NCBI RefSeq assembly: GCF_003691365.1
Contig: NZ_CP033087.1
Coordinates: 1-64,000, forward strand
Direction of reading: 5' to 3'
Length of the DNA: 64,000 bases
Origin: Commensalibacter melissae
GTDB lineage: Bacteria; Pseudomonadota; Alphaproteobacteria; Acetobacterales; Acetobacteraceae
A program made the position numbers and the translations under genes. The notes beneath the pieces were generated by a model that was not told where the DNA came from, did not search any database, and worked only from the letters and a program-made list of their open reading frames with translations. Positions 1-64,000 of this stretch are shown in pieces (within the stretch, counting starts at the first letter, position 1; every line of letters begins with the position of its first letter).

Positions 1-473
1 CCTATAATAATCCAGAGGATTATGAATCTCGCGCAAATTTTGTATGGGCAGCAACAATGGCCCTAAATGGCTTGATTGCCGCAGGGGTTCCGGAAGATTG
101 GGCCACTCATATGATTGGACATGAACTGACAATTTTGTATGGTCTTGATCATGGGCAGACTTTGGCGATTGTACTTCCATCCTTATTAGAGGAAATGCGT
201 CAAGATAAACGTGAAAAACTTCTTCAATATGGTAAGAGAGTATGGGGATTAACAGGATATAGTGATGAAAAGATTATTGATGAAGCAATCAGCAAAACAA
301 GGGAATTTTTTGAAAGTTTTGGTGTAAAAACCTATTTACACGAATATGATATTGATAATAATGCTGCGGAAAAGGTAATTGAGCAATTAAAGAGACATCA
401 TATGACCGCATTGGGGGAAAGAAAAAATATTACACCTGATGTAAGTTATCGTATTGTGCAGGCAAGTCTGTAA
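1..473 (+). CDS. Iron-dependent alcohol dehydrogenase, YqhD-type (3' part)
   Basis: The reading frame is open from the left edge (codons in phase with position 3), so only the C-terminal ~156 residues are visible and the true start lies outside. The sequence matches the C-terminal half of YqhD-type NADPH-dependent group III alcohol/aldehyde reductases. It has WAATMALNGL, then MIGHEL and GLDHGQTLA, whose two histidines are the expected metal ligands of the iron-dependent ADH fold. The C-terminus (a helical region, then ITPDVSYRIV) is complete. The likely role is cytosolic reduction of short aldehydes. Family assignment is firm; substrate is unknown. Confidence 0.9.
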   Translation, partial: YNNPEDYESRANFVWAATMALNGLIAAGVPEDWATHMIGHELTILYGLDHGQTLAIVLPSLLEEMRQDKREKLLQYGKRVWGLTGYSDEKIIDEAISKTREFFESFGVKTYLHEYDIDNNAAEKVIEQLKRHHMTALGERKNITPDVSYRIVQASL

Positions 474-506
474 CAATAATTACATTTCTGCTGAAAGGGT
501 TTGGCC

Positions 507-1160
507 ATGCGATTGTTGAAAGTTGTTTCTATTTGCTGTTTTATTGCCGTTTTGGAAATGGTTGGTTTAAGAAATCTTGCTCTTGCTCAGGATAAGACAG
601 GGAATGCAATGACGGGTGTGACACTGACGTCCAAGCAGCTAAATAACATTCAGCAGTTGGAAAATTGGATCAACAATCTGACAATAATGAAAGCCAATTT
701 TCAGCAGATTGCCCCGAATGGTCAACGAAGCACTGGACAGGTTTGGATCAAGCGTCCAGGGCGGATCAGGTTTGAATATGATAAACCCAGTCAATTATTG
801 TTGGTAGCGAATGAAGGAAAAATGGTTTTTCATGATGGAGCTGTTGGTCAAACAACAACCATTCCAATTGATCAAAATCCATTAGGACTGTTATTAAAGC
901 CGGATCTTCATTTTTCCGGAGATGTCACGATTGTTAAATATGAAAAGGAAAATGGTTTAATTCAGGTCACGGTTGTCAGGACGGCCTCTCCTTCAGAAGG
1001 AAGCTTGACGTTGATATTCAATCAAAATTATATGGTTTTAAGAGGATGGGAGGTTGTTGATGCGCAGGGTCAGGTTACCAAAGTTGACCTGTATGACCTT
1101 CATCCTAAAAAATCTGTTTCTGATGAGTTATTTAACATTCATTTTAAGGATGATGAATAA
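507..1160 (+). CDS. lolA: LolA-like outer-membrane lipoprotein carrier protein
   Basis: A 217-residue protein with an N-terminal signal peptide (hydrophobic residues ~5-25, ending near LALAQ). It is followed by a LolA/LolB-type beta-barrel: an ANFQQ segment, then GQVWIKRPGRIRFEYDKPS, the typical first-strand pattern of LolA relatives. Family role: periplasmic chaperone carrying lipoproteins from the LolCDE transporter to the outer membrane. The ATG at 507 is preferred over TTG at 501 because AAAGGG at 494-499 lies 7 bases before it. The stop is only 3 bases from the convergent rsmI stop, leaving no room for a terminator. Some LolA relatives act in other lipid-transfer roles, so exact function is inferred. 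Confidence 0.8.
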   Translation: MRLLKVVSICCFIAVLEMVGLRNLALAQDKTGNAMTGVTLTSKQLNNIQQLENWINNLTIMKANFQQIAPNGQRSTGQVWIKRPGRIRFEYDKPSQLLLVANEGKMVFHDGAVGQTTTIPIDQNPLGLLLKPDLHFSGDVTIVKYEKENGLIQVTVVRTASPSEGSLTLIFNQNYMVLRGWEVVDAQGQVTKVDLYDLHPKKSVSDELFNIHFKDDE

Positions 1161-1163
1161 GGA

Positions 1164-2087
1164 TTATATTTTTTGCAGTTCAAGCGCACGTTTATAAACA
1201 ATTTTTTTGGGCAAGTGAAGAGCGGTGGACACAACTTGGGCAGCGTCTTTAATGGACATTGTTTTTAAGGCCTCAATAAGATTTGCATCAAGATCTATCA
1301 TATCATGGTTATTTTTTTCTGAAGAGGGGGGGGCCAATAATACAATCATTTCACCTTTTGGTGAGATTTGGGAAAATTGATCAAGCAAAGATTTTAAAGT
1401 ACCACGTTGAATTTCTTCGAATTTTTTTGTCAATTCTCTAGCTACGGCTGCCTCACGATTTTCCCCAAAAACCTCTTTCAAATCTTTTAGCATATCGATC
1501 AATCGATGGGGTGCTTCATGCCAGATATAGGTTGGGGTCAGTCCTATATTTTCTACTGCCTTTAAGATAGCAAAAGAATTTTGCCGAGCTGTTGATTTTG
1601 GTGGCGGAAAACCAATAAATAAATAGGGATGTGGTGGAAGTCCTGATAAAGTTAATGCCATTAAAGCTGCATTTGCGCCTGGAATGGCTGTAATTTTAAT
1701 ATTTTCTTTTATGACAGCATGGGTTAGTTGATATCCTGGATCAGATACCAAAGGAGTGCCTGCATCAGAAATCAATGCAATTTTTTTACCCTGGTGAAGT
1801 AAATTTAAAACATGATGGATACGATGGGTTTCATTATGTTGATGCAGGCATTCGGTTGGGGTTGTAATACCATAGGTTGATAGAAGTTTTGCACTGACCC
1901 GTGTATCTTCACATAAAATCAAATCGCATTCCTGTAAAATCATTTTGGCACGAAAACTTAGGTCACCAAGATTGCCAATTGGTGTCGAAACCAGAAAAAA
2001 TCTAGCATTATTTTCAATGGTACGATTATGTAAAAACCTGTTTGATTGGATTGTGTTAATATTTGATTGAATATTTTGTTTTTGCAT
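1164..2087 (-). CDS. rsmI: 16S rRNA (cytidine-1402-2'-O)-methyltransferase RsmI
   Basis: A 307-residue SAM-dependent methyltransferase of the tetrapyrrole-methylase (SpoU-unrelated) fold. Diagnostic segments are VSTPIGNLGDLSFRA, CEDTRVSAKLL, ALISDAGTPLVSDPG and AIPGANAALMALTLSG, all conserved in RsmI (YraL). It modifies C1402 in the ribosomal decoding centre. The conserved core begins only around residue 31, so there is a polar N-terminal extension rich in Asn and Gln; no better internal start codon was found. Divergent transcription from the LpoA-like gene matches the yraL-yraM arrangement of enterobacteria. Near the 3' end the coding strand holds a C8 tract (G8 at 1326-1333). Confidence 0.95.
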   Translation of the reverse strand: MQKQNIQSNINTIQSNRFLHNRTIENNARFFLVSTPIGNLGDLSFRAKMILQECDLILCEDTRVSAKLLSTYGITTPTECLHQHNETHRIHHVLNLLHQGKKIALISDAGTPLVSDPGYQLTHAVIKENIKITAIPGANAALMALTLSGLPPHPYLFIGFPPPKSTARQNSFAILKAVENIGLTPTYIWHEAPHRLIDMLKDLKEVFGENREAAVARELTKKFEEIQRGTLKSLLDQFSQISPKGEMIVLLAPPSSEKNNHDMIDLDANLIEALKTMSIKDAAQVVSTALHLPKKIVYKRALELQKI

Positions 2088-2137
2088 TTTAATAATAACT
2101 GATAATCAGATTTTGATTAAATCAAAGGAGAATACTA

Positions 2138-3475
2138 TTGATAGAGCAGAAAATACCTTTTAAACAAAATTGTTTAGGATTGAATACTTTTATGGCAAAT
2201 TTGTTAAAGGTCACTATCCCTGTATGCTTGCTGGCAGCTTGTTCTTCTAGTCATAGTGATAATAATACTCCTATTACGACACCTACTCAAAATTTGCAAC
2301 AACCTTCCAAAAAACAAATTGGGCTTCTTCTTCCCTTGACGGGGAGAAATGGCGGATTGGGAAACAATATGTTAAAAGCCGCCCGGCTCGCCATTGATGA
2401 ACCCTCTGCACTCGACGTTCATGATACGGCAGAAACGGGTGGGGCTTCTGCAGCAGCCCATAAAGCCATTGAGGCAGGTGATGGCATTATTCTTGGTCCT
2501 TTGACAGCTAAGGATACAACAGAGGTTGCAGCAGTGACTGGTGCGGTCAATATTCCGGTTCTTTCCTATAGCAGTAATGCTTCAATTGCATCTTCAAATG
2601 TGTGGATTTTTGGAATTACGCAAAATCAGCAAATTGAAACTTTGGTAAAAGCAGCCAAAAATGAAGGGCGAATGAAATTTGCAGCTTTTTTACCTGATAA
2701 CAGTTTTGGTCGGGCAATGGCAGATGGATTAATTAAAAGCTGCTCTGATCAGGGATTGATGCAACCCACAATCGTGTATCATGCGGCTGACCTGTCTGAC
2801 ATCACACAAAAATTGAAATCAATGTCAAATTTTGATGAAAGAACGGAAGCGGCTAAAATAAACTCTCAAAACCAGAATTCAACTGGTACCACTGCAGCGA
2901 ATGGACCCAAGGAAGATGGAGATAGTTTACAAAATGAACTTATTCCTTCAAAACCTGAAAAAACGGTCGAGACAAAAAAACTGAAACTGGATAAACCTCC
3001 GTTTGACGCCTTGCTTTTGGCTGATACAGGATTACAGTTGCAGTCTGTTATCAATGCGATGAATGAAGTGCAGGTTTCTACAAGCCAGGTCAGGATTATG
3101 GGACCTACTTTATGGTCATCTTTTGCCGGTAAATTGGGAAAATTAAAAGGGGCCTGGTATGTCGCGCCCAATCCGGTCAAACGTCAGGAATTTATCCGGC
3201 AATATATGGCAAGATATGGACAAACCCCAAAACCCCTAGCGGACTTCACCTATGATTCAGCTGCATTGGCAAACAGTTTGAGAAAACGTCCAGGTGGTTT
3301 CTCAATAGAAAATCTAACGCGATCTGATGGATTTAATGGTATTGATGGCTTTTTTGCCCTGCATCCCGATGGAACAGTAAAACGTGATTTACAGATTTTT
3401 GAAATTCAGTCCTTTGGTGGAGGGAAAATGATTTCAACTCCAAAAGATAATACATCGGGCAGTATGACACATTAG
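2138..3475 (+). CDS. LpoA/YraM-like penicillin-binding protein activator (lipoprotein)
   Basis: A 445-residue periplasmic-binding-protein fold (LppC / LpoA C-domain type). The signal sequence ends in a clear lipobox, LLAAC, so the protein should be acylated and anchored in a membrane. The body starts QIGLLLPLTGRNGGLGNNM, typical of this family. In gammaproteobacteria LpoA activates PBP1A; here only the substrate-binding-like domain is present, without the N-terminal TPR domain. Residues ~235-285 form a polar, low-complexity insertion. The TTG start is supported by AAAGGAG at 2124-2130, 7 bases upstream. It lies divergently next to rsmI, as in E. coli, and its stop overlaps that of the convergent acyltransferase. 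Confidence 0.85.
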   Translation: MIEQKIPFKQNCLGLNTFMANLLKVTIPVCLLAACSSSHSDNNTPITTPTQNLQQPSKKQIGLLLPLTGRNGGLGNNMLKAARLAIDEPSALDVHDTAETGGASAAAHKAIEAGDGIILGPLTAKDTTEVAAVTGAVNIPVLSYSSNASIASSNVWIFGITQNQQIETLVKAAKNEGRMKFAAFLPDNSFGRAMADGLIKSCSDQGLMQPTIVYHAADLSDITQKLKSMSNFDERTEAAKINSQNQNSTGTTAANGPKEDGDSLQNELIPSKPEKTVETKKLKLDKPPFDALLLADTGLQLQSVINAMNEVQVSTSQVRIMGPTLWSSFAGKLGKLKGAWYVAPNPVKRQEFIRQYMARYGQTPKPLADFTYDSAALANSLRKRPGGFSIENLTRSDGFNGIDGFFALHPDGTVKRDLQIFEIQSFGGGKMISTPKDNTSGSMTH

Positions 3476-4416
3476 GGTTTATAGTATTCTTTTGGCCATC
3501 TTTTATGCAGCCAGAGCCATTGCTCTGGTTGTTTCCTTATCCATTCTTCAATTTTGTCATTTATGCGTTGGGTTAATATTCGAACATTTTCTATATTGTT
3601 TTCGACTAGATCCGAATAATCAATGGGTGTTTCGACAATAATGCGCAGCCTTGCAGGTCCAAGTCGTTTTACATAACCGGGAATGATGGGACAACGTAAT
3701 TTCAGGGCCAGGCTTGCAACAGCGGAAGAGGTCATTGCGGGTTTTCCAAAAAAATTAACCCGAATGCCATCATTCATCTTCTGATCACTTAGAACACCAA
3801 GTCTTTTTCCTTGTAAAAGGTGTCTTAATGCTTGTTTTGCCCCTTTTGCTCCCTTTGCAAACATGGGAATTTTTTGTTGCATGGCTTGATATCGTAATTG
3901 AAGGATAAGCTCATTTACATAGGGATTGCTAGCTGCACGGAAAAAAGAAGAAAAAGGAACCCCATATTGTGCAACCCCCGGTGGCAACATTTCCCAGTTT
4001 CCAAGATGACCTGATACAAATAAAACCGGTCCTTTACGCTTTGCCTGTCCAATTAAATAATTTTCCCCAATGATTTCCCAGCCCGCACCTTGTTTGGTAT
4101 TTTGTTCAAGATTAGCAAGATGTGGAAATTCTCCAACTGTTCTTCCAAGATTTTCCCATACGCCCGCTATAATTTTTTGTCTTTCCTGCAAGGACAGATC
4201 AGGCATGACAAATTTTATATTTCTATCAGCTATTTTGGAAACGGGAAGTTTCGTGCCAATTTTTTGACAAATCCATCCACCTAGATTGGAGGCTTGTTCT
4301 GGAGAAAGTTTTTGTAAGAGGTTAATACAAATTTCAGCGATCAGATATTCACCGTAATATAAACATTGTTTCAACCGATTGGAAATAATCTGACGGGATG
4401 GTAAGGGCAAGGACAT
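3472..4416 (-). CDS. Lipid A biosynthesis acyltransferase, LpxL/HtrB family
   Basis: A 314-residue membrane-associated acyltransferase. The HX4E catalytic motif is in GHLGNWEML (His and Glu present), followed by FFRAASNPYVNELI and GVLSDQKMNDG, typical of Kdo2-lipid A late acyltransferases. It would add a secondary acyl chain to lipid A at the inner face of the inner membrane. It is the last gene in the direction of the DUF374-waaA-lpxK group, about 100 bases after lpxK's stop, so it could be co-transcribed or have its own promoter. Which chain or position it acylates (LpxL or LpxM role) cannot be told from the sequence. Confidence 0.9.
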   Translation of the reverse strand: MSLPLPSRQIISNRLKQCLYYGEYLIAEICINLLQKLSPEQASNLGGWICQKIGTKLPVSKIADRNIKFVMPDLSLQERQKIIAGVWENLGRTVGEFPHLANLEQNTKQGAGWEIIGENYLIGQAKRKGPVLFVSGHLGNWEMLPPGVAQYGVPFSSFFRAASNPYVNELILQLRYQAMQQKIPMFAKGAKGAKQALRHLLQGKRLGVLSDQKMNDGIRVNFFGKPAMTSSAVASLALKLRCPIIPGYVKRLGPARLRIIVETPIDYSDLVENNIENVRILTQRINDKIEEWIRKQPEQWLWLHKRWPKEYYKP

Positions 4417-4516
4417 GAAGGAAATTTTTATTGAATGGATTTTACTAAAACGGAATGGATGACAGTCTAAAAGATTACATAGAAAAGATATAGAGAAATC
4501 TTGAAAAATAAATTGG

Positions 4517-5497
4517 TTAGAAATGAATCATATGGAATATCTTTTGTAAAGATGCAGGATCGTGCCATGTCAAACAAACCTCTAGTGGAGTGGCCAAAGG
4601 TCTGAATTGATCTGGTAACCTAACATAGTCCTTGGGTGTTGTTACCAGGGGCAATTGATAATGGCGATGAAGTGATAAAAGCTTGTTTAGTTCTTTGTTT
4701 GTGTAATGATGATGATCTGGAAATGAAATTGTTTTTGAAAGGATAAGTTGGTTATCTTTTAAGGTTTGAAAAAATTTTTCAGGTCGTCCAATGCCCGCAA
4801 AGGCGATAACAGATTGATTAGAAAACTGCCGAATGGCAGGATTCATTGTTAGATTTGCCCTGAAAACGGGTACATGGGATGAAATCGTGGGTAAAAGCCC
4901 TGTTTTATCTTTGCCAATAAAAATACAGGTTTTGACTGTTTTAAGCCCTTGTATAACAGGTTGTCGTAAAGGGCCGGCAGGCAAAAGTCTTTGATTTCCA
5001 AAACCTGTTACACCATCAACAACTAGGATGGATAGATCTTTATACAGGGTAGGGTTTTGCAAACCATCATCCATGATTAGTAATTTTACAGGACTTTTCT
5101 TTATTGCGGCTTTGGCCGATGCGGCTCGATTGCCACCAATCCACGTTGGTGCAAGTCGGGCCAATAAAAGGGCTTCATCACCAACATCTTTGGCATTATG
5201 CTGATTGAGATCAACCATAAATGGTTCTGCAATTCTGCTTTTTCTTTTATAGCCACGTGTCAAAAATGCGAAAGGAATTGATTGTTGTTGGCAATAATGA
5301 CCCATTTCCAGCGCTACGGTAGTTTTTCCTGTGCCACCAATAGTCAAATTTCCACAACAGAGAACAGGAATAGGGGCATGCCAGCCTGGTTTGTTTATTT
5401 GATAACGGGTGATAAGTGAGGTTATGAACGAAAAGGGGGTTAAAATTTTTGCTGTTGGTGTGGGAGGATATTGTTGCCAGAAAAAGGGAGCCTTCAT
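4517..5497 (-). CDS. lpxK: Tetraacyldisaccharide 4'-kinase
   Basis: A 326-residue P-loop kinase. The Walker A is NLTIGGTGKTTVALEM, and the family segments FLTRGYKRKS, DVGDEALLLAR and LIMDDGLQNP follow in order. It phosphorylates the 4' position of lipid IVA precursor on the cytoplasmic face of the inner membrane. The C-terminal half carries the AFAGIGRPEKFF and FPDHHHYT segments usual for LpxK. Length fits the family. Its ATG overlaps the waaA stop by four bases (ATGA), showing translational coupling within the lipid A/Kdo operon. Confidence 0.97.
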   Translation of the reverse strand: MKAPFFWQQYPPTPTAKILTPFSFITSLITRYQINKPGWHAPIPVLCCGNLTIGGTGKTTVALEMGHYCQQQSIPFAFLTRGYKRKSRIAEPFMVDLNQHNAKDVGDEALLLARLAPTWIGGNRAASAKAAIKKSPVKLLIMDDGLQNPTLYKDLSILVVDGVTGFGNQRLLPAGPLRQPVIQGLKTVKTCIFIGKDKTGLLPTISSHVPVFRANLTMNPAIRQFSNQSVIAFAGIGRPEKFFQTLKDNQLILSKTISFPDHHHYTNKELNKLLSLHRHYQLPLVTTPKDYVRLPDQFRPLATPLEVCLTWHDPASLQKIFHMIHF

Positions 5498-6789
5498 ATG
5501 GATTGCCTTGCTAATTTTAGAAGATGAGTGCCTATATCCGTAGCAAGATTGCTTTTTTGTTCCATGATTTCCAAGGCCAGACAGGCTTGTTTTTTTCTCA
5601 ATTGTGGGTCGGACAGCATTTTATCAACCCAGTTTGTCAGATCGTCTATGGTGTGAATTATTGTAACCGCTTTCTGCAAATGATAATAAGCCTGTCTGAA
5701 ATTATGTATTTTGGGTCCAGTTGCAATGGTACAATTTAATCGCGCAGCTTCAAATGGATTATGACCACCCCCTTTATGAACAACATCAAGACTGTTGCCT
5801 ATAAATACAATGTCAGCCAATCTGTAAAATAGTCCAAGCTCTCCTAAAGTGTCACAGAGCCATAAACCGTTTTCAAAAGGAAGCTCATGTTTACTGCGTT
5901 GGGCAACCATTCCTATTTCATTAATGATTTCCTGTCCTCGTTCAGGATGGCGTGGTACAATGATTGTAATAAGGTTGGGCCATTTTTTTCTTAATACAGC
6001 ATGCGTTTTGGCAATAAGGGTTTCTTCGTTAGGATGGGTTGATGCTGCCAGCCAGATTGGAGAATTATTAAAATAGTTTTCTAACTCGACCAATTCTTGA
6101 GAATTAAAGTAAAGTTTTTGTGCTGTTTGTTTTAAATTGCCCAAATAATCGGTTGTAATCTGTAGATGTGCAAAATTATTTTGGTCATGTTCAGATTGGG
6201 AAACGATCCATTGAAAACGTGATAGAATGTTTTGGATAAGGGATGGACAAATTTTCCAGTTTTTTAATGAGCGATCGGAAAGGCGTCCGTTGATTAAAGC
6301 AAGCGGTATTTTTTTTTGGCAGGCCTCTTTGATAAGATTGGGCCAGATTTCACTTTCTGCCAGAACAATAAGGGATGGATGCCAATAAGTTAAAAAACGA
6401 TTGATCCATTGTGGAATATCGAGGGGTATAAATTGATGAATAATATGTCTGGCTAATATTGGATGATGCGATATGAAATTTTCTAAGATATGAAAGGAGG
6501 TAACTGTTCCTGTTGTAATCAAAAAACTCTGGCTGGCATCCTGAATATGAATGGCTTGAATGACCGAAAAAATGGAAACAAGTTCTCCAACACTTGCGGC
6601 ATGAAACTGTATGATTGAACCAGCAGGTCTGGATAGGGTAGGATAACCTTGCCTTTCTTTAAGGCGGTTGGGAATTTCTTTACCCTTTTTGCAACGGTTT
6701 TGAAGATAAAATGGTAAAAAGGGAGACAAACAATTCGTTAATGCTGTCCAGGCTGATAAAAGAAAATGATCCTCAATTATGATTTTCAT
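5494..6789 (-). CDS. waaA: 3-deoxy-D-manno-octulosonic acid (Kdo) transferase
   Basis: A 431-residue GT30 glycosyltransferase that adds Kdo to lipid IVA from CMP-Kdo. Recognisable segments are FHAASVGELVS near residues 62-72, the acceptor-side catalytic Glu region, PLDIPQWINRFL, LAESEIWPNLI, NGRLSDRS, and the C-terminal donor-binding region GGHNPFEAA. The N-terminus contains one hydrophobic anchor. It overlaps both neighbours by four bases (DUF374 protein upstream, lpxK downstream), so the three are one translationally coupled unit. It may be mono- or bifunctional; the sequence alone does not decide. Confidence 0.95.
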   Translation of the reverse strand: MKIIIEDHFLLSAWTALTNCLSPFLPFYLQNRCKKGKEIPNRLKERQGYPTLSRPAGSIIQFHAASVGELVSIFSVIQAIHIQDASQSFLITTGTVTSFHILENFISHHPILARHIIHQFIPLDIPQWINRFLTYWHPSLIVLAESEIWPNLIKEACQKKIPLALINGRLSDRSLKNWKICPSLIQNILSRFQWIVSQSEHDQNNFAHLQITTDYLGNLKQTAQKLYFNSQELVELENYFNNSPIWLAASTHPNEETLIAKTHAVLRKKWPNLITIIVPRHPERGQEIINEIGMVAQRSKHELPFENGLWLCDTLGELGLFYRLADIVFIGNSLDVVHKGGGHNPFEAARLNCTIATGPKIHNFRQAYYHLQKAVTIIHTIDDLTNWVDKMLSDPQLRKKQACLALEIMEQKSNLATDIGTHLLKLARQSI

Positions 6790-7460
6790 GATTGTGCCAG
6801 CTGGTTGGCTTGATGTAGTTGGTTAATGATTTCTGTTTCAATTGTATCATAATTTTTCTTTGTGACCTCGATAGGTGTGCGACAAACCATTTTTCCTTTA
6901 CCGAACGGTAAGGGGATGATCAATTTATCCCAGTTGTTTAGGCGTATTGAGCTGCAATAAGCTCCGACAGGTACGATTTTAGTTTTGGCAAGTAAGGCAA
7001 GCTTGATCAATCCCGGATGTAAATGATGGCGTGGGCCTCTTGGCCCATCGGGCATGATGGCGATTAGATGACCTGCTTTGGATAATTTTAGAAGTTTGCG
7101 GAAAGCGGTCGCCCCACCTTTATCTTGTCCGTTTTTATTGGCAGATCCTTGTACTGTCCATATTCGCCAGGGATTAACAATTTTGCTGATGAGGCGTCCA
7201 TCATTATTTTTACTAATAAGTACATATAGGGTCAGATAAGGGTTCTGAGGTAAGGCCCACCACCATAAACGTGGTGAAAGGATCAGGGTTTCATGCCAAA
7301 AAATGACAAGGGCGGGTTGACCATCCCTACAAGTAAGTAAAGAGCGTGCTTGCGGGTCAATATCAAATTGCCAACATGTTGTTTGTAAGGTCAGTTTCAA
7401 ATAACCTCTTAAAATAAAGATTAAACTATTTTGAATTATTTTTTTTATGGAGGCAAACAT
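6786..7460 (-). CDS. DUF374 lysophospholipid-acyltransferase-like protein
   Basis: A 224-residue protein of the DUF374 family, distantly related to glycerolipid acyltransferases. Key segments are VIFWHETLILSPRL, SKNNDGRLIS, GATAFRKLLKL and IMPDGPRGPRHHLHPG. An N-terminal hydrophobic stretch suggests membrane association. The gene heads the waaA-lpxK group with a four-base overlap, a frequent arrangement in alphaproteobacteria, so a role in lipid A or outer-membrane lipid biogenesis is likely. The precise reaction is not established for the family. The ~150 bases upstream, before the next operon's end, should hold the operon promoter; I could not identify a convincing one. Confidence 0.88.
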   Translation of the reverse strand: MFASIKKIIQNSLIFILRGYLKLTLQTTCWQFDIDPQARSLLTCRDGQPALVIFWHETLILSPRLWWWALPQNPYLTLYVLISKNNDGRLISKIVNPWRIWTVQGSANKNGQDKGGATAFRKLLKLSKAGHLIAIMPDGPRGPRHHLHPGLIKLALLAKTKIVPVGAYCSSIRLNNWDKLIIPLPFGKGKMVCRTPIEVTKKNYDTIETEIINQLHQANQLAQS

Positions 7461-7609
7461 TTGAAAATGGATAAAATGCTGTTTGAAACTGATGGTGATA
7501 AAGATTTACATATGATTGATATAGGAAGCTATTGTACAATTTGAACAAGATTTTATTTTATTAGTTAGATAACAGTATATTTTAAAATATATCGTTACTT
7601 GTAAGAGAC

Positions 7610-8101
7610 CTAAAGCTTTCTTACCAAACCCTGTTTGGGCTCTTTTAAAACGGAAGACTGAAAACCGATTGTAAAATGCTGTCTATTTTCTTTCCAACTT
7701 GCTATATTGGCATTATCTGGGATCAAGACGGTTGTAAAACCAACCCTGGTTAGAAATTGATATTGATCGGGAAGAATATGCCCAATTGCCCGTAATTCTC
7801 CTGTAAAATTTAGATGCTCTCTGATTTGGCGAGCTTGTGAAAAAGCCCTGCCATCTTTAAAAGAGGGAAATTCCAGGACAATAAGGGAGAGCTTTTCAAG
7901 ATAAGGTCTTAAGTGTTCAATATCTTGATCGCATGGCAATAAAACACCAAGTGGTTGATGAATTTTATCGATATTGTCAAGCGTGGATAAAAGCGTTTGC
8001 GACAGGATCGGATAATCAGGTAACGATGTTGGTAAATTATTTTCAATTACAATCCAGGGATTATCAATAATTTCACCATCTTTAAGCAGTAGCATAGACA
8101 A
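7610..8101 (-). CDS. DUF934 protein linked to sulfite reduction
   Basis: A 163-residue cytosolic protein of the DUF934 family. The conserved core is LGVLLPCDQDIEHLRPYL, LIVLEFPSFKDGRAFSQAR, RAIGHILPDQYQFLTRVGF. Family members almost always follow a CysI-type nitrite/sulfite reductase gene, as here, where the start overlaps the reductase stop by 20 bases. Its biochemical function is not settled; annotation as an oxidoreductase is by association only. No cysH gene lies next to it, unlike many relatives. Confidence 0.85.
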   Translation of the reverse strand: MSMLLLKDGEIIDNPWIVIENNLPTSLPDYPILSQTLLSTLDNIDKIHQPLGVLLPCDQDIEHLRPYLEKLSLIVLEFPSFKDGRAFSQARQIREHLNFTGELRAIGHILPDQYQFLTRVGFTTVLIPDNANIASWKENRQHFTIGFQSSVLKEPKQGLVRKL

Positions 8102-9794
8102 TTTCCTTGAATGGGCTGATACCTAGGCGATTGTAAGTATCAATAAAATATTCATTTTCATGACGTTGCTCAAGATAAAAATCAATTAGCCTGCGAACGG
8201 CATCAACCGCTTCCTCCGCAGTAAGTGCCGCTCCTAGTATGGAACCTATTGCGGCTCTGTCTTTATAGGAAGATCCGCCAAGTTTTATTTGATAGAATTC
8301 CTCTCCCTTTTTATTAACCCCCAAAACACCAATATTCATGATATGATGATGGGCACAGGAATTGATACATCCATCGACTCCAATATGTATGGGACCTATT
8401 TTTTCCTGTAAACGGATATCCTGAAATAGAGACATTATTTCCTTGGCGACAGAGATTGACCGCGCATTTGCCAAGGAGCAGTAATCAAGTCCGGGACAGC
8501 AGACGATATCTGTAATTAATCCCTGATTTGGCATTGCCAGCCGATATTTTTGCAAAGCCTGCCATAGAAAAAATAATTGGTCTTTTCTGACATGCCCCAA
8601 GACAAGATTTTGTAAATGAGTCACACGAATTTCCCCGAAGGAATATGCCTCCGCCAGATTGGCCAGAGCATTCATTTGATCTGCTGTCATGTCACCAGGT
8701 GTTTCCCCGATGTTTTTAAGGGAAATGACGGTTGCTATATAATCTTTATGAAAATGAGGGTGACTGTTATGTTTTACCCATCGGTCAAATTCCGGATTGT
8801 TTTGCTGATGTTTTTTCATGGTTTCAGAAGCGTTTGGGATATCGGCAAGATTGGGATGACCAAAACGTTTGTTAATCGAGTTTATGATATCGTCAGACAA
8901 ACGGTATTGTTCTAAATCCATGGTATCAAATTCTTTATTAACCTGTTTGCGATAAGCATCTATACCAAGATTCTCTACAAGAATTTTGATTCTCGATTTA
9001 TATAAATTATTTCGACTTCCATGCAGATTATAAACACGGATAATGGCTTCAAGATAAGCAAGCAAATGTTCAGGAGGCAAGTCATCACGGATGATTTTAC
9101 CTTTAACCGGAATGCGGCCCAAGCCACCACCAACCCAGATTTCAAAAACGGGTTTATTCTGTTCATTGCGACGGGTTAATATGCCAATATCATAAAAACA
9201 AGCAGCGATACGATCATTTGAAGAGCCACTTATAGCAATCTTGAATTTTCGGGGCAAAAATGAAAATTCAGGGTGAAGCGTTGACCATTGACGCATAATT
9301 TCTGCATAAATACGGGGATCCAAGATCTCATCTTGCGCCACACCAGCAAACTCATCACTGGTGATATTACGGATACAATTTCCACTGGTTTGGATGGTAT
9401 GGATTTCAACAGATGCCAGATATGTTAGAATATCGGGGACCTCCTCTAGTTTTGTCCAATGAAATTGTATGTTCTGACGGGTAGTGAAATGACCATATCC
9501 ACGATCGTAGTAACGGGCAATATATGCCAAACCACGCAACATTCTTGATGATAAAATACCATATGGGATGGCGACACGAAGCATATAGGAATGTAATTGA
9601 AGGTATACACCATTCATCAATCGTAAAGGCTTAAATTCATCTTCAGAAAGTTCACCATTCAGCCGTCTTTCAATCTGTGACCTGAATTGATTGATTCTTT
9701 CTTTTAAAAAATCAAAATCAATTTTGTCATAGTTATAACGACCAATGGCTTTTATGGAGTTTGAATCGGTATCATGGGATGGAAACTGTTTCAT
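8082..9794 (-). CDS. cysI: Nitrite/sulfite reductase hemoprotein (CysI-type)
   Basis: A 570-residue siroheme/[4Fe-4S] reductase. It has the two-repeat ferredoxin-sulfite reductase architecture. GYGHFTTRQNIQFHW is in the first half, and the Fe-S/siroheme ligands are in CCPGLDYCSLA and GCINSCAHHH (the CX5CXnCX3C arrangement). It probably reduces sulfite to sulfide for cysteine and methionine synthesis; nitrite reduction is an alternative for this family. The upstream DUF2849 and overlapping DUF934 genes are the usual assimilatory sulfite operon in alphaproteobacteria. The sulfide it makes would feed MetZ, encoded about 6 kb away. Confidence 0.93.
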   Translation of the reverse strand: MKQFPSHDTDSNSIKAIGRYNYDKIDFDFLKERINQFRSQIERRLNGELSEDEFKPLRLMNGVYLQLHSYMLRVAIPYGILSSRMLRGLAYIARYYDRGYGHFTTRQNIQFHWTKLEEVPDILTYLASVEIHTIQTSGNCIRNITSDEFAGVAQDEILDPRIYAEIMRQWSTLHPEFSFLPRKFKIAISGSSNDRIAACFYDIGILTRRNEQNKPVFEIWVGGGLGRIPVKGKIIRDDLPPEHLLAYLEAIIRVYNLHGSRNNLYKSRIKILVENLGIDAYRKQVNKEFDTMDLEQYRLSDDIINSINKRFGHPNLADIPNASETMKKHQQNNPEFDRWVKHNSHPHFHKDYIATVISLKNIGETPGDMTADQMNALANLAEAYSFGEIRVTHLQNLVLGHVRKDQLFFLWQALQKYRLAMPNQGLITDIVCCPGLDYCSLANARSISVAKEIMSLFQDIRLQEKIGPIHIGVDGCINSCAHHHIMNIGVLGVNKKGEEFYQIKLGGSSYKDRAAIGSILGAALTAEEAVDAVRRLIDFYLEQRHENEYFIDTYNRLGISPFKEIVYATA

Positions 9795-9800
9795 TGATAA

Positions 9801-10151
9801 TCATCTTATTATAGAGCGTGGATTAAATCCAGGATGTGTACTGGGACCAAACGCTCTAATTTTTTCACGTGCTGATGCTGGATGGAAAGGGTTTATTAAT
9901 TCTACATAATGTAAATCAATTAAAAAATGGGCAGTATTGGACTGGATGATTTCCTGCAATTTTTTTTCGGCATTTTCCTTATTGGAAAAAAGTTGGGCGT
10001 CTTCCAGCATTATCCCCCAATATTCTTGCGGGGTGAACCACACAACCCGCCCATCCAGAAGACGATTTGCGGTTAAAACATAATAATCAGATTGATCGGC
10101 CTGCCTGTCTTGAGAAACCACAATAGGTAATTCCTTTTTATAACTATTCAA
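9801..10151 (-). CDS. DUF2849 small protein of the sulfite-reduction operon
   Basis: A 116-residue protein. The recognisable DUF2849 pattern is YYVLTANRLLDGRVVWFTP early and LINPFHPASAREKIRAFGPSTHPGF at the C-terminus. The family is typically encoded just before the sulfite reductase hemoprotein in alphaproteobacteria; here the spacing to cysI is six bases. No enzymatic activity is known. The siroheme synthase gene often found upstream is absent from this window. It is the first gene of the three-gene operon, and a terminator of the preceding gene lies just upstream. Confidence 0.85.
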   Translation of the reverse strand: MNSYKKELPIVVSQDRQADQSDYYVLTANRLLDGRVVWFTPQEYWGIMLEDAQLFSNKENAEKKLQEIIQSNTAHFLIDLHYVELINPFHPASAREKIRAFGPSTHPGFNPRSIIR

Positions 10152-10185
10152 GTATGTATATATAACATTATTTTTTATAATTACA

Positions 10186-10221
10186 CAAAAAAAATAGTAA
10201 AAGGAAAAATTATCCTTTTAC
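10186..10221 (-). terminator. Rho-independent terminator of the universal stress gene
   Basis: Nine-base perfect arms (10197-10205 and 10213-10221, GTAAAAGGA / TCCTTTTAC) with a 7-base loop. On the minus strand a run of eight T follows. It lies 25 bases past the usp stop codon and would isolate usp from the downstream sulfite operon. Confidence 0.75.
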
Positions 10222-10246
10222 CATAAGGATAAATGAAGATGATGTT

Positions 10247-11122
10247 TTATCGATTCATCAAGACAGATATATTGGCGTTTTCAAGCATGTAACGTGTGAC
10301 CCCTCCCAGAATCAGCTGCTGCCAACGTGGGTGGGAATAGGCACCCATGCATAACATGTCCGCTCCTATCTCATTACAGGTTGAAAGGATTGTATTTCCA
10401 ACATCCCTGTCATTGCCCAATTGATGGGGAGTTGCTTGAATGTTATGGAATTTGAGATAGTTAACAACATCTTGAATTTTCTTACCATGATTTTCATAAT
10501 CATTCGTATATACGATATAGACCTGTTCAGCATAATGAAGCCATCTCAAACTTGCATGCAGGGCGGCGGCTGATTCTGCGCTGCCATTCCAGCAGATACA
10601 GATTTTTTTGCCGGTTGTAAGGGGTTTTTGTTTGGGGGCGATAATGATGGGGCGGCCACTATCGAATAATAGGGTATGAAGTGCTTCGGAAGAGGAAATT
10701 TCACTGTCTGAATCGGGGTGAGAAATCACCGTTATGTCGGACAAGCGTGCCCAGTAGGTAATTAATTCATTTTCCCGCCCAACCATATTGGTGAAACTGG
10801 CCGTAATTTTTTCCTTAGCAGGTTCAGTAAGATCTGGGTCGGTTAATTCGATATTGTATTTATCGATAAAATTATCAAAAATTTCTCGGGCAAGTTTTAA
10901 CCGTTTTTGATTTTCTGAGGCGGCAACATTCATTACCTCTTCAATCATGGATCCGGACAATCCCTCACTAGTAAGCGGAATGAGGTCTTTTCTATCGGGT
11001 TGAATATGGATAACGGCAAGATGAGCATTATAGTTTTTTGAGAGGTAATAGGCAGTGGTTAGAGTAGATTCAGATAAAGGGGTGCCTTGAATAGGAATGA
11101 GTATTTTCTTGACGCTAAGCAT
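10247..11122 (-). CDS. Tandem universal stress protein (two UspA domains)
   Basis: A 291-residue cytosolic protein with two UspA-type folds. The first (residues ~1-150) starts KKILIPIQGTPLSES; the second starts KKICICWNGSAESAAALHASLRW near residue 167. The C-terminal nucleotide-binding stretch is MGAYSHPRWQQLILGGVTRYML, which matches the ATP-binding G-2X-G-9X-G style motif of Usp proteins. It is monocistronic, with its own terminator and a 334-base upstream region. Its role is presumably stress or energy sensing; no specific partner is visible. Confidence 0.9.
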   Translation of the reverse strand: MLSVKKILIPIQGTPLSESTLTTAYYLSKNYNAHLAVIHIQPDRKDLIPLTSEGLSGSMIEEVMNVAASENQKRLKLAREIFDNFIDKYNIELTDPDLTEPAKEKITASFTNMVGRENELITYWARLSDITVISHPDSDSEISSSEALHTLLFDSGRPIIIAPKQKPLTTGKKICICWNGSAESAAALHASLRWLHYAEQVYIVYTNDYENHGKKIQDVVNYLKFHNIQATPHQLGNDRDVGNTILSTCNEIGADMLCMGAYSHPRWQQLILGGVTRYMLENANISVLMNR

Positions 11123-11456
11123 TGTTTATTCCCTTTCCTTAAAATAAACGGGGTATAATCTTGGATATTAATCGTTTATTTGATTTTTTAATAGATAAAA
11201 TGAATTCTAGGCGGAAATAGAACGCCGAAAAGAATCACATTTTTGTGACAGGAATGCTGGAGCTTAATTAAAACGAAAAAATTGAGGGGTATTATTTGAT
11301 AATGTTTGGGTTTAATCTCTAAAGATTGTATCCATAATGAAAATGATTTCTTTTCTTTTTTTTTTGTTTTAAAATGAACGCCAATTTAGGAATTGTTCTG
11401 GCTACTTTTTAATTGTCAAAAGACATACAAAAACAAAAAATCTATTAAGGGGTGTT
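11123..11456. other. Divergent intergenic region usp / fabI
   Basis: A 334-base AT-rich region between two divergent genes; it should contain promoters for both. I saw a small inverted repeat (CACATTTTTGTG near 11240) and a run of T around 11350-11370, but no convincing small ORF, riboswitch or -35/-10 pair. Confidence 0.5.
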
Positions 11457-12296
11457 ATGATAACGAAAAATGATGTTTTGCCTGTAAAGGGAAATTTGAT
11501 GCAAGGAAAACGCGGTTTGATTATGGGTTTGGCCAATAATCATTCGATAGCATGGGGAATATCGCGTGCTTGTGCGTTACAAGGGGCAGAGCTTGTTTTT
11601 ACTTATCAGGGAGATGCCTTGAAAAAAAGGGTCGCCCCTTTGGCCGAAAGTTTGGGATCAACCTATCTTTTGCCTTGTGATGTCAGTAAAGATGAGGATA
11701 TCAGCAACGTATTTGAAGATATTGCCCAAAAATGGGGAAAACTAGATTTTGTTGTTCATGCGATTGGATGGGCTGATAAACAATATTTGCGTGGACGTTA
11801 TGTCGATACTCCTAGAGAGGCATTTTTAACAGCCTTGGATATCTCATGCTATTCTTTTACTGCTGTTGCAAAAGAGGCCGCAAGATTAATGCCAGATGGT
11901 GGATCACTTCTTACCTTGACATATCTGGGATCTGAACGTGTGATGCCTCATTATAACGTTATGGGTGTAGCCAAGGCGGCTTTAGAGGCTTCCGTGCAGT
12001 ATATGGCAGCAGATCTTGGACCTGATAATATTCGTGTCAATGCGGTTTCCGCCGGCCCTATTAAAACATTGGCGGCAAGTGGAATAGGCGATTTCCGTTA
12101 TATCCTGAAATGGAACCAGCTTAATTCCCCTTTACAACGTAATGTTACCATTGATGAAGTTGGCGGGGCGGGTTTGTATTTCCTTTCTGATTTATCTAGA
12201 GGGGTCACAGGTGAAATACATCATGTTGATTGTGGTTATCATCTGGTTGGAATGAAAAATCCCGATGCACCTGATATTGCCTTGTCAGATAATTAA
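11457..12296 (+). CDS. fabI: Enoyl-[acyl-carrier-protein] reductase (NADH), FabI
   Basis: A 279-residue SDR-fold enzyme that catalyses the last reduction of fatty acid elongation. N-terminal GLIMGLANNHSIAWGI is the FabI-type nucleotide motif. The catalytic Tyr/Tyr/Lys set is in TYLGSERVMPHYNVMGVAK, with Y-x9-Y and Y-x6-K spacing as in E. coli FabI. The ATG is preceded by AAGGGG at 11447-11452. It is followed 15-27 bases later by aroC. The sequence is the triclosan-sensitive FabI type rather than FabV or FabL. Confidence 0.96.
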   Translation: MITKNDVLPVKGNLMQGKRGLIMGLANNHSIAWGISRACALQGAELVFTYQGDALKKRVAPLAESLGSTYLLPCDVSKDEDISNVFEDIAQKWGKLDFVVHAIGWADKQYLRGRYVDTPREAFLTALDISCYSFTAVAKEAARLMPDGGSLLTLTYLGSERVMPHYNVMGVAKAALEASVQYMAADLGPDNIRVNAVSAGPIKTLAASGIGDFRYILKWNQLNSPLQRNVTIDEVGGAGLYFLSDLSRGVTGEIHHVDCGYHLVGMKNPDAPDIALSDN

Positions 12297-12323
12297 TCAA
12301 TTTTACAGTGAGTGAACAGTAAC

Positions 12324-13418
12324 GTGTCGTGTAATAGTTTTGGAAGCTTGTTCAGGGTTACGACATGGGGGGAAAGTCATGGGCCTGCAATCGGTTGTGT
12401 TGTTGACGGGTGTCCTCCCTTGATTCCGCTTTCTGAGAAATTGATTCAACCTTGGCTGGATTTACGCAGACCTGGACAATCCTCATTTACAACCACGCGT
12501 AATGAGCCCGATCAGGTGAAGATATTATCAGGTGTATTTGAAGGTAAAACGACAGGCACTCCTATATCATTATTGATTGAAAACACCAATCAGCGTTCCA
12601 AGGATTATTCCAATATCGCTCAGTCCTACCGTCCAGGTCATGCAGATATTACCTATGATTTAAAATATGGTATACGGGATTATCGAGGGGGAGGAAGATC
12701 TTCAGCCAGGGAAACAGCCATGCGTGTTGCTGCTGGAGCGATTGCCCGTTTGATTTTGGGAAATTCAATTTTTATTCGTGGGGCCCTAATTCAGATTGGG
12801 GATAAAAAAATCAATCGTGACCGATGGTCATGGGACGAGGTTAAAAAAAATGATTTTTTTTGTCCCGATGCACAAATGGTCGAGATCTGGAGGAATGAAT
12901 TATCCATAATCCGTAAGGCTGGGTCATCCATCGGTGCGGTGATTGAAGTGGTGGCCGAAGGGGTTCCCGCAGGATTGGGGGCGCCAATTTATGGAAAACT
13001 GGACGCTGATATTGCCCAGGCCATGATGAGTATCAATGCCGTAAAAGCTGTTGAAATCGGTGAAGGCTTTGCCGCTGCAGCCTTACGGGGTGAAGAGAAT
13101 GCTGATCCTATATATCTTGAAAATGGTAAGCTTTCATTTGTCTCTAATCATGCGGGCGGTATTCTGGGCGGTATTTCCAGCGGTCAACCAATTGTGGTCC
13201 GTTTTGCAGTTAAACCGACAAGCTCAATTCTTATCCCTCAACCCTCAATTAATTCAGAAGGTGAATCTGTTGAAGTAATTACCAAAGGTCGACATGATCC
13301 TTGTGTCGGTATACGGGCTGTTCCAGTTGGAGAGGCCATGCTTGCCTGTGTCTTGGCAGATCATTGGTTAAGGCATCGCGGTCAAATCGGAAAATTTGGG
13401 GAGATAATTCATAAATAA
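12324..13418 (+). CDS. aroC: Chorismate synthase
   Basis: A 364-residue FMN-dependent enzyme making chorismate from EPSP. Signatures present are [33 protein letters not shown] and [20 protein letters not shown], plus [13 protein letters not shown] at the C-terminus. Two GTG starts are possible, at 12312 and 12324. The later one gives the usual N-terminus, Met-Ser followed by NSFG-LFRVTT, so it was chosen; neither has a strong ribosome binding site. It probably shares a transcript with fabI, whose stop is 27 bases upstream. Confidence 0.95.
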
Positions 13419-13545
13419 TAGAACATTATATTGATGAACTGTATTTTATAAATAATCAGCTATTTTGATTTCAAGTTTAATGAAAATGTGGTTATACTTT
13501 TAAAAAATAAATTTTGGTTTCAAAGTTTATTGGGACTGCCAGACT

Positions 13546-13719
13546 ATGGATGATAATAAAAAACAGAATACTGATTTTGAAAAAGAATTTGTAAGGGATC
13601 AATTAATTAAGGTGGCAAGAAACTCTGCTGCAAAAGGCATTCCAGCAGATGTGTTTGAGGCGTTGTTGATTACTTTATCCGATGAAATCGATTTCAAAGC
13701 CATAATGATAGAAAATTAA
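13546..13719 (+). CDS. 57-residue hypothetical protein upstream of cbpA
   Basis: A short ATG-started ORF, MDDNKKQNTDFEKEFVRDQL and on to a C-terminal FKAIMIEN. It is acidic and predicted helical, without Cys or a membrane segment, and has a weak GGGA upstream. It ends 12 bases before the GTG of the DnaJ-like gene and lies in the same direction, so co-transcription is likely. I do not recognise a family. Its coding composition (Glu/Asp/Lys/Asn-rich, GC-containing third positions in GCA, GTG, GCG codons) and tight spacing favour a real gene. Confidence 0.6.
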   Translation: MDDNKKQNTDFEKEFVRDQLIKVARNSAAKGIPADVFEALLITLSDEIDFKAIMIEN

Positions 13720-13731
13720 GAGAAAAGTGCA

Positions 13732-14670
13732 GTGAGTTTAGATCCTTATACCATTTTGGGAATATCGAAAACAGCCAGTCAGGATGAGATACGTAAAGCG
13801 TATCGAAAATTGGCCAAAAAATATCATCCTGACCTAAATCCCGGAAATAAAGAGGCTGAGGATAAATTTAAAGCGATTAGCGTTGCGAATGAATTGCTTT
13901 CAGATCCAGAAAAGAGGGCCCGTTTTGATCGTGGTGAGATTGACATTCATGGTCAGGAACAGGGATTTCCGGGGGGAGGTGCCGGATATCGTCATTATGC
14001 TGATGGTGCACAAGGATTTCGGTACAGTCAGGATGAAGGAATGCACGGTAATCAATTTTCCGAGGATGATTTGCAGGATATATTGAACCGGTTTGGTGGC
14101 GGTGGCTGGGGTGGTTTCTCTGGTCGGGGTTTTTCTCAAGGAAGATCCAGTAGAGGTCCACAGAAAGGGCAGGATCGACGCTATAGTCTGAAAATTAGTT
14201 TTCTGGATGCAGTTAATGGTACAACATCGAGAATTACCTTACCTGAAGGGGGAACACTTGATGTTAAAATCCCCCCTGGAATTGATGATGGTCAGACCTT
14301 AAGGTTGCGCGGAAAAGGTGACCCAGGCTTTCAAAATGGTCCCGCCGGGGATGCCTTGATTACCATTCAGGTAATGCCTCATGCTTATTTTAAAAGAGAT
14401 GGTCAGGATATAAGAATGATGTGGCCTGTTGACCTAAAGACAGCAGTTTTGGGCGGTAAGCTGACTGTTCCAACTCCTACCGGTGAGGTTGCGTTAAATG
14501 TGCCGGCTCATTCAGATAGCGGAACTGTACTAAGGTTACGTGGACGGGGTATCCCACCCCGTAAAAATCTTGAAGCTGGGAATCTGTATGTAACTTTACA
14601 AATTACGATTGGTAAAGTCGATCCCGCTTTGGAAGAGTTTTTACGTAAATCCATTGATCAATCCAATTAA
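13732..14670 (+). CDS. cbpA: DnaJ-like co-chaperone, CbpA type
   Basis: A 312-residue protein. The J domain (residues ~4-68) has the HPD tripeptide in KYHPDLNPGN. A Gly/Phe-rich linker (~70-150) follows, then two DnaJ C-terminal substrate-binding domains (GRRYSLKISFLDAVNGTT-like core and GGKLTVPTPTGEV). The CxxCxGxG zinc-finger domain of true DnaJ is absent, which identifies the class II / CbpA form. It should stimulate DnaK ATPase. The start is GTG with AGAAAAG upstream. A CbpM-like modulator gene follows 27 bases downstream, as in E. coli cbpAM. Confidence 0.93.
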   Translation: MSLDPYTILGISKTASQDEIRKAYRKLAKKYHPDLNPGNKEAEDKFKAISVANELLSDPEKRARFDRGEIDIHGQEQGFPGGGAGYRHYADGAQGFRYSQDEGMHGNQFSEDDLQDILNRFGGGGWGGFSGRGFSQGRSSRGPQKGQDRRYSLKISFLDAVNGTTSRITLPEGGTLDVKIPPGIDDGQTLRLRGKGDPGFQNGPAGDALITIQVMPHAYFKRDGQDIRMMWPVDLKTAVLGGKLTVPTPTGEVALNVPAHSDSGTVLRLRGRGIPPRKNLEAGNLYVTLQITIGKVDPALEEFLRKSIDQSN

Positions 14671-14697
14671 ATCTAAAAAATGTAAAAGGGAAAGAAA

Positions 14698-15039
14698 ATG
14701 ATAACCCTTGAAATGTTATGCTATAATTTACCTGAAATAACAGCTAATGATGTCTATCACTGGATAAATAATCAATGGTTGAGGCCAGAAAAGAAAGAGG
14801 GGAATTATTTATTTAAGGAGATTGATGAGGCAAGGGCTAAATTAATTCTTGAATTAAGGGATCATTTAGGAGTGGCAGAAGATTCAATGTCTCTGGTTCT
14901 GCAACTTTTGGATCAGCTTTATACGACGCGACGACAAATGCGTTATTTATGTGAAGTGATTTCCACAGAGAAATATCCTGATGTTCAACAAATTTTACGC
15001 CGTATTCTAGATGATCATTCAACGATTGAGATCAATTAG
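14698..15039 (+). CDS. cbpM: CbpM-like chaperone modulator
   Basis: A 113-residue protein. Residues ~1-55 resemble a MerR-type winged helix (an acidic strand, then LKEIDEARAKLILELRDHLGV-like helix pattern). A C-terminal helix, SLVLQLLDQLYTTRRQMRYL, follows, as in CbpM. CbpM binds the J domain of CbpA and inhibits its co-chaperone and DNA-binding activities. Position directly after cbpA supports the call. Its stop codon abuts the folE stop codon on the opposite strand with no gap. Confidence 0.8.
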   Translation: MITLEMLCYNLPEITANDVYHWINNQWLRPEKKEGNYLFKEIDEARAKLILELRDHLGVAEDSMSLVLQLLDQLYTTRRQMRYLCEVISTEKYPDVQQILRRILDDHSTIEIN

Positions 15040-15639
15040 TTACATAAATGAAACAGAACGATTTAATAAGGCTGAAAGTTCTGCTCTTGCGTTTTGATCT
15101 TGTTGGAAAACACCAAGCAATTTTGATGTAACCATAGATACACCGGGGTTATGCACACCTCTGGTTGTCATGCATTGATGAGCGGCCTCAATGATTACAG
15201 CGACTCCTCTAGGTTGTAATACCTCTTGGATTATATTGGCGATTTCCGCTGTCATTCTTTCTTGAATTTGTAATCTTTTGGCAAAAACCTCTACAATCCT
15301 GGCCAGTTTGGAAATGCCGACGACATAGTTATTGGGTAAATAGGCAACATGAGCCTTTCCAATAATTGGAACCATATGGTGTTCGCAATGACTTTCAAAG
15401 CGAATATCACGTAAAAGGACAATTTCCTTATATCCACCGACCTCTTCAAATGTTCGGCCAAGGATTTCTTTCGGGTTTTCCTTATAGCCAGAAAAAAATT
15501 CAGCATAGGCATTTATAACACGGTTTGGCGTATCTATTAACCCTTCGCGATCCGGATCATCACCAGCCCAGCGAATAAGGGTACGTACCGCTTCTTCAGC
15601 TTCTGAACGAGAGGGTGCGGAAGTTTTTTTATCAGTCAT
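15040..15639 (-). CDS. folE: GTP cyclohydrolase I
   Basis: A 199-residue enzyme for the first step of tetrahydrofolate/pterin synthesis, GTP to 7,8-dihydroneopterin triphosphate. The zinc-binding Cys and histidines are in [19 protein letters not shown] and in [15 protein letters not shown]. The N-terminal half has the [14 protein letters not shown] segment. Length is standard for the bacterial FolE1 family, so it is expected to be zinc-dependent. It is transcribed toward cbpM with touching stop codons. No queuosine or folate riboswitch was apparent in the ~200 upstream bases. Confidence 0.96.
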
Positions 15640-15843
15640 ATTCTATAAATCTTTTAAACCAGTAAAATTGTTCAATGTTTCTGTTCGGTATGAAGTAATT
15701 TTGGACAATATAAAAAGATATATATTAATTTTGTAAAGGGAAAATTTAACGGTTTTGTTTAAAATGAAACTACACGATTTTATTATATTTTCCTTCAATT
15801 TAAAATATATGAAAAAAAATTAATAAATTTTCAATTTAAAAGA

Positions 15844-17061
15844 TTACTTATTTATTGTTTGTTTTTGTAAAAAAATTGTTAATTTATCGAATCCTTTTTG
15901 CAGATCTTCAAGTAAATCCTGTGGATCCTCCATTCCTACTGAAAAGCGGATAATGCCATCAGTAATTCCGAGTTTTAAGCGGTCCTCTGGACTGACCTTC
16001 ATATGTGTTGTTGTTGCCGGGTGCGTTACAATACTCCGACTATCGCCAAGATTATTACAAATTAATATGAGCTGTAAGGCATTCATGAATGTAAATGCAC
16101 CTTTTTTTCCCCCCTTGACTTCAAAGGCGATCATGGCACCTGGCGCATCCATTTGTTTGCTGGCAAGGCCATATTGAGGATGTGAGTGTAATCCGGGATA
16201 TCGAATAAGATTAACAACATCAGATTTTTCAATAAATTCTGCACAGATTTTTGCATTTTTGGTCATTTTCTCCATACGAAGTGGAAAAGTTTCCAGACCT
16301 TTCAGTAATATCCACGCATCAAAAGCTGAAATTGTAAGTCCTGTATTATGAACAAAAGGTATAATATCGGCTTCAAGCAAGTCTTTATTACCTAGAATAG
16401 CACCTCCTAGGACACGTCCCTGTCCATCCATATGTTTTGTACAAGAATAGACAACAAGATCAGCCCCTACTTTCAAAGGTTTTTGATATAATGGAGTGGC
16501 AAAAACATTGTCAATAATCAATATTCCTCCTGCCTGATGGGTCAAGTCAGCAATTTGCCGAATATCCAAAATGTCTAGCATTGGATTGGAAGGGCTTTCA
16601 ATCAAAACAGCTGCTGCAGGTTTGGATAATGCTTTTTTCCATTCCTGAATATTCGTGCCTTTAACAAAAGCGGTTTCGATTCCTAATTTTGGTAAAAAAT
16701 TTTCAACAATCCAGTAACTTGATCCAAAAAGCGCCTTTGATGCGATAACACGATCCCCATGTTTCAAATTGGAAAATAAGGCAGCAAAAATTGCGCTCAT
16801 TCCTGTTGAGGTGGCAACACAACATTCAGCCTCTTCCAAATGAATAAGTCGATTTTCAAGGTTGGTAATGGTAGGGTTATTAACACGGCTATATTGATAA
16901 TGCCTTTCTTTTTTTTGGAAAGTGCGTTCTGCTTGTTCTGCACTTTCATAAATGAACCCAGATGTTAAAAAAAGAGCTTCACATGTTTCAGCAAAGGAAG
17001 AACGTTCAATATTATCATGAAGTAAACGGGTGGCGAGGCGATGGGAAGAGGTTTTGTTCAT
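15844..17061 (-). CDS. metZ: O-succinylhomoserine sulfhydrylase
   Basis: A 405-residue PLP enzyme of the Cys/Met metabolism (gamma-family) fold. PLP lysine is in VVYSCTKHMDGQGRVLGGA; other landmarks are YQYSRVNNPTITNLENRL, CVATSTGMSAIFAAL, ESPSNPMLDI and FSVGMEDPQDLLEDL. The sequence is closest to MetZ-type enzymes, which join O-succinylhomoserine and sulfide to form homocysteine. O-acetylhomoserine sulfhydrylase or cystathionine synthase activity cannot be excluded. Sulfide would come from the CysI-type reductase; the activated homoserine would come from MetX at 21.6 kb. AGAGA lies close upstream of the ATG. Confidence 0.9.
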   Translation of the reverse strand: MNKTSSHRLATRLLHDNIERSSFAETCEALFLTSGFIYESAEQAERTFQKKERHYQYSRVNNPTITNLENRLIHLEEAECCVATSTGMSAIFAALFSNLKHGDRVIASKALFGSSYWIVENFLPKLGIETAFVKGTNIQEWKKALSKPAAAVLIESPSNPMLDILDIRQIADLTHQAGGILIIDNVFATPLYQKPLKVGADLVVYSCTKHMDGQGRVLGGAILGNKDLLEADIIPFVHNTGLTISAFDAWILLKGLETFPLRMEKMTKNAKICAEFIEKSDVVNLIRYPGLHSHPQYGLASKQMDAPGAMIAFEVKGGKKGAFTFMNALQLILICNNLGDSRSIVTHPATTTHMKVSPEDRLKLGITDGIIRFSVGMEDPQDLLEDLQKGFDKLTIFLQKQTINK

Positions 17062-17216
17062 AATATTTCTCTTTGATAACCATAAGGAGCGTTTATGATA
17101 GAGGAATGCAAGAAAAGTGGTTAGTAATTTCTTTATTTTTTAAAAATTATCAAAAAAGATATATTTTTCTATTCAATTTGGTTATTTTAATATGAAATAT
17201 TATTTTTCAGATTTTG

Positions 17217-17290
17217 GCGGGTGTAATTCAATGGTAGAATGACAGCTTCCCAAGCTGTTCATGAGGGTTCGATTCCCTTCATCCGCTCCA
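17217..17290 (+). tRNA. tRNA-Gly (anticodon CCC)
   Basis: A 74-base cloverleaf. The acceptor stem GCGGGTG pairs with CATCCGC (one G-T pair). The anticodon stem ACAGC/GCTGT encloses the loop TTCCCAA, giving anticodon CCC. The T arm is GAGGG-TTCGATT-CCCTT, with T73 and an encoded CCA end. A 14-base sequence, ATGAAATATTATTT, occurs on both sides of the gene (17192-17205 and 17290-17303). It lies between metZ and the halogenase-like gene. Confidence 0.97.
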
Positions 17291-17426
17291 TGAAATATTA
17301 TTTATTTTAAACTATATAATATCTATAAAATTGATTATTTAGATATTTAACTTAATTTAGTAATATTGTTTTATTTTAATCATCAATAAAATAATTTATT
17401 ATTTTAATATTAAGTTGAGGGATATA

Positions 17427-19022
17427 GTGAAAAATTATGATGTGGTTATAATTGGGGGTGGACTTGCCGGATTGACATTGGCCAGTCAATTGCTGCGTGA
17501 TATACCTGATATTTCCATTTGTCTTATTCATGATGCAAAATTTCCCAATGAAGAGACAGCTTTCAAAGTTGGAGAGGCAACAATTGATTTGGGTGGGTAT
17601 TATCTTAGGGAATTGCTGGGAGATGAATATCTAGGTCGGGAACATTTTATAAAAATGGGAATGCGGTTTATTTATACAAATGATAAACTCTATAAAGAAA
17701 TGGGAATTAGAAATTTTCCTCAAAAAAATTCCTATCAATTTGAACGTGGCAAACTGGAAAATCATTTTTTTTCATTATTACAAGATAAAATTGATATTTT
17801 ACAAAATACGCGTTTTCTTGATGTTGAAGATGAGGGGCATTTTAAAAGAATCCACGTAGTTGAATTGAGCAAAGTCCAGAAAATCATTAATTCTCGTTGG
17901 ATTGTTGATGCATCCGGACGGAAAAAAGTTATTTCTAGGAAGTATAATTTATCAAGCAAAGGTAATTTACCCAATTCTTCAGTCTGGTTTAGAGTCAAGG
18001 GGGCTGTTCTGGTAGATGAAATCTATCCGGCAGAAGAAGATAACCCTTTTTATGGCATGGATAGAAGCTACAGTTCCTTACATATTGATGGAAAGGGATA
18101 TTGGATCTGGGTGCTTCGGCTTTCTGATCATACGACCAGTGTGGGAATATGTTTTAGTGAGAATATTCATCAATTTGACAGTTTATCGGATTTGGAAAAA
18201 ACCTTTGAATGGTTAAAAACGCATGAAAGGGTTTTTTATGATTATTTGCTGAAGAAACAATTTTCCATCCTTGATTTTAAATATTTGAGAAAATACGCAT
18301 CTATTGCGCAGCCCTGTATCTCTGAAAATCATTGGGCATTAACAGGGGATGCATGCATTTTTTTGGATCCAGTTTATTCAAGTGGTATAGATTTGATGTG
18401 CATTGAAAACACGTTTATAGTTGATGTCCTTGCACAGGAAAAAAATGGTCAAGACATAAAAGAACGTATGGCATTTTATAATTCGGTCATATCAGATCTG
18501 GTAATTGCTTATAGTAACGTATTTGATAAAATGTACGAACAAAAAGATAATTGGTATTATATTTTTGTTAAATATGTTGTTGATTCCGTATTTTATTTTG
18601 GATCAATTTGCCCCTGTTTCATGAATAAGGGAATGAGAGATTTTAAAAACGCAAAGATTATATGGGATAAAATTCATAAAATTTATATGGAATATGATAA
18701 GGTGAATTCCATACTCAAAACCAAGAAATTTTCTGAAAACAATAGGCAGAATAATTTGGACTTACCAAGATTTATCAATCTTTCTGAAAGTCTATTTGCC
18801 AAAATAAACAGTTATTTGACGGAACCTGATAATGACCTGGAGAAATTGATTAACCTGTTACAGGATAATTACCAGGTCATGTGTAAAATATGTGAATATA
18901 TTTCTTCCGATAGGAATTTATATGATTTGTATATTAGAAGGGATGGACAGCCAGAAATCTTTCATACTTCATGGCGTTATGGTGAATTTTTTCCCAATCC
19001 AGAAATGGTGAATAGAAATTAA
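17427..19022 (+). CDS. FAD-dependent oxidoreductase of the flavin halogenase family
   Basis: A 531-residue flavoprotein. The N-terminal dinucleotide fold is VVIIGGGLAGLTLASQLL, and the second FAD site is LTGDACIFLDPVYSSGIDL (the GDA and DP motifs). In between, FKVGEATIDLGGYYLRELLG resembles the conserved helix of tryptophan-halogenase relatives. The WxWxIP signature of true halogenases is only half kept (WIWVLRL), so halogenation is doubtful; hydroxylation or oxidation of a tethered or small aromatic substrate is possible. The last ~150 residues match nothing I know. The GTG at 17427 is preferred over TTG at 17415 because GAGGG at 17417-17421 is well spaced. No biosynthetic partner gene is adjacent. 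Confidence 0.75.
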   Translation: MKNYDVVIIGGGLAGLTLASQLLRDIPDISICLIHDAKFPNEETAFKVGEATIDLGGYYLRELLGDEYLGREHFIKMGMRFIYTNDKLYKEMGIRNFPQKNSYQFERGKLENHFFSLLQDKIDILQNTRFLDVEDEGHFKRIHVVELSKVQKIINSRWIVDASGRKKVISRKYNLSSKGNLPNSSVWFRVKGAVLVDEIYPAEEDNPFYGMDRSYSSLHIDGKGYWIWVLRLSDHTTSVGICFSENIHQFDSLSDLEKTFEWLKTHERVFYDYLLKKQFSILDFKYLRKYASIAQPCISENHWALTGDACIFLDPVYSSGIDLMCIENTFIVDVLAQEKNGQDIKERMAFYNSVISDLVIAYSNVFDKMYEQKDNWYYIFVKYVVDSVFYFGSICPCFMNKGMRDFKNAKIIWDKIHKIYMEYDKVNSILKTKKFSENNRQNNLDLPRFINLSESLFAKINSYLTEPDNDLEKLINLLQDNYQVMCKICEYISSDRNLYDLYIRRDGQPEIFHTSWRYGEFFPNPEMVNRN

Positions 19023-19333
19023 TTATTTTCTGATATAGATATTTATATTTTATTGTTTTGAAAGTGGCATTTTTATAGAAAAAGCGTTTACGTATTGATT
19101 CTGTGAATATTTTTAATTATAAATTATTGGTTTTTGTTACTAGATTGATTGATTTTAAAACTAAATTCTTATTGTTTTGTTGAATCGGAATGTTTGTTTT
19201 AACGCCGCCCTAAGTTAGCACTGTGTAACTAATTTTATTATTTCTGTTTTTTTAAAAAAACAGGGACAGGATTGATGCGATCAGTCTGTTATTGATTAAT
19301 TTTTCAATTTAAAAATATTTATAGGATTATAAT
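19023..19333. other. Intergenic region with a palindrome before the SulP gene
   Basis: 311 bases of AT-rich sequence. The only clear structure is a perfect 20-base palindrome at 19244-19263 (CTG, T7, A7, CAG). It could be part of a terminator for the upstream gene or a regulatory site for the transporter gene. No credible ORF or RNA was seen. Confidence 0.45.
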
Positions 19334-20812
19334 ATGTTGCTGTCTTGTAATCGACAAGAATGGCTTGGAAATATTCGTGCGGATATTCTATCTGGTATTG
19401 TGGTTGCATTGGCCCTGATACCAGAGTCAATTGCTTTTTCCATTATTGCTGGGGTTGATCCGAGTGTAGGACTTTATTCGGCTTTTGCCATTCCTTGTGT
19501 CATTTCGTTATTTGGCGGACGTCCTGGAATGATATCCTCATCGACGGGTTCAATGGCTTTACTGATGGGGCCTTTGGTAAAGACTTATGGATTGAGTTAT
19601 TTACTCGCTGCATCAATTCTTGCAGGTATTTTTCAGATCATTGCTGGATATTTGAAACTTGGTGAATTAATGCGTTTTGTTTCCCATTCTGTCGTGACTG
19701 GTTTTGTAAATGCGTTGGCAATTTTGATTTTTATGGCACAGCTTCCGCAATTAGTGCATGTGACATGGCATGTTTACGTGATTGTTGGTGGTGGATTGGC
19801 AATTATTTACCTTTTCCCTTATTTAACGAAATTAATACCGTCTCCCTTGATATGTATTATTATAATGACCGCCATTTCAATAGGTTATGGTTTAAATATT
19901 CCAACGGTGGGTGATATGGGTAAATTGCCAGGTTCTTTACCAATTTTGGCTATTCCAGATATTCCTTTGGACTTTCATACCCTCATGATCATTTTACCAT
20001 ATTCTGCTGGACTGGCAGCGGTAGGATTACTTGAAACCATGATGACAGCAACGATCGTTGATGAATTCACGGATACTTCAAGTGATAAAAATCGTGAGTG
20101 TAAGGGGCAGGGAATTGCCAATATCTGTACTGCTTTTCTGGGCGGTATGGCTGGATGTGCCATGATTGGTCAATCGGTTATTAATATCAAGTCCGGGGGA
20201 AGGGGACGATTATCTACCTTGGTGGCTGGTATTTTCTTGCTCATTCTTGTTGTTTTTTTAAAGGAATGGGTGGCCCGGATTCCTATGGCCGCCTTGGTGG
20301 CTGTGATGATCATGGTTTCTATTAGTACTTTTTCCTGGCGTTCAATTCTTGATTTAAAAAAATATCCGCTTTCTACCAATATTGTCATGATTCTAACGGT
20401 CTGTGTTGTGGTTGGAACAAATAATCTGGCCTATGGAGTATTAACAGGCGTGCTGGTTGCCTCTCTTGTTTTCGCAAGCAAGGTTTCACATTTCATGCTG
20501 ATTAAATCAGAAAAAAAAGATCAGTCCCGTATTTATAAAGTGAATGGTCATGTATTCTTTGTAACGGTTGATCGTTTTATAAATAATTTTGATCTCAAGG
20601 AAGAGATTAAGAATGTTACAGTCGATCTAACCCATGCGCATTTTTGGGATGTAAGTTCAGTGATGGCATTGGATAAGGTTGTCATTCATTTTCGCCAACG
20701 TGGTATAAAAGTGGAGGTTCAGGGAATGAACGATGCCACGGCGACTATCATTGACCGTTTTGGCATCCATGATAAACCAGAGGAAATTGAAAAGGTTATC
20801 GGGAGTTATTAA
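19334..20812 (+). CDS. SulP-family inorganic anion transporter
   Basis: A 492-residue inner-membrane protein of the SLC26/SulP family. N-terminal [34 protein letters not shown] is the classic start, followed by about 12-14 hydrophobic segments. The C-terminal STAS domain (residues ~400-490) has [20 protein letters not shown]. Substrates in this family include sulfate and bicarbonate. Sulfate would fit the nearby sulfur-assimilation genes, but bicarbonate transport is equally possible. A hairpin at 20828-20858 ends the gene. Confidence 0.9.
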
Positions 20813-20827
20813 TCAGGATCATTCTTG

Positions 20828-20858
20828 GCGATATATATAGTTAATGTGTTTATATCGC
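20828..20858. terminator. Hairpin between convergent SulP and secreted-orphan genes
   Basis: Arms GCGATATA (20828-20835) and TATATCGC (20851-20858) match perfectly around a 15-base loop. The hairpin sits between two convergent genes, so a bidirectional terminator is plausible. There is only a short T run on either side. Confidence 0.45.
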
Positions 20859-21413
20859 TTATTTAGGTCTATTTTTTTGATATTTATGAATGGATTTTTT
20901 TAATTCATTTAGATTGGGTCCCTGTTGGGTTTCAACATAAGTTGTTTTATTCCATATCCAGACATCTGAACCTTCAACTATCAAATCATGCATCCCCTTG
21001 TGGGATGTTTTTTTTATTTCAATATTGCCAGTAACAGAATCGAGTATTTTTACCCAATGATTGTTACGGTTAAGATAGGCTGTGGTGGTACAGCCTCCAG
21101 ACCCACAAAGACTGGCGGATTGTAACTGGGTAAATAGAACAGTTTGTGGTTTTTTTGTGCTGGAGAGGTTTGCATTGCCAATAAGGATAAGCGGTTTCTC
21201 ACCATGTTGAACAGCAAAATTAATATCGGTTTTATTCAAGTTATATGCAATTGTTGAAAGGTTGTTCGCAGGTTGGGGGGTTAAAACGACTCTTCCTGAT
21301 TTTGGATTTTGATAATTTCTGTTTTTTTTCGTATGACGGGAAACTGCGTAAGAGGATTGGACAGTAAAAGCAAAGGCACTGATTAAACAAAATACAACAA
21401 GTTTTTTATTCAT
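20859..21413 (-). CDS. Secreted hypothetical protein with a CGSGGC motif
   Basis: A 184-residue protein with a strong signal peptide (residues 1-23, cleavage near SSYA-VS), so it is periplasmic or secreted. A basic stretch (RHTKKNRNYQNPKSGR) follows the signal. The mature part holds CGSGGC (likely disulfide), then a beta-rich segment with HDLIVEGSDVWIWN. The spacing of that segment resembles small periplasmic domains found in acetic acid bacteria, but I cannot name a family. The C-terminus is Lys-rich. It is a single gene, convergent with the SulP gene. Confidence 0.7.
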   Translation of the reverse strand: MNKKLVVFCLISAFAFTVQSSYAVSRHTKKNRNYQNPKSGRVVLTPQPANNLSTIAYNLNKTDINFAVQHGEKPLILIGNANLSSTKKPQTVLFTQLQSASLCGSGGCTTTAYLNRNNHWVKILDSVTGNIEIKKTSHKGMHDLIVEGSDVWIWNKTTYVETQQGPNLNELKKSIHKYQKNRPK

Positions 21414-21602
21414 AATTATTAAGGCCTTTTTCTAAACAAGAATATTTGATATTAATAGATGAACTTTTAAAAAAACCTAACTTATACAGAGATAACATTT
21501 TTAATTTCAAATGATTATATAAGATAGTGCAGTTTATGGCAAAGAGATGATTTCTGGGATGGATTTTCATATTTTATAGTAAAAAGGATACCTGTATTAT
21601 TT

Positions 21603-22790
21603 ATGGTAACTTCAGGGATTAAACAGGTTGCGGCTGACGAAACACAAAATGAATCTATTCAGAAATTACTTTTTGCTGAAGGACTTGTTTTGGAAAATGG
21701 TCAAAAACTAAACCACTTGGAAATTGCATATCAGACTTATGGAAAGTTGTCATCAGCCAAGGATAATGCAATTTTGATTTGTCATGCTTTAACTGGCGAT
21801 CAGTATGTTGCAGGTATTAATCCAATCAGCAAGAAACCTGGTTGGTGGAGCAGAATGGTTGGTCCTGGGCTACCTATTGATACAGACAAATATTTTATAA
21901 TTTGTAGTAATGTTTTAGGAAGCTGCATGGGAACGACAGGACCACGTTCCATACGAACAGATCATCAGAAAATAGGCTATTGGGGAATAGACTTTCCTGC
22001 AATTACCATTGGGGATATGGTCAATGCCCAAAAACTTCTAATCGATCATTTCAAAATTGATCAGTTATTTGCCGTTATCGGTGGTTCAATGGGAGGAATG
22101 CAGGCATTGCAATGGGCGGTAAGCTATCCAGATCAAGTTTATGCAGCTATACCAATTGCCACCTCGTCTTTTCATTCGGCACAGAATATTGCATTTAATG
22201 AAGTGGGAAGACAGGCCATATTTTCAGACCCCGATTGGCAAAATGGAGATTATTGGCGATATGGTGTTATCCCATCCAGAGGGTTGGCTGTAGCACGTAT
22301 GATGGCACATATTACCTATTTGTCAGAAGATGCATTAAACCGAAAATTTGGACGGAGATTGCAAGAAACAATGATAGATTCTTCGTCACCAATTTTCGGG
22401 GAAATGTTCCAGGTAGAAAGCTATTTGCATTATCAGGGATCGAATTTTGTAAGACGTTTTGATGCAAATTCTTATGTGACAATCTCCCGGGCAATGGATT
22501 GGTTTGATTTGTCCCAAGCTTATGATGGGGATCTGGTCAAGGCATTTTCACAGGTTAAATCCAGATTTTGTGTTATCAGTTTTTCTTCTGACTGGCTTTT
22601 TCCCACTTCACGGTCAAGAGTGATAGTCAAGGCATTAAATCGTGTTGGAGCCAAGGTTTCTTTTGTTGAAATTGTAAGTGATAAAGGGCATGATGCCTTC
22701 TTGTTGGATGAACCGGATCTTGATCATGTAATCAGCGGTTTTCTGGCAGGAATTAAAAGACAGAGGCAATTGGAAAATAATGCGTCTTGA
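21603..22790 (+). CDS. metX: Homoserine O-acyltransferase MetX
   Basis: A 395-residue alpha/beta-hydrolase fold enzyme that activates homoserine. Motifs include [13 protein letters not shown], the nucleophile elbow [12 protein letters not shown] (catalytic Ser), and the C-terminal [14 protein letters not shown] carrying the catalytic His and Asp. MetX family members are acetyl- or succinyl-transferases; the presence of metZ and metW points toward the succinyl form. The gene overlaps metW by 11 bases. No SAM riboswitch was evident in the ~190 upstream bases. Confidence 0.93.
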
Positions 22791-23382
22791 TCAATGTTGT
22801 ATTGTTGACATGATTCAGCAAAATTCAACAATACTGGATATTGGATGTGGTGATGGTACGTTAATCGATTATCTGTGCTGTAATCATCAATGTGATGCAC
22901 GAGGAATAGAGTTGGATATGTCCTGTGTTACCAAGGCGGTAAGTAAAGGCTTATCTGTAATTCAGGGAAACGCAGATTTTGACTTGCAGAATTATCCCAC
23001 GGATGGTTTTGATTATGTCGTATTATCGAGGACTCTACAGGCGGTTAATCGCCCACGTGAAGTTTTGCAACAAATGTTGCGAATAGGACGGTATGCTATT
23101 GTTTCATTTCCAAATTTTGGCCATTGGACTGTAAGAATGCAACTGCTTCTTAAGGGACATATGCCCATGACAAAAGTATGGGGAACCCATTGGTTTGAGA
23201 CGCCGAATATTCATCCCTGTACCTTAACAGATTTTGTATCACTATGTAAACAAGAGGGATATCATATTAGTCAGTGGATGGCTATTGATGATCATGGCGA
23301 GGGGGAAAAAGCCCCTTGGCGACGTTCAATACGTTTGGCCAATTTTTTTGGGGAACAGGCATTATTTTTGCTGACACGTTGA
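22780..23382 (+). CDS. metW: Methionine biosynthesis protein MetW
   Basis: A 200-residue class I methyltransferase-fold protein. The SAM-binding loop is [16 protein letters not shown], then [34 protein letters not shown] and [18 protein letters not shown], all typical of MetW. Family members work with MetX in methionine synthesis; overlap with metX indicates coupling. The exact activity of MetW is not clear, and recent reports suggest it supports MetX activity. The C-terminus [18 protein letters not shown] is complete. Confidence 0.93.
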
Positions 23383-23647
23383 TTAAATGAGACAATCAAT
23401 GCAACTGTTACATATCTGATATTATATTGATTATATATAAACAAAATTGATATTCATTGGATTAGTTAACAGAGTATTTTAGATTTCTATTTTTATGTCA
23501 TGAATTGATTAATAGAATTGACGGGGTTGGATAATATTACTCTATCATTTACATTACATCATGGTTTTGTAGAGTCATATTTCTTATGGGTACGAATAAA
23601 ATTTTTAGAATAATTTTTTAATATTTGATTGAGGTTTAAAAGAAGTA

Positions 23648-24595
23648 ATGCGAGACTTGGATCGGTCTTCTGAAAGTCATATTTTTGTTGAAAAACATCA
23701 TTCCCCTTTAAGGATATCATTTCACGGATGGATAAAAATTATAATGGCGACCATTCATACACTAATTGATGGTCCATATATGCTGGTCGCAGCTGGTTGC
23801 GCATTTTTTTCTACCTTGTCGCTATTTCCTTCTATAAGTAGCTTGATTTCCATTTATGGGCTGGTTTTTGATCCACAAACGGTTGAGCCACAACTGGAAT
23901 TTCTACAACATTTTTTCCCCCCGAATGTTTATGTTTTTTTACAGGAAATGATTAACAGTATTGTCGAGCAAACCCATTCCACTTTAACAATACAATTGGT
24001 TGTTTCCATTTTGTTCGCTCTTTGGTCTGCATCCATTGGGACAAAGGGTTTGGTTACGGGGCTAAACGTTGCCTATAATACGCATGAGACACGGAGTTTC
24101 TTGAAATTTCAGGTTCTATCTGTTGTTTTGACATTCTGCGCTATTTTGGGAACGATTATGACCCTTGCGGTTATTGTTGCTTTACCGGCAATTTTGAATA
24201 TTTTGCCATATCAATTTCTAAATATTCTTACAGATTACTTTCCAGCTTACAATATGGTGAGAATAAGTAGTAACATTATTGTTTTTCTTTTTGCAACGTG
24301 GACTTTTGCTTTATTTTACCGTTTTGGGCCCTGCCGTTCCAACGTGCATTGGCGTTGGACATGTCCAGGCGCTTTTATCGCCACAATTTTATGGTTGTTG
24401 GCTGCCTTTTCTTTTTCTTATTACGTTGCCCATTTTGCAAATTTTACAAGTACTTACGGCCCATTGGGAACCGTGGTTGCTGTTATGATGTGGTTTCTGG
24501 TTTCCTGCTATGTTGTTCTGGTTGGCGCTCAGTTCAATGCCCAGATAGAAGGATATATTTTAGATAGAAGCGAGTCTTCTAACAAGATACCATAG
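23648..24595 (+). CDS. YihY/virulence factor BrkB family membrane protein
   Basis: A 315-residue inner-membrane protein with about six transmembrane segments. Family landmarks are an amphipathic N-terminus, WSASIGTKGLVTGLNVAYN, YRFGPCRSNVHWRWTCPGA and the C-terminal TYGPLGTVVAVMMWF. It was once called ribonuclease BN by mistake; its transport function is uncertain. The first ~30 residues are polar and cytoplasmic. It is convergent with rlpA with only 10 bases between stops. Confidence 0.88.
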   Translation: MRDLDRSSESHIFVEKHHSPLRISFHGWIKIIMATIHTLIDGPYMLVAAGCAFFSTLSLFPSISSLISIYGLVFDPQTVEPQLEFLQHFFPPNVYVFLQEMINSIVEQTHSTLTIQLVVSILFALWSASIGTKGLVTGLNVAYNTHETRSFLKFQVLSVVLTFCAILGTIMTLAVIVALPAILNILPYQFLNILTDYFPAYNMVRISSNIIVFLFATWTFALFYRFGPCRSNVHWRWTCPGAFIATILWLLAAFSFSYYVAHFANFTSTYGPLGTVVAVMMWFLVSCYVVLVGAQFNAQIEGYILDRSESSNKIP

Positions 24596-24605
24596 TCATA
24601 GAAAA

Positions 24606-25121
24606 TTATTGGGGAGTTTCAGCAACTTCGATATTATTCAGGGGTTTAATTGTTACATGGGCAGTTCCCCGGCTTAACATGCCAATTTTTGCTGCAGCAG
24701 CTTTTGATAGATCAATAATGCGATGTTTTACGAAAGGGCCGCGATCGTTAATGGTGACGATGACTGAGTGCCCTGTATCTTCTGATTTAACCAACACTTT
24801 GCTTCCCAAAGGAAGGGTAGGATGAGCTGCGGTAAAATTCTGGTTGTTGAATGTTGAGCCAGAGGCTGTTTTACGTCTTTGCGTATGTCGCCCACCGTAC
24901 CAGCTGGCAATACCGCTTTGAAAAGCTGTTTCATCTGTACTGATGATCATGTCTGCAGGATGTCTATTTTTGTGAAGAGTGTAGGGCATCACTCTTTTCT
25001 TTAATTTTCGAATCCGGTGAGAGGTGATCTTATGAGAACCGGAGTTAGCATATACTTGCATGGATTGAACATTTAATCCGATAACAAGTGACAAAGCCAG
25101 TAATTTATTTCGACGTTTCAT
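24606..25121 (-). CDS. rlpA: RlpA-like septal ring lytic transglycosylase
   Basis: A 171-residue secreted protein. The signal peptide (residues 1-25, ending VYA) lacks a lipobox, so this is a soluble periplasmic form rather than an outer-membrane lipoprotein. The double-psi beta-barrel follows: GIASWYGGRHTQRRKTASG, then TLPLGSKVLV, VTINDRGPFVKHRIIDLSKAAA, with the conserved Asp in NDRGPF. No SPOR domain is present. It probably cleaves denuded glycan strands. A palindrome at 25146-25162 lies 25 bases upstream of the start. Confidence 0.9.
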   Translation of the reverse strand: MKRRNKLLALSLVIGLNVQSMQVYANSGSHKITSHRIRKLKKRVMPYTLHKNRHPADMIISTDETAFQSGIASWYGGRHTQRRKTASGSTFNNQNFTAAHPTLPLGSKVLVKSEDTGHSVIVTINDRGPFVKHRIIDLSKAAAAKIGMLSRGTAHVTIKPLNNIEVAETPQ

Positions 25122-25448
25122 ATACCCTGTTTATTATAGCGTTTTTTAATCATAATGATTAAGAAAACTGCCATAATTCCTTTAAGTTAATATAAACCAT
25201 GTTAAAAGCTAGAGAAAAAAAATGGCAAAAAAATGAAAAGATTTGCTTTTGTAACTTTACGCTAATACAATTGACGCACATATGGCAAATAATTTGTTTA
25301 ATCTATTGTTTCTGGCTGAAATGATATAAATAGACATAGTCTATCAAAAAAATTAAGAGAAAATTTAATTAATTTGTTGACTGTTTATAAGAGAGGCTTT
25401 TTAAATTCATATAGTGTTAAACCTGATTAAAGGCATGAATAACTAGTG
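25122..25448. other. Divergent intergenic region rlpA / aroQ
   Basis: About 325 AT-rich bases with promoters expected in both directions. It holds a 17-base palindrome (TTAATCAT-A-ATGATTAA, 25146-25162) close to rlpA, a possible operator. It also contains a TTGACT-17-TTTAAA promoter-like pair (25377-25405) for aroQ. No ORF or structured RNA was recognised. Confidence 0.45.
25377..25405 (+). promoter_or_regulatory. Possible sigma-70-type promoter for aroQ-accB-accC
   Basis: TTGACT at 25377-25382 and TTTAAA at 25400-25405 are 17 bases apart, about 45 bases before the aroQ start. The -35 matches the consensus at 5 of 6 positions and the -10 at 4 of 6. In such AT-rich DNA a chance match is quite possible. 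Confidence 0.35.
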
Positions 25449-25901
25449 ATGGAATTGCCCCTCGTATATGTTTTGAATGGTCCTAATTTAAATATGTTAG
25501 GAATGCGTCAGCCAAATGTGTATGGTCATGCAACCTTGGATGATGTAGAACAAATCTGTATTCAAAATGCAGAACAGCTCGAAATAGCAATTGATTTTCG
25601 CCAATCCAATGATGAGGGGGAACTTGTTTCCTGGATTCAGGAGTGTAGGGGAAAAGCAAAGGGAATTATCATTAATGCAGGAGCATATAGTCATACTTCT
25701 ATAGCAATTTTAGATGCTTTACTGGCAGTTGATTTACCTGTTATAGAGGTACATATATCAAATATTTACCGCCGGGAATCATTTCGGCATCATTCTTATG
25801 TTTCTCATGCGGCGACAGGGGTAATCTGTGGATTGGGTATTCAGGGTTATGCCTTGGCCTTGGCTGCGTTGGCAAATCTTATATTGGAAGAGGATAGTTG
25901 A
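25449..25901 (+). CDS. aroQ: Type II 3-dehydroquinate dehydratase
   Basis: A 150-residue type II dehydroquinase of the shikimate pathway. N-terminal VYVLNGPNLNMLGMRQPNVYG contains the conserved Asn and Arg and the catalytic Tyr. INAGAYSHTSIAILDAL and EVHISNIYRRESFRHHSYVS carry the active-site Asn and His. The ORF can begin at GTG 25446 or ATG 25449; ATG gives the usual short N-terminus. It is the first gene of aroQ-accB-accC; the accB ATG overlaps its TGA. Confidence 0.95.
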   Translation: MELPLVYVLNGPNLNMLGMRQPNVYGHATLDDVEQICIQNAEQLEIAIDFRQSNDEGELVSWIQECRGKAKGIIINAGAYSHTSIAILDALLAVDLPVIEVHISNIYRRESFRHHSYVSHAATGVICGLGIQGYALALAALANLILEEDS

Positions 25902-26377
25902 TGAGCAAAATGCTCGTAGATGTAGAAGTTATTCGTAAATTGGCTGATATTTTAACTGAAACAGGGTTAACAGAAATCGAGGTTTCCGAAAAGGATCAGC
26001 ATATTCGCGTCGTAAAGAATATTACCGTTAACGCAAGTCCAGTAACAGCTCCCGTTTCCATGGCTCCTGTCATGAATTCCGCGCCTGTGCCTGTAACGGT
26101 TAATAATGATGATGCCAAACAGGAAGAAGATCTCTCTAAACATCCTGGCGCGCTGCTAAGTCCAATGATTGGTGTTGCCTATTTAACGCCGGAACCTTCT
26201 GCCCCCCCTTTTGTAACTGTTGGACAAGAGGTTCAGTCTGGACAGATCATCATGCTTATTGAAGCGATGAAAACGTTTAATCAAATTCGTGCCCATAAAT
26301 CAGGAAAATTGACGCGTATGCTTGTTAATTCCGGTGATCCAGTAGAATATGGTGAGGTTCTGGCGGTAATTGAATAA
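25901..26377 (+). CDS. accB: Acetyl-CoA carboxylase biotin carboxyl carrier protein
   Basis: A 158-residue BCCP. Residues ~1-45 form the N-terminal domain ([17 protein letters not shown]). A Pro/Ala/Val-rich linker (~46-75) follows, then the biotinyl domain (~80-158), with the biotinylated lysine in [10 protein letters not shown]. It carries CO2 between biotin carboxylase and carboxyltransferase in fatty acid synthesis. The ATG at 25901 overlaps the aroQ stop (TGATG) and has GAAGAGG 7 bases upstream, so it is preferred over TTG 25898. Confidence 0.96.
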
Positions 26378-26378
26378 A

Positions 26379-27734
26379 ATGTTTTCAAAGATTTTAATCG
26401 CGAATCGTGGAGAAATTGCTCTTCGTATTTTACGGGCATGTCGTGAAATGGGCATTAAAACCGTTGCTGTGCATTCAACTGCGGATACAGATGCAATGCA
26501 TGTGCGTTTGGCAGATGAAAGCGTATGTATTGGTCCCCCTTCAGTCACAGACAGTTATTTGAATAAGAGGGCAATTTTATCTGCAGCAGCCATCACAGGA
26601 GCCGAAGCAATTCATCCCGGTTATGGTTTTCTTTCCGAGAATGCAGATTTTGCCGAACTGGTTGAAGAGCATGGGTTTGTTTTTATTGGTCCTTCTGCCC
26701 AGCATATTCGTATGATGGGTGATAAGATCCAGGCCAAAACAACCATGAAGAAATTCAATGTTCCTCTGGTTCCAGGTTCAGATGGGGCCCTGTCAGATCT
26801 TGCTACAGCAAAAGAGGTTGCAAATAAGATTGGTTATCCAGTTTTGATCAAAGCTTCTGCTGGGGGTGGAGGTCGCGGCATGAAAGTTGCCTCTACAGAA
26901 ACAGAGCTGGAAGAGGCGTGGCAGGTTGCAAGGGCTGAAGCAAAAATGGCTTTTGGTAATGACGAGGTTTATATGGAAAAATATTTGGATAAACCTCGTC
27001 ATATAGAAGTTCAGATTATTGGCGATCAACATGGTAATGTCTTATTTTTGGGTGAGCGGGACTGTTCTTTGCAGAGACGGCACCAAAAAGTGTTGGAAGA
27101 AGCTTTGTCTCCCTGTCTAACTGTAAAGGAACGTGATTTTATTGGTAAAGTTGCCACCCATGCCATGCAGCAATTGGGATATAAAAATGCCGGTACGCTT
27201 GAATTTCTTTATCAGGATGGACAATTTTGTTTTATTGAGATGAATACGCGTTTACAGGTTGAACATCCTGTTACCGAACTGGTTACCGATGTTGATCTTG
27301 TTGCAGAGCAAATTCGTGTGGCTGCAGGAGAAAAATTAAAATTAAGCCAAAAAGACATTCAGTTTAAAGGACATGCAATAGAATGCCGTATTAATGCCGA
27401 GGATCCTGAAAATTTTGTACCCAATCCTGGAAAAATCGAAGTTTTTCATTCTCCAGGTGGACTGGGGGTTCGTTTGGATAGCGCTTTATATGTTGGTTAT
27501 ACTATTCCACCATATTATGATAGTATGATTGCCAAATTAATTGCCTATGGACATGACAGGGCAACCGCAATTGCAAGAATGCAAAGAGCATTGGAGGAAA
27601 TGGTTGTGACAGGTGTAAAAACAACCATTCCATTACAGCAGAAAATATTGGCAGATAAAGAGTTCCAGAAAGGTGACTATACCATTCATTGGCTGGAACA
27701 CTTTATTGAGAAAAACAAAGCTGAATATAATTGA
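26379..27734 (+). CDS. accC: Acetyl-CoA carboxylase, biotin carboxylase subunit
   Basis: A 451-residue ATP-grasp enzyme that carboxylates biotin on AccB. It starts [20 protein letters not shown] as in the family, with [26 protein letters not shown] (glycine-rich ATP lid), [13 protein letters not shown], and [14 protein letters not shown] containing the catalytic Glu and Arg. The ATG at 26379 begins one base after the accB stop; an in-frame TTG at 26370 would be an extension inside accB. Length matches AccC. Confidence 0.97.
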
Positions 27735-27738
27735 AGCT

Positions 27739-28299
27739 TTATTCATTATAAGTGATTGCTGAAAATAAGGGGACGTCAATTTTTTCGCGTCCCTTTAAAT
27801 TTTTTAGTTCAATTAAGGCAGCTGCTCCGATGATATTGGCACCAGTTTTACGTAAAAGTTTAATAGCGGCCTGCAACGTTCCACCAGTTGCGAGCAAATC
27901 GTCAATAATAACAACGCGCTGTCCGGGCTTGATTGCATCTTCCTGAATATGGATACAATTTTGTCCATATTCCAAATCGTAATCAATTGAAATCGTTTTT
28001 CCAGGTAATTTTCCGGGTTTACGAATCATTATCATTCCACAGCCTAATGCTGTTGCAAGGGGTGATGCACTAACAAATCCTCTTGATTCAATTCCGGCAA
28101 TTAGATCGGGTTGCCAAGCTGCAATTCCATGTGCCATACGTGCAGAAGCAATCTGCCAGGCATCAGCATTGCGTAGAAGTGTGGAGATATCGTAAAATAA
28201 TATGCCTTCATGAGGATAGTTAGGAATAGTACGAATATATTTTTTTAAATCTATATTGGTGGGTGGTGTGAAATCTGTTTGATTAGGTGCGTTGCTCAT
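27739..28299 (-). CDS. apt: Adenine phosphoribosyltransferase
   Basis: A 186-residue purine-salvage enzyme converting adenine and PRPP to [36 protein letters not shown] and the PRPP-binding loop [17 protein letters not shown] are present. Codon 1 was set at ATG 28299 rather than the in-frame TTG at 28308 because neither has a clear Shine-Dalgarno sequence and ATG is the more common start. It is convergent with accC, with 4 bases between stops. Confidence 0.95.
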
Positions 28300-28381
28300 T
28301 TCTAACAATCATTAATAAATTTAACATAAACCATTCATGTTTTAAAAGGTTCAAATACGTCACGCAATAAATTTATTGATC

Positions 28382-29209
28382 TTATGAATGTAGGTTATTT
28401 TTCTGCCAGTTTTTTTTTCTTTTTTCACAAAACTTTTCCACAAAAGGCATTAATCGTAGGATAAAATATGGTTTTAGCATCAAAAGTTTAGTTTGCAATC
28501 CTGACCATTTGGGAATGTAATATTCCAATCCTTTTTTCTTGAGGGCTTTCATAATTGTTTTACAGACAATTTCGGGTTCAAGAGGTGGAGAGCAGAAATT
28601 AAGCAAAGACCCTCCATTTTGCATTTCATTATGAAGCATTTGCGTGTTAATGGCGCCAGGAAAAATGGATGAAACATATATTTTCCGGGGACGGAGCTCC
28701 ATGGCCAACGCCAAGGCAAATCCACGTAAACCATATTTACTGGCAGAATATAATGCGCTGTCTTTTAGGGGAAAAATACCTCCCAATGAATTTACAAAAA
28801 TAATTGAGCTTTTTTTACGCATAAGCGGAAGTAAGCCCTTGGTCAAAAAAATGGCTCCATTAAGATTTACCTGAAGTTGGTTAAGTATTAATTGATCACT
28901 TAAATTTGAAAACGAACCTGGATAAATATTTCCTGCACAATGGATTAAAGCATTAATATGATGGAATTGTTTTTTAATATCCTCACATAAATACTGTATT
29001 TCATTAAGATGAGAAATATCGCAAATACGAATAATGACTTTATCTCCATAATGGAGAGAAATTTGTTCTAATTGCGCAAGATTTCTTGCAATCATAATAA
29101 TTTTGTAATGTTCTTCTAAAAGGTAAGAAACAAGTTTTTTGCCTAACCCCCCGGTTGCTCCAGTAAGAACAGCGATTTTATTAGATTGTTTAAAAATATT
29201 TAAATTCAT
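28382..29209 (-). CDS. SDR-family oxidoreductase
   Basis: A 275-residue classical short-chain dehydrogenase. The NAD(P)-binding TGATGGLGKKLV is near residue 17, HCAGN around 90, the Ser region VNSLGGIFPLKD, and the catalytic YSASKYGLRGFALALA (Tyr and Lys present). The C-terminal ~45 residues are basic and hydrophobic (KPYFILRLMPFVEKF), as in SDRs that act on lipids or are membrane-associated, such as DltE-like or ketosphinganine-reductase-like members. The substrate is unknown. A Lys-rich tail is seen at the end. Confidence 0.82.
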   Translation of the reverse strand: MNLNIFKQSNKIAVLTGATGGLGKKLVSYLLEEHYKIIMIARNLAQLEQISLHYGDKVIIRICDISHLNEIQYLCEDIKKQFHHINALIHCAGNIYPGSFSNLSDQLILNQLQVNLNGAIFLTKGLLPLMRKKSSIIFVNSLGGIFPLKDSALYSASKYGLRGFALALAMELRPRKIYVSSIFPGAINTQMLHNEMQNGGSLLNFCSPPLEPEIVCKTIMKALKKKGLEYYIPKWSGLQTKLLMLKPYFILRLMPFVEKFCEKRKKNWQKNNLHS

Positions 29210-29388
29210 TTAGATAAATCTCAAACTTAAAAGGTCATTATACTAAGTTATAGAATACTATTTAATTAAGTATAACATAATATTTTAAAATATAAGATAT
29301 TTAGGTTTATATAGCGTAATTAATCAAACTTGTTTATTTTTACCATAAAATAATTTTATGAATTAAATGTTATAAGAAGTATCGAGCA

Positions 29389-30102
29389 ATGAATAAAATT
29401 GTTGTTTTAACTGGAGCCGGGATCAGTCAGGAATCGGGTCTTGATACGTTTCGTGATGCTAATGGCATCTGGGCGAAATATAATATGGAAGAAGTTTGCA
29501 CCTTGGAAGGATTTAAGAAAAATCCTGAAAAATTACATGAATTTTATAATCAGTTACGTTCGAATTTGCCTAAATATTTACCCAATGCCGCTCATATTGC
29601 CTTGGCGAAACTTGAACAGGCTGTCTTGAAAAAAGAAATTGAAGCTGAATTGGTTTTGATAACGCAAAATATTGATGATTTACATGAACGTGCCGGGAGC
29701 CGTTTTCTTTATCATATGCATGGAGAATTGTACAAGATAAGATGCACAACATGTGATCGACGTATGGAATGGCATAAGTCATGTTTTCCATATACATCTT
29801 GTCCATATTGTCATGCTGTGACATTACGGCCAGATATTGTATGGTTTGGGGAAATGCCTTATTATATGCAAGAAATTGGAAGAGCATTATCAGATTGTAA
29901 CTTATTTGTCGCAATTGGTACTTCCGGTGTAGTCTATCCGGCTGCTGGGTTTGTAAACGAAGTACAGGGGCGAGCGAAAACAATCGAGTTAAATCTGGAA
30001 CATTCTATGGGCACATCAAATTTTGATGAATCCTGGCAAGGTTCAGCAACAGAATTGGTTCCCGAATTTGTCAATTATTTATTAAACGCCTATCAGAAAT
30101 AA
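29389..30102 (+). CDS. cobB: NAD-dependent protein deacylase (sirtuin, CobB-type)
   Basis: A 237-residue class III sirtuin. GAGISQESGLDTFRD, TQNIDDLHERAGS, catalytic His in HMHGELYKIRC, the zinc Cys pairs CTTC and CPYC, GEMPYYMQEI and AIGTSGVVYPAAGF are all in order. Family role: lysine deacetylation and sometimes desuccinylation. The Tyr/Arg pair that reads succinyl groups in E. coli CobB (Y92/R95) aligns here with Y53 and L56, with an Arg one residue later, so acyl preference may differ. It is followed 9 bases later by a DNA glycosylase gene. Confidence 0.93.
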   Translation: MNKIVVLTGAGISQESGLDTFRDANGIWAKYNMEEVCTLEGFKKNPEKLHEFYNQLRSNLPKYLPNAAHIALAKLEQAVLKKEIEAELVLITQNIDDLHERAGSRFLYHMHGELYKIRCTTCDRRMEWHKSCFPYTSCPYCHAVTLRPDIVWFGEMPYYMQEIGRALSDCNLFVAIGTSGVVYPAAGFVNEVQGRAKTIELNLEHSMGTSNFDESWQGSATELVPEFVNYLLNAYQK

Positions 30103-30111
30103 GGGAAAAGA

Positions 30112-30705
30112 ATGACTGACTCTTTAAACCGTCTTTTGAAAGAGGTTCGGGCTTGTCATATCTGCAGGGATTTACCTTTGGGTCCAAAACCCATTTTGCA
30201 GGTAGGTTCGTCTAAAGTGCGGTTGTTAATCACTGGACAGGCGCCAGGTACACGTGCACATGAAACGGGAATAACGTTTAATGATCCTTCGGGGGATCGT
30301 TTGCGTGAATGGATGGGAATTAACCGATCCTTATTTTATAATGATCAATTGATTTCAATTATTCCAATGGGATTTTGTTATCCAGGCAGTTATGAAAGAG
30401 GTGGGGATTTACCTCCTCGTAAAGAATGTGCGCCACAATGGAGAGCCAAACTTTTGAAATTATTGCCTAATATTGAATTGACCCTTCTGGTTGGATCTTA
30501 TGCACAAAATTATGTCTTGGGAAAAGGAAGCCTAACAGAACGAGTTAAGAATTTTCGGGATTATTTACCTAATTTTTTGCCTCTTCCTCATCCTTCATGG
30601 CGGACAAGAATTTGGGCAAAAAAGAACCCTTTTTTTGAAACGGAAGTTTTACCAGAGTTGAAAAAAAGGGTTTGCGATATTTTGAATTTAGACATGAAAT
30701 CTTAA
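30112..30705 (+). CDS. Uracil-DNA glycosylase family protein with four cysteines
   Basis: A 197-residue protein of the uracil-DNA glycosylase superfamily (COG1573-like). N-terminal CHICRDLP is a CxxC pair; GQAPGTRAHETGITFNDP is the motif A-like segment; FCYPG and KECAPQW give a second Cys pair separated by 16 residues. The C-terminal LPHPSWR resembles the family HPS motif. The Cys layout matches [4Fe-4S] family 4/5 UDGs, suggesting an iron-sulfur repair enzyme. It is probably co-transcribed with the sirtuin gene. Exact base specificity is unknown. Confidence 0.82.
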   Translation: MTDSLNRLLKEVRACHICRDLPLGPKPILQVGSSKVRLLITGQAPGTRAHETGITFNDPSGDRLREWMGINRSLFYNDQLISIIPMGFCYPGSYERGGDLPPRKECAPQWRAKLLKLLPNIELTLLVGSYAQNYVLGKGSLTERVKNFRDYLPNFLPLPHPSWRTRIWAKKNPFFETEVLPELKKRVCDILNLDMKS

Positions 30706-30776
30706 ATAATTATTTAATAACTTATTATATTAAATATAAGGAAACTATATATTGGCTGAAGTTGAAAATAATTATT

Positions 30777-32225
30777 TTATAGCCAACTTATAATTTTTCC
30801 AACATTTTGTATATGTATTTTAGATTGTTCTTTTTTGGATAAAAGATTATATGCCAAGATAAAATCTGCATAGGTTATATCTTCACTATTTTGATATAAG
30901 TAATTATAAAAACTGTATAGATCATGTACAGAATCAGGTGAAACATTGAAATTAATTTCTAAATCCTTTGATTTCAGTTGAAGGTATTCCCATTCCTTAC
31001 AAATGTTTCTGTTGGCGTCTACATCTCCAAAAAAACCTGATTCAGGATTTAATGACATAAATTTTTTTGAATAAGGTGTTTGTAATGAGTAATATGGTGT
31101 ATCATTAACTGGTTGAATTGAAAATTGATAGGTAGAGGAAAATTTATTTAAAAATTTAATAATGAAAGGAATAGTGGATATAGAATTACTTTCTTTATAA
31201 AATAGATAAATCAAATTTGGTTTATGATTATATATAATACCGTATATTGGTATCATATTTTGAATATCTTCAAAATTAAATAAATATCCTTCTCGCATAT
31301 GTAAAGCTAGATACCGTTCTTTTGTTGAGCAAAGACTAAAACAACTTGTTTGTTTGTTGTTGGATTTTTTCTTGTTAAAAGATCCCGTAATTTCAAATAT
31401 ATAACGATATACACATTCCTGTTTAAGGGTTACTAAGATTTCATTGGCTTTTTTGATGAAATCTTTTCTTTCTTCGTGTTGTATATCATTTCTATTGAAA
31501 TGCTTCCATCGACCTTCTGAATTTATCAAATCTGTATTTAAACGATTTTGAATTCTAATTATATAGTCTTCCATTGATCGATTAATATAATGGTTGATGC
31601 ATGCATTATTCCAAATAACAGTATCACTATCTGCACGTTTATCTTGAATAGATTCTCCATATGCATTTGCATAATTTTGTGGGACTGTTTTAAAATGATG
31701 GGGATTTGTATATTCAAATGAATAATCTTTAGGCCTTATAAAACATTTTGTTAATAATGTATCAGAAAAGTTTTTATCACAGTGCTTAGTATAAGCTTCG
31801 TAAGTAGGAATCTTGCTTTTTAAAACTCTGTCAGAGTTTCCATAAATTCTCCAATTTAAAGAAACACCATTATAGTTTGAAAATTTTTCAAGAAAATCCT
31901 GTATAGATAGGTCGTGTTCTAGTGATACATATTCATCGGCATCTAAAAATCCAATCCAGTCATATTCTTGATCCAACGCTTTTCGACAAGCGTCTTCGAA
32001 TGCATTAGCTTGTCGATCATAAAAATAAGGCATATTAGCAGGATTTGTTAGTTCAATTTCAATGTTATATATATTAGAAACAGTTTTTAATATTTCATAA
32101 GTGCCATCTGTTGAATGATCATCATAAATAAAAAATTTATCGATACCGATAGCAAGATGCCAAGAAATCCATGATAAAATGTTTGGATTTTCATTTTTAA
32201 GAAATAAAGCGAGACAAATTTTCAT
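30777..32225 (-). CDS. Glycosyltransferase family 2-like protein
   Basis: A 482-residue protein. The N-terminal GT-A domain (Glyco_tranf_2_4 type) begins ICLALFLKNENPNILSWI, has YDDHSTDGT at 34-42 and the metal-binding LDADEYV around 94-100. Next comes a His-rich acceptor part (TNPHHFKTV, ACINHYINRS). Residues ~290-482 form a second region with no recognised domain. No signal or membrane segment is seen, so it is cytosolic. The gene is isolated and very AT-rich, so it may decorate a cell-surface polymer and may have been acquired; no other glycan genes are adjacent. Confidence 0.78.
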   Translation of the reverse strand: MKICLALFLKNENPNILSWISWHLAIGIDKFFIYDDHSTDGTYEILKTVSNIYNIEIELTNPANMPYFYDRQANAFEDACRKALDQEYDWIGFLDADEYVSLEHDLSIQDFLEKFSNYNGVSLNWRIYGNSDRVLKSKIPTYEAYTKHCDKNFSDTLLTKCFIRPKDYSFEYTNPHHFKTVPQNYANAYGESIQDKRADSDTVIWNNACINHYINRSMEDYIIRIQNRLNTDLINSEGRWKHFNRNDIQHEERKDFIKKANEILVTLKQECVYRYIFEITGSFNKKKSNNKQTSCFSLCSTKERYLALHMREGYLFNFEDIQNMIPIYGIIYNHKPNLIYLFYKESNSISTIPFIIKFLNKFSSTYQFSIQPVNDTPYYSLQTPYSKKFMSLNPESGFFGDVDANRNICKEWEYLQLKSKDLEINFNVSPDSVHDLYSFYNYLYQNSEDITYADFILAYNLLSKKEQSKIHIQNVGKIISWL

Positions 32226-32337
32226 ATTTAAATAACTTCTTTTAGAAAAATAAAAATAATACTATAATAATATCAAAAAATTAATTATTTTTTTAAATTT
32301 TTCTTAATGTTAAGTTATTAATATTTATGTAAATTGT

Positions 32338-34776
32338 CTATTTTCCACCTTTTTCTGAGGAAGATTTGTTATTGGATAGCTGATTTATATTATTTAGATA
32401 TTCAGATAAGATGTTATTTCTTACTGCATCTGTATTTGCCAGATAATTTGTATAACAAACAATGGTCATGACTAAAGAGCTTTCTGTAATGTTATCAACC
32501 CATATATAGGGTTTCGGATCATCTAGAACATCTTTTTGTTTTTCCATGATTTTCATGATTAACGTACGTGCTTGATCCAATTGTTGAATGGTAATTACAG
32601 GTAATTTAAATGAAACCAGACCCATATGACGTCCACGGGTGGCATTCTGAACAGAAGATGTGATAATTTGTGAATTTGGAACAATTAGGGTCGAAAAATC
32701 TGACAAACGAATTTCGGTAGCTCTTACTTTGATGCTCATTACCACTCCTTTAACACCATTTATGATAACCGTATCCCCTATGCGGACGGGTCTTTCAGCG
32801 AGAAGGATAAGACCGGAAACAAAATTCTGGACAATGGCTTGTAAACCGAAACCAATACCGACAGAAAGAGCGCTGACAATCCAAGTAATGTTTTGAGTTG
32901 TTACCCCAAGGATGGATAAATCAATAATGGCGACAACGACCCAACAGCAATAATTGAAAATTGTATCAATTGAATTACAGGTTGCATTATCCAGACTGGT
33001 TTTTGGAAAGAAGTTTTTATTTAACCAGTTTCTGACAATTCTTATACAATATATACCAATGAAAAACACCAAGATTGCCTCGGCAATTGTTGAAAAGGAA
33101 AATGTAAAGTTACCTATTTTTTGGTTGGTTAGGGTGGTTGTTAAATGTTGGATGAAGACGACCAGATCAAAATTACCGGGGGAAATAATGGAAACAATTG
33201 TCAGAATGACAGTTGTTAGTGTGATGACACCGGTAATGATGGTTGATAATTGTTCCATGCTTTGAGGTTTTATGCCTAAAAGCTGTATTTTTTTACCCAG
33301 CCAGCGATCCGGATCAAAGATGAGGTTTGTTATATCATTCAAAAGTATTCTTAAAAGACTTAAAGTACTGAAAACCAGAATTACCCAGTTAAGCCATACA
33401 CACATTGAATAACCCAAATGGATGTATCCTGTTAGGATGGCAACAATAGAGATGATACAGAATAATGGGAGCCCGATTGCAACGACAAGAAGTGTGATAT
33501 CCGGACTTTGATTATTTTGTACTGAATGAAGTTTGATTCTTTTCTGACCCACTTCGCGAAGCTTTATGGGAATGGACAAAAAAAGGATTGAGGCGACACA
33601 GGCAAAAAAACCATTGCATAATTGCTGTGCTATAATACTTACACCACTAACATTATTGATATAACGGACAATTCCAAGAAGCAGGATAATGGCCATATAA
33701 ATATTGGGTAGAATATTGATTGAATGCGCAACTTCATCACCAATGGGCAATAACCGCCATTGTGGATTTTTTACAGCAAGGAAACCTCGATAAAGTCCAA
33801 AGATAAAACCGCAAAAATAAAGTTGGTGAATTATGTTTTGTGCAAAAGCATAGGCTTGTGGGCTGATCGTATTGTGGTTATTAATGGTTACCAAAATGAG
33901 TGTGGCAGATAATCCTGCGGTAAGAGAGGCTATTATTGCTGAACACAGCGTCATTAAACTGCGTCTAAGACGTGTAGGGGGAATGAATTTTTCTGTGAAC
34001 TGTACCAGTCCCTTTTCAATAAGAGGACGTAGGATGAAAATTAACAGAATAGCGCCAAGAAAACCTGCAAGCATTGTAAGACGGCTTCCCCAGCCATCTT
34101 GCCATGTTTTGGTGAATAAACTGCCAAAATCAGAATATAGTTTATTTATGCGGGAACTGTCATCATCGTAATGAATGGCAATTTCATGCCAAAAATTATA
34201 TCCTAGGGGGGAGGATATGCGGGTAAATAACTGCACCTGTTGAATCTTGGATAAAGCTTGCTGAATTTGTGCAACCTGACTATTGGCTTCCAAGGATATG
34301 ATTGTTGCCTGCTGAATTTTTGCGCTAAGATCATTTCTATTTTGAATAAAGGATTTTTGTCGATCATTTAAATTTTTAATATCATCTTTATTTTTATCAC
34401 TTCCTGTATTTTGGATAACGTTATCCAGTAGCTTTAAAGCCTGATTATATCCCTTCAGACGAGGGGTCAAATCAGTTACAATCGTATCGGTCGAGGTGGA
34501 TATCGATCGTGCTTGATTCAGCAGATTTTTGAATTGTGTAAAATCTTCAGAATGCTGAAGGCTTTGTAAGCTTTTATTAATATTTCCCAATTGTTTTATA
34601 AGCTTATTTAAAATTGGTTGAGTTGTTGTATCGGGAATATTGAGAAAAACAGGTGTATTTGAAGGGGTTGATGAGGAAATAAGAGAGTTGGCTGCTTCTT
34701 GCGCGTGGGTATTTTGTATAGATATTATTCCAAAGGAAAGGAAAAGACTAAATAATAGGTATTGCACTATTTTCAT
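32338..34776 (-). CDS. Large MscS-family mechanosensitive channel (DUF3772-type)
   Basis: An 812-residue inner-membrane protein with a signal peptide (1-25, ending THA-QE). A periplasmic coiled-coil region (~45-200, DUF3772-like) follows, then about 11 hydrophobic segments (~225-610). The pore/MscS core is ALSVGIGFGLQAIVQNFVSGLILL followed by the beta domain RPVRIGDTVIINGVKGVV and TLIVPNSQIITSSVQN. It belongs to the large MscK/YbdG/KefA-like group and would release solutes on hypo-osmotic shock. The C-terminal tail is short and polar. It is a single gene. Confidence 0.9.
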   Translation of the reverse strand: MKIVQYLLFSLFLSFGIISIQNTHAQEAANSLISSSTPSNTPVFLNIPDTTTQPILNKLIKQLGNINKSLQSLQHSEDFTQFKNLLNQARSISTSTDTIVTDLTPRLKGYNQALKLLDNVIQNTGSDKNKDDIKNLNDRQKSFIQNRNDLSAKIQQATIISLEANSQVAQIQQALSKIQQVQLFTRISSPLGYNFWHEIAIHYDDDSSRINKLYSDFGSLFTKTWQDGWGSRLTMLAGFLGAILLIFILRPLIEKGLVQFTEKFIPPTRLRRSLMTLCSAIIASLTAGLSATLILVTINNHNTISPQAYAFAQNIIHQLYFCGFIFGLYRGFLAVKNPQWRLLPIGDEVAHSINILPNIYMAIILLLGIVRYINNVSGVSIIAQQLCNGFFACVASILFLSIPIKLREVGQKRIKLHSVQNNQSPDITLLVVAIGLPLFCIISIVAILTGYIHLGYSMCVWLNWVILVFSTLSLLRILLNDITNLIFDPDRWLGKKIQLLGIKPQSMEQLSTIITGVITLTTVILTIVSIISPGNFDLVVFIQHLTTTLTNQKIGNFTFSFSTIAEAILVFFIGIYCIRIVRNWLNKNFFPKTSLDNATCNSIDTIFNYCCWVVVAIIDLSILGVTTQNITWIVSALSVGIGFGLQAIVQNFVSGLILLAERPVRIGDTVIINGVKGVVMSIKVRATEIRLSDFSTLIVPNSQIITSSVQNATRGRHMGLVSFKLPVITIQQLDQARTLIMKIMEKQKDVLDDPKPYIWVDNITESSLVMTIVCYTNYLANTDAVRNNILSEYLNNINQLSNNKSSSEKGGK

Positions 34777-34981
34777 AGAAGCAGCTCCAAGTTTAAAGGC
34801 AAATTTGTTTTATTTTATAACGACTTGGTAAAGTAAACTATAAAAATATGTAAAAATATTGTTTTTTTGTATGAAATAAGGCGAAAATGGCTTTTTTGGA
34901 ATGAATTATATGGGAATTGTTAGTAAAATGTATTCTTAAACATTGCTTTATTACATAAAAACATAATTTCTGAATGAATTA

Positions 34982-35584
34982 ATGATAGCAAACAATCTGA
35001 TTTATACGTTAACCGCCCCTTATCAGTTTCAGCAAGAAATTCGAAAAAGTATATTTTTGGCACATGCTGTGCCCGTCTATACAGAAATGCAGGTTGGGGA
35101 ATGGTTGCAACGATTAAAAATACCAGAGGCAACACATAATTGCTGGGCTTATCGTATAGGACAAAATTATAAAAGCAATGATGATGGTGAACCTTCCGGA
35201 ACAGCGGGGCGACCCATTTTACAAGTTATAGAAAGACAGAATTTTGATTGTACACTAGTAATAGTTATTCGATGGTTTGGCGGTATTAAGCTAGGCGCAG
35301 GCGGTCTTATTCGGGCCTATAGTGGAACTGCGGCTGAATGTTTACGTCAGTCTTCCTCCAAATTATATATTCCTAAAAAAGAAATTATAATTGTCTGTTC
35401 TTTTTCAGATTATGCTTTGGTAAAAGCCCGTATTGGAGAGTATCAAGCAGAAATTGCCATGGAAAATTTTGAATCCATGGATGTGGAGTGTCATCTTGTT
35501 GTGCCTGAAGAACAGTATTTGGCTTTGAAGCAGCGTTTACTTGATCTGACAAGGGGACAGATATTGATAGAGGATATTATATAG
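34982..35584 (+). CDS. yigZ: YigZ/IMPACT family protein
   Basis: A 200-residue protein of the UPF0029 (IMPACT) family. The conserved block is CWAYRIGQNYKSNDDGEPSG, then AGRPILQVIE and VIRWFGGIKLGAGGLIRAYS. The C-terminal DUF1949-like ferredoxin-fold domain (~140-200) is present. E. coli YigZ is the reference; its molecular role is not established, and regulation of translation or proteolysis has been proposed for relatives. It is convergent with tldD, with a hairpin between. Confidence 0.92.
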   Translation: MIANNLIYTLTAPYQFQQEIRKSIFLAHAVPVYTEMQVGEWLQRLKIPEATHNCWAYRIGQNYKSNDDGEPSGTAGRPILQVIERQNFDCTLVIVIRWFGGIKLGAGGLIRAYSGTAAECLRQSSSKLYIPKKEIIIVCSFSDYALVKARIGEYQAEIAMENFESMDVECHLVVPEEQYLALKQRLLDLTRGQILIEDII

Positions 35585-35624
35585 ATAAAGATCGGTGATA
35601 AAATACAGGAGGAGAGATGATTTC

Positions 35625-35649
35625 CTGATCCTTGGGGTATAAGGATCAG
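35625..35649. terminator. Hairpin between yigZ and tldD
   Basis: Nine-base perfect arms CTGATCCTT (35625-35633) and AAGGATCAG (35641-35649) enclose a 7-base loop, between two convergent stop codons. It is probably a bidirectional terminator, though T tracts are weak. Confidence 0.6.
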
Positions 35650-35670
35650 TTACGTTTGTATTGACAAAAA

Positions 35671-37122
35671 TTAGAAATCTGTTCCCCCGACGGTCAGGCC
35701 GGAAAGTTTAAGGGATGGCTGTCCAACTCCAACCGGTACGCCTTGACCAGCCTTGCCGCAAGTTCCCACCCCTTTATCTAATTCAACTTCATTGCCAATC
35801 ATTGTGATTTTGGTAAGGGCATCTGGACCATTTCCAATCAGGGTGGCCCCTTTAACTGGATGGGTGACCTTTCCATTTTCTATCAGATACGCCTCTGAAG
35901 TAGAGAAGACAAATTTACCAGAGGTAATATCAACCTGACCACCGCCAAAATTGACAGCGTAAAGACCTTTTTTGGTGCTTTTAATCATATCGTCCAACGT
36001 ATCTTTTCCAGCCAGCATAAATGTATTGGTCATACGAGGAATTGGCGCACAGGCAAAAGATTCTCTGCGTCCATTTCCCGTTGATGGTTTATTCATCAGA
36101 CGGGCGTTCAAACGGTCATAAAGTAATCCTGTCAAAATGCCATCCTCGATCAGGTTTGTCCGTTGAGTTGGAGTTCCCTCATCATCAATATTAAGACTTC
36201 CCCGTCGTTCAGAGAGGGTGCCGTCATCAACGACATTAACCCCTGGAGCTGCAATTCTTTTACCCATTAAACCGGCAAAAGCAGAGGTTCCCTTGCGATT
36301 GAAATCACCTTCTAATCCGTGGCCGATAGCCTCATGTAACAAAATACCAGGCCATCCAGACCCGAGAACGACATCCATTTCACCGGCAGGTGCAGATTTA
36401 CTTTCCTGATTGATTAGGGATTGATGCAAAGCTTCATGAACAGCATTTTTCCAAATATTTTCCTGTGTAATATGATCATAACCATAGCGTCCACCACACC
36501 CATAGGAACCTATTTCTCGACGTCCATTTTTTTCTGTTATGATGGTAACATTAAGTCGAACCAGGGGACGGATGTCAGCAACACGGAACTGACTGGTCCG
36601 GATAATTTGAATGGCCTGCCATTCTGCCGATAGGGATGCGCTTACCTGAACGACATGAGGACTTTTTGAACGGGCATAAGCATCAATTTCATGAAGCAAA
36701 TGAGCCCGATCGGCAAATTTACCTTGATGAAGTGGGTTGTCAGGGTGATAAAGCTGATGATTGGTCAGGACAGGTTTATCACTGATTATAGATTCATGAT
36801 CTGATTTCAATTGGCTGACAGTTTCACTGGCACGTTTTAAGGCTTTATCACTTAATTCATTGGAAAAAGCGAATCCTGTTTGAGTATCCAAGACTGATCG
36901 TAGGCCAAATCCAGAAGTGATATCTGTTGTCGCGGTTCGGATGGTTCCATCATCAATACTTATCATTTCACTTTCACGATATTCAAGAAATAGTTCTCCA
37001 TCATCCATGGAAGAAAGGGTCTGATGAATGGATTTTTCTGTCTTATCCCGATCCAGCTGGGTTTTCTGTGGATTAAAAAATATAGAATCTGTCAGGGTCA
37101 AGGCATTGATGGGGTCAGTCAT
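35671..37122 (-). CDS. tldD: Metalloprotease TldD
   Basis: A 483-residue TldD-type subunit of the TldD/TldE zinc peptidase. The metal-binding HEAIGHGLEGDF motif (HExxxH) is present; GSGWPGILLHEAIG precedes it. C-terminal segments RRESFACAPIPRMTNTFM, GLYAVNFGGGQVDITSG and GTCGKAGQGVPVGVGQP are family hallmarks. TldD, with TldE (PmbA), degrades unfolded peptides and matures some ribosomal peptides. TldE is not in this window. The N-terminus includes SGFGLRSVLDTQTGFAFSNE. Confidence 0.96.
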   Translation of the reverse strand: MTDPINALTLTDSIFFNPQKTQLDRDKTEKSIHQTLSSMDDGELFLEYRESEMISIDDGTIRTATTDITSGFGLRSVLDTQTGFAFSNELSDKALKRASETVSQLKSDHESIISDKPVLTNHQLYHPDNPLHQGKFADRAHLLHEIDAYARSKSPHVVQVSASLSAEWQAIQIIRTSQFRVADIRPLVRLNVTIITEKNGRREIGSYGCGGRYGYDHITQENIWKNAVHEALHQSLINQESKSAPAGEMDVVLGSGWPGILLHEAIGHGLEGDFNRKGTSAFAGLMGKRIAAPGVNVVDDGTLSERRGSLNIDDEGTPTQRTNLIEDGILTGLLYDRLNARLMNKPSTGNGRRESFACAPIPRMTNTFMLAGKDTLDDMIKSTKKGLYAVNFGGGQVDITSGKFVFSTSEAYLIENGKVTHPVKGATLIGNGPDALTKITMIGNEVELDKGVGTCGKAGQGVPVGVGQPSLKLSGLTVGGTDF

Positions 37123-37162
37123 AAATGATAGCTTTCAAGAGGATCAAAATAAAAAATGTTAG

Positions 37163-38203
37163 TTATGATAATGATTTATTTTTACGCATATGATGTAGGG
37201 CAATCGTAACTGTTGTCAATAAAACGATTGCAAAGGCTTGATGAACGGTGCCTGCCCAGACAGGAACAACAAGCAATAATGTTGTAACCCCCAGGGCGTA
37301 TTGGATAAGGACAGCCCATCCCATTGCCATAAAGCTGTCCTTGGTCGCCTTGTCCAATGAGGATTTCAGACCTGTCATAACGGTTATTAGAATCATTATG
37401 CCCGTAAATGTTGCCAAGAGCCTATGATTGAATTGAATGGTTGAAATATTTTCAAACCAGTTTAACCAGAAAGGGGATAGTCTATTATAATCAGCAGGAA
37501 TCAGGTGGCCGTTCATTAGGGGAAAACTGTTAAAGGAATGACCCGCATGGGTTCCTGCAGTAAAACCACCGGCAACAATGGTGACTAGCAATAAAATGAA
37601 ATCAGTTTTCAATAAGGTTTTAATAAATTTTATGGCTGGATTTTGGGTCAGTGGATTGGGAACAGGGTGGCGTAATGAAAGGGCTGTCCATAAAATAGCG
37701 ATATAGAGAATAATGGCGCAGGCTAGATGCAAAACGAGACGGACCGGTTCAACCGCGGTACTGTTTGCTCTGAATCCAGAATGAACCATGAACCAGCCAA
37801 TACCGCCCTGTAATCCACCGAGAATAAAAAAAATGAACAGGCGCAGAGCCAGTTGTTTTGTGATCATTTTTTTATAAATAAACCAGATTAAGGGTAAAAT
37901 GAGAACCAGACCTATTAATCTTCCCAGAAAACGATGGCTCCATTCAGCCCAGAAAATCTGTTTAAATCCATCCAGTCCAAAACCATTGTTAAGAATTTGA
38001 TATTGTGGAATGGTTTTATAAAGATCGAATTCCCGAACCCATTCTGCGTGGCTTAGAGGAGGGATGATACCAGTGATTGGACGCCAATCCATGATGGACA
38101 GACCGGAACCCGTTAGTCGTGTATATCCCCCAAGGGCTATCATGCAAAGAAGCATAAAGCAGATGAGGAACAGCCACGTTGAAATTGATTTATTGTTTTG
38201 CAT
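37163..38203 (-). CDS. ctaA: Heme A synthase (COX15/CtaA)
   Basis: A 346-residue membrane enzyme with eight transmembrane segments that oxidises heme O to heme A for cytochrome aa3 oxidases. Landmarks: [21 protein letters not shown] near the N-terminus, [15 protein letters not shown] with a heme-ligand His, [16 protein letters not shown], and [37 protein letters not shown]. It is the COX15 type used by alphaproteobacteria. Together with the tldD gene on the same strand it may share a transcript (40-base gap). Confidence 0.95.
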
Positions 38204-38333
38204 GAGTAAAGAAATTCTAAATAAATGATAAAGGGTATCGTTTTAAAGAAAAGTGAGATATTGTGTTTTTTTAGTCCTATAAGAAGGTTTTTGCAAGTCA
38301 AGCCTTTCATAAGGTCAATAATTTAGTTGTGTT

Positions 38334-39029
38334 ATGAAAAGAAATAAAAATTTAACTCAATACAAAACACTAATTGGTCAAGTAATAAAACCATTATGTA
38401 TGGTTTTTGGAATTGTTATTGTTCTTTTACTTGCTCGTTATTTTCACGGCTTTGATTTGTTTTTAAATGATCATACGTTATTAAGGTGCGGGATAAAAGG
38501 TCCCCTGATCTTCTTATCCATTGCCATCATTATGTGCATGGTCGGTTTTCCAAGACAGCTTGTCTGTCTGACGGCTGGGGTGGTATACGGTTTTTGGTTG
38601 GGTATTTTTTACGCCACGATTGCGACTGTCATAGGAGCGTTATTGGCCTATAACTGGGCCCGGTGGCTGGGACATGAATGGGGGAAAAAATATCTTTCCC
38701 ATGCAAAACTAAAAAAAATTCATCATTTTATTCAAACAAACCCTTTTCATACCGTTCTTATCTGCCGTTTGATGCCTGTGGGTTCTTCCGTTCTGTTGAA
38801 TACCATGGCTGGTATAGTTGGTATTTCCGTTATGCCTTTTATCTGTGCGACTTTTCTGGGAAGCTTTCCACAAACGGTTGTTTTTGTTTTACTCGGTGGT
38901 GGAATTCGGATTGGCCATTTTGGGCAAATTACGTTAAGTTTACTTTTATTGGCTGTTTCAATACTTGCTGGTTTGATTTTAATGAAACGTTCTTTTAACA
39001 AAAAAGATGATTTATTATTGCCTGAATAA
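38334..39029 (+). CDS. TVP38/TMEM64 (DedA-like, SNARE-associated) membrane protein
   Basis: A 231-residue inner-membrane protein. About five or six hydrophobic segments are seen, with the family core FPRQLVCLTAGVVYGFWLG, ALLAYNWARWLG and LICRLMPVGSSVLLNTMAG and a Gly-rich VFVLLGGG near the end. DedA-superfamily proteins are linked to lipid scrambling and membrane potential in bacteria; function here is inferred only. It is divergent from ctaA, followed by the GST gene. Confidence 0.85.
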   Translation: MKRNKNLTQYKTLIGQVIKPLCMVFGIVIVLLLARYFHGFDLFLNDHTLLRCGIKGPLIFLSIAIIMCMVGFPRQLVCLTAGVVYGFWLGIFYATIATVIGALLAYNWARWLGHEWGKKYLSHAKLKKIHHFIQTNPFHTVLICRLMPVGSSVLLNTMAGIVGISVMPFICATFLGSFPQTVVFVLLGGGIRIGHFGQITLSLLLLAVSILAGLILMKRSFNKKDDLLLPE

Positions 39030-39076
39030 TTATAAAAGCATTATAATTTTCTCAGGATATTTCAAGGAGGCTATTG

Positions 39077-39700
39077 ATGTTAAAGCTTTATACAATTCCA
39101 GGCGCTTGCTCAACAGGATGTCATATTGCCCTATATTGGTGCAAAGCTGATTTTGACTTTGAAATTGTTGATCATGATGGTTTAAAAAAGGATGAATTTC
39201 TTAAATTGAATCCATCAGGTCAGGTGCCCGTATTGGTTGATGATCGGTTTGTGCTGACTGAAAATGTCGCCATCATGAATTATATTGCGGATTCTTTTCC
39301 ACAAGGGAAGCTGCTCGGAGATGGTAGTAAGCAACAAAGGGCAGAGGCTTTGCGTTGGTTGGCTTTCGTAAATTCCGATATTCATCCTGTATTCGGTTTG
39401 ATTTTTGGAGGACAACAAATCAGCGGCGATCAAAAAGTGATTGAAAGCCTTGATACTGCCGCTCGTAAAAAACTTCATAAATTATACGGTCAGGTTGATA
39501 AACAACTGGCGGAAAAGGAATGGATCGCAGGTTTCCGTAGTGTGGCAGATCCATATTTATTCATGACCTTGACCTGGGTTCAAAATCTAAAAATAGATAT
39601 TTCGAGTTATAAGAATCTGTTGCAGTTTTATATGAAAATGCAAAAAGATGATGGAGTTCTTGCTGTTTTCAAGGCGGAAGGTATTCCGAATTTCGTTTGA
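39077..39700 (+). CDS. Glutathione S-transferase family protein
   Basis: A 207-residue cytosolic GST. The thioredoxin-fold N-terminus is MLKLYTIPGACSTGCHIALY, with the beta-class catalytic Cys in GACS. KLNPSGQVPVLV and TENVAIMNYIADSFP complete the glutathione site, and an all-helical C-domain follows (~90-207). The ATG at 39077 is preferred over TTG 39074 because of AAGGAGG at 39064-39070 six bases upstream. Detoxification or redox role presumed. Confidence 0.9.
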   Translation: MLKLYTIPGACSTGCHIALYWCKADFDFEIVDHDGLKKDEFLKLNPSGQVPVLVDDRFVLTENVAIMNYIADSFPQGKLLGDGSKQQRAEALRWLAFVNSDIHPVFGLIFGGQQISGDQKVIESLDTAARKKLHKLYGQVDKQLAEKEWIAGFRSVADPYLFMTLTWVQNLKIDISSYKNLLQFYMKMQKDDGVLAVFKAEGIPNFV

Positions 39701-39714
39701 TGTCCAAATAAGGT

Positions 39715-39747
39715 ATGATGAAAATGAAATCTCATTTTCATCATTTT
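39715..39747. terminator. Hairpin between gst and thiM
   Basis: Perfect 13-base arms (39715-39727 and 39732-39744, ATGATGAAAATGA / TCATTTTCATCAT) around a 4-base loop, followed by TTT. It lies between convergent genes and is likely a terminator for both. Confidence 0.7.
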
Positions 39748-39765
39748 GGAAAATTATTTTATCCA

Positions 39766-40587
39766 TTATTTGACAAGATTAATTTTTGCATATTTTATAA
39801 TCTTTTCATCGTTCAATAGATAAAGCTCGTCAATTAATCTGATTTGCAGACTGCCGGGGGCGTTGATATGTTGCATAGCGATATCGGCGGCAATGCCAAT
39901 AAAAGCCATTGCCGCGGAACAAGCATATAGGGTGTTTTTTTCAACAGCCAGGCATGCTGCGGTGATGGCGGTTGCTGCACAACCAGATCCTGTTACTTTG
40001 GTTAAAAGAGGGTGGCTGTTTCTTACGGAGACAATCTCTTTTCCGTTGGTGATATAATCTGTTTGGCCACTGATTGACACAGTGGTTTTATAAGATAAGG
40101 CCAGTTGTTTAGCGGCTTCCAGTGCATCATGAGAGGAATCAAGACTATCCACTCCATGGCCCTGTGTTCGAGGAGATGTATTTTGATGATAATGGTAAAG
40201 ACTGATAATTTCTGACGCATTTCCTCGAATGGCATTGGGGAAATTCTGTAAAAGACTGAGCGTTGTTTTGGCTCGATAAAGAGAGGCACTAATGCCCACC
40301 GGATCGAGTATCCATGGAATGTTTTGCTGGTATGCGGTACGACTGGCCAACTGCATGGAGCGTAATTGGGGTGTTGATAAAGTCCCAATATTGATAACCA
40401 GAGCGTTGGATTTTTGAACGAATTCCTCAACTTCCTCCTCCGCATTGGCCATGGCGGGTGATGCGCCAAGCCCAAGTAAAATATTTGCGGTAAATTGGGT
40501 TGCAACCTGATTGGTTATATTGAGAATAAGTGGATTTTTTGCGCGTATGGCATGAAGAGTGGAAATTAGGATATCGGGTTCGATCAT
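39766..40587 (-). CDS. thiM: Hydroxyethylthiazole kinase
   Basis: A 273-residue ribokinase-like enzyme for thiazole salvage in thiamine synthesis. LILNITNQVATQFTANILLGLGASPAM at the N-terminus, the WILDPVGI segment, GNASEI and the catalytic-loop TGSGCAATAITAACLAV are present (longer stretches abbreviated). No thiE or thiD gene is adjacent, and no TPP-riboswitch-like sequence was seen in the ~130 bases upstream, so it appears monocistronic. The SDR gene is divergent from it. Confidence 0.94.
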   Translation of the reverse strand: MIEPDILISTLHAIRAKNPLILNITNQVATQFTANILLGLGASPAMANAEEEVEEFVQKSNALVINIGTLSTPQLRSMQLASRTAYQQNIPWILDPVGISASLYRAKTTLSLLQNFPNAIRGNASEIISLYHYHQNTSPRTQGHGVDSLDSSHDALEAAKQLALSYKTTVSISGQTDYITNGKEIVSVRNSHPLLTKVTGSGCAATAITAACLAVEKNTLYACSAAMAFIGIAADIAMQHINAPGSLQIRLIDELYLLNDEKIIKYAKINLVK

Positions 40588-40718
40588 GATAATATAAATA
40601 TTTTGTTTTATAGGTTATGGTTTATGAATGGAGATTATAGACTATTTCGTTGCAAAAGATATCTGCCTTACGTATTCTAGAAATAATAATGTCTTTTAAA
40701 ATTTGAGAGAATAATAAA

Positions 40719-41465
40719 GTGGATCTTGGTCTAAAAAATAAAAAAGTGCTTATTAGTGGCGGTTCCAAAGGAATTGGATTGGCGATTGCCCAAAAATTTA
40801 TTGATGAAGGTGCGTTTGTCAGTATTTGTGCCAGAAATCAGCAAGGTATCGATAAGGCTATTCTGCAATTGGGTGACCGGGCCATGGGCATGACTGTTGA
40901 TATTAACAAGGCGGATGAAGTTGAAAGATGGATCAAGGAAAGTCACAAAAAGATGGGTGGGCTTGATCATGTGGTGGCGAATGTAAGCGCTCTTGCCTCG
41001 GGACGGGATCTGCAAACCTGGAAAAAGGCGGTTGATACAGACCTGTTAGGTACTGTTGCCCTGGTTAACGAGACATTGCCTTATTTAACCAAACAGAAAA
41101 ACGGATCAATTGTTATCATATCCAGTGTTTCCGCTTCTGAAATAGACGTATTTGCTGAACCATATGGCGCCTTAAAGGCTGCCTTGAATCATTATGGCAA
41201 ATCGGTTGCACTAAGAGTTGCAGAACACAATGTAAGGGTTAATCTTGTTTCTCCAGGAACAATTTATTTTAAGGGAGGGATATGGGATCAAATTGAACGG
41301 GAGCAGCCTGAACTTTATAATACAGCCTTGAAGAATAACCCGTTAGGTCGTATGGGAACACCAGAGGATGTGGCCTCAACAGTTGTTTTTCTGACAAGTG
41401 AACAGGCAAGTTTTATTACCGGAAGCAACCTTGTTGTTGATGGTGGCATGACAAAACGCGTGTAA
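40719..41465 (+). CDS. SDR-family oxidoreductase
   Basis: A 248-residue classical SDR. LISGGSKGIGLAIAQKF is the NAD(P) site, NVSA replaces the usual NAG, VIISSVSASEIDVFAEP carries the Ser, and YGALKAALNHYGKSVALR carries the Tyr/Lys. C-terminal GSNLVVDGGMTKRV is typical. GTG start with GAGAGA 9 bases upstream. Substrate unknown; 3-ketoacyl-ACP reductase-like and polyol dehydrogenase activities both fit. It is followed by the HARE-HTH gene after ~160 bases. Confidence 0.85.
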   Translation: MDLGLKNKKVLISGGSKGIGLAIAQKFIDEGAFVSICARNQQGIDKAILQLGDRAMGMTVDINKADEVERWIKESHKKMGGLDHVVANVSALASGRDLQTWKKAVDTDLLGTVALVNETLPYLTKQKNGSIVIISSVSASEIDVFAEPYGALKAALNHYGKSVALRVAEHNVRVNLVSPGTIYFKGGIWDQIEREQPELYNTALKNNPLGRMGTPEDVASTVVFLTSEQASFITGSNLVVDGGMTKRV

Positions 41466-41627
41466 AATTATTGATATATTGCCTGTTCCAAGGCCTTTTT
41501 AAAATCAAATAGGCGGTATCGGGCAATTTAACCGGTTATATATATTATATTCTTTAAATAAGGTTAACCAATTATTTTAATATCATATGATAGAAATAAT
41601 GAATTTATCTGAACAATTTATAATATT

Positions 41628-42605
41628 ATGAAAAATTATACATTAATTCAGCAAGTTGTTTTATTTTTAAAAAATAATCCGCATAAACGATTTACCGCGC
41701 GTGAAATTGCAATCCAATTAGTTAAAATTTATCCTGATTATTATAAACAAAAAAGACTAAATAGCCAGCAGCGTTTTACCTCGGAAAATTCTTTTATTTC
41801 TCAAATTGTTGCTGAAATTGGTTCACGTATTAAAAGGTTAACACAATCAAATGCAGGAATATTGATTCAGGACCAACCTCGACCAAGAGTTTACGAATGG
41901 AAAGGTAATTCCAGGCTCAAGAGCAATTTTATAGATAAACTGAAAGATGAAGAAAATGCAGGTAAAGACATTTTAAATTTGCCATTAAAAAAGATGAATT
42001 ATACGGAAGCTGATCTTTATCCTTTATTGATTGAGTATCTTGGTACGGAATATAATTTAAAATGTGATAGGATCAATGAAAAATTTTCAAAAAAAGGTAA
42101 AGGGGAAAATGGCAATAAATGGTTGCATCCGGATATTGTTGCTTTGCAGGCAGTGACTGAAGACTGGAATAGTTTGGTTAAAACTTGTGTACAGTCAGGG
42201 GATGCTAAAATGGCTTATCTATGGTCTTTTGAAGTAAAAAAACAGATTTCCCGCTCAACAGTTCGTCAATATTTTTTTCAAGCCGTTAGTAATTCCAGTT
42301 GGGCAAATTACGGTTATCTGGTGAGTGCAAGCATTCCAGATGATGGAACGATGAATGAGCTGAGAATGTTGTCGGCTTTACATGGTATTGGGTTAATTAT
42401 ACTTAAAACAGATAATGTAATTGATAGTCAGATAATGATTCCTGCGGCATTTAGAGCAGAGGTGGATTGGTGCTCGGTAAACCGGTTGGTTGAAGAAAAT
42501 CCGGATATGAGATTGTTTATTCAAAAAGTTGCCAGTTATTATAAAAGCGGTTTGTTACAAAAAACTGGATGGAGTAATGATTTACTAAAAGTTGAGAGTA
42601 ATTAA
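41628..42605 (+). CDS. HARE-HTH / PD-(D/E)XK nuclease-like protein (COG2958, HrgA-like)
   Basis: A 325-residue protein. Residues ~1-90 form a HARE-type winged helix (RFTAREIAIQLVKIYPDYY, then SQIVAEIGSRIKRL). The C-terminal part (~115-325) matches the COG2958 family: DLYPLLIEYLGTEYNL, WLHPDIVALQ, WSFEVKKQISRSTVRQYFFQ, SNSSWANYGYLVSA, and SALHGIGLIIL. HPD...FEVKK has the Asp and ExK spacing of a PD-(D/E)XK nuclease fold. HrgA of Helicobacter pylori, reported at a restriction-modification locus, is in this group. No methyltransferase gene is adjacent, so it stands alone; a DNA-binding or defence role is inferred. Confidence 0.8.
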   Translation: MKNYTLIQQVVLFLKNNPHKRFTAREIAIQLVKIYPDYYKQKRLNSQQRFTSENSFISQIVAEIGSRIKRLTQSNAGILIQDQPRPRVYEWKGNSRLKSNFIDKLKDEENAGKDILNLPLKKMNYTEADLYPLLIEYLGTEYNLKCDRINEKFSKKGKGENGNKWLHPDIVALQAVTEDWNSLVKTCVQSGDAKMAYLWSFEVKKQISRSTVRQYFFQAVSNSSWANYGYLVSASIPDDGTMNELRMLSALHGIGLIILKTDNVIDSQIMIPAAFRAEVDWCSVNRLVEENPDMRLFIQKVASYYKSGLLQKTGWSNDLLKVESN

Positions 42606-42756
42606 ATATAAATTATTAATATATATTAATTTAACTATAAAAAACTGATTTAATTAAAATAATTCTTAAATAAATATATAAATATTTTCCAATATGTTAT
42701 AATTTGCAGAGTAAAAATGAATTTATTCAGTGTGTTATTCATATAAGAGATTTTTC

Positions 42757-43419
42757 ATGAATTTTTATATGTTGGTTTTTGTAAAATTTATTATCGGCTT
42801 TGCTGTTGTAATTTTTTATTTTAATCAGTCCGGCAAAACGCAGCTTTCCCAAATGACCCCTATTGATCTGATTGGAAATTTTATATTGGGTGGAATAATT
42901 GGGGGGGTTATTTATACAGATAGTATTTCTCTGTCTCGTTATATTGTTGTCTTGATAATTGGCACTCTATTAATGCATTTTCTAAATTATATTGCCAAGA
43001 AATTTGATGTTTTCCGTGCCTTGGCCTTGGGTAACACGATTGTTTTTATTAAAAACGGTTCCTTATTAATGGATAATATCCAGGATAAAAAAAATAAAAT
43101 TGATATTATCAATATTATGTCCAGCCTACATTCCAGAGGCATTGGTTCAATGCAGGAAATATATTATGCCCAAATTGAGCCTAATGGATCGTTGACTGTT
43201 AAAAATAAAGAGGAAAAGGATCCTTCCGTCATTTTAATCCTTGATAGCGAGATCAAGGATTGTCCATCCCATTTGTTGGATATAAGTCAAGATACGGTCC
43301 AGCATTTACTTGATAAATATTCCTTGAAACTGGAGGATGTTTATCTAGCCGAATACTACGATAAAAAGATCATGTTTGCTTTATATGACGGTAAAAGAAT
43401 AACTATTCCATTTTATTGA
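42757..43419 (+). CDS. DUF421 / YetF-like membrane protein
   Basis: A 220-residue protein. Three N-terminal transmembrane helices (~1-75) are followed by the DUF421 cytosolic domain with ALALGNTIVFIKNGSLLMDN and SRGIGSMQEIYYAQIEPNG. The ATG at 42757 was chosen over the upstream GTG at 42730 because AAGAGA at 42745-42750 is well placed. Function of the family is unclear. It stands between the HARE-HTH gene and the alpha-2-macroglobulin gene, all on the plus strand. Confidence 0.82.
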   Translation: MNFYMLVFVKFIIGFAVVIFYFNQSGKTQLSQMTPIDLIGNFILGGIIGGVIYTDSISLSRYIVVLIIGTLLMHFLNYIAKKFDVFRALALGNTIVFIKNGSLLMDNIQDKKNKIDIINIMSSLHSRGIGSMQEIYYAQIEPNGSLTVKNKEEKDPSVILILDSEIKDCPSHLLDISQDTVQHLLDKYSLKLEDVYLAEYYDKKIMFALYDGKRITIPFY

Positions 43420-43511
43420 GCATCTATAGTGCTATATAAATTAATTTGAATATTTAAGTTTTTGTTTTTTAGTTTATTTTTGAAAAATGTTTTATTTTAT
43501 TGGATTTTTAG

Positions 43512-46500
43512 ATGTTTGAAAAACAAAGGTTCTTTGCTTTTTTTATATGTTTATTTATATGTAGTTTTTTTTTAAATTCATTATCTGTCAAAACTGTTTA
43601 TTGCAACTCAAATGTTCAGAATTCGGGTAATGAACAAATTTTAAAGGTTGTTGATGTATCTGAAATAGACAGGGATGGTTGGGACTGTCTTGCGGTTACT
43701 TTTTCATCACCCCTGAATGAAAACCAGAACTTTGAAGAGATATTGCATCTTTTTGATGCAAAAAAAGGCAAGGTGGATGGCGCCTGGATTTTATCTGAAG
43801 ATCATCAGGAACTTATTTTTAATCATCTTGAGCCTAACCGGAAACTGGTTTTAACTGTTGATGCTGGATTAAAGGGTAAAGACGCAAAAATTCTCAGAAA
43901 AGAATATACGGCCAAAATCACAACAAATGATTTAAGTCCCAATATCAGCTTTGCCAGTCAGGGTTCTTTGTTTCCCGTAAGATTGGCCGAGGGTTTGCCT
44001 GTTATAAAATTGAATGTAAATCAGGCAAATGTTGAATTCTTCAGAATAAAAAATGACCAGCTTGTCAATTTTTTTGAAGATAAGGAATCTTCCTCAAGCT
44101 TGTCAAATGACATGATCTCGGCTTTGGTTGATAAGGCGGATCTGATATATACGGGTTCTTTTAAGCTAAATGTAGATAAAAATCATCGTCAGAAAATTTT
44201 ACTGCCGATTTCTTCCATCAAACCTTTACAAAAAAAGGGTGTTTATTTTGCGGTTATGCGTTCCGCGGGAATGTATAATTACAGTTATCCTGTTACAGTG
44301 TTTACGATTTCTGATATTGGCATTTCCGTACATCGTTATCAGGATAATGATCAGATCAGCGTTTTTACACAGTCTCTAGAAACGGGTGATGTCTTACCAA
44401 ACGTAAATATCAGTGCCTTGGATAAAAAAGGGCATATCATTGCGACAGCTTTTTCAGATAAGGACGGTTATGCAAATTTGACAAATATGTCAAAAGCTAG
44501 AATTTTGCTGGCAACACAAAATGGTCAAACATCCTTTATCCAATTAAAGTCTCCAGCTTTGGATTTATCAGATTTTAAAATTGATGGAGATATCCAGCAT
44601 GATTTACAGTTTTTCGTTTTTGGCCCCCGTGATTTGTATCGTCCGGGAGAAACCGTAATATTGAACGCTTTATTGAGGGATGCGGATGGGCAACCTGTTC
44701 AAAATATTCCAGTCAATGCTATTGTTTATAATGCAGAGGGAAAAAAGGCTCAAAATTTTGTTTGGAAAGCCTCAGAGACAGGATTTTATCAATATCAGTT
44801 AAAATTACCCGCCAATGCTGTAACAGGCAAATGGTCTGTCGTTGTGAAAGCGGGAAGGAAAGAATTGAATCAGTATCGATTTGCAGTTGAGGATTTTTTG
44901 CCTGAACGTATGGGTCTTACTTTACAATCGGAAAATCTGGAAAATTCGAAAAATAATGTGCCTCTGACCTCTCGGCAAGATTTGCATGTCAAGGTGAATG
45001 GCTGGTATCTGTATGGGGCGCCGGCCAGTCATAATCTTTTATCAGGTTCAATTACCATGCATTCATTGAGAAAAGCGGTTCCTCAATTAAAGGGATTTGA
45101 ATTTGGTGATAGTCAAGAAAAAGGCCTTGATAAACGCATGGATTTTGACGAGATTCATCTGGATCAGCTAGGTTATGGCCAAATTAAAATGACCAATCAA
45201 TGGCAAGGGATCAGATCACCTGTTCAATTGATTACCGAGGCCAGCCTGTTTGAAACCGGAGGACGTCCAGTGGTGAGACATTTGACGCAATTTGTATGGC
45301 CAGCCAAACAATTGGTTGGTATACGGCCCCTTTTTGATTCGGTTACCTCGCATGACAAGCCAATTCGATTTGAGGTTGTCATGGCTGATTTCGAAGGGCA
45401 TAAATTACCGGCAAAAAATTTAAAAGCAAGATTTATTCATGAACGTCATGATTATTATTGGACGTATTCTGATGATACAGGGTGGGACAGCCATTTTAAT
45501 AAGAAAGATGTTATTGAGGATGAACAGCTTTTAAACATAGGCCAAAACAAAACAGCGATGCTGACATTTCCTTCCAAAGATTGGGGATTCTATCGATTGG
45601 AAGTGTTCAATCCAGATACCGGTTTGACATCCAGTTATTCTTTTGAAACGGGGGCAGTTGAAGAAGCGGGTTCAGAAGAGAATTTGCGTCCCGATCAGGT
45701 TAAGGTCATGCTGGATAAAACAGCTTACAAAGCTGGCGATATTGCCCGAATCACTTTGACCCCTCCTTCTGATGGCAAGGGTTATTTGGCGGTAGAGTCA
45801 TCAGGTCAGCTATTATGGCGGCAATCTATTCAGGCTTCTGCCAAAGGTTCAAGTTTTACCCTTCCCATTAATTCAAAATGGTTACGTCATGATGTATATA
45901 TTACAACTTTGATTATCCGACCCGGTGACCGTAAGGTTGGCGCCACTCCAAAACGATCTGTGGGAATATTACACTTACCTCTTGATCGGCAGGATCGTAA
46001 GTTAAAACTTCAAATGAAAATGAATTCAAAAATCGAGCCTTTAACGGATCAGAAAGTTAAGGTCAAAGTTACGGATGCATATGGGAAACCTGTAAAGGAT
46101 GCCGAGGTTTTGTTATCCGCCGTGGATACAGGTGTCTTAAATATTACGGATTACAAAACTCCAGATCCTTTCAGGGCTTTCTTTGATCGCAAAGCTTATA
46201 ATGTTGATCAGTTAGATGTTTATGGCAAGTTAATCGAGGCAGGTCAAAACCCTTTGGCAAGTTTGGCTTTTGGTGGGGATGCAATGGCGAAGGGGGGGAA
46301 ACTGCCCGATACCAAGATCAAGATTGTTACGTTACAACCCAAGCCTATTCATGTGAATGATCAGGGTGAAGCCGAGATTTTAATTACTGTTCCAGATTTT
46401 AACGGCGAATTAAGAATTATGGGGCAAGTTTGGACAGCTGGTCAATTTGGTATGGCAGAAAATAAAATAACAGTTGCCGCACCTATTGTTGCCGAAATGT

Positions 46501-48401
46501 CCACACCACGTTTCCTGGCAGGGGGTGATGAAACGGTTTTGGCACTTGATCTTACTAACATGACCAGACAGTCACAGGAATTATCTGTGCGTTTCAAGAC
46601 AGAAGGATTTATTTTTGCAACGCGTTCTGGGGATCAAGCTGTTATATTGGCACCAAATGAACGGAAAACATTAAAAATTCCTGTCCAGGCAAAAACAGGA
46701 TCAGGAGAAGGAAAAATCAGGGTTGATGTTTCAGGAATTGTCTCCAACGGTAAAAAGCAATTATTGAGCCGTTCATGGTCAATTGGAACACGCCCGCCTT
46801 ATGCTGCTCAATTTATAATAGAACAGACTAAACTAAATAAAAAAAGTTGGCAGATATCACCATCAGTCTTGCATAATATCGGGATTTCAGGTCGTGAGGG
46901 GAGACTGAACATAAGTCCTTATCCACCCTTGAATTTATCCAGACAGATTGAGGATTTACAAACTTATCCCTATGAATGTGCCGAACAAACAACAAGTGGA
47001 ATTTATCCTTTCCTCTATGTAAATAAGGATATCTTAAAACAGCTTAATATTAAAAACGAGCTAACCGATCAACAGCGTCATGATGCGATTAATGCAGCGA
47101 TTTTCCATATATTAACGATGCAGCGTTCAAATGGGGGATTTGGGTTATGGAGCAGTGACAGCCCAGAAGAATATTGGTTAACCGTTTATATCACGGATTT
47201 TCTTATTCAGGCACGGGACCGGGGTTATATGATTCCTGAAGATGCCTTGCAAAATGCCTTAAAACGTTTGTTAATATATGTTCAAAACGGCAATGAGATT
47301 GACCCTTATTACAGTCGTGACTTTAATGAATCGCGTTTTACGGTTCAAGCCTATGCTGGATATGTATTGGCACGAACAAAACAGGTACCTTTAGCCGCAT
47401 TAAGAAATCTTTACAATCATCGTAAACAGGCACCATCAGGACTTTCTTTAATTCAATTGTCAGCAGCATTAAAGCTAATGGGAGATGAGGGACGTTCTGC
47501 ACAGACCTTAAATGAAGGTTTACATTATGGGCAACGTGTTCATGATTGGTGGATAGGAGATTATGGAAGTGATATTCGTGATAATGCGTTAATTCTTGCA
47601 CTTTTACAGGATAATCATTTGGTCAGTGATGACGTTGTTATACAAAGGCTGTTTGCTTTAAGTCATCAAATTGAAGATAAAATATATTTGTCTACACAGG
47701 AAAAGAATGCAATTTTTCTGGCAGGATATCGCTATGTTTCAAAATCCGCTAAAAACTGGAAGGTTGAGGTCGACGTGGCAGGGAATCATTATAACCTGAC
47801 AAACCAAAAATCTTTTTTGCAATTCAATGATCAGGAAATGAGACAGATCAATACGCTTCGCCTTGCCAACAAAACGGGAGATGTTGATCTATATCCAAAT
47901 CTCGGTTTATCCGGTTATCCGTTACAGGCTCCTGTACAGGTTCAGAAAAAGGAACTGAACATAGAAAGAGAATTTCTTGATATTTACGGTAATCCAGTGG
48001 ATTTGAAAAATGTCAAAACGGGTGATCTTATATTGGTTAGAATTAAGATATTTTCGTTTTCAAGAATGCATGATGCCTTGGTGGTTGATTTCCTGCCCGC
48101 TGGATTTGAGCTGGAAAATCAAGATCTTTCAAATGCTTCTGTCAATTTGGAAAATGCAGGGGAGGTAATTAAAAAATCTCTTGAAAAAATGCAGGAAGCA
48201 TCCATTCAACATCAAGAATATCGTGATGACCGTTATGTAGCCCAATTGGATCTTACAAATAAAACTGAACTGGTTTATTTGGTCCGTGCGGTGACACCTG
48301 GAAGGTATTACATACCATCGGCAACATTACAGTCGATGTATCAGCCAGGCCGGTTTGCAAGGACCAGTGGCAATATGACATTAATAGTTAAAGCACGTTA
48401 A
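43512..48401 (+). CDS. yfhM: Bacterial alpha-2-macroglobulin (YfhM-like)
   Basis: A 1629-residue secreted protein of the bacterial alpha-2-macroglobulin family. The signal peptide (1-32) has no canonical lipobox (the only nearby Cys is in TVYCNSN), so it may be soluble in the periplasm. MG-type beta domains fill the first ~900 residues (for example FVFGPRDLYRPGETV). The thioester motif ECAEQTTSG (CxEQ) is at about residue 1157, followed by the alpha-helical TED domain and a C-terminal MG domain. It traps proteases and protects the cell envelope. It is paired with pbpC downstream, a conserved combination. Confidence 0.94.
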   Translation: MFEKQRFFAFFICLFICSFFLNSLSVKTVYCNSNVQNSGNEQILKVVDVSEIDRDGWDCLAVTFSSPLNENQNFEEILHLFDAKKGKVDGAWILSEDHQELIFNHLEPNRKLVLTVDAGLKGKDAKILRKEYTAKITTNDLSPNISFASQGSLFPVRLAEGLPVIKLNVNQANVEFFRIKNDQLVNFFEDKESSSSLSNDMISALVDKADLIYTGSFKLNVDKNHRQKILLPISSIKPLQKKGVYFAVMRSAGMYNYSYPVTVFTISDIGISVHRYQDNDQISVFTQSLETGDVLPNVNISALDKKGHIIATAFSDKDGYANLTNMSKARILLATQNGQTSFIQLKSPALDLSDFKIDGDIQHDLQFFVFGPRDLYRPGETVILNALLRDADGQPVQNIPVNAIVYNAEGKKAQNFVWKASETGFYQYQLKLPANAVTGKWSVVVKAGRKELNQYRFAVEDFLPERMGLTLQSENLENSKNNVPLTSRQDLHVKVNGWYLYGAPASHNLLSGSITMHSLRKAVPQLKGFEFGDSQEKGLDKRMDFDEIHLDQLGYGQIKMTNQWQGIRSPVQLITEASLFETGGRPVVRHLTQFVWPAKQLVGIRPLFDSVTSHDKPIRFEVVMADFEGHKLPAKNLKARFIHERHDYYWTYSDDTGWDSHFNKKDVIEDEQLLNIGQNKTAMLTFPSKDWGFYRLEVFNPDTGLTSSYSFETGAVEEAGSEENLRPDQVKVMLDKTAYKAGDIARITLTPPSDGKGYLAVESSGQLLWRQSIQASAKGSSFTLPINSKWLRHDVYITTLIIRPGDRKVGATPKRSVGILHLPLDRQDRKLKLQMKMNSKIEPLTDQKVKVKVTDAYGKPVKDAEVLLSAVDTGVLNITDYKTPDPFRAFFDRKAYNVDQLDVYGKLIEAGQNPLASLAFGGDAMAKGGKLPDTKIKIVTLQPKPIHVNDQGEAEILITVPDFNGELRIMGQVWTAGQFGMAENKITVAAPIVAEMSTPRFLAGGDETVLALDLTNMTRQSQELSVRFKTEGFIFATRSGDQAVILAPNERKTLKIPVQAKTGSGEGKIRVDVSGIVSNGKKQLLSRSWSIGTRPPYAAQFIIEQTKLNKKSWQISPSVLHNIGISGREGRLNISPYPPLNLSRQIEDLQTYPYECAEQTTSGIYPFLYVNKDILKQLNIKNELTDQQRHDAINAAIFHILTMQRSNGGFGLWSSDSPEEYWLTVYITDFLIQARDRGYMIPEDALQNALKRLLIYVQNGNEIDPYYSRDFNESRFTVQAYAGYVLARTKQVPLAALRNLYNHRKQAPSGLSLIQLSAALKLMGDEGRSAQTLNEGLHYGQRVHDWWIGDYGSDIRDNALILALLQDNHLVSDDVVIQRLFALSHQIEDKIYLSTQEKNAIFLAGYRYVSKSAKNWKVEVDVAGNHYNLTNQKSFLQFNDQEMRQINTLRLANKTGDVDLYPNLGLSGYPLQAPVQVQKKELNIEREFLDIYGNPVDLKNVKTGDLILVRIKIFSFSRMHDALVVDFLPAGFELENQDLSNASVNLENAGEVIKKSLEKMQEASIQHQEYRDDRYVAQLDLTNKTELVYLVRAVTPGRYYIPSATLQSMYQPGRFARTSGNMTLIVKAR

Positions 48402-48425
48402 AAAATTAATAAAAAGGTCATAATC

Positions 48426-48467
48426 AGGTGTGCATCAATATATGATGGTGTACGCCTTATTTTTATT
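48426..48467 (+). terminator. Imperfect hairpin between yfhM and pbpC
   Basis: AGGTGTGCATCA at 48426 can pair, with a 3-base bulge, with TGATGGTGTACGCCT, followed by TTATTTTTATT. It may be an attenuator or partial terminator within the yfhM-pbpC pair. The pairing is imperfect. Confidence 0.4.
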
Positions 48468-48475
48468 AGAAATAA

Positions 48476-50818
48476 ATGGTGTATATAGTGCGTGTGATAG
48501 GTCAGATTTACCGAAAAGGGGTAATATTCTGTTTATTTATTTGTATTGGGTTATTTATAGCGGATAAAACCAACCCTCTTCCTTTACCAAATATCAGTTC
48601 TTCTCGTGTCGTTTTGGCAGAGGATGGAACGCCTTTATGGCGTTTTACCAATCAAAAAGGGGTCTGGCGTTATCCTGTTACCATCCAACAGGTTTCTCCA
48701 TATTATATTCAGGCTTTGTTAGCCTATGAAGATCGGTGGTTTTATCATCATCCCGGCATTAATCCTGTCGCTTTGGGCAGGGCTTTTGGACAAGATATTT
48801 ATCATCATCATATCGTATCGGGTGGTAGTACGCTCTCAATGCAGGTTGCCCGTATTGTTGATCCCTGTCCCCATACTTATTTGGGAAAAATTGGGCAGAT
48901 TTTCCGGGCGTTGCAACTTGAATGGCATTTGAATAAAGAACAGATTCTAACCATTTATCTAAATCATGTATCTTATGGGGGAATGGTAGAGGGTATTGCG
49001 GCGGCGAGTTGGACATATCTTGGTAAACCACCGGATCAACTTACCAAAGGAGAGGCAGCCTTGCTGGCTGTTCTACCACAAGCGCCCAGCCGTTTACGAC
49101 CAGATCGTTATCCTGAGCGTGCCAAGAAGGCCCGTGACAAAGTTCTGGAGCGGCTAGCTCAATTCAAGGTATGGTCAAAGAGGGATATTGAGGAAATTAA
49201 AGGGGAAAATGTTTTATTAAGTGAACGTCAGATACCACAATTGGCTCCCTTATTGGCGAGACGATTATCACTTCAGAACAAAGATGCAGTCATCCATAGC
49301 ACTATCAATATAGATATGCAACGTCATTTGGAGGAACTTCTTGAAAATTGGAAAAACCGTTTACCGCCTTATAATTCCGCTGCCATTTTGGTGGTGGATT
49401 CAGCGACAATGCAGGTTAAAGCCTATCTCGGCTCTGTAGATTTACAGGATAAACAGCGTTTTGGTTATGTGGATATGGTAACCGCTATCCGTTCACCCGG
49501 TTCAATATTAAAGCCTTTTCTTTATGGGTTGGCCATGGATGAAGGGCTTATCCATTCTGAATCCTTATTGCAGGATGTGCCAAGACAATCTGGTCATTAT
49601 AGGCCAGAGGATTTTTCTTCTTCATTTGTTGGACCCGTTTCAGTAAGCCAGGCATTGCGAAGATCACTTAATTTACCAGCCGTACAAGTGTTGGAAGTTT
49701 ATGGAGCCAGAAAATACTATGGCAAATTAACAGGTGCCGGTATTGGATTAAAACTGCCTCAAATGGTTGAACCAAATTTGGCAATTATTCTTGGCGGGAT
49801 TGGCACGTCTTTGGAAAATGTTGTTACAGCTTATAGCGCGTTCGCAAGAAAGGGAAAGGTTGCAATGTTACGTTTCAAGAATAATGGATCCATGAGTGAA
49901 CGGCCATTATTGTCTGAAGGTTCAGCCTGGGTTATTCGGAAAATTCTGGAAGGTGAAAGTCCATTGGACAGTAATTTTGATCGGCAGATTTTTCAGCAGG
50001 ATCATTTGGCATGGAAAACAGGGACAAGTTACGGATATAGGGATGCTTGGGCTGTTGGCGTAGGCAAACATTATATAATGGGGGTCTGGATTGGAAGACC
50101 TGATGGCACACCTGTGGCAGGCCAATATGGAATAGCTTCCGCAACCCCCTTATTATTTCAAGTATATGATATGGTCAGAAACCAAGCTTCACAGACGTTT
50201 TCATATAGTATTAAAGATCATGAGCCGGCAACAGTAAGCGTTGCACAGATATGTTGGCCATCTGGACAGATATTGCCTGATAGGGATCAAAATTGCCGAC
50301 AAAAAAGGACCGCATGGATTATAAACCATATAGTTCCACCCACTTTGGAAATGGCCGATCAACCGTTAGGAACGGGTGTCAGCCAAACGGTATGGATCAA
50401 TGAACGAGGATTTCAAGTATCGTCTGATTGTCCAGGAGCCATTGAAAAAAAAATTGATCTGTGGCCAATTGCACTTGAACCTTGGTTGCCCCTTACAGAA
50501 CAGCGTCACAATCGTCTGCCCACACAGGATTTATCCTGTCCCTCCTTATCTTTGATGGAATCTTCTTCCTTGTCCATTATAGGTGTAAAAAACGGAGATC
50601 ATTTACAGTTGCCTCCCAGTAATATGCATCCGTTAACTTTAAAATTATCTGCTCTTGGGGGGACAAAGAAAAAATGGTGGTTCCTAAATGGTTATCTTAT
50701 TCAGGAAACTGATGGAAATCAAAGTTTTGATCATGTTTTTCATAATCATGGAAAGCAACAATTGACGGTAATGGATGAAATGGGAAAAACGGCTCTTGCT
50801 GAATTTACGTTGAATTAA
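48476..50818 (+). CDS. pbpC: Penicillin-binding protein 1C
   Basis: A 780-residue bifunctional cell-wall synthase. Membrane anchor ~12-27; GT51 domain (~45-220) with ALLAYEDRWFYHHPG, GGSTLSMQVARI and LNHVSYGGMVEGI; transpeptidase domain with SxxK in SPGSILKPFLYG, SxN in RSLNLPA and KTG in WKTGTSYGYRDA. The C-terminal ~90 residues form a BiPBP_C domain. PbpC and alpha-2-macroglobulin are usually genetically linked and thought to repair walls after protease attack. The ATG at 48476 was used; weak RBS. Confidence 0.96.
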   Translation: MVYIVRVIGQIYRKGVIFCLFICIGLFIADKTNPLPLPNISSSRVVLAEDGTPLWRFTNQKGVWRYPVTIQQVSPYYIQALLAYEDRWFYHHPGINPVALGRAFGQDIYHHHIVSGGSTLSMQVARIVDPCPHTYLGKIGQIFRALQLEWHLNKEQILTIYLNHVSYGGMVEGIAAASWTYLGKPPDQLTKGEAALLAVLPQAPSRLRPDRYPERAKKARDKVLERLAQFKVWSKRDIEEIKGENVLLSERQIPQLAPLLARRLSLQNKDAVIHSTINIDMQRHLEELLENWKNRLPPYNSAAILVVDSATMQVKAYLGSVDLQDKQRFGYVDMVTAIRSPGSILKPFLYGLAMDEGLIHSESLLQDVPRQSGHYRPEDFSSSFVGPVSVSQALRRSLNLPAVQVLEVYGARKYYGKLTGAGIGLKLPQMVEPNLAIILGGIGTSLENVVTAYSAFARKGKVAMLRFKNNGSMSERPLLSEGSAWVIRKILEGESPLDSNFDRQIFQQDHLAWKTGTSYGYRDAWAVGVGKHYIMGVWIGRPDGTPVAGQYGIASATPLLFQVYDMVRNQASQTFSYSIKDHEPATVSVAQICWPSGQILPDRDQNCRQKRTAWIINHIVPPTLEMADQPLGTGVSQTVWINERGFQVSSDCPGAIEKKIDLWPIALEPWLPLTEQRHNRLPTQDLSCPSLSLMESSSLSIIGVKNGDHLQLPPSNMHPLTLKLSALGGTKKKWWFLNGYLIQETDGNQSFDHVFHNHGKQQLTVMDEMGKTALAEFTLN

Positions 50819-51000
50819 AGGCATGAATTCATAGGATATACTATCAGGTAAAAAATAAATGGATTCATTGAAGATTTGAAATCATATTTATGGCCTTGGT
50901 ATAGATCATCTTCATTCAAGAAAATATCTTGTATCTTTTCATATAATCGTGGAAAACAATTGTTATACACAGGTAATAATTTCAAAGAGAATTATTGGAT

Positions 51001-52548
51001 ATGTATCCGAATCATTTTAAAAAAAACAAGGCATCCATTATTTCATTCCTGTTTTTAATTTTGTGTTTTGCATTATTTTTATATGAAAATATAAAAGGTT
51101 TAGGTTTTTTAAGATTTACAGACGAATCAGGTCATTTTGTAGGTGCACAAGCCATTCATAGAGGCGACAAACTTTACAGGGACTATATAGACTATCATGG
51201 TCCCGTAATTTATATGCTGACATGGATGATGGGATTAATTGTTGGTTTCTCAGAAGTATGGCTGTTGAGGCTTATTTCTTCGTTTAGCGCAATGTTAGCT
51301 GCCCTGTGTTTATTTTTTTCCCCAATTTTTCATTATTTTTGGCAACGTTATCTTGTAACCGCTTTGTGGTTTGGTTTCATTTCAAGTGTCTGGCTTATAC
51401 AGGGTTTATATCTTGATAATTATTGGACATTAGGTGGGTGTTTTGCAGCTATTGGTTTGGTCACTCTTGTTATTCCTATGATTTATGACATAAAGCCGTC
51501 ACGGATACAGGCCTTTACAGGAGGATTTTTTATCACGCTTTTGCCTTTTATTGCCTATCCTTTTGCAATAACCGCCTTTATTTTATTTCTTGTTGTTATC
51601 AATAAAATTTGTATAGATCATAGAAAATATGTTTCGATATTCGTGACAAGTTTGTCGGGGTGTTTGACATCTATCATTATGATGCTTGTCTGGTTAGGTA
51701 TATATGGGGATATAGGTGGAATGGTTGCCTTTCATTTCATCACCAACCAAATGAATTATGCACGATACATTCCCTTCAATTTAAGTAATTTTTTTCTAAG
51801 TTTGATTCCATCTTTTTCCTCTAATCATATTGTTGAAACATTTGCTTTATTTTCGTTTTGTTTTGGGGGGATTATCCTGGTTACAAAAGGAAAATATAAA
51901 ATAAGTGCATGTCTTGTATTGTGCGGGATTCTGGGGTTGCAGGCTCGAGGAAGTATCCTGTTTCAAAATGGTGCTTTCCTTATTGCTTCTGTAACCTTAA
52001 TAATCGTTGCTTTTGTAAAATTAACGGAAGTCAAGCCGGATATTTCCCTGTTTTTCTCTGTCATTTCAACTTTTTGCATCTTTTTTATCATTGATCAATA
52101 TGCAGTATCCTCTCCCAATATTTTAGACAAGCGACAACGTAATGCCTATCAATGGCATGCCTTTCGTGAAGGATATAATGAAGACACGAAAGCAATTTGG
52201 TTTTACGTTGATAAAAACGAAAGAATATTATCTATACCTTATAATCCAGATATTTATATTTTGGCTAACCGTTTGCCCATAAAAAAATATCACGCTTATT
52301 TACCATGGGAGACAGACTACGCTTCACATCCTTGGCACCATTATGAACGGGACCTTTGTAAAGATTTGCTTAAAAATAAGCCACCACTTATTTATTATGA
52401 TCCATCAATAATATGGGGCAAATATATGCCAGATCAGTTCTTGAGTTGCGTATTGATAGTTTTGAAAAATGATTATACCCATATTGCAACGGATTCTTAC
52501 ATTTATGTTCGTAATGATCGTTATAGGGAAAAAGGTAAAATAAATTAG
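51001..52548 (+). CDS. Polytopic GT-C-like membrane protein
   Basis: A 515-residue membrane protein with about 10-11 hydrophobic segments, then a ~120-residue soluble C-terminal domain. Just after the first helix, LRFTDESGHFVGAQAIHRGDKLYRDYIDYHGP places acidic residues in the first periplasmic loop. That is typical of GT-C (ArnT/PMT-like) glycosyltransferases using polyprenyl-phosphate sugars. No specific family is assignable. ATG 51001 (preceded by AAAGAGA) was chosen over TTG 50995. It is followed by a strong terminator hairpin. Confidence 0.7.
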   Translation: MYPNHFKKNKASIISFLFLILCFALFLYENIKGLGFLRFTDESGHFVGAQAIHRGDKLYRDYIDYHGPVIYMLTWMMGLIVGFSEVWLLRLISSFSAMLAALCLFFSPIFHYFWQRYLVTALWFGFISSVWLIQGLYLDNYWTLGGCFAAIGLVTLVIPMIYDIKPSRIQAFTGGFFITLLPFIAYPFAITAFILFLVVINKICIDHRKYVSIFVTSLSGCLTSIIMMLVWLGIYGDIGGMVAFHFITNQMNYARYIPFNLSNFFLSLIPSFSSNHIVETFALFSFCFGGIILVTKGKYKISACLVLCGILGLQARGSILFQNGAFLIASVTLIIVAFVKLTEVKPDISLFFSVISTFCIFFIIDQYAVSSPNILDKRQRNAYQWHAFREGYNEDTKAIWFYVDKNERILSIPYNPDIYILANRLPIKKYHAYLPWETDYASHPWHHYERDLCKDLLKNKPPLIYYDPSIIWGKYMPDQFLSCVLIVLKNDYTHIATDSYIYVRNDRYREKGKIN

Positions 52549-52560
52549 TCGTGTATTGTT

Positions 52561-52594
52561 TAACCATATTAGGGGTATTAGCCTAATATGGTTA
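52561..52594. terminator. Bidirectional terminator before the polyol island
   Basis: Perfect 13-base arms TAACCATATTAGG (52561-52573) and CCTAATATGGTTA (52582-52594) around an 8-base loop, between the convergent GT-C-like gene and the MFS gene. It marks the left edge of the polyol island. Confidence 0.75.
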
Positions 52595-52646
52595 TATTGT
52601 TATATAGCGTCCGGGTGATTGCTGATTGTTGTTACGTTAATTGTAA

Positions 52647-53918
52647 TTAAAAAGGTTTATCAACACCGGGTTGTTTGAGGCGGATAAAATAGGTCATGAT
52701 TGCCGCACAATAATATAAGAAACCAAAAATTATGAAGACGCTAAAATGTCCCAATCCTGTAAAAAGAATGAGAGAAACCAAAGCGGGTCCGCCAAAATTG
52801 CTTAGACCACCACCAAGATTTTGGATGGATACGGCTGCCCCTTTATGTTCAGGTGTTAACATTGGGAAAATGGCTCCCATTGGAACAAAGGCTGTAATGG
52901 TCAGGGCAAAAAACAGGATTCCGCATATGCTAGCCCATATATTTCCGGGAAACCAGACCGGAATAAAATAAAGCAGGATAGTTGCCGTTCCACATCCTAT
53001 AAATCCCGCCCATCGCATTTGCTTTAACCAACCAATACGATCGCCGATAATGCCCCATAGAACATTGGTAAAAGGTTGGATAGGATATATACTAAGGCTG
53101 ATAATTTTCCATTGTTCATCCGTAAAATGTCCACCATGTTCAGACGTGTAGAAAATAGGCATTACGACCGCAAGAATACCAAAAAGGGAAAAGTTACAGA
53201 TCGCACGGGTTATGAGTGCAATTGCCAGATCACGATTATAAAAAACGAGTGAGAGATCTTGGATAATACCTTTAAATTTGTGTTCGAATGAATGAATCTG
53301 ATGATTTTTCTTTTCTATAACGGGCGCCTTGAGAAGGAAAAAGGCGATTGCACCACCTGCAGTTGCCCAGCCTATGGATTGCCATAAAGTGTTGATCTCG
53401 CCAAAGTAACGGACAGAATAAATCGGTAACAAATTTCCGAGAATGCCAAACCCTATGGTGAACATGGACCAGATCCACCCCACCGCCGAGGCAAGCTGGC
53501 TGTCTGGGGTTTCTTTTACAACCCAATAGAAAAATGCATAAAAGAATAAGGGATAAGCAAAACCGCGTAGACCATAGAATAGCAACATCATGTAATAGTT
53601 ATGAGGTATAACTCCGAAAAGCATAAAGGCTGCGTGAAAAACAATCCATGTAATGGCACCAACCATCATGATTTTTTTTGCACCAAATGTTTCAGCTAGA
53701 ACGCCAGAAAGCCAGCTTGAAATTGCAGCGGTTAACCCATAAGCAGCAAAAATAAGGCTGACTTTTTTTTCTGCGAATCCCAGTGTAACAATGTATTTGG
53801 AAAGGAAATTCAGTTCAAGACCGTCGCCAATCATGAAAAGGGCAATGGCAATATACCCCCAAAATAGAGAGACTGGCATTCCCATCATCATACGTGATTT
53901 TGTTTGGATATTATTCAT
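52647..53918 (-). CDS. RbtT/DalT/CsbX-family MFS polyol transporter
   Basis: A 423-residue protein with 12 predicted transmembrane segments. GDGLELNFLSKYIVTLGF at the first helix and AISSWLSGVLAETFGAKKIM place it in the ribitol/arabinitol/CsbX group. It is clearly paralogous to the MFS protein at 58.7 kb (shared AISSWLSGVLAE and AAVSIQNLGGG/AAMSILNFGAG segments). It probably imports a pentitol or tetritol. It lies downstream of the xylitol-dehydrogenase-like gene on the same strand but is separated from it by a terminator hairpin. Confidence 0.85.
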   Translation of the reverse strand: MNNIQTKSRMMMGMPVSLFWGYIAIALFMIGDGLELNFLSKYIVTLGFAEKKVSLIFAAYGLTAAISSWLSGVLAETFGAKKIMMVGAITWIVFHAAFMLFGVIPHNYYMMLLFYGLRGFAYPLFFYAFFYWVVKETPDSQLASAVGWIWSMFTIGFGILGNLLPIYSVRYFGEINTLWQSIGWATAGGAIAFFLLKAPVIEKKNHQIHSFEHKFKGIIQDLSLVFYNRDLAIALITRAICNFSLFGILAVVMPIFYTSEHGGHFTDEQWKIISLSIYPIQPFTNVLWGIIGDRIGWLKQMRWAGFIGCGTATILLYFIPVWFPGNIWASICGILFFALTITAFVPMGAIFPMLTPEHKGAAVSIQNLGGGLSNFGGPALVSLILFTGLGHFSVFIIFGFLYYCAAIMTYFIRLKQPGVDKPF

Positions 53919-53944
53919 AAGTAATCTTTGAGCATGATAAGTTT

Positions 53945-53980
53945 ATAAAAAAAGCCCGAATTGAATTGATTTCGGGCTTT
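53945..53980 (-). terminator. Rho-independent terminator after the xylitol-dehydrogenase-like gene
   Basis: Arms AAAGCCCGAA (53951-53960) and TTCGGGCTTT (53971-53980) form a GC-rich 10-bp stem with a 10-base loop; on the minus strand it is followed by T7. It should stop or attenuate transcripts of the dehydrogenase before the MFS gene. Confidence 0.85.
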
Positions 53981-54006
53981 GTATCGGAATAAAATTCAGA
54001 AGAATC

Positions 54007-55050
54007 TTATTCGGGCATTTCAATTTGCAATTTTACATCAGTAGGTTGTGCTGATGCGGCCCGTTCAAAAGCCTCGATACTTTTTGAGAATGGATAAACT
54101 CCAGAAATTAATGGCTTGATATCAATCTTTCCAGAAGCAATCAGATTAATGGTCCGGTCATAAACATGTGCATATCGAAAGATTGTTTCCATATGTATTT
54201 CCTTTGCTTGTGCAGTAACAAGATCAAAGGGGATCTTGTCAACGGGCATCCCTACAAATACTATGGTTCCACCAGGGCGGACACAGGCCAATACGGTGTC
54301 ATAAGCGGAGGGATGTCCTGAAGCCTCAAAAACGACATCTGCCCCCCAGTCTTTACCGCATTCCGCCTTGACTCTTTCCTCTACGGATTCATTTTTCAAA
54401 TTAATTGGGATAATGCCATGATATTGTTTGGCAATATCCAGTTTGGGTTGAGCAAGATCAGAGATGAAAACCTTGCTTGCGCCAGAGGCAAGTGCGGCAA
54501 GTGCGGTCAGAATACCAATTGGACCACATCCTGTCACTAAACAGATATCGCCAGGTTTTAATCGGGCTTTTACGGCAGCCTGAACGCCAATGGCAAGAGG
54601 TTCAACAAAGGCACCTTCCTCGAAAGATACGTTGTCGGGCAGTTTAAATGTAAAAGCAGCGGGATGTACCACCGTTTCCGTTAAGCATCCATGAACGGGT
54701 GGGGTTGCCCAGAACACGACGTCAGGATCAACATTGTAAATACCGAGTTTTGTTGCGCGTGAGTGTGGATTGGGTATGCCGGGCTCCATACATACACGAT
54801 CCCCAACCTTTAAATTTTCAACATTTTTGCCTGTCTCAATAACAATACCAGAAGCCTCGTGCCCGAGCACCATTGGTTGATTTACGATAAAAGGGCCAAT
54901 TTTTCCATGTGTGTAGTAATGTACATCACTTCCACAAATACCAACATTACGTATTTTTATTTTAACGTCATTATCCCCTACTGTAGAGGGTAAATCAATG
55001 TTACGGATACTTAATTTGCCTTTTTCTTCAAGTACAAGAGCTTGAGCCAT
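54007..55050 (-). CDS. Zinc-dependent polyol dehydrogenase, xylitol-dehydrogenase-like
   Basis: A 347-residue MDR-family dehydrogenase. Catalytic zinc ligands are in [10 protein letters not shown] and MVLGHEASG, with the Glu of FVEPLAIGV. The NAD-binding Rossmann motif is [15 protein letters not shown]. It resembles xylitol/sorbitol dehydrogenases. The four-Cys structural zinc lobe is missing: the region reads [18 protein letters not shown], as in the known acetic acid bacterial xylitol dehydrogenase type. The ATG at 55050 with AAGGA upstream was chosen over an earlier in-frame start. Likely oxidises a polyol to a ketose. Confidence 0.88.
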
Positions 55051-55118
55051 GAAATGTTCCTTACTGGAATAAACATATAAAATACACAATTATGTTACCA
55101 ATATTCCGTAAGTATGAA

Positions 55119-55138
55119 AAATAACAAATGTGTTATTT
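55119..55138. promoter_or_regulatory. Candidate operator, inverted repeat in the divergent polyol promoter region
   Basis: AAATAACA (55119-55126) and TGTTATTT (55131-55138) are perfect 8-base arms with a 4-base spacer. The site lies ~70 bases upstream of the dehydrogenase start, between it and the divergent Gfo/Idh gene. Its size fits a LacI/DeoR/GntR-type binding site; no regulator gene is nearby to test this. Confidence 0.4.
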
Positions 55139-55222
55139 CAAAGTAATTTCATTCTATTTATAAAAGATTGAAATAGCAATTTTTAATAAAAAAATATTTG
55201 TTCGTAATTATAAATAGTTTTA

Positions 55223-55252
55223 TTGTTATTACAGTTCAGTAGTTTATATAAC
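55223..55252 (+). promoter_or_regulatory. Possible promoter for the Gfo/Idh gene
   Basis: TTGTTA at 55223-55228 and either TATATA (16-base gap) or TATAAC (18-base gap) ending at 55252 resemble a sigma-70 promoter about 90 bases before the ATG. The DNA is AT-rich, so this is tentative. Confidence 0.35.
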
Positions 55253-55339
55253 TATTACATTTAATTGGATAATGACAGAAATATTTTATTTATTTTTTTG
55301 TCATTTTGTTTAAATAAAAAATTCCAAGAAAAGAGTTCG

Positions 55340-56395
55340 ATGATGATTAAACAAATATCAGGTAACAAAACATTAAAGATTGGAATCATTGGTACTGGAG
55401 CTATTGGTCAGGATCATATCAAACGATGTACGAACTTTTTATCAGGAGTCGAGGTTGTTGCTGTCAGTGACATTGATAAAAAATCTGCACAGAATGCCAT
55501 TTCCACATATGGATTGGATGCTAAAGCATATGAATCAGGGAACGATTTGATTCAAGCGAAAGAGGTGGATGCAATTATCATTGCCTCTTCAGGTAAAACC
55601 CATGCGGAATATATATTGTCTGGCATTGAGGCAAAAAAATTCATTTTTTGTGAAAAGCCGCTGGCAACGACAATCGAGGAATGTCAAGCAATCATTGAGG
55701 CTGAGCAAACATATGGAAAACGTTTAGTTCAGGTTGGATTTATGCGCTCTTATGATCGGCGATATCAAGAACTGAAAAAAATCATTCAAGATAAAAAATT
55801 AGGCCAGATCCTGATGATACATGCGGCACATAGGAATCAGGAGTGTCCAGAGAATTTTACATCTGAAATGGTTATAACGGATACCTTAATTCATGAACTG
55901 GATATATTTCGTTGGTTGTTGAACGATGAATTTGTTACCGCAAGTATGATTCCAATCCGTAAAACATCAAAAGCGCCAAAAGGCTTGCAGGATCCTCAGT
56001 TTGCACTTTTGGAAACCCAATCAGGAATCAGAATTAATGTGGAATTATTTGTAAACTGTCAATATGGTTACGATATCAAATGTGAAATTGTGGGTGAAGA
56101 AGGTGTGGCCAGCTTACCCGCTCCTGCTGCTGTTTCAATATGCCAGCATGAAAAACGGTATGATCAAATTTTGGCAAATTGGCAGGATTGGTTTTTGGAA
56201 GCCTATAATATTGAAATACAGGAATTCATTAATGAATGTCTGGTTGGAAAATTACAAGGTCCGGACGCATGGCGGGGATATATGGCGACTTATGTGGCCG
56301 AATTCTGTATTGAATCTCAAAAAAAAGGTCAGGAAATTGCAATACCCGTCTTGAAATGTCCCGATTTTTATAGGTCTGATAATAAAATTGAGTAA
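55340..56395 (+). CDS. Gfo/Idh/MocA-family oxidoreductase, inositol-dehydrogenase-like
   Basis: A 351-residue NAD(P)-dependent oxidoreductase. Rossmann fold GIIGTGAIGQDHIKR, then FCEKPLATT with the conserved Lys, QVGFMRSYDRRYQ, and the C-terminal alpha/beta domain with TDTLIHELDIFRWLL carrying the active-site Asp and His. IolG (myo-inositol 2-dehydrogenase) is the closest group I recognise. Start at ATG 55340 (or 55343) with AAGAG before it; the longer ORF begins in AT-rich leader. It is next to polyol dehydrogenases and likely oxidises a sugar or polyol. No other inositol genes (iolB-E) are seen. Confidence 0.85.
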   Translation: MMIKQISGNKTLKIGIIGTGAIGQDHIKRCTNFLSGVEVVAVSDIDKKSAQNAISTYGLDAKAYESGNDLIQAKEVDAIIIASSGKTHAEYILSGIEAKKFIFCEKPLATTIEECQAIIEAEQTYGKRLVQVGFMRSYDRRYQELKKIIQDKKLGQILMIHAAHRNQECPENFTSEMVITDTLIHELDIFRWLLNDEFVTASMIPIRKTSKAPKGLQDPQFALLETQSGIRINVELFVNCQYGYDIKCEIVGEEGVASLPAPAAVSICQHEKRYDQILANWQDWFLEAYNIEIQEFINECLVGKLQGPDAWRGYMATYVAEFCIESQKKGQEIAIPVLKCPDFYRSDNKIE

Positions 56396-56467
56396 ATTTA
56401 TAAAAAATTGGAATATATTTTAAGTATAGAATCTAAATCATGATTATTTTTAACAGATAATGAGGAA

Positions 56468-56791
56468 ATGATGAATGCTGTAAAACAGAATTATGGGGAT
56501 GGTAAATTGGTTTGCTATAAAACTTTGCCAATATGGAATGTAAAAACTTTACCAAAATCTTTCAAGGAATGCCATAATACAAAAGAGGGTGTCTGGGCAA
56601 AATTAAAGATATTATCAGGATCTTTGGTAATGGAATTTTTGAATGATAAAAAAGAAATTGAGAAAGAAACTGAATATTCAGTTGTGCATCAACCTGAAAT
56701 GATAAAGCCACGCCAATATCATAAAATCGCTTCCTGCAGTGAGGATATGACCTGTCAGTTATCTTTTTATACAGTTTCGTCAAATGATTGA
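56468..56791 (+). CDS. DUF1971 domain protein
   Basis: A 107-residue small cupin-like protein. It has LPIWNVKTLPKSFKECHNTKEGVWAKL, the DUF1971 signature (Trp and HNTK), then HQPEMIKPRQYHKIA and CQLSFYTV. The family includes the N-terminal domain found with tellurite-resistance TehB proteins, but its role is unknown. It follows the Gfo/Idh gene by ~70 bases. Its stop is 15 bases before a bidirectional terminator. Confidence 0.82.
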   Translation: MMNAVKQNYGDGKLVCYKTLPIWNVKTLPKSFKECHNTKEGVWAKLKILSGSLVMEFLNDKKEIEKETEYSVVHQPEMIKPRQYHKIASCSEDMTCQLSFYTVSSND

Positions 56792-56806
56792 TACGGGTAT
56801 CTCCTG

Positions 56807-56848
56807 TTCCATAGACTATTAATCGATACCAATTAATAGTCTATGGAA
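56807..56848. terminator. Bidirectional terminator between DUF1971 and rpiB genes
   Basis: 17-base perfect arms (56807-56823 and 56832-56848) with an 8-base loop, located exactly between two convergent stop codons. Confidence 0.8.
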
Positions 56849-56858
56849 TTATGTAGGA

Positions 56859-57317
56859 TTACTCGGAAATTGCTTTATCTTCGTAATACGCAATTCTTTT
56901 TACCTTAGGCTCTGATCTACCTTTTTCATATTCAGAATCAAGCCAGGCCTGAAGGATTGTTTTTGCCAGTTCTTCACCGATAACACGGGCACCTAATGTG
57001 ATGATTTGTGCATTATTGCTTTTTCTGGCCCGTTCGGCGGAATAGGTATCATGGCATTGAGCCGCACGAATGCCGGGTATCTTATTTGCAACAATTGCCA
57101 TTCCTATTCCAGTGCCACAAATCAAAATCCCTCTTTCATGTTTGCCGGACTTGATTGCCTGTCCTACAGACCAGGCAATATCCGGATACAGATTTGAATC
57201 GCGATTGGAATCGCTACTGTAGTCTGTCACTTCAATATTGTTGGATTGAAGCCAGTCTACGATTTTATTTTTTAAGTCAACAGCAGCATCATCGCAGCCG
57301 ATAGCAATAGAAGGCAT
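56859..57317 (-). CDS. rpiB: RpiB/LacAB-type sugar-phosphate isomerase
   Basis: A 152-residue isomerase. The core is SIAIGCDDAAVDLKNKIVDWL, then YPDIAWSVGQAI and the catalytic Cys in GILICGTGIGMAIVANK, followed by the phosphate-binding Arg/His region GIRAAQCHDTYSAERARKSN. RpiB enzymes interconvert pentulose/ribose 5-phosphates; related DerI/EryI enzymes convert D-erythrulose 4-phosphate to D-erythrose 4-phosphate. Position opposite the EltD-like gene, close to the DhaK/DhaL genes, favours the tetrose role, but ribose 5-phosphate isomerase is also possible. Divergent from the EltD-like gene. Confidence 0.85.
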   Translation of the reverse strand: MPSIAIGCDDAAVDLKNKIVDWLQSNNIEVTDYSSDSNRDSNLYPDIAWSVGQAIKSGKHERGILICGTGIGMAIVANKIPGIRAAQCHDTYSAERARKSNNAQIITLGARVIGEELAKTILQAWLDSEYEKGRSEPKVKRIAYYEDKAISE

Positions 57318-57527
57318 TTTTATATTCCTTAAAATTTCTCAAAATATTTCATTGTATTGGTGTATTAAAAATATTTTTAAAGATTCCCATTTATAGTATG
57401 TATTTTATAAAGTTTTTCACCAATAAATATACAAGTAATTTAGATTAAAAGATCACAAGAAGTTTATTTGTTTTTGAATATATTCTGGCTGATCATCATA
57501 GTAAACATTACAGATGAGCAGAGAAAA

Positions 57528-58643
57528 ATGATGGAAAAAAACGGTAAACCTTCTATTACAAAAATAGATAATATTCCCAAGACAATGAAAGCAATTGTTG
57601 CTTATGCGCCACATGATTACCGTTTGGAAGAGGTTCCTGTACCACAAATTGGGTCTGAAGAAATTCTTGTTAAAGTAGAGGCGTGTGGAATTTGCGCTGG
57701 GGATACCAAAGCATTTGATGGGGCACCAAGTTTTTGGGGGGATGAAAAGCAACCTGCCTATATTAAGGCTCCCATGATACCCGGTCATGAATTTATTGGG
57801 CATGTTGTTGCCTATGGCGATAAAATCAAAGATTTCAAACTGAATGACCGTATTATTTCCGAACAAATTGTTCCTTGTTGGGAATGCCGTTTCTGTAAAC
57901 GTGGTGAATACTGGATGTGTGAAAAACACGATCTTTACGGTTTTCAAAACAACGTTAATGGCGGCATGGCAGAATATATAAAATTGCCTAAAGAAGCGAT
58001 TAACTATCATTTGCCAGATGATCTTCCCATGAAACAGGCTGTTCTGGTTGAACCATATGCCTGTTCATTACATGCCGTGCAACGTGCAAGTGTTAAGTTG
58101 GGAGATTTTGTGGTGCTATCTGGTGCTGGCACTCTGGGTTTAGGTATGATTGGCGCATTGAAAAAATCCGGCCCCGACAAACTGGTTGTTCTTGATTTGA
58201 ATGATGATCGTTTAGCACTGGCTAAGAAATTCGGTGCTGATATCGTGATGAATCCAGCCCGTGAAGATGTCGTCAAGAAAATCAAGGATATGACCGAAGG
58301 ATATGGTTGCGATATTTATATTGAAGCTACGGGTGCAGGCAAATCAGTAGAGCAGGGTCTGTCAATGATTCGCAAACTTGGTCGTTTTGTTGAATTTTCT
58401 GTATTCAAAGATCCAGTATCGGTTGACTGGAGTATCATTAGTGATCGTAAGGAGTTGGATGTCTTGGGATCACATTTGGGTCCTTATTGCTATCCCATGG
58501 TGATCAAGGGAATACAAAATGGTGATTTTCCAACGGAAGGCGTTGTAACGCATGTTTTCCCGCTAAAAGATTTTAAAGAAGCTTTTGACATAATGAAAAA
58601 AGGAGTGGGTTCTTTAAAGGTCGTACTCGATCCAAATTTATAA
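57528..58643 (+). CDS. Erythritol/L-threitol dehydrogenase-like zinc ADH
   Basis: A 371-residue MDR enzyme. Catalytic zinc ligands in GICAGDTKAF, PGHEFIGHV and VEPYACS; structural zinc Cys4 present as CWECRFCKRGEYWMC. The ISEQIVPCWECRFCKRG, KHDLYGFQ and DWSIISDRKELDVLGSHLGPY segments strongly resemble EltD, the erythritol/L-threitol dehydrogenase of tetritol pathways. It would make L-erythrulose (or another ketotetrose). Start ATG 57528 or 57531 after GAGAAAA; the upstream in-frame TTG has no RBS. First gene of a five-gene plus-strand set. Confidence 0.85.
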   Translation: MMEKNGKPSITKIDNIPKTMKAIVAYAPHDYRLEEVPVPQIGSEEILVKVEACGICAGDTKAFDGAPSFWGDEKQPAYIKAPMIPGHEFIGHVVAYGDKIKDFKLNDRIISEQIVPCWECRFCKRGEYWMCEKHDLYGFQNNVNGGMAEYIKLPKEAINYHLPDDLPMKQAVLVEPYACSLHAVQRASVKLGDFVVLSGAGTLGLGMIGALKKSGPDKLVVLDLNDDRLALAKKFGADIVMNPAREDVVKKIKDMTEGYGCDIYIEATGAGKSVEQGLSMIRKLGRFVEFSVFKDPVSVDWSIISDRKELDVLGSHLGPYCYPMVIKGIQNGDFPTEGVVTHVFPLKDFKEAFDIMKKGVGSLKVVLDPNL

Positions 58644-58707
58644 TTTATTGAATTTTAGCCATCTAATTATTTGAAAGTAATTTATTTACTAAGAGGGAGA
58701 CCTGCAC

Positions 58708-59985
58708 GTGAACAAAGTCATAGAGAGACTTTTCATTTCTCCAAAATTGATGTTGGGTTATTTTGGAGTATTAATTTTCATGGCTGGTGAAGGGCTGGAA
58801 CAGAACTGGTTGTCTCCCTTTTTACAACAGCATGGTCTAACTGCACATCAGGCTTCTACCATTTTCACGGTTTATGGATTGATGGTTGCCATTTCATCAT
58901 GGCTTTCAGGTGTTTTGGCAGAGATTTTCGGGGTTCGGAAAGTGATGACCATTGGACTTGTCCTTTTTTTTGTAGGGTCATTTCTTTTTTTGGTTTTTGG
59001 TATTCCAACTTATAATTTTAGCGTTATATTGCCTACCTATGCAGTGCGGGGACTTGCTTATCCTCTGTTCGCTTATGGTTTTCTAGTTTCAGTTGCATAT
59101 GAGGCTCCCCGTGAACGGTTGGGAGGTGCTGTCGGTATGTTCTGGCTTGTTTATGCAGGTGGGATTTCCGTTCTGGGAACTGGCTATTCAAATATTATGC
59201 TTTATTATTTCCATATGGAAAACCTTCATTTATTGTGGACAGCATTGATTTTTGTTGCTGTAGGTGCTGTTATTGCATTGAGTCTAAGTGGGAAAAAATC
59301 TGCCCAAAATAATTATCCAGAAGATGATGAAACCCATTCATTAAAACATTTGTTAAAAGGTTTAACGATTGTTTATGAAAAACCAAAAGTGGGGATTGGT
59401 GGTCTTGTCCGGATGATTAATACAAGTGCCGCATACGGTTTTTCAGTTTTTATGCCAACTTTTTTATTCGGTATGGGATATGCTGAAAATGCGTGGCTTG
59501 AAGTTGCCGTGTATTTATGGATGGGTAATGTTGTATTCAATCTTATCTTTGGGGCCGCAAGTGACAAATTGGGGTGGCGTAACGTTGTTATGTGGTTTGG
59601 CTGTATAGGCTGTGCATTGAGCGTTATGGCATATACCTATTGCATTTCTATTCATGCGGATCTTTTCACCATAAAAATATGCGCCGCTATATATGGTGCA
59701 TTGCTTGCAGCATTTGTTCCTTTATCAGCCATTATGCCAAATCTTGCCCCTGAAAATAAGGGTGCGGCCATGTCAATTCTTAATTTTGGTGCAGGAATGA
59801 GTTACTTTTTTGGTTATGCAATTGTCATGCTTTTTCAAGGGATCATTGGTAATTTCGGGGTAATGTACATTTATATTGGGCTCTATTTTGTTGCTGCAGC
59901 ATTAATGATTTTTGTCAAGGTTCAACAATATAAAAATGAAACAATTGATCAAGAAGTCGGTGTGGCAATAGAAGAAACATTATAG
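58708..59985 (+). CDS. RbtT/DalT/CsbX-family MFS transporter (second copy)
   Basis: A 425-residue 12-TM transporter. GEGLEQNWLSPFLQQHGL and AISSWLSGVLAEIFGVRKVM match the first MFS protein of this island at the same positions, so the two are paralogs. GTG start with AGAGGGAGA 8 bases upstream. It sits between the EltD-like and SDR genes, which makes it the likely importer of the polyol those enzymes oxidise. C-terminal VQQYKNETIDQE tail is short and polar. Confidence 0.87.
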   Translation: MNKVIERLFISPKLMLGYFGVLIFMAGEGLEQNWLSPFLQQHGLTAHQASTIFTVYGLMVAISSWLSGVLAEIFGVRKVMTIGLVLFFVGSFLFLVFGIPTYNFSVILPTYAVRGLAYPLFAYGFLVSVAYEAPRERLGGAVGMFWLVYAGGISVLGTGYSNIMLYYFHMENLHLLWTALIFVAVGAVIALSLSGKKSAQNNYPEDDETHSLKHLLKGLTIVYEKPKVGIGGLVRMINTSAAYGFSVFMPTFLFGMGYAENAWLEVAVYLWMGNVVFNLIFGAASDKLGWRNVVMWFGCIGCALSVMAYTYCISIHADLFTIKICAAIYGALLAAFVPLSAIMPNLAPENKGAAMSILNFGAGMSYFFGYAIVMLFQGIIGNFGVMYIYIGLYFVAAALMIFVKVQQYKNETIDQEVGVAIEETL

Positions 59986-60003
59986 CCTATTAAGGAGAGG
60001 TTT

Positions 60004-60759
60004 ATGTCAACAAATCAAATGTTTGATTTATCAGGTAAAACTGCACTTGTTACCGGGGGGGCTGCCGGTATCGGAAACGAGATTGTTCGGACTTTTTTAC
60101 AAAAAGGTGTAAAGGTAGCGTTGTTGGATCGACTTGATACCATTGATCAAGTTGCAAAAAATCTAAGTCCAGATAATGCTATTGGTATCCAGGTTGACGT
60201 AACGAATAAAAAACAGGTTGATCAGGCAGTAAAAAAAGTTGTTGATCATTTTGGCCGTATAGATATTGCTGTAAATTGTGCGGGTGTTGCTTTGCTTGAT
60301 GCAGCTGAAACGCTCAGTGAGGAAATGTGGAATGCGACTATTAATATTAATTTAACTGGTACCTATTGGGTTGCCCAGGCAGTGGGAAACGTGATGTTAA
60401 AACAAAAGAGTGGATCCATTATTAATATGGCTTCACAGGCGGGGGTTATCGCCTTGCAAAAACATGCTGCTTATTGTGCCAGCAAGGCAGGTGTTATTGG
60501 ATTGACACATGTACTGGCATTGGAATGGGGACCTCATGGGATCAATGTTAATGCGATTTCTCCAACCGTTGTTTTGACGGAACTTGGGAAAAAAGCATGG
60601 GCAGGTAAAGTTGGTGAGGATATGAAGGCGCAAATTCCCATGCGCCGTTTTGCTGAACCCGAACAGATTGCCGCTGCAGCTGTTTATCTTGCCAGCTCTG
60701 AAGCATCTATTGTGAATGGTGCTAATTTAGTCATTGATGGTGGATTTACCATTCAATAA
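60004..60759 (+). CDS. SDR-family polyol dehydrogenase (DthD/GolD-like)
   Basis: A 251-residue classical SDR. VTGGAAGIGNEIVRTFLQ, NCAGVALLDAAE, NMASQAGVIALQ, YCASKAGVIGLTHVLALEWGP and GANLVVDGG-type C-terminus (NLVIDGGFTIQ) are present. It resembles D-threitol dehydrogenase (DthD) and galactitol dehydrogenase-type enzymes. A G7 tract occurs within the TGG codons near 60055-60061. Follows the MFS gene by 18 bases with GGAGAGG as RBS, so it belongs to the same operon. D-threitol is a fair, untested substrate. Confidence 0.85.
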   Translation: MSTNQMFDLSGKTALVTGGAAGIGNEIVRTFLQKGVKVALLDRLDTIDQVAKNLSPDNAIGIQVDVTNKKQVDQAVKKVVDHFGRIDIAVNCAGVALLDAAETLSEEMWNATININLTGTYWVAQAVGNVMLKQKSGSIINMASQAGVIALQKHAAYCASKAGVIGLTHVLALEWGPHGINVNAISPTVVLTELGKKAWAGKVGEDMKAQIPMRRFAEPEQIAAAAVYLASSEASIVNGANLVIDGGFTIQ

Positions 60760-60788
60760 AAAGAAATAAAAAATAATGAGAATAAATA

Positions 60789-61793
60789 ATGACAATGAAC
60801 AGAATTATTAATGATCCAGATTTAGTCGTTGAAGATGCAATCGAGGGATATGTCGTCGCCCATCCAGAATTTTTTGAAAAAACGGATAATTCTAGAGTTC
60901 TAAAATATTCAGGTTCAGAAAAAAAAGGTAAAGTTGGCATTATTACAGGTGGCGGTTCCGGTCATGAACCAGCCTTTCTGGGATATGTAGGTAAAAATAT
61001 GGTTGATGCAGTTGCAATTGGGGAAATTTTTTCCTCTCCCACTGCTGGTGCATTTTTGGATGCAATGAAAGCCGCAGATTCAGGTGCTGGTGTTGCTTGT
61101 TTATACGGTAATTATGCTGGCGATAATATGAATGTCAAGATGGCAATAAAGAAGGCCACAGCCGCTGGTATTACAGTCAAAACAGTTGTTGCCAATGATG
61201 ATGTCGCTTCCGCACCGGCCAGTGAAATAGAGAAACGCCGCGGTGTTGCGGGTGAAATCCTTATGTGGAAAATTGGTGGGGCTGCCGCTGCCGAAGGATA
61301 TGATCTTGATGGTGTTATTGCCGCTGCTCAAAAAGCAATAAATAACTGTCGTTCAATTGGGGTTGGCTTGAGTTCTTGTACTATTCCTGCAGTTGGAAAA
61401 CCAAATTTCCATATTGAAAAAGGAACAATGGAATTGGGTATTGGCCATCATGGTGAACCTGGAATCAAGGTTGTTCCTATAGAAACGGCAAAAGAGATGG
61501 CGGAAACCATGCTTCATCCAATCATGGAGGAAGGTCTTTTTGAACCCGGATCTGAAGTGGTCGTGCTGGTTTCCGGCCTTGGAGCAACACCTGTTATGGA
61601 GCTTTATATCTATTATGCAGAGGTTGAACGTCTTTTGAAGGCTAAAAATGTCAAGATCCATCGCTGTTATGTAGGAAATTATTTTACTTCTCTTGAAATG
61701 ATGGGTGTGACGCTTTCCGTTATGAAATTAGATGCGGAATTAAAAAAACTGATTGATATTCCTGCACGTTCTTTGGGTTTGGTACAGGAGTAA
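60789..61793 (+). CDS. dhaK: Dihydroxyacetone/erythrulose kinase subunit DhaK
   Basis: A 334-residue DhaK domain protein. GGGSGHEPAFLGYVG near residues 54-68 and NYAGDNMNVKMA around 108-119 form the substrate pocket; the covalent substrate-binding His is in HGEPG (H221). It would bind a C3-C4 ketose (dihydroxyacetone or erythrulose) as a hemiaminal. The kinase is split: DhaL is encoded separately 5 bases downstream. In the tetritol pathways of mycobacteria the related kinases phosphorylate erythrulose. A natural ATG at 60789 (or 60795) begins the gene. Confidence 0.9.
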   Translation: MTMNRIINDPDLVVEDAIEGYVVAHPEFFEKTDNSRVLKYSGSEKKGKVGIITGGGSGHEPAFLGYVGKNMVDAVAIGEIFSSPTAGAFLDAMKAADSGAGVACLYGNYAGDNMNVKMAIKKATAAGITVKTVVANDDVASAPASEIEKRRGVAGEILMWKIGGAAAAEGYDLDGVIAAAQKAINNCRSIGVGLSSCTIPAVGKPNFHIEKGTMELGIGHHGEPGIKVVPIETAKEMAETMLHPIMEEGLFEPGSEVVVLVSGLGATPVMELYIYYAEVERLLKAKNVKIHRCYVGNYFTSLEMMGVTLSVMKLDAELKKLIDIPARSLGLVQE

Positions 61794-61798
61794 ATGGC

Positions 61799-62443
61799 AT
61801 GACAGAAGTGGCTAAAATTGAAAATGGCACCGAGATTGTTGATGATCTAATCAGCTGTATCGTGAATAACCGTGATTATTTAAGCGAGATTGACGGTGCG
61901 ATCGGTGATGGTGATCATGGGATCAACATGGCAAAGGGATTTAACATTTGCAAACATCGTATTGATGGGAAAAATCTTTCATTGTCAGAAGCCTTTGAAA
62001 TATTAAGTGATTCCCTGATGGAGGGGATTGGTGGTTCAATGGGGCCTTTATATGGCAGTATTTTTGCTGGATGGGCTGAGGCAATTCAAGGTAAAAGTAC
62101 CTTGAATTCAAATGAATTCAAGGAAATGCTTTCAAAAGGGTTGCATGAATTACAGGAAATTAGTTCTGCCAAACAGGGTGATAAATGTTTGCTTGATACT
62201 TTAATGCCTGCAATTGAAGGATTCAAAAAAGCGAATGAATCCGGAAAAACATTTCATGAAGCTTTGATTATTATGAAACAGGCAGCACATGATGGTAAGG
62301 AATCCACCCGCAATCTTGTTGCTAAAATAGGTCGTGCCAGTCGTTTGGGTGAACGTTCAAAAGGCATTTTGGATGCTGGTGCAACTTCTTGCTGTTTGTT
62401 GTTAACGCAACTTGCGGACAGTATTTCGAAAAGAATTTCCTAA
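61799..62443 (+). CDS. dhaL: Kinase subunit DhaL
   Basis: A 214-residue DhaL domain protein. The nucleotide/Mg site is IGDGDHGINMAKGF (D37, D39, H40 with D32 before), followed by GGSMGPLYGSIFAGWAEA and CLLDTLMPAIEGF. It supplies the nucleotide for transfer to the DhaK-bound substrate. No DhaM or PTS gene lies in this window, so either ATP is the direct donor or DhaM is elsewhere. CAGGAG lies 8 bases before the ATG. Ends at a 38-base perfect hairpin. Confidence 0.9.
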   Translation: MTEVAKIENGTEIVDDLISCIVNNRDYLSEIDGAIGDGDHGINMAKGFNICKHRIDGKNLSLSEAFEILSDSLMEGIGGSMGPLYGSIFAGWAEAIQGKSTLNSNEFKEMLSKGLHELQEISSAKQGDKCLLDTLMPAIEGFKKANESGKTFHEALIIMKQAAHDGKESTRNLVAKIGRASRLGERSKGILDAGATSCCLLLTQLADSISKRIS

Positions 62444-62465
62444 ATTTTTAAAAAATAAAATACAA

Positions 62466-62503
62466 GTTATATACATTATCGATTTATCGATAATGTATAT
62501 AAC
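62466..62503. terminator. Long perfect hairpin between dhaL and oprB
   Basis: 18-base perfect arms (62466-62483 and 62486-62503) with a 2-base centre. It lies between convergent genes and is followed by CTTTTATT on the plus strand. Most probably a bidirectional terminator; the tight centre would need a few unpaired bases to form an RNA loop. Confidence 0.75.
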
Positions 62504-62509
62504 CTTTTA

Positions 62510-64000
62510 TTAAAAGTTGACCGTAGATCTCAATCCAAAAATGGCGGCATTTGGAATTTTCTTTTTACTATTTTCCTCAAGATTCAATCCTCCACCGGAA
62601 CGGAAGACATATTGAAAATCAGGTTTTAACTCTAGCCATGATGTGGCCTGTATTTGCCAGGCGAGCTCGATATGATGTTCTGTTTTTCGAATACACCAGT
62701 ATGGATCCGCAAAATTGCGGTAATCACGGTCATAATGTCTGGCACGATTGCCAGTATGGGCAAATCCCCAGCCAAAACCCAGGGAATCATGTTCCCGATT
62801 GAGAAGTCCCTTATAGACAATCCCTGCATCTCCTGCATAATTGATGGGGCTGCGGTCAGTTGGGCTGACTTGCATTCTTCCAAATATGCCAAGAGATTCT
62901 TTTTTGTTTACCGGGTTTCTCCATATCATTTGATCCATAATTCCATAAACTGACCAGGTATGGCGATGGTTGAGCATTGTTTGGGGATTGTCCGGATTTC
63001 CTAATGGATCCCCATCCCTGTTATAACGTTGATCCGGGAATTTTGAACTATCAAAATAGGCTCCCAACCGATAAGTTCCAGGATAAGCTGTATATTTTTC
63101 ATCATCTTCATTGCCAGGATTCAGATGATATTGAATTTCATTGGTTATGAATACCCCGGTGGTAAAATTGAAATGTGTTCCTGATTGATGCTTGGAATAT
63201 GGATCACAGGTAAATGGTCCGGATGGATTGCAAAAAGAAACATTGTTGGGATTACTGTCCGCAACTGCAAAAAGGTCCGTCCAGTGATCATTGGGTTGGA
63301 AACTGAAACGGATTGCAGGAGAGGCAACGGGATAGTCAATTCCTCCACTATAGGTATTGACTGATGGAATCATGGGCCATCCAAAAGAGGAGTTAATGAA
63401 TAGCGTTGCATAATCGCTGATGTTAAACTCCTGGTCCAAACTTAATTTCCCGATGCGAACGGTCATTTTATTATCAAAAAATCCCTGTTGGTACCATAGC
63501 TCCCATAAACGAGTCGAGCGATCGCCTTCCCAACCACTGGTAGAGTTATAGGCTCCTATATTTTCTGCCGTAAAAGCCCGTCCTCGAAGTTGCAGGGCGC
63601 TAATGTTAAAAAGACCATTCTTAATTCCTGTCACTTTCTCGGGATCCCAGTTCAAGGTAACTGTGGTCAAACCTGTATAGGCAGCACCCTGCTTGATGCC
63701 CCCATAAGGATTTCCCCATACCTCATTGACATCCACCAGGGTGAGGGTCAGACCATATTGTGCCATAAGGGAACGTAATCCCAAAATATTTCCCAATAAC
63801 ATATCGTTGTTTTCGGGTGCCTGACCTGTATCCTTATCAAGGATTGTGGCTGGTGGAGGGGATTTTTTTACCGGGGTGGCACCGCTAATATTTGTCGATG
63901 GAGATGCACCCTGATTAACAATAGGGGAATTTCCAACCGCATGTGCTGAATGTTGATTAATCAGAGTTTGATATACAACAAAATTAATTAAAACAATTTT
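62510..64000 (-). CDS. OprB-family carbohydrate porin (5' end cut)
   Basis: A beta-barrel porin read on the minus strand and open to the right edge, so a few N-terminal residues are missing. The visible N-terminus is a signal peptide, hydrophobic then SAHA-VG (translated from 63930-64000), followed by a Pro/Ser/Thr-rich linker and the mature start ending NMLLGN-like. The barrel has GAAYTGLTTVTLNWDPEK, WELWYQQGFFDNK and RIGKLSLDQEFNISDY (OprB pattern) and ends in a C-terminal Phe (STVNF), the outer-membrane insertion signal. It would admit sugars or polyols across the outer membrane, fitting the adjacent polyol genes. Confidence 0.88.
   Translation of the reverse strand, partial: KIVLINFVVYQTLINQHSAHAVGNSPIVNQGASPSTNISGATPVKKSPPPATILDKDTGQAPENNDMLLGNILGLRSLMAQYGLTLTLVDVNEVWGNPYGGIKQGAAYTGLTTVTLNWDPEKVTGIKNGLFNISALQLRGRAFTAENIGAYNSTSGWEGDRSTRLWELWYQQGFFDNKMTVRIGKLSLDQEFNISDYATLFINSSFGWPMIPSVNTYSGGIDYPVASPAIRFSFQPNDHWTDLFAVADSNPNNVSFCNPSGPFTCDPYSKHQSGTHFNFTTGVFITNEIQYHLNPGNEDDEKYTAYPGTYRLGAYFDSSKFPDQRYNRDGDPLGNPDNPQTMLNHRHTWSVYGIMDQMIWRNPVNKKESLGIFGRMQVSPTDRSPINYAGDAGIVYKGLLNREHDSLGFGWGFAHTGNRARHYDRDYRNFADPYWCIRKTEHHIELAWQIQATSWLELKPDFQYVFRSGGGLNLEENSKKKIPNAAIFGLRSTVNF

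Follow-up and report, generated by a model that had tools for sequence, protein, structure and literature searches.

The name hrgA reportedly goes back to Ando et al. in 2002. In some strains of Helicobacter pylori, hrgA takes the place of hpyIIIR (PMC4687069), and in Campylobacter it flanks a putative type II system (PMC4615327). In Acinetobacter baumannii AB031, a solitary hrgA lies beside glyS (PMC6563999). No activity of HrgA is reported in the passages of the literature that were examined, and a search of a partial literature collection turned up no paper in which HrgA is a standard component of type I operons. Two other kinds of protein are close in architecture. DpnI is a type IV enzyme with a winged helix and a PD-(D/E)XK domain (PMC11037411), and HARE-REase fusions have been proposed to discriminate modification (PMC10853773).

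We analyzed an hrgA-family gene of Commensalibacter melissae. It lies in the window, which is the stretch of 64,000 nucleotides at positions 1 to 64,000 of contig NZ_CP033087.1. A sequence-only reading of the window had pointed to a 325-residue ORF, with no methyltransferase or other defense gene beside it, as a fresh defense candidate. The ORF is as claimed, with an ATG start on the + strand, but the candidate is not fresh: both hrgA at restriction loci and the solitary hrgA of A. baumannii were already described in the papers above. The protein is of a known kind; what sets it apart is that HrgA has persisted here on its own for a long time, with its nuclease residues preserved. The gene and its immediate neighbors are:

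41628..42605, + strand: the hrgA-family ORF (ATG start, 325 amino acids, stop codon counted in)
40719..41465, + strand: an SDR-family dehydrogenase, which adjoins hrgA upstream in 7 of 9 genomes of the genus
42757..43419, + strand: a DUF421/YetF membrane protein, the downstream neighbor of hrgA in the window, in another genome of the species (G122), and in the closest sister species (G155)

The hrgA ORF is intact and is present in one copy in the 2.02 Mb genome (two contigs). Its GC content is 0.335, versus 0.379 for the window. The nine ORFs closest to it span 35671 to 50818 and all belong to metabolic or envelope families (TldD/PmbA, CtaA, VTT, GST, hydroxyethylthiazole kinase, SDR, DUF421/YetF, bacterial alpha-2-macroglobulin, and penicillin-binding protein). 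None of these nine is a restriction or modification gene, and reference proteins for type I systems (HsdM, HsdS, and HsdR) gave zero matches in the window, so the gene does not belong to a type I operon here. To that extent, the claim that no methyltransferase or defense gene adjoins it is supported. A scan for promoter-like sites found 9, versus 9.6 expected, which is the chance level, and the same scan found no terminator-like site. Elsewhere in the window, PADLOC matches 54007-55089 weakly to mad2 (24.7 bits).

In a tblastn search against plasmids, 27 records matched, the best being a gene annotated as an HrgA protein, with 46% identity over 98%. Eleven of the 27 are annotated as HrgA. Twelve span 80% or more of the query, and these comprise nine annotated as HrgA, one hypothetical protein, and two unannotated matches. 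Judged by its full-length similarity to proteins with this name, the window protein belongs to the HrgA family, and the annotated names bear out the relationship that had been claimed. Pfam scored the protein below every cut-off (the two matches, with E = 0.11 and 0.13, fell far short). NCBIfam and PADLOC gave no match to it at E ≤ 1, and PADLOC on 74 family members gave three matches to single members (E = 0.003-0.004). Among PDB sequences there was none at E ≤ 1 for the protein, and a profile gave rows at chance level. PHROGs gave one weak family of unknown function (E = 0.045 over 23 residues), and a search of a phage collection gave no match. When the single protein was the query of a genomic search, 43 stretches fitted the pattern and 0 were confirmed. 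With a 10-row alignment as the query, at least 546 genomic stretches were found to encode relatives, of which the best 80 were kept. HrgA relatives are also encoded by 63 viral contigs (L098-L160). The 74-row alignment used below joins the window protein to 73 relatives, out of 114 that passed a length filter.

An AlphaFold model made from this alignment has a mean pLDDT of 88.8 and a pTM of 0.77. In this model, the C-terminal half of the protein takes a PD-(D/E)XK nuclease fold. The parts of the protein are:

41643..41900, + strand: N-terminal winged-helix domain, residues 6-91, with an extra helix at 36-45 (AlphaFold model; block pLDDT of 86-96 over residues 1-90)
41901..41993, + strand: variable linker, residues 92-122 (pLDDT of 53-67 over the blocks for 91-120)
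41994..42467, + strand: PD-(D/E)XK nuclease-fold domain, residues 123-280 (AlphaFold model, structural comparison, and highest conservation)
42006..42008, + strand: codon of E127, an acidic residue of the nuclease domain's first helix (invariant, 74/74)
42132..42134, + strand: codon of D169, the D of the PD motif (74/74)
42231..42239, + strand: codons of E202-V203-K204, the (D/E)XK motif (E and K 74/74)
42279..42281, + strand: codon of Q218, within FFQ(A/S/T)VSN (74/74)

The modeled nuclease domain is alpha/beta, with a helix at 127-142 and strands at 170-175, 196-206, and 228-235. Structure prediction had been suggested as the check on a nuclease fold, and in a structural comparison (VIA) the top rows listed are those of the restriction enzyme PaqCI. 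Residues 124-276 match PaqCI chain 8epx_D with Z = 9.7 (rmsd 3.1, 129 aligned), and a second PaqCI structure, 8em1_A, has Z = 9.8 (rmsd 3.5, 140 aligned). The uncharacterized protein SPO1766 (3dnx) has Z = 9.2 (rmsd 3.9, 130 aligned). Below Z = 8, where a match may reflect just a common arrangement, are a Pyrococcus repair endonuclease (7.9), AF1548, whose function is unknown (7.9), EndoMS (7.6), and the modification-dependent nucleases AspBHI (7.1) and MspJI (6.5). Foldseek on the model gave nothing at E ≤ 0.001; its top row was SPO1766 (3dnx), printed as 1.0e-03, and MspJI was at 0.043.

Five residues of this domain (E127, D169, E202, K204, and Q218) are identical in all 74 aligned rows. A caveat is that Q218, along with S221-W225, falls inside the peptide patterns used to select relatives. 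D169 falls inside one pattern, for viral relatives alone, and E127, E202, and K204 fall in none. The motif that had been noticed in the sequence (HPD...FEVKK, with D169 and E202-V-K204) is thus present and is conserved beyond chance. When the four most distant rows, at the end of the alignment, are set aside, the mean identity of the remaining 69 relatives (of 73) to the window protein is 0.528 in the nuclease domain, 0.35 in the winged helix, 0.39 in the tail, and 0.067 in the linker (residues 96-122). Given the modeled fold and the conserved motif, it is likely that the protein cuts DNA.

Such a protein could be a housekeeping nuclease for DNA repair or recombination instead of a defense protein. 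The matches of the nuclease domain to EndoMS and to the Pyrococcus repair endonuclease point that way, as does the vertical retention of hrgA at one site, which we describe below. But we consider this quite unlikely, because the distribution of hrgA is patchy. A protein search found it in 3 of 150 genomes sampled from the family, two of which are of this species (genomes G150-G155 are outside the sample), and a profile search found it in 15 of 385 genomes sampled from the class, including the two of this species. Also, relatives are often found in restriction loci, plasmids, and viral contigs, and the gene was lost repeatedly within the genus.

The N-terminal domain had been called a HARE winged helix. 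The winged helix is upheld by the model, but the HARE label is not upheld by Pfam or by profile comparison. In structural comparison, the domain matches LACTB2 (Z = 8.1, rmsd 2.2, 70 aligned) and the winged helices of forkhead, Z-alpha, and Fur proteins (Z of about 6.5-7.2); no HARE structure is among the 50 rows listed. Pfam's HARE-HTH family (PF05066) does not match the window protein at E ≤ 1, and the two of 74 aligned members that it matches at E ≤ 0.01 do not include it. When we compared window-type N-termini (22 rows) to those of more remote HrgA relatives (10 rows, which include a Helicobacter plasmid copy and are not Pfam-verified HARE domains), hhalign gave a probability of 0.5%. On the other hand, the HARE topology is described, in PMC11037411, as having an extra helix inside the HTH, and in our model the extra helix at 36-45 sits between the HTH helices at 24-34 and 53-66, so the domain may be a remote relative of HARE. 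(Forkhead domains fit this arrangement too.) From these comparisons, it seems that the N-terminus was exchanged or diverged past recognition and that the nuclease domain is what HrgA relatives have in common.

Among the best 80 of at least 546 genomic loci, 51 are well flanked (6 kb or more to either side of hrgA). A type I component lies within 8 kb in 26 of these 51, and all three components are present in 21 of the 26; the other 25 have none. (These shares come with no random-gene baseline, and the type I reference set was drawn from the same loci, so divergent systems may be missed.) Type I components also occur at 5 of 9 well-flanked plasmid loci and in 18 of 25 well-flanked viral contigs. 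Without the flank filter, the counts are 35 of the best 80 genomic loci, 5 of 11 plasmids (settings were examined for 11 of the 27 matching records), and 31 of 63 viral contigs. At 9 of the best 80 genomic loci, hrgA has hsdS as its direct upstream neighbor and hsdR as its direct downstream neighbor, on the same strand. Annotated plasmids of Proteus and Vibrio rotiferianus have the order M-S-hrgA-R, a Shewanella plasmid has S-ATPase-TPR-hrgA-R, and a V. alginolyticus plasmid has R-SprT-hrgA. In two genomic stretches (L068:7811-9931 and L095:939-2984), brxL is directly upstream of hrgA, so HrgA joins BREX loci too. In another (L056), hrgA is preceded by a DpnII gene. A relative on an Escherichia marmotae plasmid (L007:10001-10924) is interrupted by an in-frame stop, and an hsdR-like match follows it directly. 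Some viral relatives adjoin lysis- or tail-like genes, as named from reading of the sequences, and prophages may carry the hrgA cassette.

For the 25 loci without a type I component, we scanned 92 of 148 candidate neighbor ORFs. Among the families listed (25/93 and 25/124), the neighbors include a few proteins from BREX, type II, or type III systems and many housekeeping proteins. One solitary hrgA (L025) is near glyS, and the same cluster of neighbors recurs at four other loci (L028, L035, L054, and L059). In Rodentibacter (L037:9326-11619), hrgA is flanked by a glutamine amidotransferase on one side and a histidine-biosynthesis gene on the other, with gaps of 16 and 18 bases; L039 has the same setting, as inferred from the matching lengths of its neighbors. 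The solitary members near glyS or near the histidine-biosynthesis gene have operon-like surroundings. In other genomes of the class (11 stretches from 10 genomes), type I genes are beside hrgA in just one stretch, L203.

On a quick tree with 86 rows, of which 67 carry a label for their setting, there are at least 12 changes of label, compared to a mean of 22 for shuffled labels (0 of 500 shuffles were as low), and 4 of these changes are forced by strong branches. By this tree, the type I or solitary state switches, yet it is inherited for stretches. (The window protein is a long branch whose placement is unsure.) Because many relatives are in restriction-system settings, a defense role, as had been proposed for the window protein, is likely.

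The type I loci could also mean that HrgA is an accessory subunit that tunes restriction systems, type I above all, and that in this host it acts in trans with another system. This would account for the loci and annotated plasmids with hrgA between hsdS and hsdR, and potential partners do exist: the host genome encodes a restriction-like protein in a single chain (at L171) and, at L230, a pair of the type III-like kind. We think this is unlikely, though, given that about half of the well-flanked loci (25 of 51, from the best 80 of at least 546) lack type I components and many have housekeeping neighbors, that type I genes accompany just 1 of the 11 stretches from the class, that the host genome lacks an SWI2_SNF2 HsdR domain, and that the solitary state was kept across the genus.

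This last point comes from a profile search of nine genomes from the genus, which found hrgA in seven. The gene is intact in the window genome and in G150, G151, G152, and G153; the proteins from those four are 48-53% identical to the window protein, and in all four genomes hrgA adjoins the same SDR gene. In G122, another genome of the species, hrgA is interrupted at residue 81 by an in-frame stop. In G155, hrgA is at the same site but has many indels and stops, whereas the alignments of SDR and DUF421 are free of gaps and those gaps that occur in thiM are all in frame; the downstream alpha-2-macroglobulin (A2M) gene of G155 is decayed by frameshifts too (L173, about 5350-7501). In G040, the downstream neighbor comes directly after a remnant of thiM, so SDR and hrgA were probably lost in one deletion, and in G154 there was no match to hrgA or SDR. 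Overall, comparison of these genomes indicates that a solitary hrgA is ancestral in the genus.

Two other accounts of the locus were considered and rejected. The absence of hrgA at other DUF421 loci had suggested a recent insertion in this species, but in those genomes hrgA is beside the SDR gene. Mutual dependence of SDR and hrgA had been suggested by their being together in seven of seven genomes, with neither in the other two. However, SDR is intact where hrgA is broken, and a probable single deletion of both in G040 also counts against dependence. There is probably no functional link between the two.

The solitary gene evolves under protein-level selection, as judged from dN/dS, although dS is high in all comparisons (at least 1.3 in the computed hrgA pairs, which is near saturation), so the ratios are rough. 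By the Nei-Gojobori method, dN/dS is 0.10-0.13 among the four sisters (5 of 6 pairs, one being saturated) and 0.18-0.24 between the window genome and the sisters (3 of 4 pairs, one being saturated). For SDR, it is 0.05-0.14 in the 8 of 10 pairs that allowed a computation; for thiM, just 2 of 6 pairs did. At amino-acid-changing sites, hrgA differs more than SDR does in 10 of 10 pairs. The pattern of loss in the genus (a stop, decay, an apparent deletion, and an absence) resembles that of accessory defense genes.

Could the gene instead be a dying relic in this strain, with no present function? The stop in G122 fits with this, as does the decay in G155 (where A2M decays alongside), and the ratios for the window copy exceed those among the four sisters. 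But the window copy is full length, it has all five motif residues, and its dN/dS is under 0.25, so we consider a relic to be highly improbable.

We also examined the other restriction and methylase genes of the host genome. (Beyond Pfam matches, the names given here are our reading of the sequences.) No SWI2_SNF2 HsdR domain was found in it. At L171:5848-10827 (G000:C1:1990847-1995826), there is a single-chain protein of 1659 amino acids with a Pfam match to N6_Mtase; by our reading, it has nuclease and helicase motifs and resembles the single-polypeptide type I (ISP) restriction enzymes. At L230:4635-9234, there is a type III-like pair, with a methylase of 647 amino acids and a helicase-like protein of 894 amino acids. 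A lone N6/N4 methylase of 283 amino acids lies amid apparent housekeeping genes (L229:4641-5492), a third N6/N4 methylase is in a frame of 378 amino acids, and one Mrr_cat ORF is distant from hrgA. The idea that the window came from Zymomonas and that the hrgA-family gene was its mrr (ZMO0028) was dropped: pieces of two published primers for the flanks of mrr have no counterpart in the window with 1 or 2 mismatches allowed, and one of them has no exact match in the genome.

The lone methylase of 283 amino acids is a possible partner of hrgA in trans. Together, they would form a split type II system in which the hrgA product cuts an unmodified site and the methylase protects the host. Orphan methylases are common, though, and these two genes are unlinked, so we think that such a split system is very unlikely.

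Instead, we propose that the hrgA product is a stand-alone restriction nuclease that spares its host in a type IV-like manner, a reading to which we give about an even chance. The winged helix would bind duplex DNA. The PD-(D/E)XK domain would cut it; D169 and E202 would hold the metal ions, assisted by K204 and Q218. Because there is no methylase beside hrgA, host DNA must be protected from the enzyme in some other way. Most simply, the winged helix would recognize a modification or structure that is found on foreign DNA and not on the host's. This self-sparing by reading of modification, without a methylase, is the weakest step of the proposal. The host has three N6/N4 methylases, besides the single-chain protein that includes a methylase domain. 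A general reader of adenine methylation would thus harm its own cell, and a type IV-like enzyme would need to read a narrower or different modification. On this view, a cassette that supplements type I and BREX loci in other bacteria occurs here as a single gene.

The architecture, the modeled fold, the conserved motif, the settings, and the long solitary retention under selection are what we established directly. From them, we infer that the protein cuts DNA, takes part in defense, and depends on modification; its role in restricting foreign DNA in particular is drawn from the restriction-system settings. Its long solitary retention at one chromosomal spot in a small genus suggests that it can work alone against foreign DNA. 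Against this, neither the other genome of the species nor that of the closest sister species has an intact hrgA.

More broadly, HrgA-type proteins might be widespread single-gene restriction enzymes with their own, non-HARE winged-helix sensor that were also recruited as backup nucleases in type I and BREX loci, where they would catch phages that escape by modification. We offer this generalization tentatively. If HrgA is an independent enzyme, that would account for the same cassette being bolted onto both type I and BREX loci, and a lineage with a long-solitary hrgA would be a clean test of HrgA as an enzyme in its own right.

How does the window protein compare to the known systems? Its C-terminal domain is homologous to that of HrgA from H. 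pylori and Campylobacter (the hpyIII locus). The Helicobacter plasmid copies are about 33% identical to it over this domain, and one is 25-26% identical over the full alignment; its N-terminal domain cannot be aligned, at the profile level, with the set that includes the Helicobacter plasmid copy. In H. pylori, hrgA is described as lying next to a methylase, whereas the window's hrgA has none. The hrgA of A. baumannii AB031 is likewise solitary and without a modification system, and its glyS setting is also seen in L025 (PMC6563999). However, the A. baumannii gene is at another site, and it is described there as rare and possibly acquired by transfer, while here the gene is common to much of the genus. 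Like the HARE-HTH + REase proteins that Dnd and BREX loci encode (PMC10853773, PMC12839542), the window protein has an N-terminal HTH and a REase domain, and some of its relatives are also beside brxL. Unlike those proteins, it has no Pfam match to HARE-HTH. Finally, DpnI-like enzymes have the same two domains in one chain and do not need a cognate methylase (PMC11037411). The winged helix comes first in the window protein, unlike in DpnI-like fusions.
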